Positions 1-32,622 of a stretch of DNA of 32,622 nucleotides are shown here, in pieces. Source of the stretch: Deltaproteobacteria bacterium (lineage in GTDB: Bacteria > Myxococcota > Myxococcia > Myxococcales > 40CM-4-68-19); contig JANYKT010000104.1 of NCBI GenBank assembly GCA_025358085.1, positions 1-32,622 of the forward strand, in the 5' to 3' direction. Positions within the stretch are counted from its first letter, which is position 1. The number at the start of each line of letters is the position of its first letter. The translations under genes and the position numbers were made by a program. The notes under the pieces were generated by a model that searched no databases, was not told the DNA's origin, and saw only the letters and a list, made by a program, of their open reading frames with translations.

Positions 1-828
1 CGTTCTCATGGCGTGAATCGGCTTTCGATCGGAGTGCAGTCTTTCGAGAGCGCGCAGCTGGTCGCGCTGGGCCGCAAGCACTCGGGCGGCGACGCCGTGC
101 GCGCCTATGAGACTGCGCGCAAAGCAGGCTTTCGCAATGTCTCGCTGGACTTGATTCACGGCGGCGAGGGCCAGACCAGGGATAAGGCCGCGCACGACGC
201 GGCGACGGCCGTGGCGCTGGGGCCGGAGCATATCAGTTGCTATGCGCTCACCCTGGTGGGCCTGGCCGAAGAAGTGCCGATGGCGCGCGCGGTGAAACGC
301 GGCGAGCTGGAATTGCCCGGCGACGAGGCGGTCGAGGAGATGGGCTCCGCGGTGCGCGAGGCGCTGGGCGCGGGAGGGTACGAGCGATACGAGATCTCGA
401 ATTATGCGCGGCCCGGATATGAGGCAGTGCACAACTCGCTCTATTGGCGCGGGATTGAATACGTCGCCGCCGGTTGCGGCGCGTGCGGCTTTGCACGGGT
501 GGGCCGCGGGGCGCGGCGCTATGCCAATGACCGATCTCCCGAGCGCTATATGGACCGCGTCTCTGCGTCAGGACTGGGTGAGGCGTCCTCCGAGGAGGTG
601 ACGCCCGAAGAGCATCTGCGCGAGCGCATCTTCACCGGGCTGCGGCTCGCCGAAGGACTGGACTTTGCCGCGCTGGAAGAAGATCTCGAGCTGCCGGCCC
701 GTGCGCGCTTCGCCCCGGAAATCGAGCGTCTGGTCAAAGACGGCATCGCTTTGTACGACGGCAGGGTGCTGCGACTGAACGAGCGCGGCCTCGACCTGCA
801 CAGTGAGGCCGCGCTCCGCTTCTTTTGA
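1..828 (+). CDS. hemW: HemW-like radical SAM protein (heme chaperone / HemN-like), 5' end outside window
   Basis: The reading frame is open from base 1, so the gene enters from the left; about 275 codons are present. The visible start (GVNRLSIGVQSF, then LGRKHS) is typical of the middle of the radical SAM domain of HemW/HemN-type proteins. The CxxxCxxC iron-sulfur motif should lie just upstream and cannot be seen. Later landmarks are NVSLDLIHG, HISCYALT and YERYEISNYARPGYE, followed by HNSLYWRG. The last 80 or so residues form the winged-helix HemN C-terminal domain (EEHLRERIFTGLRL, ending with the LNERGLDL segment). HemW proteins are proposed to bind heme and deliver it to respiratory enzymes; most are not true coproporphyrinogen oxidases, and the two cannot be separated from this fragment. 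A terminator hairpin overlaps the final codons. Confidence 0.9.
   Translation, partial: RSHGVNRLSIGVQSFESAQLVALGRKHSGGDAVRAYETARKAGFRNVSLDLIHGGEGQTRDKAAHDAATAVALGPEHISCYALTLVGLAEEVPMARAVKRGELELPGDEAVEEMGSAVREALGAGGYERYEISNYARPGYEAVHNSLYWRGIEYVAAGCGACGFARVGRGARRYANDRSPERYMDRVSASGLGEASSEEVTPEEHLRERIFTGLRLAEGLDFAALEEDLELPARARFAPEIERLVKDGIALYDGRVLRLNERGLDLHSEAALRFF
781..826 (+). terminator. Intrinsic terminator overlapping the 3' end of hemW
   Basis: Bases 781-792 (GAGCGCGGCCTC) pair perfectly with 805-816, giving a 12-bp GC-rich stem and a 12-nt loop. The stem is followed by CTTCTTTT, which runs into the TGA stop at 826-828. The arrangement fits a Rho-independent terminator embedded in the coding sequence. 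Confidence 0.6.
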
Positions 829-909
829 AGCTGGTTTGAAGCAGCGCCGCCCGCGATTTGATTGAAGCTTGAGGCCGCGATTGAACTGTCCCGCCTGGAC
901 GTGCGGGTG

Positions 910-1175
910 TCAGCCCGGCGGATAGACGCCACAAGCATCCTTCAAGTCCACCGCGCGCCGGCTCGAGACGCCGTTCGCGCCGTCGCGCAGCGGCACCGCG
1001 CCGTCGATCGACAGGTAAAGCCAGACCTGCTCGATGGGAAGCCGGTCCCCTCGACGCGCGCGTCGCCGAGCGAGAAGCCGTTGCCGTGGCCCAACGCATC
1101 AACCGCAGCAACCACGAGCGCGTCCTTGACCGGCTCCGCGGCGGCGGCGAGGCTGCGAAGAGCAAGGCGATAGCG
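910..1175 (-). pseudogene. Frameshifted remnant of an unknown gene
   Basis: The 418 bp between hemW and the Ig-like gene hold no intact gene but show a coding-like stretch on the minus strand. From about 1175 down to about 1035 one frame reads EPVKDALVVAAVDALGHGNG and then FSLGDARVEGTGFP. It continues sensibly only in another frame as IEQVWLYLSIDGAVPLRDG and ends CGVYPPG at the TGA at 910-912. One extra C in the TTCCCA run near 1037 would join them. No start codon with a ribosome site is visible, and the family is not recognised. It may be the 3' remnant of a decayed gene, a gene carrying a sequence error, or chance; the case rests on codon character alone. Confidence 0.4.
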
Positions 1176-1246
1176 TGGTGCCCAAAGAGGACAGGGCCCT
1201 CCTCGCGGCGCTGGAGCATCGCCGGAGGAGGGAGGTTGCCCGATGG

Positions 1247-3340
1247 CTACTTTCCCGGTGCGAACAATCCGGTGAGTATGGCGCTCGACGAGACGTTGTT
1301 GGACTGGCGCACCGTCACCTGCGCGTCGAACACGCGCGAGCCGTACTGGTCCGCGGTCGGCGCGCACCCGAAGCCGGTGGTGCTCGCGCCCTTGGAGGCC
1401 GCGGCGACCGGCGTGGTGGCGGAGTTGTCCGCCGCGAGGACCCCGGCCAGGCTGGTCGAGAACTGGTAGAAGAAGAGCTTGTCGATGCAGGCTTGGCCGT
1501 TCGCGATGACGCAGGGAAGGTTGTTCCCGCTCGCGTCCGTCTTGGCCGAGACCTGCGCATAGTCGAAGTCCTGGCCGAAGACACCCATCGCTCCAGAGTT
1601 GTCGAGGGTGGGGCTCGGGAACCCGATGGCCGTGATGGTGATGGTGGTGGCGGGGCCGAGGGTCTGGCTGGTGAACGTGGTGCCCGCCGCAGGCGAGTTC
1701 AGGAAGCTGTCATAGGCGTAGACGTTGGCGAAGATGCTGGGCGAATGCCCCGCACCGGCGGAGTCCGTGTAGTCAGCGCACGGGAGCGTGAAGTTAGCGG
1801 CTGGCGCGACCCCGCCCGGAGGCGTGGTGGTGGCGCCCGCGCCGCCGGTGAAGGTCACCCAGGTTGGCTTCCAGATGGTGGTGAGCGCGTCCCACTTGCC
1901 GTTGGGCGGCGTATAGGCGGGGCAGGCGCCGGCGGTGGTGGTGCCGCAGAAGCGCTGCTCGCTGGGGCCGCCCGGATAAACCGCGTCGAAGACGCCGTTG
2001 TCGTTGGCGTCGATGAAGGGGTCGCCCTGGTCGATGAAGATCTCGTTCGCGTCGAGCACGCCGTTATGGTTCGTGTCGAAGAAGGCCTCCTCGCCCTGGG
2101 TCATGGCGATGATGGTGACGAACTGATCGCGGGGATTGCGGGTGAGCGAGCCGAACGGGATCGAGGGCTCGGCGGAGAGCGGGACCGGATACTGCTGGGG
2201 GTTCGCGGCGAGCGGGACCACGTCGGCGGGGGTGTTGCCGTTGCCCTGGTCGGTGCTGAACGTGACGGTGACGCTGCCCTCGTCCGGGTTGGTGGGGTTG
2301 GCGAAGTCGAAGCCCTTGGTGACCGCGGTGGCGGTGATCGAGCCGGCCTCGGTGGCGAAGCTGACGGTGGTGGGGATGCCGACGCGGTTGCCGGAGCGAT
2401 CGGAGAGCCGCACGGTGCAGGTGGTGGTCTCGACCTGCGCGGTGGTGGTGCGGACGGGCAGGTTGGCCTTCGCGCAGCGGAAATAGAAGCCGGACGCCGA
2501 GGGACGGGCGCCGCGGACCGCGACCGAGCTTGAAGCGACCGAGCCATTGGACGTGAGCGTGGCGCTCACCGAGGTGACGCCGACCTCGGTGCCGCTGTGG
2601 TAGTCGACCACCACCTTGCCGTTCGCGTCGGTGACGCCGCCGACGGTGCCGAGCGTGACCAGCTGCGGCTGCTGCTGGCTGAAGGTCACCGCCGCGCCGG
2701 GAGCGGGGACGCCGTTGGCGTCGGTCACCTGGAAGGTGGTCGAGCCGTTCTCGACGATGCCCGAGCCCTTCAGGCCCAGCGTCGGCGCGACCTGCGCGAC
2801 CTCGAAGATGGAGACGGGCGGGCCCGCGACCACGCCGCCGTCGCCGGTGGTGCCGCCATCGGGAGTGCCCGCATCGGGCGTTCCGGCGTCCGCGGTGCCG
2901 GCGTCGGAAGTGCCCGCGTCGGAAGTGCCCGCGTCTGCAGTCACCGCGCCGCTGGAGATTGTGACGACCGCCAAGGCGGAGACGCCGAGCCAACTCGCGG
3001 TCACCCGCGCGGAGGCGGGGCAGGCCGCGCCGCTGCACGCGTAGGTCGCGGTCGCGGTGCCGGCGGAGCCGAGCGTCACGGTCGCCGAGGTGGTGCCGGT
3101 GCCGTTCAGGTCGCCGGCGGGCGGGCTGAAGACCACGCTGCCCGTCCCCGCCTTGCCCGCCGCGTCCGTGCAGGTCGCGGTGAGCGTGGACTTCGATCCG
3201 TCATTGCTGATGGTAGTGGGCGCAGCCGAAACCTGGATCTGTGCGGAGGGTGCAAGTTGAGTGTTTGAGTTGCCTTAAGCGCAGAGCACGCTCGTGATCG
3301 CGGCACACAGGCTTCGGACTTCTGGAGCACGATTCCGCAT
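1247..3340 (-). CDS. Secreted Ig-like (Big-type) repeat protein with in-frame stop after its signal peptide
   Basis: The main body (3277 down to 1247, about 675 codons) encodes tandem bacterial Ig-like domains of the invasin/Big_1 kind, such as GSAGTATATYACSG, VPAPGAAVTF and GVPTT-like strands. Between the first two lies a linker of repeated Asp-Ala-Gly-Thr units (about 2828-2940). Further on are two Asp-rich, EF-hand-like loops (DTNHNGVLDANE and DANDNGVFDA), probably binding calcium. The body has no ATG, GTG or TTG between its upstream stop and a GTG at 3136, which lies inside the first Ig domain. In the same frame an AAAAGGAGG ribosome site precedes an ATG at 3340; 21 codons resembling a signal peptide (ending AAITSVLCA) are followed by TAA at 3277-3275 and then by the body. 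I infer one gene interrupted by a nonsense change, or a sequence error. A cell-surface or adhesive role is likely from the family only. Confidence 0.75.
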
Positions 3341-3565
3341 CTGCAGTAGCCTCCTTTTGCAGTCCGGGGCCCGTCTGAACCGGTCCACCGCGACTCGTAA
3401 AATGCATCGGCTTTTTATCCGCCCGCTTGAAACGCAGTGTCAAGAAATCTACCGGGCATGAAATGAGGTTTGAAGAGCGGGAAAGTGTGCGCCGATCGGG
3501 CTTGATGAGGCGGTGTGCTTCGGCTAGGAAAGCCAGCTGAACGTTCCCTTGACTCGAGGTCTGCA

Positions 3566-3784
3566 ATGAAGAATTTGATGCTCGTCGCCGCCGCCGTGAT
3601 CGCGCTGTCCCCCGCTGCCTTCGACAAGGGCAAGGGCGGCTCCGCCCAGAATCACCACTGCGAAGTGGGCGGCGCGACTGTGACCAAGACGCACAAGGCT
3701 TGCACCAAGGCCGGCGGCACCTGGGCCAAAGGCGTGGCCTCCGGTGGCGACGCGGCTGCAACGCCCCCTCCCGCAACCAAGTAG
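3566..3784 (+). CDS. Small secreted two-cysteine protein, unknown function
   Basis: A 72-residue protein. The ATG at 3566 is preceded by GAGGT at 3556-3560 with 5-nt spacing, so I prefer it over an upstream in-frame start at 3515. Residues 1-18 or so (MKNLMLVAAAVIALSPAA) form a signal peptide, so the product is exported. The mature part is short, lysine- and glycine-rich, and carries two cysteines in HHCEVGG and KACTKAGGTW, likely one disulfide. The tail is Ala/Pro-rich and low complexity. It stands alone: the Ig-like gene diverges on the left and the large operon converges on the right. I do not recognise the family. The ribosome site and signal peptide argue that it is real despite its size. 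Confidence 0.65.
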   Translation: MKNLMLVAAAVIALSPAAFDKGKGGSAQNHHCEVGGATVTKTHKACTKAGGTWAKGVASGGDAAATPPPATK

Positions 3785-3802
3785 TTCGTAGTTCGGTTTT
3801 CT

Positions 3803-3831
3803 GGGAAGCCAGCCAGTCAGGCAGGCTTCCC
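3803..3831. terminator. Hairpin between convergent genes
   Basis: GGGAAGCC at 3803-3810 pairs with GGCTTCCC at 3824-3831 around a 13-nt loop. It sits between the stop of the small secreted gene (3784) and the stop of the convergent operon (3882). No T-tract follows on either strand, so its terminator role rests on position alone. Confidence 0.35.
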
Positions 3832-3881
3832 GGCGCCGCAACGCGCGGCTTCTCTCCCGAGCGGCCCGCGCCAGGTGCTTT

Positions 3882-6800
3882 TCAGGGCGCGATTCGAAGC
3901 TCCTGGGTCTGCGCGTCGTCGACCGCCGTGGTGAAGGCGACGAAATCCTGGTAGCGCCCGGGAGCGATTCGCTGCAGCGGCAGTGACAGCGATTCTTCAA
4001 GCAACAGCTGCCCCTGCTCTTCGCGCGCACTCCACCGATACGATCCGAACGGCGTCTCGAGCGTCCGCGGAGCGGGTTGAGTTTTGAGGTGCAGCCCCAC
4101 GGGCAGGGCAATGCGCGCGCGGGTCGAGAGCTTCTCCGAAGAATCGATCAAGAGCGGCAGCGCCCGTTCCGGCTTCGACGCCCAGCGCCGGCCAAGGCGT
4201 TCGGGCAGCACCGACGCCGGCGCGAACAGCGACTCGCCGTCTTGCCGCGCGAGCTGCGCGTGCAGCGAATAAAGTAGCGCCGCGGTGCCGCCGACTTCGC
4301 TCTCGTGCTCGGCCGCAACGGCCTCGAGCGTGACTCCGTGCAGCCCGCGGCCCAGCATCGCTTCGACGGCCTGCTTGCGCTGGTCCGGATCCATGCGCTC
4401 GAGCGTGTCTTTCAATCCCGCGGCCTCGTAGCCGTGGTGCTCGTCGCGGCCGGTTCCTGCTGCGCTGCCGTCTTTCGCGAGCGTGAGCGCAAGCGTGACC
4501 GTGCGTCCGTCGGACTGGCCGGGCATTTCGGATGGGACACGCAGCCGGACGGGCCCCTCGCCGGGCTCCGGCAGCACCCAGGCGTCCTGCCCGCGCACGT
4601 ATTCGGGGAGCTGTCCGAACGGCGCGAGTCGCATGGAGGGATCGACCCAGGCCGCGCCGTCGGCAAAGTCAATGCGCAGCACCCCATAGCCATACAGCTC
4701 GCCGCGTGGGAATCGATACCCGGCGGGGTCGTTGCCCCAGGTGCGCACCAGCACGACGTGCGAGGGGATCCCAGCCGCTGCCAGCGCGGCCTTCAGCACG
4801 ACGAGCCGATTCCCGCGGCCCTGCGCCAGGACATGACCGGCCGGCGCGGTGAAGTCGTTTCCCTGTGAGCGGCCGCGCACCGCCTGCGCCACCGCAATGT
4901 AGATGTTCTCCGCCGTCAGACGCGGGGAGGTTCCCGTAGTTGCCTGGGCGAGCGCTTCCGTGCTGCTGGAAGGGCGCGCTCGCAAGAGTGCCCAGTCGGC
5001 AATGGACAGCACCAGGTCTCGCTCGGATGCGCCGGTGCCGATCTGCACTGCCGGCATGGTTTCGTTCTCGCCGGGCTGGTGCGGTTCGGGCAAAAGCGGC
5101 GTCACCTCGCGAGCCGTGTGGCTCCAGCGCAGCTCGCCGTCCACCAGCCGCGGCGAAGGGACATGCAGGTTGTGCTGGTCCGCGAGCAGCCCCAGCGCGG
5201 CCGGCGCGCGCACCTCATAAGTAGACTCGCGCATCGGCGTCTCGTCGTCGCGGAAGAGGAACGAGCCGAGGGTGTAGCCCGGCAGCTCGGGACCGCGCGG
5301 TGTCACCGGGCGCAGGTAATCGATCTCCACGGCGTCGCCCGGTTCGAGGCCCGGCAGGCTGATGCCTTCCTTCTCCGGGATCGACTCGGGCTCCAGAATG
5401 CGGCCGCCCGGCTTGATGGTGCGGAGGTGCAGGATCTGGGCGTCCGAGGGGATCTGCGCCTCGCCGAAACGGCCGATGCCTTTCTTGTCGAGCACCAGCG
5501 CGAGGGTGTGGATGTGCTCGACGCCGCCGCCATCGGCGAACATCTGGACCGCGCCGTAATCGAGCAGCCGAACGGCAGCGGCGCCCTTTGGTGCGGCAGC
5601 CTTCTCGGGGCGGGTAGCGGCGCGGACGAGCGCGAGACCGTCTCGATCGGACCAGGCCATCAGCGGTGTCTTCCGATCAAGCGCGAGTTGCTGGCGCAAC
5701 TGCAGGTCGCCGGGCGAGAGCAGCAGCGCCCGTTCGCGAGCAGCCTGTGCTTCCGCCGGGTGACCCAAGGACTCGAGCGCGCCGGCCAGACGTCGCAACG
5801 GCTCGGAGCTGCGCGGGCTCAGCGCGACAGCGCGGCCGAGGGTTGTGAAGGCGGCGTCGGCTTCCTTGCGCGAGACCTGCACTTCGGCCAGCGCCAGCAG
5901 CCGCGCGGGAACTGCCGGCCGCAGGTCTGCCCAGCGCGTGAACAACTCTTCCGCGCGGCTGAGATGGCCGCGGTCGCGCGCGAGGGCGCCCGCCGTTGCG
6001 AGGCCGTCCGGGCAGGTGACCAGACTCTCGGCGAGGCGCGATTGCTCGGCCGTGCCTCCCTCGCGGCGGGAGAATTCGAAGAGCAGCGCGACGGCGTCGC
6101 AGCGATCCTCGACCCGCGCGCGTTCGGCCAGCGCCCTGGCGGCTGCGACGTTGCCGCGAGCCTCGAGCAGTCGCGCGCGCGCAAGCAGCAGCCGCGCCGG
6201 CAGGGTGACCGGGTCCGCGGAGGGCGGCGCGCCTGCGACCTGCGCCGTGGACCCGGGCGCGGAAGGCGAACTTGTGATCGTGCCCTGCGCGGTGAGCGCG
6301 GCCTCCGCTTTATCCAGCTCCGCGGCGGCGTCATCGAAGCGTTCCGCGTCGCGCTCCAGCGCCGCTGCCGTCAGCCGCGCGCGCACGAATAGCGGGTCGC
6401 GTGCGACTACCTCAGCGAGATCGGCCAGGGCCCGCGCCTTGCCGATACGGTCGGGGATCTCCGGGTCATGCAGCAACTGCTGGGCGCGCAGAGCCAGGGC
6501 AGGAGCCCCCCCGCCCGAGAGCACCACCGCGCGTTCTGCCGCCGCGCGCTCAACGGGTCGATCGTCGCCCAGCGCAGTGCGCGCCAGCAGCCACGCGCCA
6601 AGCGGATCGCCGCTGTCGTTGTCCAACAGCCGCAGCGCGTAGGCGCGCAGGTCGTTCTGGTCGGTCCACGCGGGCGTAGCGACGCAGGCCACGCCCAGCG
6701 CGCACGGGGCGTCTGTTTTGCGCGCATCGCTGAGGAAAGCCGGCGCCGCGCTGGTGGCGTCCGAGGGCCTGCCATCGCCCCGCACCAGCAGCAGCCGGAA

Positions 6801-7766
6801 GCGCGCGCCCTCGAGCCGGCTCCAGCGCGCGAGGATTTGGTGCGTGCCTGCTGCCAGCCGCACCGCCACCGTCTGCGAGCGCACCGACTCGCGCGGGTAC
6901 GGCACTCGCGAGAGCTTCACCTCGCCGTCGATGCGCAACTCCACCGCGCCCGCGCCTTCAACCCAGAGCAGGTAGTCGCCGCCGCGCGCCAGGGTCGCCT
7001 CGGTCGCGGCATAGAAGAGGTCGCCTTCAGGGGGCTCGAACTCGAGGCCGATGTCGCCATCGGGGAAAATAAGCTCGCGCTCGAACCGGGGAGCGGCTCG
7101 CGCAGGCGCAGCGCCGTCCAGCGCCATTGGCCGGGTCAGATCAAAAAGCCGCAGCGCCGCATAGGGCCCGCCGACACGCCAGTGCTGCAGGGCGCCCGCG
7201 TCGGCCCACATCGCGCGCTCCTGAACGGCGTCGCCGCGGCTCGCGAAGACGCGCGCCGCGGCCTCGCGCACAAGCCTCGCCGCGCGAGGTGCCTGGACGG
7301 AGGCGCGCAAATTCTCCGCGGCCTTGACCACCAGATCGTCCACCGCGTGAGAATCACCCTGCGCGTCACCCAGCCGGATGGCGGCGAGTTCGGCTGCTGG
7401 ACCCCCGTAGTGCAGGGCTTTCGTCCACAGCTTCACCGCGCTCACGGTCTCGAGCCGATCTTCCTGGATCTCAGCGAGTCCGCACAGCGCAAGGGCGCGG
7501 CCCTGGGCACCGTCCGGTGTCTCGCTCGCATTCTCCGGTAGCTGCATGAGGCGTCGCGCCGCACCGACCGGATCTGACGCGATCAGATACCGGAGCCAGC
7601 CAGCCTGGGCTCGCGCGCCCGGATCGCCCGTGTGCGCGTCGGCCTCGCGCTCGGCGGCAGCGAGACGTTGCGCCGCCTCTTGCGGCCCGCCAGGGCTCGG
7701 GCGCTTCATCGACGAGCCTGCGGTGCAGCCCACCAGGAAGACCAGCGCGCCACAGAGCCATCGCAT
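3882..7766 (-). CDS. TPR/DUF3857 lipoprotein with degenerate transglutaminase-like domain
   Basis: A 1294-residue protein read from the ATG at 7766. It opens with MRWLCGALVFLVGC, a lipoprotein signal with lipobox LVGC and Cys14, so it is probably membrane-anchored. Next come a helical segment, a beta-sandwich with YLLWVEGAGAVELRIDGE (PA14/jelly-roll-like), a long TPR-like array (about residues 350-720), a DUF3857-like region (VEHIHTLALVLDKKGIGRFG), a transglutaminase-like core and a C-terminal beta domain. The position of the catalytic Cys reads QGRGNRLVVLKAAL, with no Cys, and the His is replaced in ELYGYGVLRI; only WVDPS keeps an Asp. I infer a non-enzymatic domain. It follows its active-looking paralogue after 7 bp and shares its architecture, so both are likely co-transcribed. 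Substrate and role are unknown. A longer in-frame start at 7904 would overlap the upstream gene and lose the lipoprotein signal. Confidence 0.8.
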   Translation of the reverse strand: MRWLCGALVFLVGCTAGSSMKRPSPGGPQEAAQRLAAAEREADAHTGDPGARAQAGWLRYLIASDPVGAARRLMQLPENASETPDGAQGRALALCGLAEIQEDRLETVSAVKLWTKALHYGGPAAELAAIRLGDAQGDSHAVDDLVVKAAENLRASVQAPRAARLVREAAARVFASRGDAVQERAMWADAGALQHWRVGGPYAALRLFDLTRPMALDGAAPARAAPRFERELIFPDGDIGLEFEPPEGDLFYAATEATLARGGDYLLWVEGAGAVELRIDGEVKLSRVPYPRESVRSQTVAVRLAAGTHQILARWSRLEGARFRLLLVRGDGRPSDATSAAPAFLSDARKTDAPCALGVACVATPAWTDQNDLRAYALRLLDNDSGDPLGAWLLARTALGDDRPVERAAAERAVVLSGGGAPALALRAQQLLHDPEIPDRIGKARALADLAEVVARDPLFVRARLTAAALERDAERFDDAAAELDKAEAALTAQGTITSSPSAPGSTAQVAGAPPSADPVTLPARLLLARARLLEARGNVAAARALAERARVEDRCDAVALLFEFSRREGGTAEQSRLAESLVTCPDGLATAGALARDRGHLSRAEELFTRWADLRPAVPARLLALAEVQVSRKEADAAFTTLGRAVALSPRSSEPLRRLAGALESLGHPAEAQAARERALLLSPGDLQLRQQLALDRKTPLMAWSDRDGLALVRAATRPEKAAAPKGAAAVRLLDYGAVQMFADGGGVEHIHTLALVLDKKGIGRFGEAQIPSDAQILHLRTIKPGGRILEPESIPEKEGISLPGLEPGDAVEIDYLRPVTPRGPELPGYTLGSFLFRDDETPMRESTYEVRAPAALGLLADQHNLHVPSPRLVDGELRWSHTAREVTPLLPEPHQPGENETMPAVQIGTGASERDLVLSIADWALLRARPSSSTEALAQATTGTSPRLTAENIYIAVAQAVRGRSQGNDFTAPAGHVLAQGRGNRLVVLKAALAAAGIPSHVVLVRTWGNDPAGYRFPRGELYGYGVLRIDFADGAAWVDPSMRLAPFGQLPEYVRGQDAWVLPEPGEGPVRLRVPSEMPGQSDGRTVTLALTLAKDGSAAGTGRDEHHGYEAAGLKDTLERMDPDQRKQAVEAMLGRGLHGVTLEAVAAEHESEVGGTAALLYSLHAQLARQDGESLFAPASVLPERLGRRWASKPERALPLLIDSSEKLSTRARIALPVGLHLKTQPAPRTLETPFGSYRWSAREEQGQLLLEESLSLPLQRIAPGRYQDFVAFTTAVDDAQTQELRIAP

Positions 7767-7773
7767 GGGAAGA

Positions 7774-10700
7774 TCAGTGCCTTTCGTTGACCGCCGTCTG
7801 AACCGCTGCGGGGCCTGCCGCGACCTTGCGCAGCAGGGAAGCGTCGAGCCGCCCGAGGAAAGCGCGGAACGCCGGATAGTCCATAGGCTTGAGCAGCCCG
7901 CCATTCAAGCTGAGCTCGAGCCGCGCCGTGACCTTGCCATCCTGTCGCGACCAGGCGATCGAATACTCGCCCTGCGCGCCCGACTCGTGCGTGCTCTCGG
8001 GGAGCGTTGCGCTCCAACCGGCCGGCAGCGTGACCGTCGATTCAATGACCGTGCGCTGCGGTACCGGCAGGCGCTCGGGCAACGCGCGGCGGGAGAGCTG
8101 GGCGTAGGCCTCGACGAAGCTCTGGCGCTGGCCGAATGGAGAGAAGCGCAAACCCGCGCCGGAAGCCGAGGCGAAGGTCCGGGCGCTGGCGGTGAAATGG
8201 GTGCTGAACGGGCTCTCGATGTCGTGCGGATCAGAGACGTCCACCGCGGTCACCTTCGCTCCCGGGAACGCCGACCGCGACAGCTGCTCTTCGGCGTGGT
8301 TGCGGCGTTCGTCGGCTGACTCAAAAGTGCGGCGCAGTTCGGAGGTCCACGAGCCGCGGGCGCTGGCTTTGTAATCGATCGACGCGCTGCCGTCCTTGAG
8401 CAGCGAGGCGAGGATATGAGTCTCGTCGGTATTGTCGGCGGGGTTCGCCTCGGGCGTGCGGACAAAGCGCGAGCCTGTGCCGCCCGGCTCGACGATGAGC
8501 GCGTACGCCGCGCGGTCGTCCGCCGGCAATTCGCGCGAGCCGTGGAACTCGGCGGTGCCGTCGAGGAAGAGATCAAACCTGGGCACATAAAGGATTGCGT
8601 GATTGAAGACCGCAAGCGACGCCGGCGCGGTCTCGATGCTTCCCAGGCGGGTCATGCGGAGCAGCGCCAGCCGCGAGTCGATACCGATGCTCTCCAACAT
8701 GGCGTGCATCAGCGAGGCCTTGTCCTTGCAGTCGCCGAAGCGGCGACTGAGGATGACCTCGACCGGATAAGGCTTGAATGAATTGATACCGAATTCAAGC
8801 CCGACATAACGAGTGTTCGAGACCACGAAATCGTAGACGGCGCCGATGCGCGCACGCTCATCGGTGTCGGCGATGCCCTTGACTGCCAGCGTGGCAGCGG
8901 CCTTGATTTCAGGGGTGACGCGCAGCTGGTCCTTGACCAGGCCCCAGTAGAACTTTCCGACGCTCTCCCAGTCCTTGTAAGTCGAGACGTGGACGTAGGC
9001 GAGCAGCTCGCTGTAGCCGGGCATCGACGGTTCGGGCACGAGCTTCCGCACGTCGTGCGCGGTCCAGCGTTGCCACGTGCCGCCGTCCGGCGACTTGCCC
9101 TCGGCGTGGATCAGGCCCGGCAGCGCGCTCGCGGTTGCATAGAAAGTCCGGCCCGCGGGCCCGAGCAGGACATAGTCGGCGATGCGTTTTTCCTGCGTTC
9201 CCTGCAGGTACGAAAAGTCGCCGAAGTAATCGGCGAAGAAGTTTGCGCCAGAGTCGTCGGTGCGGGTGACCACCTCGAGCGCGTCGCCGGGTTCGAGCTG
9301 CGCGAAGGAAATGACCCGCGCGCGCAAATCATAATAGAGGCCATACCAAGGCTCGGAGAGGCTGCGCTCGCCCTCGCTGCGGCTCTCGAGGATGGTGCCG
9401 TCCTTGCGGAAGATGCGCGCGCGCTCGACCTTCACCATCTGGCGATCGGGCGAATACTGCACGCTCTGGGTGCGCGCCTGATCGACGCCGCGCGCATTCA
9501 AAGGCCGGATGACCAGCTGGCGGGTGCGGCTGGAGAGACCGTTCGCGAAGACCTTGGTGACCTCGAGGTCGGCCAGGATCTCGAGATCCTCGTTGGCGAC
9601 CGGCAGGGACTTGAGCAGGGCGCGCGGGTCATAGAGATATTGCGAGGCGTACTGCTCTTCGGGCCGAACGCTGCGGACCAGCTCGCGCAGGGTCGGGTTT
9701 TGCGGGCGCAGCGAGAGCGAACGGGCGAATGCAGCCAGCGCGCCCGTGTCGTCGGCGCTGCGCAGGCGGTGGCGGCCGAGCTGCTCATGGACTTCGGGAT
9801 CGTCGGGCGAGAGCGCCACGGCTTGCGCGAAGGCGGCATCCGCTTTGGCGGTGCGGCCGTTCTGCGAGAGCACTTCAGCAGCGCGCAGTCGCGGCCGCAG
9901 AGCCGCCGGGTCCAGCGAGACGGCGTCGCCGATCAGCTTGAGAGCGGAGTCGACGTCGCCGCGGTCGAGCAGTGTCGAGGTCAGTTCCGCGCGCGCTTCG
10001 CCGTCGTCGAAGCGGGCGGCGATGGCGGCTTTCAGCTCCTGGGCCGCTTCTTCGCCGCGGCCCATGCGGCGGAGCGCCGTGGCTGCGGCGCGGTGCGCGC
10101 GGGCGAGGTCGGGATGGGCACGGGCGGCGTCGACGCGGGCCAGCGCTGCGCGGGCCGAAAGTCCCACGGCGTCGAGTGCGCGCGCCTGCGTCAGCACGGG
10201 CTCGAGCGCGCGCGGGTCGGCCTCGCGGGCCTGGGAGGCCAGCTCCAACGCCTGCCAGCCTTCGCCACGCTCCAGCCGGTAGTCGGCGAGCGCGTCCAGC
10301 AGGAACGGATTCTTCGGGTGCGCCAGAAGCGCCGCATCCAGCGTGGCCCTCCGCTTGTTGGCGTCGCGATCTTCCAGCTGCGCCAGCCGCAGCGCGATCT
10401 CCGCGTCGGCCGGCGCAGCCTCCGCCGCGCGCTCCATGGCGTGCAGCGGGAGCCGCTCACCATCGTCGCTGGGGCGACGGTAATTGAGCAGGATGGCCAG
10501 GTCTTCCTGCGCACGCGCGTCCTGCGGATCCCTGGCTGCAAGCTCCTTGAGTTCGCTGACCGCGTCGAGCAGCTTCCTCGCCACCGGCAGGATCGCGGGG
10601 GCTTCCCTCGTGTTCACCACCAGCACCGCGTGGCGCGCGCCCGGCTCCTGCGCCGCTTTGGCTATGGCGACGAGCGGTGCGTCTTTTTGATCCGCGACAC

Positions 10701-11484
10701 GCAGGCTGTAGCCGAGGCGACCCGTCGAGTGCGCGATCTTCAGCAGCAGCGTGTTCTCGCCCGCCGTGAGCTCGGCCCTGAAAGAAGCCTGATCATAGCG
10801 CGAGGGGTGCAGCGCCAGGTCCTCGTGAATGAGCCTGCCATTGAGCCAGAAGCGCACTGCGCCGCTGGCGCCGAGGTGGAAGACGATGGAGCGCGCCTTC
10901 TCGCTGCGCAGCAGGGTAGCGGCGTAGACGGCGACATCGGCGCGTGGCGAAATGGCAGAGCTCAAGTCCACATAACCGAACGGCGCGTTGTCCGGGGAGA
11001 GCGCACGCCAGACGACGTCATGCTCCTTGCCGGGATAGCTGGCCTTTGGGTTGTACCCGTCCTTTTCGGGTCCATAGACGGCGGCCAGCCCGCCCCGGCC
11101 TTCGTTCGCAAAGGGTCCGATCACCGACCAGGCACGTACGGGTGCTACCGAGTCGATGAGGGCCTCTGCCTGCGGCAGCTGACCGTGCGCGATGGCCATC
11201 TGCGCGCGCAATTCGACGGCGAGCGCTCGCACGTCGGGGCGAGCTTTGCCGTCATTGGCGGTAGCGTCGAAGGTCTGCTCCAGCGGCGCGAGATCGCCCT
11301 GATCTTCGCGGCGTTCGAAGAGACGGTAGAGGTCTGGAAGTGCCTGGACGCGGCCCATCTCGCCAATGATGCGCGAGCGAAGCTCAGGCGTCGCCGGGTC
11401 CCACTGCGACTGGGCGAAGGCCCCGATCGGCAGCAGTGCGGCGGCGAGGACCAGGCGAACGGCGTTGCGAGCAGACCTGTGCAT
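7774..11484 (-). CDS. Periplasmic TPR/DUF3857/transglutaminase-like protein with intact triad
   Basis: A 1236-residue protein from the ATG at 11484. Residues 1-24 (ending LLPIGAFA) form a signal peptide. Around 100-270 is a beta-sandwich with SIVFHLGASGAVRFWLNGRL, then TPR repeats (about 300-640), a DUF3857 domain (RQLVIRPLNARGVDQ, FRKDGTILES), a transglutaminase-like core, and a C-terminal beta domain. The core keeps Cys919 in GDCKDKASLMHAML, His962 in FNHAILYVP and Asp975 in LFLDGTAEF. Spacing and motifs match the papain-like triad of bacterial transglutaminase/protease domains, so an enzyme acting on peptides or proteins in the periplasm is likely; the reaction is not predictable. It is the first gene of a two-gene operon with the catalytically degenerate lipoprotein, and it diverges from the nucleotidyltransferase module. 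No clear Shine-Dalgarno sequence precedes the ATG. Confidence 0.85.
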   Translation of the reverse strand: MHRSARNAVRLVLAAALLPIGAFAQSQWDPATPELRSRIIGEMGRVQALPDLYRLFERREDQGDLAPLEQTFDATANDGKARPDVRALAVELRAQMAIAHGQLPQAEALIDSVAPVRAWSVIGPFANEGRGGLAAVYGPEKDGYNPKASYPGKEHDVVWRALSPDNAPFGYVDLSSAISPRADVAVYAATLLRSEKARSIVFHLGASGAVRFWLNGRLIHEDLALHPSRYDQASFRAELTAGENTLLLKIAHSTGRLGYSLRVADQKDAPLVAIAKAAQEPGARHAVLVVNTREAPAILPVARKLLDAVSELKELAARDPQDARAQEDLAILLNYRRPSDDGERLPLHAMERAAEAAPADAEIALRLAQLEDRDANKRRATLDAALLAHPKNPFLLDALADYRLERGEGWQALELASQAREADPRALEPVLTQARALDAVGLSARAALARVDAARAHPDLARAHRAAATALRRMGRGEEAAQELKAAIAARFDDGEARAELTSTLLDRGDVDSALKLIGDAVSLDPAALRPRLRAAEVLSQNGRTAKADAAFAQAVALSPDDPEVHEQLGRHRLRSADDTGALAAFARSLSLRPQNPTLRELVRSVRPEEQYASQYLYDPRALLKSLPVANEDLEILADLEVTKVFANGLSSRTRQLVIRPLNARGVDQARTQSVQYSPDRQMVKVERARIFRKDGTILESRSEGERSLSEPWYGLYYDLRARVISFAQLEPGDALEVVTRTDDSGANFFADYFGDFSYLQGTQEKRIADYVLLGPAGRTFYATASALPGLIHAEGKSPDGGTWQRWTAHDVRKLVPEPSMPGYSELLAYVHVSTYKDWESVGKFYWGLVKDQLRVTPEIKAAATLAVKGIADTDERARIGAVYDFVVSNTRYVGLEFGINSFKPYPVEVILSRRFGDCKDKASLMHAMLESIGIDSRLALLRMTRLGSIETAPASLAVFNHAILYVPRFDLFLDGTAEFHGSRELPADDRAAYALIVEPGGTGSRFVRTPEANPADNTDETHILASLLKDGSASIDYKASARGSWTSELRRTFESADERRNHAEEQLSRSAFPGAKVTAVDVSDPHDIESPFSTHFTASARTFASASGAGLRFSPFGQRQSFVEAYAQLSRRALPERLPVPQRTVIESTVTLPAGWSATLPESTHESGAQGEYSIAWSRQDGKVTARLELSLNGGLLKPMDYPAFRAFLGRLDASLLRKVAAGPAAVQTAVNERH

Positions 11485-11698
11485 GGTTTTGAAAACGGCG
11501 GAGCGTCCCGCGCCATTCCGCGGCGAACCTGCAACCTGTAGCGCGACTAGGGCTCGCTTGCCATACCAACGACTGGGCAGCCGCTGTCGTGGCGCGCTCG
11601 ATCCAGCTCCCGGATTGACCTGAGTGCCGCATCGAGCCCCTCACTCCCGTGCCCGATTTCCGACCCTGGCGGCGCTTCGCAACGTCTACAATGCTTTT

Positions 11699-11947
11699 GT
11701 GGACCTCAACTTTGGCGAGATGCTCGATACCTCCCCAGCGCAGAGGCGCCGGTACTACGACCTCGTGCGCGCGCTCACTTCCGAGGAGCGTGCCCGGAAG
11801 GTCTCGAGCCTCTCACGCGCCGCGAGGGGTTTGGCTGAGGTCAACATTTTGACGCGTCATCCGGGGGCCTCCCCAGGACAGCTGGCCCGGCTCCTCGCCG
11901 AGCGGCTTTACGGAGCAGAAATAGCCGCGCGACTGTTCCGTGAGTGA
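11699..11947 (+). CDS. Small partner protein of the nucleotidyltransferase, family not recognised
   Basis: An 82-residue protein if read from the GTG at 11699; an internal ATG at 11720 would give 75 residues and upstream in-frame starts are possible. The sequence is charged and mainly helical: MLDTSPAQRRRYYDLVRALT, then ASPGQLARLLAERLYG near the end. No signal peptide or metal motif is present. The frame overlaps the next gene by 8 bp, so the two are almost certainly co-translated. Small helical proteins directly upstream of MNT-type nucleotidyltransferases often turn out to be toxin-antitoxin or regulatory partners, but this is inference from context only. A TACAAT hexamer at 11687-11692 sits 6 nt before the GTG, which would make the message leaderless. 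Confidence 0.7.
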   Translation: MDLNFGEMLDTSPAQRRRYYDLVRALTSEERARKVSSLSRAARGLAEVNILTRHPGASPGQLARLLAERLYGAEIAARLFRE

Positions 11948-12512
11948 CCCTGCAGACGAGTACGAAGTCGCTCTCCGCGTCGCGCAGGCGCTCGAGAGCA
12001 TTGGCATCGAGTACACGCTCGGGGGCAGTCTCGCGAGCTCACTTCAGGGCGAGCCTCGTTCAACCAATGATGTGGATTTCGCCGTCCGCCTGCAGGAGCG
12101 CCACGTCGCACTGCTGGCCGCGAGTCTCGGCGACGACTTCGAAATCGACGAAGAAGCGCTGCGCGAAGCGATTCGAGCTCGAGGTTCGTACAACATCTTC
12201 TTCCTTCCGACCGTCATGAAGGTGGATCTCTTCGTTCGCGGCGGCGAACCATTCGATGAGAGCGAGTTGGCGAGACGAATCGAAGTCACCATCCGAGACG
12301 GGCGCAAGCTGTTCGTCGCGACACCAGAAGACAACCTGCTCCGCAAACTCTGGTGGTTCAGGATGGGAGGAGAAGTCTCGGATCGACAGTGGCGTGATGT
12401 GCTCGGCATTCTGCGGGCCTCAACAGAGGCGCTCGATCGGGAGTACCTGGCCCAATGGGCTCCGCGACTCGGCGTCCTTGACCTGCTTCAACGCGCGCTC
12501 GCGCAAGCCTGA
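11940..12512 (+). CDS. MNT-fold nucleotidyltransferase, AbiEii-like / toxin-antitoxin type
   Basis: A 190-residue protein starting with GTG at 11940, 8 bp inside the preceding gene. The N-terminal half has the minimal nucleotidyltransferase signature of the DNA polymerase beta superfamily: GGSLASSL (residues 28-35), then NDVDFAV with Asp44 and Asp46, and a third acidic residue Asp96 in MKVDLFVRGG. All three metal-binding positions are present, so catalysis is plausible. The C-terminal half (ATPEDNLLRKLWWFRMGGE, then RQWRDVLGIL) resembles proteins annotated as AbiEii/AbiGii-like or DUF6036-type. Such enzymes may transfer NMP to proteins or tRNA in toxin-antitoxin systems; the target here is unknown. 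Codon use looks less GC-biased at third positions than in the neighbours, consistent with acquisition by transfer. Only 4 bp separate it from the convergent comF. Confidence 0.75.
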   Translation: MSDPADEYEVALRVAQALESIGIEYTLGGSLASSLQGEPRSTNDVDFAVRLQERHVALLAASLGDDFEIDEEALREAIRARGSYNIFFLPTVMKVDLFVRGGEPFDESELARRIEVTIRDGRKLFVATPEDNLLRKLWWFRMGGEVSDRQWRDVLGILRASTEALDREYLAQWAPRLGVLDLLQRALAQA

Positions 12513-12516
12513 ACAC

Positions 12517-13233
12517 TTACGGCGCGCGGGCGAGAGTGCGGACCTCCACCCGCGCGGCCCCGGCTCGAAGCAGGGCCTCCGTCGCCGCGGCGGCCGTAGC
12601 GCCGGTGGTCATGACGTCGTCGATGAGGCAGATGCGGCGGCCCAGCACCCGCCCGCGGGAAGCGAAGGCGTGCTGCACATTGCGCTCGCGGGCGGGCCGA
12701 TCGAGCCCGACCTGCGGCCGCGTCGGACGCAGTCGGATCAGCAGCCGCTCCACGGGCAGCTTGAACCTGCGTCCGGCTTCCTGCGCCAACAGCGACGCCT
12801 GATCGAAGCCGCGTTCGCGCAGCCGGCTTGGGTGCAACGGCAGCGGCACCAAGACTTCGGCTGACGGCGGCGCGCAGGCCTCGAAGAGCACAGCGAGCGG
12901 TCGCGCCAGCTCCTCGCGCCCCTCGTATTTGAGCCGATGAATCCCTTCCGACAGCGCGCCGCCGTGCAGGTAGGGCGCGAGAGCGGCGCTGAATGGCGGC
13001 GCCCGCTCGCGACAATGCAAACACCGGCGTGGCCGCAACAACGGCAACGACGCTTCGTCCGCCGGCGCTCCGCACAGAGGACAGCCGGCCGGCGTAGGAA
13101 CGAGCGTCTCGGCGCAGCCGCTACAGAACGGCGTCTCGCCCAGCGCGTCGCAAGCGGCGCAGCGAGGCGGCCAGAGCCACGCTGCGATCTCCTCAAGGTA
13201 GAGCGAAATGGACACGCCAGGCAGCCGTTGCAT
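12517..13233 (-). CDS. comF: ComF-family amidophosphoribosyltransferase-like protein
   Basis: A 238-residue protein of usual family length. The N-terminus has a zinc-ribbon pattern (CAACDALGETPFCSGC, then CPLCG and CLHC). The middle contains HRLKYEGREELARPL and VLVPLPLHPSRLRERGFDQA, characteristic of ComF. Residues 201-213 (ICLIDDVMTTGAT) form the PRPP-binding loop of type I phosphoribosyltransferases. ComF proteins act with the DNA-uptake machinery in transformable bacteria, on the cytoplasmic side, but the family is widespread and its reaction here is uncertain. The ATG at 13233 is the likely start; an in-frame GTG six codons later is possible. Its stop lies 4 bp from the stop of the convergent nucleotidyltransferase gene. 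Confidence 0.9.
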   Translation of the reverse strand: MQRLPGVSISLYLEEIAAWLWPPRCAACDALGETPFCSGCAETLVPTPAGCPLCGAPADEASLPLLRPRRCLHCRERAPPFSAALAPYLHGGALSEGIHRLKYEGREELARPLAVLFEACAPPSAEVLVPLPLHPSRLRERGFDQASLLAQEAGRRFKLPVERLLIRLRPTRPQVGLDRPARERNVQHAFASRGRVLGRRICLIDDVMTTGATAAAATEALLRAGAARVEVRTLARAP

Positions 13234-13266
13234 CGCGCGTGCCGCCCGAAATGAGACAGCCAGTGG

Positions 13267-13305
13267 TAGAGCAACGCTAGAGCGACGCTAGAGCGATGCT
13301 AGAGC
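13267..13305. repeat. 11-bp tandem repeat, 3.5 copies
   Basis: The unit TAGAGCRAYGC starts at 13267, 13278 and 13289, with a partial copy at 13300. Copies differ at one or two positions. The array covers the stop codon of the OmpA-like gene, whose TAG (13301-13299) is supplied by a repeat unit. Slippage here could change the stop position. Confidence 0.75.
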
Positions 13306-13799
13306 CGGACCTGGATCTCATAGCGCCGGTTCTGCGCCTTCTTGGCCGGCGTGTTGTCGGGCGTGACCATCGGCGCCTCGGAGCCGCGCCCGACGGTGAC
13401 GATGTCTTTCTCATCCACGCCCTTCTTCACCAATTCGCGCTTCATCACATCGGCGCGCTTCTGCGAGAGCTGCTTGTTGTGATCTGCCTTGCCCGAAGTG
13501 TCGGTGTGCCCCGATACCTCGAACTTGAAGTTCTGCACGCCCGCGGAAGCGAGCTTCTTCTTGGCATCGATCAACGCATTGGCGAGCCGGCGCGACTTCT
13601 CATCGCAGCCCTTCACCAGCACGTCTGAGTCCGACTTGAACGAGCACTGGTTCTTGCGGCTCTCGGTGAGCAAGCGCTTGTTGACCTCCTTCTCGACGGT
13701 GCCCACGGCCGCGCCGCCGACGGTCTTCTTGGCCAGATCCCACGGATTCTGTGCGAGCGCGGGGCCCGCCACCAGCAATGTCAACAGGAGCACTTTCAT
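13299..13799 (-). CDS. OmpA-like peptidoglycan-binding protein
   Basis: A 166-residue protein. The ATG at 13799 is chosen because GGGAGG lies 4 nt upstream and a signal peptide follows (MKVLLLTLLVAGPALA, then QNPW). Residues 17-60 form a lysine-rich spacer; two cysteines (NQCSF and KGCDE) could form a disulfide. The C-terminal 100 residues are an OmpA domain: FEVSGHTDTSG, LSQKRADVMKREL, VGRGSEAP, and NRRYEIQV with the Asp and Arg expected to hold diaminopimelate. It is probably a periplasmic or outer-membrane-associated anchor to peptidoglycan, with no visible beta-barrel. It precedes comF on the same strand with about 65 bp between; co-transcription is possible but not shown. Confidence 0.88.
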   Translation of the reverse strand: MKVLLLTLLVAGPALAQNPWDLAKKTVGGAAVGTVEKEVNKRLLTESRKNQCSFKSDSDVLVKGCDEKSRRLANALIDAKKKLASAGVQNFKFEVSGHTDTSGKADHNKQLSQKRADVMKRELVKKGVDEKDIVTVGRGSEAPMVTPDNTPAKKAQNRRYEIQVRL

Positions 13800-13947
13800 G
13801 ATGCCTCCCAGGGCCCGCTCAATCACGGGGCGCGCAGCTCTATCACCTGCAGTCGCCAGGCGGCGTGAGGCGATTTGCTGCCAGCCTGCACACCGCACGC
13901 GAATCAATAGTGAGCGGCAACTCACTCGAATGCCGATGAACCCGCAG

Positions 13948-14620
13948 CTACGGAGTCACGCGCCCGTAGAAGACTTCGAGGTTGATGGGCAGCGCTCCGT
14001 ACGTCTTGCCTGGGCCCGTCCAGGTCATACCGACCGCATTGGGCAATGAAACGATGCCGTCGTAGTCGCCGATGAAGAAGCGGAACCCCGAGCCTGGGGG
14101 GACGCCGTACTGGGACGGATCATAAGCCCGATTGAGTGACCCGTTGCAGCGTCCATGTCCGGCCGCGGTCGATGCTGCCCAGGTCGCTGACGTCGAAGAG
14201 CGTAGTAGCGCTCCAGCCACCGTGGATCGATGGCGTTGCGCGCGTCCTGGTCGTTGCGCACCGACCCACTGGTGATCTTTTGCGGAGGGCTGAAGGTCCG
14301 GCCCCGGTCAATCGAGGTAGCGACATAGATCGGCGAGTGCGTGCCTGAGCCGTTGAACTGCGCCCAGGTGACATCGATGGTGCCGTCGGCGCGACGGCGA
14401 TGGAGTCGTGATCGGGGAACTGCCCGGTCGAGCCCTTGGCCACGCCGTTGCCGGTGAAGGCGCTCACCAGCGTGAGAGGCTCGGCGCTTCCGCCGCGCGT
14501 CCAGGTCCGGCCGCCGTCGCTGGAGCGACTGAGGAAAAGCCCCACGCCGAAAGGTGACGAAGCCCGGTATCCGAAGCAGGCGAAGATCGCTTGCGGAAAA
14601 AATGACTGGGAGCGGAGCAA
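13948..14620 (-). pseudogene. Sialidase-like (Asp-box/BNR) protein, frameshifted and 5'-truncated
   Basis: Reading leftwards, one frame gives ACFGYRASSPFGVG, an Asp-box SSDGGRTWT, and DHDSIAVAP. Near 14394 coding continues in a second frame as DGTIDVTWAQFNGSGTHSP with a second Asp-box SIDRGRTFS and QKITSGSV. Near 14225 it returns to the first frame (WSATTLFDVSDLGS) with a third Asp-box SIDRGRTWT. Near 14145 it moves to a third frame (RAYDPSQYGVPPG, FFIGDYDGIV, LEVFYGRVTP) and stops at 13950-13948. Three Asp-boxes and the FIGDYDG segment are typical of six-bladed sialidase/BNR-repeat exported proteins. With at least three frameshifts and no start or signal peptide it cannot make a full product, unless the sequence has errors. 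It lies just downstream of the GH44 gene, suggesting a former secreted glycan-degrading cluster. Confidence 0.7.
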
Positions 14621-14709
14621 GAAGCCGGCGGCAGGGCGGCGAAACGCAGGTGAACCTGCCGAGCGGCTGACCCTACCTGCCGCGCAGAAGGGGAAGCAAG
14701 GAGATGAGG

Positions 14710-16737
14710 CTACGGCTCGAGCACCAGCGTGGTCACACTCCACGCCGGCAGCTCCAGGCGCACCGCACCCGCCGTGAGCGTGACCGTCCCTGCTGGCTGC
14801 GGCACCACCGACTTCGTCGCGGCGTCGTAGGGCGAGCCCGCAGTGAGCTGAAAGAGGTGCCCGGTCGTGAGTGCCTGCGAATGTCGCAGCGTAAGTCCGG
14901 CGGTGGCCACCCGGTTCAGCTTGTTGACGATGACGACCACCACCCGCCCCTGCGCGCCCGCATCATAGCTCGCGTAGACCGAGGCCTTGCCGTCGTCGCT
15001 GCTGGTGGCCGTGAACGAGGTGTCGCCGAACTTGCCGCCCGCGCCGTCGTAGTCGCGGAAGCATCGCCACGCGGCGCGGCTGAAGCGCTCATCGGAGAGG
15101 AGCGGCCAGTACGCGGCGGCAAAGACACCCTCGCGGCCAAAGATGCCCAGTGTGTCGGCCTGGGCAACCGCGCCGGTGACGTCGTCGCCGCCGCCGTGGT
15201 TGTACTCGGAGAAGGACAGCGCGGTCCCCGGATAGGCCGTGGCGATCTTCTCGCGCAGGCGCGGGAGCAGCATGATTGGCCCGGGCGGCGCGGGGTTCTT
15301 CGTAAAGTCGGCGAAGACGTATTGAGTGATCCAGCTCGTCTCGATGTATCCCGCGTCCCAGAGGGAGCGGGGCGCCTGCACGCGCGCGGCCTGCACGGCC
15401 GCGGCGTTGCCTCCGGAGTCGACGCGCACGCCACCGCCCGTCGCCTCGGAGTACCAATGGAGGTCAAGCACGTCGAGCAGCCTGCGCCCATCGGCAGCGC
15501 CCGCGGCGGCGAGTTCGCGCAGGTACCAATCGAGAAACCAGTCCTTGGCCGGATTGACCGTGTCGCGATCGGGCGCGTACTGCAGGTTCAGATAGCCCGT
15601 CATGCCGTAGCTGACCGGCCCGAAAGTGAGCGCCCGCGGAGCCACGTCCTTGAGCGCGCGAGTGAGCGCGAGGGTGCGGCTCAACAGGTTTGCATAGGTC
15701 GTCTGCGTGCGCTCGATCTCGGCGTGGGTGGACGGCCACAGGTCGGGCTCGTTATCCAGTGAAAGAAAGACCGGCGCACCCGCGGCGAATCCGGCCGGGT
15801 ATTTCGCCTCGAGAAAATGGACGAACTCGTCCTGGTAGACGTGTCCGTCGGGGGTCGGCGGATTGGTAAAGGCCGATCCCTTCTTTGGTATCGACGGAAT
15901 GAAGTTCAGGCTGAGCGGCGCGGTGCATTGCTGACTCGAGTTGATCGCGCAGGCGTCCGTTTGATTTTCGTTGCTTGAGACATAGCCCTGCATCGGGACG
16001 GTGATGAGCGCCGCGTCACCGGCCGTCTGGGCCGCGTCGATGAGCGGAGTTACCGCCGCGCCGGCGGCGCTGCTGCTCGAGAGGTAATCATCGTTATGAT
16101 AAAAATAATCGCTGCCCGCATTGGAGGCGTTGGTCTCCCAGTTGTATGCGGTCATCCGGTTCCCGCCGCTGCGCAACAGCGTCGCGCCGGGAGGCGCACT
16201 GGCAACATCGCCAGCGTTGTAGCCATAAACCCAGGGCGAGAGCGCGTGCACCGACTGGCTTGAATCGAGCTCGAACGTCACCTCGGCAACTCCCGCGTCG
16301 GCCACAGGTCCCGCGTCGGCCACGGTTCCCGCATCGGCCACGGTTCCCGCATCGGCCACAGGTCCTCCGTCAGCGCCAGGTTGCTCGACCGTGCCGACAA
16401 TGACCGTCGCGACGGCGAACTTCGTCTCGTCGGCGTGGGCGGTCGCTCGCACGTGATAGACGCCGGGGGTGGCAGGCGCAGTGTAGCTGCCCGCGAGCAC
16501 GGTGCCGCCGTTGCTCCCTTCCTCGATTGTCCAACTCACGCTTGCGTCGGGTGTGCCGCTGAGGGTCGCGATAAAATGCGCCGTCGCGAGCGGTGCGAGA
16601 GTCACGCTCGTCGGCGCGAGGATGATGATGACGCCGTGCGGACCCTGCACGATGCCTCCGCCTCCACAAGCAGCGGCAAGCGCCCACGCGACGGCAGCTG
16701 CCACGAAAGGACTATCCAGGTGATTGAACCGAGTCAT
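14710..16737 (-). CDS. Secreted GH44-type endoglucanase/xyloglucanase
   Basis: A 675-residue protein from the ATG at 16737, chosen because a G-rich ribosome site lies upstream and a lipoprotein-like signal follows (WALAAACGGGG, Cys24). Residues 30-115 form an Ig-like domain (GVYHVRATAHADETKFAV). A linker of Val-Ala-Asp-Ala-Gly-Thr repeats follows (DNA about 16300-16370). The catalytic domain has RSGGNRMTAYNWETNASNAG and LDNEPDLWPSTH with Glu330 as likely acid/base. SEYNHGGGDDVTGA supplies Glu511 as likely nucleophile; the spacing of about 180 residues fits GH44. The last 90 residues form a beta domain. GH44 enzymes cleave beta-1,4-glucans such as cellulose derivatives and xyloglucan outside the cell. 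The linker resembles that of the Ig-like protein near 2900, suggesting a common display style. Confidence 0.85.
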   Translation of the reverse strand: MTRFNHLDSPFVAAAVAWALAAACGGGGIVQGPHGVIIILAPTSVTLAPLATAHFIATLSGTPDASVSWTIEEGSNGGTVLAGSYTAPATPGVYHVRATAHADETKFAVATVIVGTVEQPGADGGPVADAGTVADAGTVADAGPVADAGVAEVTFELDSSQSVHALSPWVYGYNAGDVASAPPGATLLRSGGNRMTAYNWETNASNAGSDYFYHNDDYLSSSSAAGAAVTPLIDAAQTAGDAALITVPMQGYVSSNENQTDACAINSSQQCTAPLSLNFIPSIPKKGSAFTNPPTPDGHVYQDEFVHFLEAKYPAGFAAGAPVFLSLDNEPDLWPSTHAEIERTQTTYANLLSRTLALTRALKDVAPRALTFGPVSYGMTGYLNLQYAPDRDTVNPAKDWFLDWYLRELAAAGAADGRRLLDVLDLHWYSEATGGGVRVDSGGNAAAVQAARVQAPRSLWDAGYIETSWITQYVFADFTKNPAPPGPIMLLPRLREKIATAYPGTALSFSEYNHGGGDDVTGAVAQADTLGIFGREGVFAAAYWPLLSDERFSRAAWRCFRDYDGAGGKFGDTSFTATSSDDGKASVYASYDAGAQGRVVVVIVNKLNRVATAGLTLRHSQALTTGHLFQLTAGSPYDAATKSVVPQPAGTVTLTAGAVRLELPAWSVTTLVLEP
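16306..16370. repeat. 18-bp tandem repeats coding the GH44 linker
   Basis: Units close to GCATCGGCCACGGTTCCC recur about four times, encoding Val-Ala-Asp-Ala-Gly-Thr/Pro on the minus strand. The number of copies could vary without breaking the frame because the unit is 18 bp. Confidence 0.7.
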
Positions 16738-16823
16738 CGTGCCCCCCCAGGCCGCGCAAATCACAGAGCGCGCGTTCTAGCATTGAGAGTGCGCGCGCAC
16801 ACAAGGCGCGTGTGTGGTGGCGC

Positions 16824-17198
16824 CTAGGAAAGCAGGGAGAGACGCGGCAGGAACGAGGGCGGGGGGCCCGCGGCCGTGAGCCAGATCTGGGCTTCCAGCA
16901 AGGTCCGGCGCACTTCCGGGAGGAAGCGTTCGGTCTCGACGTCGAGAAATCCGGGCGGCAGCGACGACAGCTTCTCGAGCCCAGCCGTCAGCAGCATCAC
17001 GCAGCCGCGGGGCTGATTCTGCACGGTTGCCTTGTAATAGCCCGCCGCGACCTGGATGAGCCCTTGAACAAAGAGCCTCTCGTCGCCTTCGAGCTCGAGC
17101 CAGGCTTCCTCCCAGGCCTCGTGCGCTTCAAAGAACTGTTGCGCATTGAAGAGGGCGATGCCCCGCGCGAGCGCTGCGCGCAGCCACGGCGCCGTCAG
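16824..17198 (-). CDS. DUF309 family protein, start codon unclear
   Basis: The body reads LARGIALFNAQQFFEAHEAW, then EEAWLELEGDERLF, VQGLIQVAAGYYKA and ends LPRLSLLS at the TAG at 16826-16824. FFEAHEAWEEAW is the core motif of DUF309, a small helical family of unknown function. The conserved part begins around 17170, yet between the gpmI stop (17234-17232) and that point the frame has no ATG, GTG or TTG. Candidates are CTG at 17198-17196 or ATT at 17228-17226; the first standard start (GTG before NQPRG) would delete half the domain. The frame is the same as that of gpmI and is separated from it only by the TGA, so coupled initiation, a rare start or readthrough are possible. The given start is the CTG; about 124 residues. 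Confidence 0.7.
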   Translation of the reverse strand: MTAPWLRAALARGIALFNAQQFFEAHEAWEEAWLELEGDERLFVQGLIQVAAGYYKATVQNQPRGCVMLLTAGLEKLSSLPPGFLDVETERFLPEVRRTLLEAQIWLTAAGPPPSFLPRLSLLS

Positions 17199-17231
17199 GT
17201 GGTTCGCTCGATTCGGTTCCGCTGGAATGGC

Positions 17232-18788
17232 TCAGTGCACGACAAGGGTCTTTCCTGACATTGCGGCCGGCTGCGGAAGACCCATCATCTGCAGCAGCGT
17301 GGGTGCCACGTCCGCGAGGATGCCGTCCTCGCGCAAGCGCGCCCCTTTCAGCGCCGGATCGCAGAGATAGATGGGCACTGGATTGAGCGTGTGCTGGGTA
17401 AAGGGCTCTCCGCTTTGGTAGTCAATCATCTGCTCGACATTGCCGTGATCGGCGGTGACCACCATGGCAATGCCGTTCTTGCGCGCGACTTCCCAGAGCC
17501 GCCCGATGCACTCGTCCACCTTGGCGACCGCCAGCAGCGCGGCCGGCAGCACGCCAGTGTGACCGACCATGTCCGCATTGGCGTAATTCACCAGCGTAAA
17601 ACCGAACCGCGGGATGGCCCGCTCCAGCTTTTGCGTCACCTCTTCCGCTGACATCTCGGGCTTGAGATCATAGGTCTTCACCTCGCGCGGGCTGGGCACC
17701 AGGATGCGCTCCTCGCCCGGGAACGGCGTCTCGCGCCCGCCGTTGAAGAAGAAGGTGACGTGCGCGTACTTCTCGGTCTCGGCGCAGCGCAGCTGTTGCG
17801 CGCCCGCCTGGCTCACCAGCTCGGGAAGAATCTGCGTCGGCGGGTCGGGCAGGAATGCGCAGGGCAAACCGCGCTTGGTGAAGGTTTCGTCGTATTCGGT
17901 GAGCGTGACGTAGCTTGCGAGCTGCGGGCGCGCCTGTCGAACCCCGGCGCCGGGCGCATCGTCGAAGGCAAGCCAGGCCGTCAGCTCCCGCGCACGGTCG
18001 GCGCGGAAATTGAAGAAGATGACGCTGTCGCCGTCGCGGATCAGCCCGCGCGGCGCGCCGTCGGGCCCGCGCACCACCGTGGGCTGGATGAACTCGTCGC
18101 CCTCCTTGATGGCGTAGCTCCTTTTCACCGCTTCGGCACCGCTCTTGGCCGAGAGGCCTTCGCCGCGCACCATCGCTTGATAGGCGCGTGCGACGCGGTC
18201 CCAGCGCTGGTCGCGATCCATTCCGTAATAGCGGCCGCTCACGGTGGCGACGCTCGCGTGCATGCCGTCGTCGCTCGATTGCTTTTGTAGAGTCTGCTCG
18301 AGCTTCTCAACGAACCCGAGACCGGAGCTGGGCGAGCAGTCGCGGCCGTCGGTGAGCGCGTGCACGAAGACGCGGCGCACGCCCTCGCGGCGCGCCATCT
18401 CCACCAGCCCGAAGAGATGGTCGAGCGAGCTGTGCACGCCGCCGTCCGAGACGAGCCCGATGAGGTGGAGCGCGCCTGCCCTGGCTTTCTGCATCGCGGC
18501 TTTCAGCGGTGCGTCGTGGAAAAGCTCGCCCGACTCGATGGCACGATTGATGCGAACCAGGTCCTGGTAGACGACGCGCCCTGCGCCGAGGTTTGTGTGG
18601 CCCACTTCGCTGTTCCCCATCTGCCCTTCCGGCAGCCCGACCGCGAGGCCCGAGGTCAGGAGTTGCGCGTGGGGGAACTGCCTGGCGAGCTTGTCAAGAT
18701 TGGGCGTGCCTTGCAGCGCGATGGCGTTTCCGTCGCGGCGCGGGTTGATGCCCCAGCCGTCGAGAATGACAAGGAGGACAGGTTGCAT
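17232..18788 (-). CDS. gpmI: 2,3-bisphosphoglycerate-independent phosphoglycerate mutase
   Basis: A 518-residue enzyme of normal length that interconverts 3- and 2-phosphoglycerate in glycolysis and gluconeogenesis, in the cytoplasm. It starts MQPVLLVILDGWGI, with Asp10 as a metal ligand. Ser60 in GQMGNSEVGHTNLGAG is the nucleophile that carries the phosphate. Other family motifs are VHALTDGRDCSP, YYGMDRDQRW, FNFRADRARELT, NYANADMVGHTG and VTADHGN, the last two holding the second metal site. All key residues seen are intact. The ATG at 18788 is well placed; the gene diverges from the alpha-2-macroglobulin gene with 82 bp between, which must hold both promoters. The DUF309 frame follows directly after its TGA. 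Confidence 0.96.
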   Translation of the reverse strand: MQPVLLVILDGWGINPRRDGNAIALQGTPNLDKLARQFPHAQLLTSGLAVGLPEGQMGNSEVGHTNLGAGRVVYQDLVRINRAIESGELFHDAPLKAAMQKARAGALHLIGLVSDGGVHSSLDHLFGLVEMARREGVRRVFVHALTDGRDCSPSSGLGFVEKLEQTLQKQSSDDGMHASVATVSGRYYGMDRDQRWDRVARAYQAMVRGEGLSAKSGAEAVKRSYAIKEGDEFIQPTVVRGPDGAPRGLIRDGDSVIFFNFRADRARELTAWLAFDDAPGAGVRQARPQLASYVTLTEYDETFTKRGLPCAFLPDPPTQILPELVSQAGAQQLRCAETEKYAHVTFFFNGGRETPFPGEERILVPSPREVKTYDLKPEMSAEEVTQKLERAIPRFGFTLVNYANADMVGHTGVLPAALLAVAKVDECIGRLWEVARKNGIAMVVTADHGNVEQMIDYQSGEPFTQHTLNPVPIYLCDPALKGARLREDGILADVAPTLLQMMGLPQPAAMSGKTLVVH

Positions 18789-18870
18789 GACTGCAACGAT
18801 TAGTGTGCCGCGCTCGCGGAAGCAACGATGTCAGGGGCCCGGTGTACATTCCGCGCCCCGGGGGTTCTTC

Positions 18871-21800
18871 ATGCGCAATCTCGCTCTGCTGCTCCTGTTC
18901 ATGACCGCCTGCACACGCAGCCCGCCGAGTGCCAGCGCACCTTTGCCGCCGCGGCGCGAGCTTTCAGCGCCGCCGCCGCCCCCTCAAATTGAAATCCAGC
19001 CGCGCTCGGCGGAGGGCGAAGAAACAGCCTTCCGCGTGCTGGTGGCGCGGCCGCAGGGCAAGCTGCTCGGCGGCGTGCACCCGACGCTGACCTTCAGCGA
19101 GCCGGTGGTGGCGCTCGCGACTCTCGGCCAAAAGGACCCCACCACGACGCTGCAGATGGTGCCCAAGGTAGCTGGGCGCTGGCACTGGCTCGGCTCGTCT
19201 TCCGTGGAGTTCGTCAACGACGAGCCGTTCCCCTACAGCACTGCCTTTCACCTGGTTGTACCGCAGGGCTTTGCCTCGCTGAACGGCGCCCGGCTTGCGC
19301 AGGCGTACCAGCTGGACTTCACCACGCCCACCGTTGAGGTGGACCGGTACGGCATCCAGCCGGACGAACACCAGTGCCGCTGGTCGCTGCCGGATCAGCA
19401 TTTCAAAGTCCTCGTCAATCAGCCGCTCAAAGACCCGGCGACGAACTTCTTTTTTCAGGTCGGCGACCAGAAGCGGCGGGTCGATGTCAAGGTCATCGGC
19501 TCGGTCAATCTGGTGGAGGAGCAGCGGGCGAAGCATCCCGAGCGGCGGCTGGAGACGCCCACGGCGCTCGGCTTCAAGGACCAGCGTACGCGCTACGAGT
19601 TCGCGCCGGCAGAGAGCCTGCCGCTCGAAACTGCTTTTTTTGTCGGGCTCGACGCTGAAGCGCACGGCGCCCAGGGAACGCTCACTGCGGGGCAGGAGTG
19701 GCGCATTCAATGCTCGACGCCGGGTCCAATGCTGATCCAGAGCGTCAGCCGCTGCTCGCAGGAGCAGGATCACTGTGCTGCTGGGCCGCTGACGATTCAA
19801 TTCACCAACCCCATCGCGTCCAGAAAGGCGCTGGCGTCGTTGGTGCACGTCGCGCCCGATCCCCAAGTCGACTACGAGGATGATGACGACAACAGATCTC
19901 CGTACCAGACTACGGTTGCGCTCGAGGGCCACTACCGCCCGGGCCAAGTTTACACCGTCCACATTGACGCAGGCGTGAAGGATCGCTTTGGCCAGGCGGC
20001 GCCGGCCTTCGATGCGAAGGTCACCCTGGATGACTTGCTCCCGTCGCTCTACCTGGGGGGTGAGAAAGCGCTGCTCGAAGCGGACGGCGACGGGCAGCTT
20101 CCCGCGCAGGTCACCAACCTCGACGAGCTGGACGTCGATCTCTGGCGCGTGTCGCCGCAGCAGATGGCGAAATTCGAGCTGTGCAGGGGCCGGGGAAATG
20201 GCTGCCAGGCGCTGCCGTCCGCAGCGCCCGATGTCCCGCTGCAACTCAAGCTCTCCTATCCGCGCAACGAGCCGCACCTGCACGGTGTCGATCTGCGCGC
20301 CGCGCTGGGTGGAGGCAAGACCGGCCTCGTGATCGCCCGCTTGCGAGCGCCTGGTACGCCCTTCGCAGACCATCCGCTGCAGGTCTACGCGCAGCTCACC
20401 GATCTGGCGGTGCACGCGAAGCTGGGCGCGACGGGCGGGCTCGCCTGGGTCACCTCGGTCTCGACCGCGAAGCCGGTGGCGAAGGCGGCGGTGCAGATCT
20501 TCAATCTCAGCGGTGTGCAAGTCGCCGACGCAGTCACCGATGAGCAGGGCATCGCGCTGCTGCCGGGCTACACCGAGCTGGGCCCGAAAAGCGACTACGA
20601 GACGCCGCGCCTGCTGGTGGCAGCCACCTCCGGCGGTGACACCGGCTACGTCACCACCGAGGGCTATGACGAGTTCGTGGCTAGCCAGATCAACCGCGAC
20701 TTCAACGCCGCGCACACGCGCGGCCTGGGGCTGGTCTTCGGCGACCGTGGCATCTACCGGCCTGGCGACACCGCCCACCTCAAGGCCATCCTGCGCACGC
20801 AGGGAGCGGGCGTGCTTTCCACGCCGCCCGAAGGCAGCAAGGTCCACATCGAGGTGACAGACCCGGAGGGCAAGGACGTGCTTTCGCGCGATGTCGCGCT
20901 CTCGAGCTTCGGCACTTTCTCGGTAGACGTGGCGGTCGCCCGCGAGGTGCGGCTGGGCACTTTCTCGGTCTCGGTGCGCGACGCCGGCAAGTTGCACTAC
21001 GCCTATGCAAGCTTCCGCGTTGCCGAGTACCGGGCTCCCCAGTTCCGGGTCGACGTGATGACGCCCAGCCCGGAGCTCACCGCGGGGGACGCACTCACCG
21101 GCTCGGTGGTGGCGCGCTATCTCTTCGGCGGCGCCATGGACCGTGCGCAGGCCTCCTGGAGCGTGCATCGCACGACGGAAGAGTTCGCGCCGCCGCGCAA
21201 CGACGGCTTCAGCTTCGGCCGCCAGACCTGGTCTTGGGACGATGGCACGCCGGGCCACGATGCGAGCACGTTCGCCACAGGGCAGGGCGAGATCGACTCC
21301 ACTGGCACGCTGCAAGTGAAGGCCGGCAAGGTCGAGGCAATGGCGGACCGCACCGCGCGTTACACGCTCGAGGCGGAGGTGGCCGACGTCTCGCGCCAGC
21401 GCGTTGCGGGGCGCAACGGGGTGCTGGTGCATCCGGCCGAATTCTATGTCGGGTTGGGCAAGATCGACCTCTTCGCGCGCGTGGGACAGGAGACCCGGCT
21501 GCCGGTGGTTGCGTCCCGGCCGGACGGGGCCCGCGTGAGCGCCGCGGTGCACGTCAGCGTTCTGCTGCGGGCCTGGCACTCGGTGCGGAAGAAGGGCGTG
21601 AACGGCGTCTACCAGACCGTCAGCGAGCTGGTGGAAGAGAAGGCTGCCGAGTGCGATGTCAAGACCTCTGACACGTCGCAGGATTGCAAGTTCACGCTGC
21701 AAAAGCCGGGCTTCTTCACCGTCCGGGCGGAGGCGCGTGACGCGGCCGGGAGGCTCGCGCTCTCGACCACTTCGCTTTACGCCGTCGGCGCGGGCGAAGC

Positions 21801-24705
21801 CGCCTGGCAGCAGACCGACACGCCACGCGTGGACCTGGTGCCCGACAAGACCGCGTACCAGGTCGGCGACACGGCGCACCTGCTTGTCAAGTCGCCGTAT
21901 TCTTCCTGCGAGGCGCTGGTCTCGGTCGAGCGAGAAGGCATCGCGGAGCAGCGCGTGCTTACGCTGTCGGGCAGCGCGACCACCCTCGACGTGGCCATTA
22001 CCGAAGCGATGGTGCCCAACGTCTTCGTCGGCATCATCTTGCAGCGCGGACGGGTCGCGCAGGGCACGGCGCCGCAGGACGCGACGGCGAGACCGGCAGC
22101 GCAGGCTCAACCGGCCGTGCAGGCTCAGACGACCGTTACCGAGGGCGATGATCCGGGCCGGCCCTCGGTGCGGCTCGGCTACGCGGAGCTGTCGGTCGGC
22201 AAGGGCGTCAAGCGGCTCGCGGTCACAGTCAACACGCCGCAGGCCGAGTACAAGCCGCGCGAGACGGTCCCCATCGACGTGGTTGTCAGCGACGCTGCGC
22301 AGAAGCCCGCCCGGGCGGAGGTGCAGCTTTATGTGGTCGACGAGGCGGTGCTGCGGCTCACCGCGTACCAGCTGCCCGACGCGCTGGAGGCAATCTTCCC
22401 GCGGCACGGGCTGTCCATCGCTATCGGCGAGCCGCTGGCGCGGCTGGTTCGCCGGCAGCGGTTTGGCGAGAAGGGCGAGGTGGTGACCGGCGGCGGCGGC
22501 GGACTCGAACCTTCCGGGGACGTGCGCTCGAAGTTCGTCACCACGGTTGCCTGGCAGACGCTGCTCACCGATGACAAAGGCCACGCGCACGCGGACGTGG
22601 TGCTCCCCGACAACCTGACCACCTTTCGCATCATGGCGGTCGCCGCCACCGCGGGTGACCGCTTCGGCGGCGGCGAGGCGGCGATCCGCGTGGCGCTTCC
22701 GCTCCTGGTCCTGCCGGCGCTCCCACGCTTCGCGCGGGTCGGCGACGACTTCGAGGCCGGCGTTGTGGTTCATTCGCTGACCGCGGCCGAGGTCGAGGTC
22801 ACGGCCCAAATGTCCGGCGGCGTCGAGCTGGTCGACCAGAAGCAGAGCCAGCTGCACGCAAGCGTCGAGGCGGGCGTTGCCAGGGAGGTGCGATTCAAGC
22901 TGCGCTCGACCGCGCCTGGCAAGGCCACGCTGCGTTTCCGCGCTACCGCCGGCAGCCTGAGCGACGCGGTGGAGCAGACCATCCCCATCCAGCTGCCGGT
23001 CGAGCTGGAGGCGGTCGCGCTTGCGGGCGACACAGAGGGGACCGCCGGTCCAGAGTCGAAGCAACGCCCCGCCGACCGCCTCGTCATCCCCAAAGGCGTG
23101 CGGCCCGGAATCGGCGGCCTGGAGCTGCAGCTCTCCTCGACTGCGCTCGGCGGCTTGTCGGAAGGGATGCAGCAGCTGGTCGATTACCCTTACGGCTGCA
23201 TTGAGCAATTGTCATCGCGGCTGGTGCCCTTCGTGGCACTGCGCGAGGTCTCGCGTGTATTCGGTGTCGAGCCACCGGGGATGCCCGGTCTGGGCCGCGA
23301 TCCTGATGAGGTGGTGCGTACCACCATCGGGAAGATCGAATCGCAGCAGGCGCCGTCCGGTGGCTTCTACTACTGGCCCACGCCATCCTGCGCCTATGCG
23401 TGGCCGTCCATCTACGCCACGCTGGCCCTGCACCGCGCGCGAGAGCTGGGCTATCCGGTCAAGCGCGAGACGCTCGCCCAGGCGCGCCGCTTCCTTGCCG
23501 AGAAAGCGGCTGGCACGGGAGCGTGCGAGTCCGAGAAGATCGGTCCCGAGACGCGCGCGTTCGCGCTGCAGGTCCTCGCGCGCATGGGAGATCCCAAGCC
23601 CAGCTATTACGACGAGCTGTATGTGCAGAAGGACAAGCTGCCGCTCTTCGGAAAGGCGCTGCTTGCCGACGCCATGGCGTTGACCAAGGGCGGCCGGCCG
23701 CGCGCCAACGCGCTCTTGCAAGACCTGCTCGACGCGGCTCGTGAGACGGCGCGCGAGGTCCACTTCGAAGAGAACGCCGCCGGGAGCTACGCGCCGCTGA
23801 TGTCGAGCGACACCCGCACGACCGGCATGGTGCTGCAGACGCTGGTCGACCTGCAGCCGCAGCATCCGTACGTCTCGAAGATCGCGCGCTACCTTTCGAA
23901 CGTGCGCAAGGGCGGCCAATACCGCAGCACCCAGGAGGCGGCCTACGCGCTGATGGGACTTGCCGAAGTGGTGCGGCTCAGGGAGCGCACCGCGCCCGAT
24001 TTCGTGGCGCGGGTGTTGCTGGGCGAGAAGGAGCTCGTCTCGCAGCCCTTCAAGGGACGGTCGCTCACCATCCTCTCGAAGACGCTGCCGATGCAGCAGC
24101 TGCTGCAAGGCGGTCCTTCGCTTCCCCTGCGCTTCGCGGCCGACGGTTCGGGCTCACTCTTCTACACGGCGCTGCTGCGCTACGCGCCCTTGGCCCTGCC
24201 GACCGAGCCGCGCAGCGAAGGCATCTTTGTGCAGCGCTGGTTCGAGCCGTATGACCAGCCCGGAAAGCTCTCGACCGACTTCAATGCCGGCGAGCTGGTG
24301 CGCGTGCAGGTCCGCATCGCGACCTCAGAGGAGCGCAACTTCGTCGCGGTTGAAGTGCCGCTGCCGGCTGGGCTCGAGGCGGTGGACACCTCGCTCGCGA
24401 CCACCAGGCAGGCCACGCGCGGTAGCGATGACCAGGAAGGCTCGCAATCAATGGACGAGGCCGCCGATGACTCGTTCTGGAGCCCGTTCGACTACAGCGA
24501 AAAGCGCGACGACCGGGTGCTCTACTTCTCGGACCACCTGCCGCCCGGTGTGCACCTGCAATCGTTCATCGCGCGCGCGACAACGCCGGGGAAATTCGTG
24601 CTCAAGCCAGCGCACGCTGAAGAAATGTACGCGCCCGAGGTGTTCGGCCGCAGCGATGGCGGAACGCTGACGGTCAGCGCGGTGCGGCCGCTGGCGCAGA
24701 AATGA
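18871..24705 (+). CDS. Bacterial alpha-2-macroglobulin lipoprotein with thioester
   Basis: A 1944-residue protein from the ATG at 18871, chosen because it begins with a lipoprotein signal (MRNLALLLLFMTAC, Cys14). Upstream in-frame codons belong to the gpmI antisense. Macroglobulin domains fill the N-terminal half, with the MG2-type motif FGDRGIYRPGDTAHLKAILR around residues 620-640. An A2M-type segment follows later (TTVAWQTLLTDDKGHAHADV, then LPDNLTTFRIMAVAAT). The thioester motif PYGCIEQ is intact, with Cys1443 and Gln1446, so the protein can trap attacking proteases covalently. Family knowledge: the E. coli counterpart (YfhM/ECAM) sits in the periplasm next to PBP1C. This one is larger than the E. 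coli protein (about 1650). It overlaps pbpC by 4 bp (ATGA), so the two are translationally coupled, matching the known wall-repair partnership. Confidence 0.93.
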   Translation: MRNLALLLLFMTACTRSPPSASAPLPPRRELSAPPPPPQIEIQPRSAEGEETAFRVLVARPQGKLLGGVHPTLTFSEPVVALATLGQKDPTTTLQMVPKVAGRWHWLGSSSVEFVNDEPFPYSTAFHLVVPQGFASLNGARLAQAYQLDFTTPTVEVDRYGIQPDEHQCRWSLPDQHFKVLVNQPLKDPATNFFFQVGDQKRRVDVKVIGSVNLVEEQRAKHPERRLETPTALGFKDQRTRYEFAPAESLPLETAFFVGLDAEAHGAQGTLTAGQEWRIQCSTPGPMLIQSVSRCSQEQDHCAAGPLTIQFTNPIASRKALASLVHVAPDPQVDYEDDDDNRSPYQTTVALEGHYRPGQVYTVHIDAGVKDRFGQAAPAFDAKVTLDDLLPSLYLGGEKALLEADGDGQLPAQVTNLDELDVDLWRVSPQQMAKFELCRGRGNGCQALPSAAPDVPLQLKLSYPRNEPHLHGVDLRAALGGGKTGLVIARLRAPGTPFADHPLQVYAQLTDLAVHAKLGATGGLAWVTSVSTAKPVAKAAVQIFNLSGVQVADAVTDEQGIALLPGYTELGPKSDYETPRLLVAATSGGDTGYVTTEGYDEFVASQINRDFNAAHTRGLGLVFGDRGIYRPGDTAHLKAILRTQGAGVLSTPPEGSKVHIEVTDPEGKDVLSRDVALSSFGTFSVDVAVAREVRLGTFSVSVRDAGKLHYAYASFRVAEYRAPQFRVDVMTPSPELTAGDALTGSVVARYLFGGAMDRAQASWSVHRTTEEFAPPRNDGFSFGRQTWSWDDGTPGHDASTFATGQGEIDSTGTLQVKAGKVEAMADRTARYTLEAEVADVSRQRVAGRNGVLVHPAEFYVGLGKIDLFARVGQETRLPVVASRPDGARVSAAVHVSVLLRAWHSVRKKGVNGVYQTVSELVEEKAAECDVKTSDTSQDCKFTLQKPGFFTVRAEARDAAGRLALSTTSLYAVGAGEAAWQQTDTPRVDLVPDKTAYQVGDTAHLLVKSPYSSCEALVSVEREGIAEQRVLTLSGSATTLDVAITEAMVPNVFVGIILQRGRVAQGTAPQDATARPAAQAQPAVQAQTTVTEGDDPGRPSVRLGYAELSVGKGVKRLAVTVNTPQAEYKPRETVPIDVVVSDAAQKPARAEVQLYVVDEAVLRLTAYQLPDALEAIFPRHGLSIAIGEPLARLVRRQRFGEKGEVVTGGGGGLEPSGDVRSKFVTTVAWQTLLTDDKGHAHADVVLPDNLTTFRIMAVAATAGDRFGGGEAAIRVALPLLVLPALPRFARVGDDFEAGVVVHSLTAAEVEVTAQMSGGVELVDQKQSQLHASVEAGVAREVRFKLRSTAPGKATLRFRATAGSLSDAVEQTIPIQLPVELEAVALAGDTEGTAGPESKQRPADRLVIPKGVRPGIGGLELQLSSTALGGLSEGMQQLVDYPYGCIEQLSSRLVPFVALREVSRVFGVEPPGMPGLGRDPDEVVRTTIGKIESQQAPSGGFYYWPTPSCAYAWPSIYATLALHRARELGYPVKRETLAQARRFLAEKAAGTGACESEKIGPETRAFALQVLARMGDPKPSYYDELYVQKDKLPLFGKALLADAMALTKGGRPRANALLQDLLDAARETAREVHFEENAAGSYAPLMSSDTRTTGMVLQTLVDLQPQHPYVSKIARYLSNVRKGGQYRSTQEAAYALMGLAEVVRLRERTAPDFVARVLLGEKELVSQPFKGRSLTILSKTLPMQQLLQGGPSLPLRFAADGSGSLFYTALLRYAPLALPTEPRSEGIFVQRWFEPYDQPGKLSTDFNAGELVRVQVRIATSEERNFVAVEVPLPAGLEAVDTSLATTRQATRGSDDQEGSQSMDEAADDSFWSPFDYSEKRDDRVLYFSDHLPPGVHLQSFIARATTPGKFVLKPAHAEEMYAPEVFGRSDGGTLTVSAVRPLAQK

Positions 24706-26996
24706 ACCGCCCGCGGACTCCGTTGAGCCGCGGGTTCGTACTGACTGCGGGGCTGGGCGGTCTCTGTCTGCTGGCAGCAGTGCTGTGGCCGCTGCCGCCG
24801 GCAGAACTCGCGCTCGCGCGTGCCAGTTCGCTTCGAGTTCTGGCGAGCGACGGCACCCTGCTGCGTGAACTCGCCTCCAGCACTGCCGAGGGTCACGCGG
24901 CGCCGGCGCGACTGGATGCGCTGCCGGCCGACGTCTGGCAAGCCTTCGTGGCCGCAGAAGACAAGCGGTTCTGGTCGCATCCGGGAATCGATCCGCTCGC
25001 GGTGCTGCGGGCGCTCCGTGAAGATCTGCGGCAGCGGCGATTCGCCCAGGGCGCGTCCACGATTCCGCAGCAGCTCGCGCGCCTGCTGCGCCCGCACCGG
25101 CGCGGCTTGTTCGGAAAGCTCGGTGAGGCGGTGTTCGCGGTGCGGCTGAGCGCGCACCTCAGCAAGCGGGAAATTCTGGAGCAGTACCTGACGCGCGTGC
25201 CGCTCGGAAACGACATCCGCGGTGTCGAGGCCGCGGCGCGGCTCTACTTCGATCGACCGGCCGCGGCGCTCACCCCGCTGCAGGCGGCGCTGCTCGCAGC
25301 GCTGCCGCGCAGCCCGGCGGCGCTTGATCCTTTGCGACAGCCGGGACGCGCGCGGGCCGCGGCCTTGCGGGTGCTCGCGCGCATGGAAGCCTGCGGCTAC
25401 CTGAGCGCGAACGACTTCGCGAACGCCCCGCTCGACCTCGCCACCGAGCGCTTTCGGCGTGCGTTCGAGGCGGCCCACTTCGTCGAGGAAGCGGCGCGGC
25501 ATCGCACGCCCGAGGGCGCGGTGACCGTCGAGACCACGCTTGACCTCGCGCTCCAAAGGGCAGTCGAGGGCGCCGTGCGGGAGCAGGTCTTGCAGCTGCG
25601 GGACCGCAACGTCAGCAGCGCCGCGGCGCTGGTGATCGACAACGACAGCGGCGAGGTGCTGGCCTGGGTCGGCTCGCCGGACTGGTTCGACGAGGCACAT
25701 GCCGGCCGCATCGATGCGGTGCGGACCCGCCGGCAGCCCGGGAGCACCCTCAAGCCATTCGCCTACGCCCGCGCGATGGAGCTGGACGCGCTGACGCCAG
25801 CGACCTTGTTGTCCGATGTCGAGTCGCACTTCTCCGCTGCCAGCGGTGACTACGTGCCGAAGAACTACGACCGGCGCGCGCACGGACCGGTGCGTGCCCG
25901 GGTGGCGCTTGCAAGTTCGTACAACGTCCCCGCGGTGCGCGTGGCCGAAAAGCTCACCGCGCCGGGCCTCTTGCGCGCGCTGCACCAGGCAGGCTTCGAC
26001 AGCCTCGTTCTGGACGCCGAGCACTACGGGCTCGGCTTGGTCCTCGGCGACGGCGAAGTGACACTGCTGGAGCTGGCTCGCGCCTATGCCGGTATCGCGC
26101 GCGGCGGCGTGCTGCAGGACCTGACGCTTTTGCGTCGCGCGCTCGACGCGCACGGCAAGCCGCTGCCGCTGCTGCCGCCGGCCTTCCCTCCGCGCCGCAT
26201 GATGACTTCCGCGACCACGGCGCTGGTGACCGACATCCTCGCCGACCCCGCGGCGCGGGCTCCCTCTTTCGGCCTGGACAACGCGCTTCGGCTGCCGTTC
26301 CGGGTCGCCGCCAAGACCGGCACCTCGCGGGCTTTCACCGACAACTGGACCGCCGGGTCCACGCGCGAGCGGACGGTCGCGGTCTGGGTCGGCAACATGA
26401 GCGGCGAGACCATGCGCCACGTCAGCGGCATCACCGGCGCGGGTCCGCTCTTCCAGCGAGTGATGACGCTCGCCATGGCCGGCATCGAGAAGCCGGCGCC
26501 CCTCTGGAATGATCGCACGCTCGAGTCGCACGAGGTCTGCGCGCTGTCGGGCAGCCTGGCCACGGAGTTCTGTCCCTCGCGCGTCAGCGAACGCTTCGCC
26601 GCGGGCACGGCGCCAACGCAGCCCTGCGAGATGCACTCGCGCAAGGGGCTCGATCTGGGCCCCCGCTTCTATGACTGGGCCGCGCACCAGGGGGTGGAAA
26701 CGCTCTCGCTCTCGACGTCCGGCGCTGCCCAGGCCGCGCTCGCCTTTCCAACGGATGGCGACGAGTTCCTGCGCAGCCCCGACCTGCCAGACACCGCGCA
26801 GACCATCCCGGTGCGCGCGCTCGCACCCGCGGGAGGTGAGGCGCTGGAGCTGCGCCTGGACGACGGCGAGCGCACAGCACTGCAGGCGCCCTTCAGCACC
26901 CGCATCCCGGCCCGCCGCGGCCATCACGAGCTTCGCCTCTATCGCCGCGGCCTCGCCGACCCCGACGCGCGGGTTTTCTTCGAGGTCAAAGGCTGA
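24702..26996 (+). CDS. pbpC: Penicillin-binding protein 1C (bifunctional transglycosylase/transpeptidase)
   Basis: A 764-residue protein whose ATG at 24702 overlaps the stop of the alpha-2-macroglobulin gene. One membrane segment lies at about residues 12-30. The glycosyltransferase domain (GT51) has the catalytic Glu86 in AAEDKRFWSHPG and GASTIPQQLARLL (117-129). The transpeptidase domain has Ser348 and Lys351 (PGSTLKPFAYA), the SYN motif (406-408) and KTGT from Lys538. The C-terminal PBP1C-specific domain includes CALSGSLATEFCPS and ends with a beta fold. All catalytic motifs are intact. It polymerises and cross-links peptidoglycan; with its upstream partner it is thought to repair the wall where a protease or predator has breached the envelope. 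Its stop lies 46 bp from the convergent rlmH stop. Confidence 0.95.
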   Translation: MNRPRTPLSRGFVLTAGLGGLCLLAAVLWPLPPAELALARASSLRVLASDGTLLRELASSTAEGHAAPARLDALPADVWQAFVAAEDKRFWSHPGIDPLAVLRALREDLRQRRFAQGASTIPQQLARLLRPHRRGLFGKLGEAVFAVRLSAHLSKREILEQYLTRVPLGNDIRGVEAAARLYFDRPAAALTPLQAALLAALPRSPAALDPLRQPGRARAAALRVLARMEACGYLSANDFANAPLDLATERFRRAFEAAHFVEEAARHRTPEGAVTVETTLDLALQRAVEGAVREQVLQLRDRNVSSAAALVIDNDSGEVLAWVGSPDWFDEAHAGRIDAVRTRRQPGSTLKPFAYARAMELDALTPATLLSDVESHFSAASGDYVPKNYDRRAHGPVRARVALASSYNVPAVRVAEKLTAPGLLRALHQAGFDSLVLDAEHYGLGLVLGDGEVTLLELARAYAGIARGGVLQDLTLLRRALDAHGKPLPLLPPAFPPRRMMTSATTALVTDILADPAARAPSFGLDNALRLPFRVAAKTGTSRAFTDNWTAGSTRERTVAVWVGNMSGETMRHVSGITGAGPLFQRVMTLAMAGIEKPAPLWNDRTLESHEVCALSGSLATEFCPSRVSERFAAGTAPTQPCEMHSRKGLDLGPRFYDWAAHQGVETLSLSTSGAAQAALAFPTDGDEFLRSPDLPDTAQTIPVRALAPAGGEALELRLDDGERTALQAPFSTRIPARRGHHELRLYRRGLADPDARVFFEVKG

Positions 26997-27000
26997 AACC

Positions 27001-27033
27001 GGCGCTGCTCGCGCCGCTGCTGCCGTCAGCGGC
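27001..27033. terminator. Hairpins between pbpC and rlmH stops
   Basis: GGCGC (27001-27005) can pair with GCGCC (27011-27015), or GCCGCTG (27013-27019) with CAGCGGC (27027-27033) over a 7-nt loop; the two are mutually exclusive. Both lie in the 46-bp gap between convergent stops. No clear T-tract follows, so the terminator call is tentative. Confidence 0.35.
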
Positions 27034-27042
27034 AAAAGCTGC

Positions 27043-27480
27043 TTACTTATGGTACGGCGCGCCGCGGAGGATCTCGAAGGCGCGGTAGAGCTGCTCCAGC
27101 ACCAGCACGCGCGCAAGCCGGTGCGGCAGCGTCAGGCGCGACAGGCTCCAGACAAAGCGCGCTTCCGACCGCACGCGCGGCGAGAGCCCCTCGTCTCCGC
27201 CGATGCAGAGCGTGAGCCCCAGCGCCGAATCGCGCAGCCGGCCGATCCGGTGCGCAAGCTCGGAGGAGGTGACCTCGGTCCCGCGCTCGTCCAGCGCCCA
27301 CAGCTCGGACGGCGGCCGCAGCGCCTTGGCCAGGAGCGCGTCAGCCTCCTTGTCGATGGCGCCGGCCTTGAGCTCAACCAACTCGAGCTCGGCCGACCGC
27401 TGCAGGCGCGAGGCATATTCCTCCACGCCGGCGGCGGTGAACTCCTTATCGCGCCCGACCGAGACCAGCCGGATCTTCAG
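27043..27480 (-). CDS. rlmH: 23S rRNA pseudouridine-1915 N3-methyltransferase RlmH, CTG start
   Basis: A 145-residue SPOUT-class methyltransferase using S-adenosylmethionine to modify pseudouridine 1915 in helix 69 of 23S rRNA. The conserved start KIRLVSVGRDKEFTAAGVEE follows directly on a CTG at 27480-27478; in this frame no ATG, GTG or TTG exists between the upstream TGA and that point. A GTG at 27426 would remove the first beta strand. CTG therefore appears to be the initiator, overlapping the TGA of rsfS as CTGA. Later motifs are ELWALDERGTEVTS, LCIGGDEGLSP (SAM-binding knot) and LVLEQLYRAFEILRGAPYHK at the C-terminus, which is canonical. It is the last gene of proB-proA-rsfS-rlmH; the rsfS-rlmH pair is conserved across many bacteria. 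Confidence 0.92.
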   Translation of the reverse strand: MKIRLVSVGRDKEFTAAGVEEYASRLQRSAELELVELKAGAIDKEADALLAKALRPPSELWALDERGTEVTSSELAHRIGRLRDSALGLTLCIGGDEGLSPRVRSEARFVWSLSRLTLPHRLARVLVLEQLYRAFEILRGAPYHK

Positions 27481-27917
27481 ACCGTCACGCGCGGCGCGTC
27501 AGCCCAGAGCCCTTCCAGGTCGTAGTACGCCCGCTCGTCCTGGTGGAAGACGTGCAGCACCACATCGCCGAAGTCGAGCAGCGTCCACTTGCCACCGCGG
27601 CTCCCCTCGAAGCCGATGGTGCGCTGCCCAGCCTCCTTCATGGCGGCCTCGACGCCCTCAGCCACCGCGTCAAGCTGCCGGTCGCTTCCGCCCGAGCAGA
27701 TGACGAGAAAGTCGGTGTAGCTCGACAGCTCGCGCAGGTCGATGACGATGACGTCCTCGGCCTTCTTCTCCAGCGCGGCGTTCGCCGCCAGCCTGGCTGA
27801 CTTGAGCGAGTCGTCGCTCTTCACCTTGGCGCGGACGGCGGCGCGCTCGGGATCGTGCGTCTTGTTGGACTTCTGCATCTTCTGCGAGAGAGCCATCTGA
27901 TTCGGCGACTGTGGCAT
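27477..27917 (-). CDS. rsfS: Ribosomal silencing factor RsfS
   Basis: About 146 residues if started at the ATG at 27917, or 139 from the ATG at 27896; the N-terminal 35 residues are a charged, poorly conserved extension and do not settle the choice. The DUF143/Iojap core is clear: ALEKKAEDVIVIDLRELSSY, TDFLVICSGGSDRQLDA, GGKWTLLDFGDVVLHVFH and RAYYDLEGLWADAP. Family knowledge: RsfS binds ribosomal protein L14 on the 50S subunit and blocks joining with 30S when nutrients are scarce. It lies 29 bp after proA and overlaps rlmH by 4 bp. Confidence 0.95.
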   Translation of the reverse strand: MPQSPNQMALSQKMQKSNKTHDPERAAVRAKVKSDDSLKSARLAANAALEKKAEDVIVIDLRELSSYTDFLVICSGGSDRQLDAVAEGVEAAMKEAGQRTIGFEGSRGGKWTLLDFGDVVLHVFHQDERAYYDLEGLWADAPRVTV

Positions 27918-27946
27918 CCGTTCCTTTCAAGCGCCCTTTCGGGCGG

Positions 27947-29314
27947 TCATGGTCGCACCTGTCCGTCGCCACGCACGACGAAGCGGGTGCAGGTGAGTTC
28001 GCGCAGGCCCATCGGGCCATACGCGTGGAGCTTGCTGGTGGAGATTCCGATCTCGGCGCCCAGGCCGAGCTCGCCGCCGTCATTGAAGCGGGTCGAAGCG
28101 TTGGAGACAACACACGAGGCATCGACTTCGCGCAAGAAGCGTTCCGCGAGCGCCTCGGAGCGGGTGCAGATGGACTCGGTGTGCCGGCTGCCGTAGCGCG
28201 CGATATGTCGCAGCGCCCCGTCGAGACCGTCGACCACCGCGACGGCGATCGTGAGCTCAAGAAATTCGCGGCCGAAGTCGTCGGGCTGCGCCAGCACCGC
28301 GCGGCCGGTTCCGCCGGTTCCGCCGGCTCCGGATCTCGACAGCGGTGCATTGCCGGTTGGCACGACTTGCGTAGGGGGTCCCCACTCTTGCCAGGATCGC
28401 CAGGCTCGGTCGTCGAGGCGGACTTCGACGCCGTGCTCGAGGAGCGCGCGCGTGAGGACTGGCAGCGCCTCGGCGGCCACCGCTGCATCGACGAGCAGGC
28501 ACTCGAGCGCGTTGCACACGCCCGGCCGTTGCGTCTTTCCATTCACCGCCAGGCGCGCGGCGAGGGCGAGGTCCGCGTCGGCTGCGACGTAAAGATGACA
28601 CACACCTTGATAGTGCTTGATGACCGGGATTCGCGAGCGCTCGGAGATGAAGCGAACGAGGGACGGGCCGCCGCGCGGGATGCAGAGATCGATCTGGTCC
28701 TCGAGCTGCAGCAGCTCGCCAAGCAGCGCGCGATCGGGCGCGACGAGCTGGGCGGCCTCCTCCGGGAGCCCCGCGCGCGCGAGCGCCCGCTGCGCGCAGC
28801 CGAGCAGCACCGAGCTCGTCTGCAGCGCCTCGGACCCCGGACGCAGCAGCACCGCGTTGCCGCTGCGCAGGCAGAGCGCGGCGGCTTCTGCAGTGACGCC
28901 CGGGCGCGACTCGTAGATCATCAGGATCACACCCAGCGGCACGCGCACTCGCTCGACGCGCAGGCCATTGGGGCGCACCTGCCGCTCGACCACCTCGCCC
29001 ACGGGATCAGGCTGCAGCAAAATCGCGCGCACCGACTCCGCGAGCGTGCGCAGCCGCGGCCCGTCGAGCCGCAGCCGATCGAGGAACGCTGCATTTTGGG
29101 CCGCCGCAAAGCGCAGGTCGGCCTCGTTTGCGATTGAGACCGCCTCCGCCGCGGCGAGCAGCTCGTCGGCGAAGAAGCCAATTGCGGTCGCCCGTTGCTC
29201 CGCGCTGGACCGCGCCAGTTGCCGCCCCGCCAGCTGCGCGCGAGTGGCCAGCTCCCGCGCCGCAAGCTGCTGATCGAGCGACGCGGCCCCGGGCCCGGCC
29301 GGTTGGCAGCTCAA
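27947..29314 (-). CDS. proA: Gamma-glutamyl phosphate reductase ProA, TTG start
   Basis: A 455-residue enzyme, second step of proline synthesis: NADPH reduction of gamma-glutamyl phosphate to glutamate semialdehyde. I place the start at the TTG at 29314-29312, which overlaps the proB stop as TTGA; further upstream the frame is only the antisense-like shadow of proB. Family motifs include [54 protein letters not shown] and [16 protein letters not shown], with the catalytic Cys in RPGVCNA. The end, [20 protein letters not shown], is typical. Compared with the E. coli enzyme it carries about 24 extra residues, Gly/Thr/Ser-rich, after QVVPTGN around residue 315-340 (DNA near 28295-28375). Part of the proB-proA-rsfS-rlmH operon. 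Confidence 0.95.
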
Positions 29315-30435
29315 GTAACCACCAGATCGTCGCGGTGCACGACGCAGTCGAGCAGCCGATAGCCGAGCTGCGTCTCGATGTCCGAACTCTTCCGGCCCGC
29401 GATGCGCCGCACCTCGTCCGCGCCGTAGACCGCCAGGCCCCGTGCGAAAGCGCAGCCGTCGAGTCCCGAGATCTCGACCGGGTCGCCGGAGGAGAAGCTG
29501 CCCATCACCTCGCGCACGCCGCTGGGGAGCAGGCTCTTCTTGCCCGCGACCACAGCCTCTCGCGCGCCGTCGTCCACCCGCAGCTCGCCGCGCGTCTTCA
29601 AGTCCAGCATCCAGCGTTGCCGCAGCGTCCTCCGCTCGCCCTGCGGCAAGACCAGCGTGCCGACGTCCTCGCCCGCGAAAAGCCGCTGCAGCATGAGCGG
29701 TTCGCCGGCTACGATGGCGCAAGGGACGCCCGCCTCGGTGGCGCGCCGGGCCGCGCGCAGCTTGGTGATCATCCCTCCGGTGCCGACCGCGGACCCGGCG
29801 GAAAACGGAGACCCGGCCAGCGCCTCGACCGCCGGTGTGACGCGATCGATGACGGAGATCCTCTGTGCTTTTTTGTCCTTGCGCGGGTCGGCCGTGAAGA
29901 CGCCGCCCGCATCGGTGAGGATGACCAGCAGGTCCGCCTCGACCAGGTCGACCACCATGGCCGCGAGCGAGTCATTGTCGCCGAACTTGATCTCCTCGAC
30001 CGAGACCGTGTCGTTTTCATTGATGACCGGAAGCACGCCGCGCTCGAGCAATGCGCCCAGCGCCCGGCGCGCATTGAGGTAGCGCCCGCGGTTGGTGATG
30101 TCCGCATGGGTCAGCAGCACCTGCGCGCAGTGCACCCCGCGCTGTTCGAAGTGGTCGTCGTAGAGCCGCATCAACAGGCTCTGCCCCGCGGCTGCCGCTG
30201 CCTGCTTGAGCGCCATCTCGCGCGGCCTCGACTTGAGCCCCAGCCGCTCGACCCCGAGCGCGACCGCGCCGCTCGTCACCACCAGTGGCCTGCGCCCCGC
30301 GCAGACCGCGAAGACGTCGTCACACAGAGCGGCGAACCGGGCGCGGTCGAGGCTGCCTTTGGCGGCCAGCACTGCCGAGCCGATCTTGATGACCGGACGA
30401 CGGCAGCGCATGAGGAGGGTGCGATCGAAGGGCAT
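29311..30435 (-). CDS. proB: Glutamate 5-kinase ProB with PUA domain
   Basis: A 374-residue enzyme from the ATG at 30435; ATG at 30411 ([15 protein letters not shown]) and 30459 are alternatives. It phosphorylates glutamate at the gamma carboxyl, the first and feedback-regulated step of proline synthesis. The amino acid kinase domain shows [50 protein letters not shown] and [17 protein letters not shown], then [12 protein letters not shown]. The last 80 or so residues form the PUA domain ([32 protein letters not shown]). It is the first gene of the operon; its promoter should lie between the start and the repeat block that begins near 30514, leaving only about 80 bp of unique sequence. Confidence 0.95.
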
Positions 30436-30513
30436 TTTTATCTTCTTGTCTTCTAGCAAATTCGCTTGCTTCCGGCCTCTGCAAATGCTGGGCGGGCTTT
30501 CCGGGTCTCACTC

Positions 30514-30810
30514 GATAGGCGGCGCTGGGGCCGCCGGGGATCCGGGCATCCCGCGCGCCCCTCCGGATGCGTGGCCGCGCGGTTCTGCGCGTTCTCCTCG
30601 CGCTCGGTGGTCGGGGCGGCCCCGCAAACGTCGGGCGCGCAGAATGCCCGGCATCCCCGGCTCAGCGGACGCCTCTCGGGAGACCCCGGGGGGCCTCGCG
30701 CGCGGTTCGCGTGGCGCCGCCACCTCGCTTTGCTGGCGGCAGCGAGCGCCCGGCGTAGCAAGCAAGAAAGGGAGCAAGCGAGTCATCTATCAAAGTCGCC
30801 AGCAGGAACG
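30514..30810 (+). repeat. Structured dispersed repeat, copy R1
   Basis: A 297-bp unit that starts GATAGGCGGCGCT and ends GCCAGCAGGAACG, where copy R2 begins at once. Inside it, 30534-30560 and 30633-30660 form an imperfect inverted repeat of 27-28 bp with four or so differences, enclosing a 72-nt loop. A further 150 bp follow, with GGGAGACCCCGGGG and a purine-rich AGCAAGCAAGAAAGG tail. No convincing gene lies in it, although its high GC leaves several chance open frames. Confidence 0.9.
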
Positions 30811-31133
30811 ATAGGCGGCGCTGTCGCCGCCGGTGATCCGGGCATCCCGCGCGCCCCTCCGGATGCGTGGCCGCGCGGTTTCTGCGCGTTCTCCTCGCGC
30901 TCGGTGGTCGGGGCGGCCCCGCAAACGTCGGGCGCGCAGAATGCCCGGCATCCCCGGCTCAGCGGACGCCTCTCGGGAGACCCCGGGGAGCCTCGCGCGC
31001 GGTTCGCGTGGCGCCGCCACCTCGGCCTTGCTGGCGACCGGCGAGCGCCAGCGTAGCAAGCAAAAGAAGCAAGCAAAAGAAGCAACAGAGCAAGCGACGC
31101 CAGCGAGTCGTCCATCAAACTCGCCAGCAGGAA
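30811..31133 (+). repeat. Structured dispersed repeat, copy R2
   Basis: A direct copy of R1, nearly identical over the first 220 bp (for example one extra T in CGGTTTCTGCG). The hairpin arms are at 30830-30856 and 30930-30957. The tail is longer because a 13-bp unit AGCAAGCAAAAGA occurs twice in tandem (31055-31067 and 31068-31080). It ends in the same GCCAGCAGGAA as R1. Confidence 0.9.
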
Positions 31134-31182
31134 TTGCCAACCAGGTTGATCTGGATCTTGAATTTGTCCCGACGTAACCGAT

Positions 31183-31302
31183 GCTGCCGACCGCGAGATG
31201 CGGACGCCACGCGAGCAGCCAGCAGCGCCCTGTGGGGTCTCTCGAGCGGCGGCCGCCAAGCCGCGGGATGCCCGGATCCCCGGCGGACGCACCGCCCCTA
31301 TT
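31183..31302 (-). repeat. Structured repeat, inverted copy R3 lacking its centre
   Basis: An inverted, shorter copy of about 120 bp. It matches R4 through GTGGGGTCTCTCGAGCGGCG and GCCGCCAAGCC, then jumps directly to CGGGATGCCCGGATCCCCGG and the terminal CCTATT. Compared with R4, about 105 bp are missing: one hairpin arm plus the loop. Confidence 0.8.
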
Positions 31303-31380
31303 GGCCGACCAAACACCGCTTCTCGAGGGCTACAGCCCCCTCTCCCGAGCCCACGCTGAGTCGCCTGGAAGCGAGTCGTC

Positions 31381-31606
31381 GCTGCCGATCGCGAGGTGCG
31401 GACGCCACGCGAACAGCCAGCAGCGCTCCGTGGGGTCTCTCGAGCGGCGGCCGCCAAGCCGGGGAGGCCGGGCATTCTGCGCGCCCGACGTTTGCGGGGC
31501 CGCCACGACCGCCGCTCGCGAGGAGCCTGCGCAGACCCGCGCGGCCACGCATCCGGAGGGGCGCGCGGGATGCCCGGATCCCCGGCGGACTCGAGCGCCT
31601 CCTATT
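31381..31606 (-). repeat. Structured repeat, inverted copy R4
   Basis: An inverted copy of about 226 bp, more diverged from R1/R2 but with all parts present. Hairpin arms lie at 31459-31486 and 31558-31584, and the unit ends in CCTATT, the complement of the ATAGG that opens R1 and R2. The purine-rich tail of R1/R2 is not evident on this copy. Confidence 0.85.
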
Positions 31607-31664
31607 GAGGAGAAACCCAGAGAAGCGATGCGCGCAGCAAGCGGCATCTATATAAAGAGAGCAA

Positions 31665-32622
31665 GTGAAAGAAGAGCTCTTTGGGAATCTCGCCGGCCTG
31701 AAAGCAAGCCACACGCGGCGCCTGCTTGCTACCTTTCGGCGGCGCGTACAGCAGCGCGAGCTGGTCTCGGCCGAGCTGGCGCGCCACCTCACCGAGGTTT
31801 CGCGCGAGACAGGACGGCAGGTTGGCGTCCTGCTCAATCGGCGCGGCGAGGTCGAGCACGTCATCGTCGGCGACGCGCGCCAGCTGGAGCTGCCGGACAT
31901 TGGCCGTGCACGCGCTGGCCAGCTGCGCCTGCGCGGCCTGCGGCTCATTCATACGCATTTGAAAGACGAGGCGCTGACCCGCGACGACTTCACCGACCTG
32001 GTGCTGCTGCGGCTCGACGCAGTCGCGGCCATCGTCGCGCGCGAGGACGGCCTGCCCGGCAAGGTTTTTCTCGCCACGTTGCTGCCGTTCAATCCCAAGG
32101 GTGAATTGCACCGGCTCGTCGAGGCCCCGTCGCTCTTCGATTTGCAGTGGGACGCGCAAGAGGAGTTCGCCGCGCTGGAGCAGGAGATGGCGCGCGCGGC
32201 GCCCTCGCACACCACCGGCACCGAAGGCCGCGCCATCCTGGTGTCGGTCTTCACCAAGGACCGTCCCGGCGCCGAGGCGTCGATGGCCGAATTGAAAGAA
32301 CTCGCGCGCACCGCGGGAGTCGAAGTGCTGGATGTAGTGCTGCAGGGCCGCCGCGAGATCGACCCGCGCACGCTCATAGGCGAAGGCAAGCTCTCGGACG
32401 TGCTGGTGCGCTCGATGGCGCTGGGCGCGGACCTGCTCGTCTTCGACCGCAACATGACGCCGTCGCAGGGGCGGCACATCGCCGAGAAGACCTCGCTGAA
32501 GATCCTTGATCGGACCCAGCTCATTCTCGATATCTTCGCCCGCCGCGCGCAGAGCGCCGACGGCAAGCTGCAAGTCGAGCTGGCGCAGCTCAAGTACATG
32601 CTGCCGCGGCTGGTCGGCAAAG
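31665..32622 (+). CDS. hflX: Ribosome-associated GTPase HflX, 3' end outside window
   Basis: The first 319 codons of an HflX-type GTPase. The GTG at 31665 is the only start after the in-frame TAA at 31653-31655. The N-terminal part (KEELFGNLAGLKASHTRRL, QVGVLLNRRGEVEHVIVGD, LRLIHTHLKDEALTRDDFTD) is an extension seen in longer HflX proteins. From about residue 195 the conserved HflX N-domain begins (AELKELARTAGVEVLD, DPRTLIGEGKLSDV, DLLVFDRNMTPSQ, LKILDRTQLILDIFARRAQS, LQVELAQLKYMLPRLVGK). The window ends just before the expected G domain, so the nucleotide-binding motifs are not visible. HflX binds the 50S E site and splits stalled or heat-damaged ribosomes. TATAAA at 31651 or so, 8 nt before the GTG, could be a -10 element for a nearly leaderless message. 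Confidence 0.93.
   Translation, partial: MKEELFGNLAGLKASHTRRLLATFRRRVQQRELVSAELARHLTEVSRETGRQVGVLLNRRGEVEHVIVGDARQLELPDIGRARAGQLRLRGLRLIHTHLKDEALTRDDFTDLVLLRLDAVAAIVAREDGLPGKVFLATLLPFNPKGELHRLVEAPSLFDLQWDAQEEFAALEQEMARAAPSHTTGTEGRAILVSVFTKDRPGAEASMAELKELARTAGVEVLDVVLQGRREIDPRTLIGEGKLSDVLVRSMALGADLLVFDRNMTPSQGRHIAEKTSLKILDRTQLILDIFARRAQSADGKLQVELAQLKYMLPRLVGK

Follow-up and report, generated by a model that had tools for sequence, protein, structure and literature searches.

How a gene can open with CUG, a start codon that bacteria are thought to be nearly unable to use, is the question raised by rlmH in the 32,622-nucleotide stretch of DNA analysed here (the window). Passages of PMC11497404 quote for CUG a share of 0.024% among bacterial starts and an activity 0.86% that of AUG, and describe discrimination against this codon by wild-type initiator tRNA; part of PMC5622118 counts switches to CUG at 2 of 61,358 ancestral AUG, 1 of 5,080 GUG and 1 of 2,468 UUG starts. 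Excerpts of further papers report that in M. smegmatis CTG is not enriched as a leadered start (PMC4633059), that 688 annotated starts seen in E. coli comprised 628 ATG, 50 GTG and 10 TTG (PMC13245402), that CUG forms a complex in vitro yet is unused in vivo (PMC8443254), and that reinitiation at non-canonical codons occurs in a eukaryotic system (PMC4648390). A literature search for a Myxococcus CTG start codon found nothing, and among the matches listed for the rlmH start codon, or listed in further literature searches, no title concerned a CTG start.

The original prediction placed the initiation codon of rlmH at a CTG within a CTGA overlap with rsfS, and the window sequence confirmed this arrangement: minus-strand letters 27480 to 27477 read CTGA, and the TGA ends rsfS. 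The features of the site are:

27477..27480, minus strand: CTGA overlap, with the predicted CTG start codon of rlmH at 27480-27478 and the TGA stop of rsfS at 27479-27477
27043..27480, minus strand: rlmH, predicted to encode 23S rRNA (pseudouridine1915-N3)-methyltransferase, 145 aa counted from the CTG
27477..27917, minus strand: rsfS, ribosome silencing factor, an open reading frame of 146 aa that matches TIGR00090 above cut-off over residues 42-138
27499..27501, minus strand: in-frame TGA in the sequence, closing the rlmH frame six codons upstream of the CTG
27424..27426, minus strand: GTG, codon 19 of rlmH, the next canonical in-frame start, judged not to be the main start

The protein evidence agrees with the further claim that the conserved RlmH N-terminus begins at the CTG. 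The Pfam family PF02590 (RlmH) matched at 136 bits against a cut-off of 27 over profile positions 1-154, beginning at 27480, and residue 1 of the solved chain 1ns5, which we take to be the YbeA/RlmH structure of E. coli, aligned to residue 1 of the window protein. All nine NCBIfam models listed for this protein were RlmH models, matching below their curated cut-offs (the best, NF000986, at 124.7 bits against 141; TIGR00246 at 114.2 against 149.7), and the name RlmH therefore rests on the Pfam match together with the alignment to solved RlmH chains. The frame is intact in the window and runs from the start as CTG AAG ATC CGG CTG GTC TCG GTC GGG. Upstream of the CTG, nearest first, the same frame holds GGT GAC CGT GCG GCC CGC and then TGA (27501-27499); these six codons include no ATG, GTG or TTG, as had been stated, nor any of the seven near-cognates tested. 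By itself such a stretch is weak evidence, as about three quarters of six-codon windows would be expected to lack a start on a uniform-codon estimate. The case for a CTG start is instead built on the alignment of both the Pfam model and 1ns5 from residue 1, on the position of the next canonical start at codon 19, and on the occurrence of CTGA in relatives.

Comparison of this codon among related genomes, proposed earlier as a check, was carried out and supports the CTG assignment. Among 193 genomes searched, including the window's own (a 5.42 Mb assembly, 98% complete, and the only one among them from its genus), the RlmH family was present in 169, and start regions were read in 156 of these: 137 of the 139 genomes belonging to the order (all but G038 and G068), both of the 2 from elsewhere in the class and 17 of the 28 from elsewhere in the phylum. 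An rsfS gene upstream of rlmH was placed by tblastn in 123 of the 156 loci and was not detected in the remaining 33. An exact 4-nt overlap joined the two genes in 65 of the 123 pairs, as CTGA in 49, GTGA in 11, TTGA in 3 and ATGA in 2, so that ATG, GTG or TTG opened 16 of the overlapping pairs; the 58 non-overlapping pairs had GTG (38), ATG (14), TTG (1), CTG (1) or, in 4, a model-aligned codon that is not a start codon. The 33 loci lacking a detected rsfS had no CTG start, nor was CTG found in ten loci from other phyla (L048-L057), which were read at the match start only. Sixteen genus labels included CTG, counting the single non-overlapping case. Most CTG starts fell in a larger family (f4); in the window's own family (f1), the 12 genomes had CTGA in 5, GTGA in 3, TAGTG in 1 and, in 3, an ATG that follows a gap of 34-99 nt. 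This housekeeping gene retains CUG in many genera, and does so almost exclusively where its bases are shared with a stop codon; a CTG shared across dozens of related genomes suggests a start that is real and maintained.

It is probable that RlmH begins at the CTG of the overlap by termination-reinitiation after RsfS, using the normal initiator tRNA. The place of the codon and its conservation are observed, and from these we infer initiation there, the one-base shift and the coupling. The CTGA geometry has the same -4 NTGA form as known cases and fits termination-reinitiation, as had been argued, with reinitiation itself deduced from that geometry. On this proposal, once RsfS synthesis had terminated at UGA, the whole ribosome or just the 30S subunit would remain on the mRNA and move one base back onto CUG, and the ordinary CAU initiator tRNA would enter on CUG to begin RlmH as fMet-Lys-Ile-Arg... 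Since CUG is a poor start, the output of RlmH would be small and would come chiefly from ribosomes that had just finished RsfS. An altered initiator tRNA was considered and rejected for the window's own genome only, which holds two tRNA-Met(CAT) genes with the normal GGG/CCC anticodon stem and, allowing at most one mismatch to the pattern, no CAG version; IF3 was also located.

The main rival accepts the CTG start and holds that the 30S subunit binds independently, at a Shine-Dalgarno-like sequence within rsfS, uncoupled from the termination of RsfS. Overlaps of the -4 kind usually have an SD-like motif in the upstream gene, but do not require one. Pairing was scored over the 17 bases that precede the start region, against a background with a mean of -3.1 and a 5th percentile of -7.7. 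The mean of -7.1 in f4 CTG genomes speaks for such binding, although it does not reach that percentile, and so does one genome (G108, locus L120) in which the CTG lies 93 nt past rsfS, immediately preceded by ATC, behind CAAGGAGTTATC with its SD-like AAGGAG. Elsewhere the f1 CTG genomes averaged -3.6, the 11 GTGA genomes -1.4 and the gapped GTG genomes -5.5, whereas the window's own genome has no SD-like pairing in those 17 bases (+0.6), and CTG is nearly restricted to the 4-nt overlap (49 of 65 pairs, against 1 of 58 elsewhere). Independent binding is an unlikely account, though the most probable of the rivals. Reinitiation is the best-supported route in view of the ordinary initiator tRNA and the pattern of SD pairing; in f4 it is probably assisted by Shine-Dalgarno-like sequence close to the rsfS stop, and in the window's genome, where such pairing is absent, coupling would do more of the work. 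In G030, of the same genus as G108, TTG stands at the place of the G108 CTG.

Whether translation might instead begin downstream or upstream was addressed by comparing codons across the 49 CTGA genomes, which supply 41 distinct contexts; sequence pairs among these are not independent. The synonymous share of codon differences was 1.0, 0.86, 0.91, 1.0 and 1.0 at codons 2, 4, 7, 9 and 11 (the first base of codon 2 being fixed by the rsfS stop), and ranged from 0 to 0.35 over codons -12 to -1. At codons 3, 5, 6, 8 and 10 it was 0.14-0.41, overlapping the upstream range, and the exchanges were mostly V/I/L, L/V/A and K/R. Read in this way, a coding signature appears to begin at codon 2 of rlmH and to be lacking in the twelve codons upstream. 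A downstream start, with the preceding residues untranslated, would in the window use the next canonical codon, the GTG at 27426, and is very improbable: the signature covers codons that would then lie outside the gene, the alignments to the Pfam model and to 1ns5 both begin at residue 1, and the conserved N-terminus would be dropped, for which reason this GTG was judged not to be the main start. Furthermore, the next canonical codon is not homologous among CTG genomes, falling at 5, 8, 15, 19, 20, 27 or 34-38, and some have no canonical start in codons 2-45.

A start farther upstream, inside rsfS, would give RlmH an N-terminal extension and is slightly less probable again. In 12 of the 50 CTG genomes a canonical codon does lie 10 to 206 codons up in an unbroken frame (in 3 of these the frame is also open to the stretch edge), and in many other CTG genomes a CTG stands ten codons up. 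In the other 38, an in-frame stop precedes the CTG with no intervening ATG, GTG or TTG, and 37 of these closed frames contain a near-cognate between stop and CTG, mostly that same CTG; the window's genome alone has none, its frame being shut after six codons that are not start-like. Against the extension stand also the low synonymous conservation of the upstream codons and the nature of the CTG at -10, which arises from an out-of-frame reading of the conserved LW codons in rsfS. A fusion of RsfS and RlmH, made by a -1 frameshift where rsfS ends, accords with the -1 relation of the two frames, which in the window confines the joint to the last few codons, but can be given scarcely any weight because the last rsfS codon of CTGA genomes varies (GCC, TCC, GTC, ACC, CCC), inspection by eye saw no slippery heptamer, and relatives start rlmH at ATG or GTG after a gap. 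An error of assembly or sequencing, or decay of the gene, is just as hard to credit despite the 217 contigs of the window's assembly, as the RlmH frame is intact and the identical base occurs in 49 genomes, with 13 CTG genomes assembled in one or two contigs; resequencing to ATG, GTG or TTG is for the same reason very unlikely.

The original prediction held that a weak start is tolerated in this geometry; the geometry stood, and tolerance is possibly too weak a word for f4, where the leading C looks maintained. This C is also position 3 of the final codon of rsfS. Its history was followed on a tree of 112 rsfS-rlmH pairs (GTR+F+R4), which uses the same rsfS/rlmH bases as the columns compared and so is not independent of them. 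Parsimony placed CTG as basal in f4 (support 88) and in f1 (support 93) with the root unresolved; families that branch between the two start rlmH with ATG or GTG, and their positions are poorly supported, so a single and a double origin of CTG are not separable. CTG versus non-CTG required 10 changes on the tree, and at least 29 in 500 label shuffles. Among 52 overlapping f4 genomes the leading base was C in 44 and G in 8, with 1 parsimony change, against 2-14 changes in 36 fourfold rsfS columns; because it changes less than ordinary silent rsfS sites, the C appears to be maintained in f4. In all 65 overlap genomes there were 4 changes, a number not exceeded in 2 of 34 columns, and in 47 non-overlapping taxa the same base changed at the usual rate (7 changes, median 7). 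Within f1 alone, 8 genomes being too few for power, there was 1 change against a median of 2, and 17 of 38 columns were at or below it; a control of 27 f4 genomes that had gone from overlap to GTG, also with too little power, gave 0 changes, as did 13 of 48 columns. GC pressure alone was rejected as the cause of the C, the f4 counts and their one change being set against a pooled rsfS wobble composition of 53% C and 44% G in the overlap genomes of that family, a comparison whose weight is lowered by shared ancestry.

A change from C to G, mostly a silent single step, would give GTG, and the C nonetheless stays in f4, where departures from CTG came mostly together with loss of the overlap. In 18 f4 genomes a GTG stands one base past the TGA. 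Four of them (G040, G078, G099 and G119; loci L125, L144, L158 and L165) carry an exact tandem TGAAG TGAAG, which turns the CTGA overlap into TGA-A-GTG, and the other 14 differ from it by one base. Since the 18 fall into three separate tree groups (g7 with g22, part of g24, and G119), a 5-bp duplication may have supplied the GTG repeatedly. One possible, though tentative, reading of the retained C is that CTG is selected and not just tolerated, as a weak start usable only by a ribosome fresh off RsfS that would keep RlmH low and tied to RsfS.

CTG starts being common genome-wide was examined as a candidate explanation and rejected. A six-frame codon-usage scan of 342 kb of the window's own genome, window included, detected 62 NTGA pairs in which the downstream frame was coding, led by A in 25, G in 17, T in 11 and C in 9; 37 of them lacked a canonical start between codons -15 and +10 (17 A, 11 G, 7 T and only 2 C, one of the two being rlmH). 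With other scan thresholds the same sequence gave 12 pairs and one isolated CTGA, that of rlmH. In a 400 kb sample of G118, chosen to contain its rlmH, the codon-usage scan missed rlmH and is therefore uninformative, and the version with other thresholds gave two isolated CTGA, rlmH and a doubtful 70-aa frame. It is not claimed that rlmH has the sole CTGA start of the genome. A second CTGA (L176:9077, on contig C1 of the same genome) opens a weakly uracil-DNA-glycosylase-like frame at CTG, with no ATG, GTG or TTG before codon 36 and, by eye, an RNA-binding-protein-like gene upstream. When it was followed in 60 relatives, similarity began at residue 7-10 in 30 of 39 other matches, which leaves its CTG a candidate start.

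The surroundings in the window also include a canonical counterpart, a classical ATGA overlap at 24702-24705 (plus strand), between these genes:

18595-24705, plus strand: bacterial alpha-2-macroglobulin gene, upstream partner of the ATGA overlap
24702-26996, plus strand: transglycosylase/transpeptidase (PbpC-like) gene, downstream partner of the ATGA overlap

In many bacteria nadD stands between a proA-like gene and rsfS; it is absent from this place in the window (27917-27947, minus strand), and a nadD-like match below its curated cut-off was seen on another contig.

The CTGA of rlmH provides a natural setting in which to ask whether a reinitiating ribosome is less strict about its start codon than one initiating from scratch, and gene finders restricted to ATG, GTG and TTG would leave such genes truncated or mis-started. 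Rare natural bacterial starts outside AUG, GUG and UUG include the AUU starts of infC and pcnB, in which a weak start is likewise kept in a housekeeping gene; unlike these, the rlmH codon is CUG, lies in a stop-start overlap and is kept across many genera, and we know of no autoregulation of rlmH. In geometry the nearest likeness is to the 4-nt stop-start overlaps with termination-reinitiation described in parts of Huber et al. (2019, PMC6728339; 2023, PMC10666635), which have the same -4 spacing and same-strand neighbours. The -4 class in the portion of PMC10666635 considered is ATGA or GTGA, whereas the first codon here is CTG, and the terms CTG and CUG are absent from the main texts of both papers and of the review PMC12548453. 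For the codon itself, sections of PMC11497404 on E. coli initiation complexes report that the complex formed by fMet-tRNA on CUG maintains the reading frame; those experiments relied on model mRNAs and, for the most part, on a variant initiator tRNA, whereas rlmH is a natural gene and the initiator-type tRNAs of its genome carry the normal stem.

Follow-up and report, generated by a model that had tools for sequence, protein, structure and literature searches.

The window analyzed here is a stretch of 32,622 nucleotides corresponding to contig C8 of the host assembly (5.42 Mb, 217 contigs, 98% complete). Near its end, proB and hflX are transcribed divergently, and the gap between them holds four copies (R1–R4) of one GC-rich, hairpin-forming unit of approximately 220 nt. 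The probable start of proB is at about 30435, and hflX was matched in all 13 of the other genomes searched. Elsewhere in the window, a large bacterial alpha-2-macroglobulin gene is followed by a penicillin-binding protein gene with transglycosylase and transpeptidase domains (18595–26996), which is an ordinary pairing. Two large adjacent DUF3857 genes, one of which also has TPR and transglutaminase domains, lie on the minus strand at 3882–11484, and their open frames overlap at 7774–7904. The features in and around the gap are listed below.

29311–30459, minus strand: proB (glutamate 5-kinase; AA_kinase and PUA domains), flanking gene outside the element
30465–30512, no strand: outer flank of R1, from blastn against the outer flank of the copy on contig C19
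30513–30732, plus strand: R1, full copy with edge GATAGG, hairpins H1 and H2, and inner edge CACCTCGC
about 30535–30665 and about 30668–30725, plus strand: R1 hairpins H1 (long) and H2, respectively, from the fold
30733–30808, plus strand: R1 tail, CTGGCGGC...AGCAAGC...GTCGCCAGCAGGAA, duplicated in tandem along with R1
30809–31030, plus strand: R2, full copy, tandem duplicate of R1
31031–31133, plus strand: R2 tail, an expanded A+G-rich form of the R1 tail
31189–31303, minus strand: R3, copy that has lost the long hairpin H1 by deletion and matches R4 at 91% identity over the sequence present in both
31387–31607, minus strand: R4, full copy, a mosaic of H1 and H2 affinities
31665–32622, plus strand: hflX, running off the contig end, flanking gene outside the element

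The coordinates and strands of the copies bear out the arrangement proposed in the earlier note, with R1 and R2 in direct tandem and R3 and R4 inverted, and the block edges given there (30514 and 31606) are correct within a base or two. The outer edge ATAGG, said to be common to all four copies, is present in each of them, as GATAGG in R1 and R2 and as AATAGG in R3 and R4. The second motif described after this edge, CCGCCGGGGATCC, occurs in R1, R3, and R4 and not in R2, which has CCGCCGGTGATCC. An inner inverted repeat had been claimed for three copies, and R1, R2, and R4 do keep it (columns 24–51 with 125–153); its "loop" of approximately 73 nt is itself largely paired in the consensus fold, and R3 has lost the repeat by internal deletion. 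R1 and R2 share 94% identity over approximately 265 nt, and the tandem unit measures 296 nt, including the 76-nt tail. Such a short A+G-rich tail follows both R1 (76 nt) and R2. R1 and R4 form a 198-nt inverted repeat with 87% identity. Outside R1, positions 30456–30508 (53 nt) match the sequence outside the C19 copy (extract L003, about 1740–1795) with 75% identity, the extended loci of R1 and C19 match at an E value of 7e-7 in blastn, and the sequence CATTTGCAGAGGCC is shared by the two flanks. This likeness suggests that the unit of the R1/C19 subfamily may be approximately 50 nt longer, the outer flank probably belonging to it.

The host genome was searched with the unit, as had been proposed, and six more copies were found at four other loci; their edges are conserved, and the arms show compensatory changes. 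The unit thus does not occur only here, nor is it part of a coding gene, the two findings that would have spoken against a mobile structured element. In total, ten copies at five unlinked loci were identified using blastn, a profile search, and two covariance models, and they are distributed as follows.

C8 (the window): four copies
C19: one copy
C54: two copies, inverted
C191: two copies, inverted, enclosing the wreck of an IS1595-type transposase at about 7728–8217 (extract L006, 977–1466; identified from the open reading frame and Pfam)
C124: one copy

Seven copies are full (209–222 nt), and the other three (R3, C54b, and C124) have independently lost hairpin H1, with three different breakpoints. 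The hairpin-deleted C124 copy reached an E value of 0.3 with the covariance model and corresponds to the short forms from one edge to the other; the E value of 6e-10 obtained for it came from a profile whose building included this copy. The neighbors differ locus by locus (proB/hflX; EIIA-man; an ftsY-like SRP54 GTPase; MscS-like/MFS; and RNB exonuclease/hybrid histidine kinase), all five loci look intergenic, and the copies occur in both orientations, upstream and downstream of genes. Their GC content is 74–78%, compared with 66% in a 274-kb sample of the host genome. At all three multi-copy loci (C8, C54, and C191), the copies form heads-out inverted pairs, with the GATAGG edge pointing outward. 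The two C191 copies share 87% identity over 217 nt and approximately 70% with the other copies, a pattern expected if they were opposite ends of a single element. Three clear lineages can be distinguished among the seven full copies (R1/R2/R4/C19, C54, and C191a/b). No more copies were found in 1.49 Mb of the host genome read in pieces. An exact 16-mer scan of genome contigs returned at least 118 stretches, and the unit was absent from the loci read (best E value of 0.09). A short frame, HGAPKPENVLLDRKDNALLSD (extract L186, 10808–10975), is located immediately inward of the C19 copy; it has no Pfam match and looks like a fragment of the catalytic loop of a serine/threonine protein kinase.

Outside the host, a covariance-model search of 11 other genomes of the same family found no copy, and a blastn search of 195 genomes in the phylum returned the unit in the host only, a search that strongly diverged copies would escape. 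Weak blastn matches of 30–55 nt in relatives were attributed to chance similarity of GC-rich sequence, as the profile search found no unit there. Plasmid and phage collections contained no unit, and neither did two pattern scans of viral contigs. As far as could be searched, the family is therefore confined to one genome, and no published description of such a repeat in myxobacteria was found in the literature, mostly the freely accessible part of it.

The start-to-start distance between proB and hflX is 33–107 bp in nine genomes of the same family and 1206 bp in the host, and thus, the block is an insertion. Judged against the relatives, the inserted DNA extends from about 30465 to about 31640, the gap being too diverged between relatives to fix the exact junction. 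The short gap of most relatives contains a AATGTAGCAAA-type motif, which reads TTTGCTACATT from the proB side, and some relatives have TACATT on the hflX side. In the window, related stretches are kept beside both genes (TAGCAAAT at proB and TCTATATAAAG at hflX) with the block between them, which suggests that the block probably separates two putative divergent promoters that were once compact. We infer that these motifs may serve as promoters and that the block may have changed expression; the insertion lies between the −10-like motifs of proB and hflX and, on this view, must have pushed apart the upstream parts of both promoters. No consensus promoter- or terminator-like site was found within the block itself.

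The copies differ in ways that point to recombination among them. R4 is 93% identical to R1 in H1 and 71% identical in H2 and is thus a mosaic, and R1 and the C19 copy are 95% identical in both hairpins. As R1 is closer to C19 (approximately 95%) than to R4 (approximately 85%), R1–R2 and R3–R4 cannot be read simply as opposite ends of a single transposed unit. No target site duplication was found at any monomer or inverted pair; such duplications may have decayed with age here, as described for older MITEs (PMC10969869).

Alignment of the full copies gave a two-arm consensus fold, in which H1 comprises three helices stacked on one another (approximately 42 pairs) and H2 is shorter. Across the seven full copies, both partners had changed in 13 of 63 pairs, and these both-side changes amounted to 23 cells, compared with a mean of 9.3 (SD 2.1) in shuffles, none of 500 being as high; the sequences represent three lineages and hence few independent events. 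Slides by 1–3 columns gave 5–7 both-side cells, and the covariation score was 0.184 versus 0.092. R1 folded better than each of 200 dinucleotide shuffles (z of −3.8) and was the only copy clearly better than its shuffles, with z values of −2.2 for C191a, −1.8 for C54, and −1.1 for C191b. The outer GCGGCGC and inner GCGCCGC edges can pair in the R1 fold but do not in the consensus fold. No Rfam 15 match was obtained for the window (up to an E value of 5) or the other loci (up to an E value of 1). The suggestion of a structured RNA in the earlier note thus holds as far as a conserved structure is concerned, as seen from the covariation, while transcription or action as RNA is hypothetical. Slippage removes long palindromes from bacterial DNA, and this is their usual fate. 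The equalizing of arms through template switching is likewise known in bacteria from the quasipalindrome literature (PMC7202029). Because both processes operate in bacteria, covariation within a palindromic DNA sequence is not, taken alone, proof that it functions as RNA; the arm pairing can be kept by template switching at DNA hairpins or by an RNA role.

The C191 pair closely encloses a truncated open reading frame with a Zn_ribbon_IS1595 domain (27.9 bits; cut-off of 25.4), which goes out of frame near its start and ends before the catalytic domain. It shares 55% and 50% identity with a pair of transposases from genome G018, and its homology to one of these elements extends upstream of the gene into the 34-bp terminal repeat of that element, which places the relic within approximately 30 nt of the inner edge of the palindrome on that side. 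The far end of the relic showed no match to IS1595 ends, the spacers of the other inverted pairs (C8 and C54) showed no IS1595 similarity, and the two G018 relatives had no 217-nt ends of this kind. The host assembly, fragmented as it is into 217 contigs, contained no intact IS1595 transposase or DDE domain. Members of the IS1595 family generate an 8-bp target duplication. We put the chance that the relic and the pair together represent a transposon whose ends are the palindromes at well under even. It is doubtful, and quite improbable on present evidence, that an IS1595-type element truly had these two-arm palindromes of 217 nt as its long, structured ends, with hairpins (DNA or RNA) needed for movement; to our knowledge, such an end architecture is undescribed for this family.

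Taken together, the block is probably a nested insertion derived from a MITE-like family of palindromes, low in copy number and decaying, which possibly represents the ends of a dead IS1595-type transposon. The copies would have been moved in trans by a transposase acting on the ends of heads-out inverted pairs, for which the enzyme wrecked inside the C191 pair is the best candidate, and the palindromes of approximately 217 nt would be the long ends of a transposon whose enzyme was since lost. The R1–R2/R3–R4 array may then have arisen in place through duplications, both tandem and inverted, recombination among subtypes, and hairpin slippage. The pairing of the arms would have been kept by template switching during replication, in which case a function is unnecessary, or by selection on a DNA or RNA hairpin. 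Some of the same observations could be explained with a family that is not mobile now or recently, in which old repeats were locally duplicated and recombined, the arms were homogenized by template switching, and the IS1595 relic came to lie between two copies by chance. R1–R2 is a plain tandem duplication that includes the tail, R4 is a mosaic relative to R1 (93% in H1 and 71% in H2), target duplications are missing, and the relic is found at one of five loci. However, the copies lie on five contigs beside unrelated genes, and the short empty proB–hflX gap in nine relatives demands a way in; we regard this explanation as unlikely.

The mobile, MITE-like family also has to be weighed against a structured RNA that is transcribed, acts in trans or as a cis-regulator, and spread together with a mobile element, its fold being under selection. 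The two-arm fold with its covariation (23 cells versus 9.3 in shuffles) and the R1 fold, which beats all 200 shuffles, would be expected of such an RNA. However, C191b and C54 fold hardly beyond their shuffles (z of −1.1 and −1.8), there is no Rfam match at the window or the other loci, the block lacks promoter- or terminator-like sites, the copies stand in both orientations before and after genes, and three of the ten have lost the main arm, which leaves a selected RNA rather unlikely. Remains of retron repeats resembling msDNA, of the Nannocystis exedens type, were considered as well, as msDNA-like repetitive sequences were reported from this myxobacterium (Lampson and Rice 1997, as cited in PMC6868368) and the host is itself probably a myxobacterium. 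The host genome contains no RVT_1 reverse transcriptase in a search whose positive controls worked, and a retron origin was rejected as highly improbable.

The MITE-like family identified here adds a palindromic family to a lineage for which no MITE family was described in the literature searched. It also appears to illustrate cleanly how an insertion can split a divergent promoter pair that is compact in relatives. Should the link to IS1595 be true, long structured ends would occur on a transposon family known for short ends; without this link, the case is one of ordinary repeat biology.

The family was finally compared with known repeat systems. The earlier note had called the element REP/MITE-like and mobile; a mobile or structured element is supported by the dispersed copies, the empty site, the conserved edges, and the compensatory arm changes, and MITE-like can stand as a working label, while the REP part does not hold. 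Bacterial MITEs are shorter than 500 bp, non-coding, and intergenic, form a long stem-loop, lack their own transposase, and occur in shortened copies (PMC10969869; PMC2229807). Like the MITEs Correia/NEMIS, ERIC/IRU, RUP, QMITE, and Chunjie, the unit is small, non-coding, and intergenic, occurs in several copies, and has a stem-loop and shortened forms. The lengths of the full copies (209–222 nt) differ by non-multiples of three, and frames across the block have no Pfam match. At C191, the paired units may serve as inverted ends of 217 nt. Unlike these MITEs, the unit is not AT-rich (74–78% GC), has few copies and no visible target duplication, and its terminal inverted repeat is a short basal stem, with a partner enzyme that is a candidate. 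Terminal repeats together with a target duplication could not be demonstrated for the unit. Within the IS1595 family, the likeness consists of the one inverted pair (C191) that encloses an IS1595-type relic, whereas the G018 relative ends in an ordinary repeat of approximately 34 bp and not in 217-nt structured ends.

With REP/REPIN sequences, the unit shares extragenic palindromes in inverted pairs and a host that holds Y1 transposases, but it is approximately 220 nt long, compared with 20–40, and has approximately ten copies, compared with hundreds. Fifteen Y1_Tnp-type transposase hits were obtained in the host (contigs C129, C205, C137, C95, C171, C38, C32, C169, C118, C18, and others), all without stops and eleven of them over the cut-off; these are possible RAYT-like genes. 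A search for a RAYT-type transposase with matching flanks, which had also been proposed, found no unit near the Y1 genes at the ten loci read, and the unit is too long and too rare for a REP/RAYT system, which was therefore rejected. CIR elements of Caulobacter and Brucella have two long arms, each independent of the other, with a linker between them (PMC2229807), and the unit is also two-armed; in this comparison by description, it differs in that GANTC is not conserved and is found in R4 only. YPAL/RU-2 elements of Yersinia (approximately 168 bp) are abundant and have target duplications (PMC2229807); they resemble the unit in not being AT-rich, in their internal inverted repeats, and in their intergenic location, and differ from it in being shorter, abundant in their hosts, and flanked by target duplications. 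The repeats between proB and hflX thus form a new family of palindromes, very rich in GC and of a familiar type, for which the broad reading of the initial observation was right and its REP part wrong.
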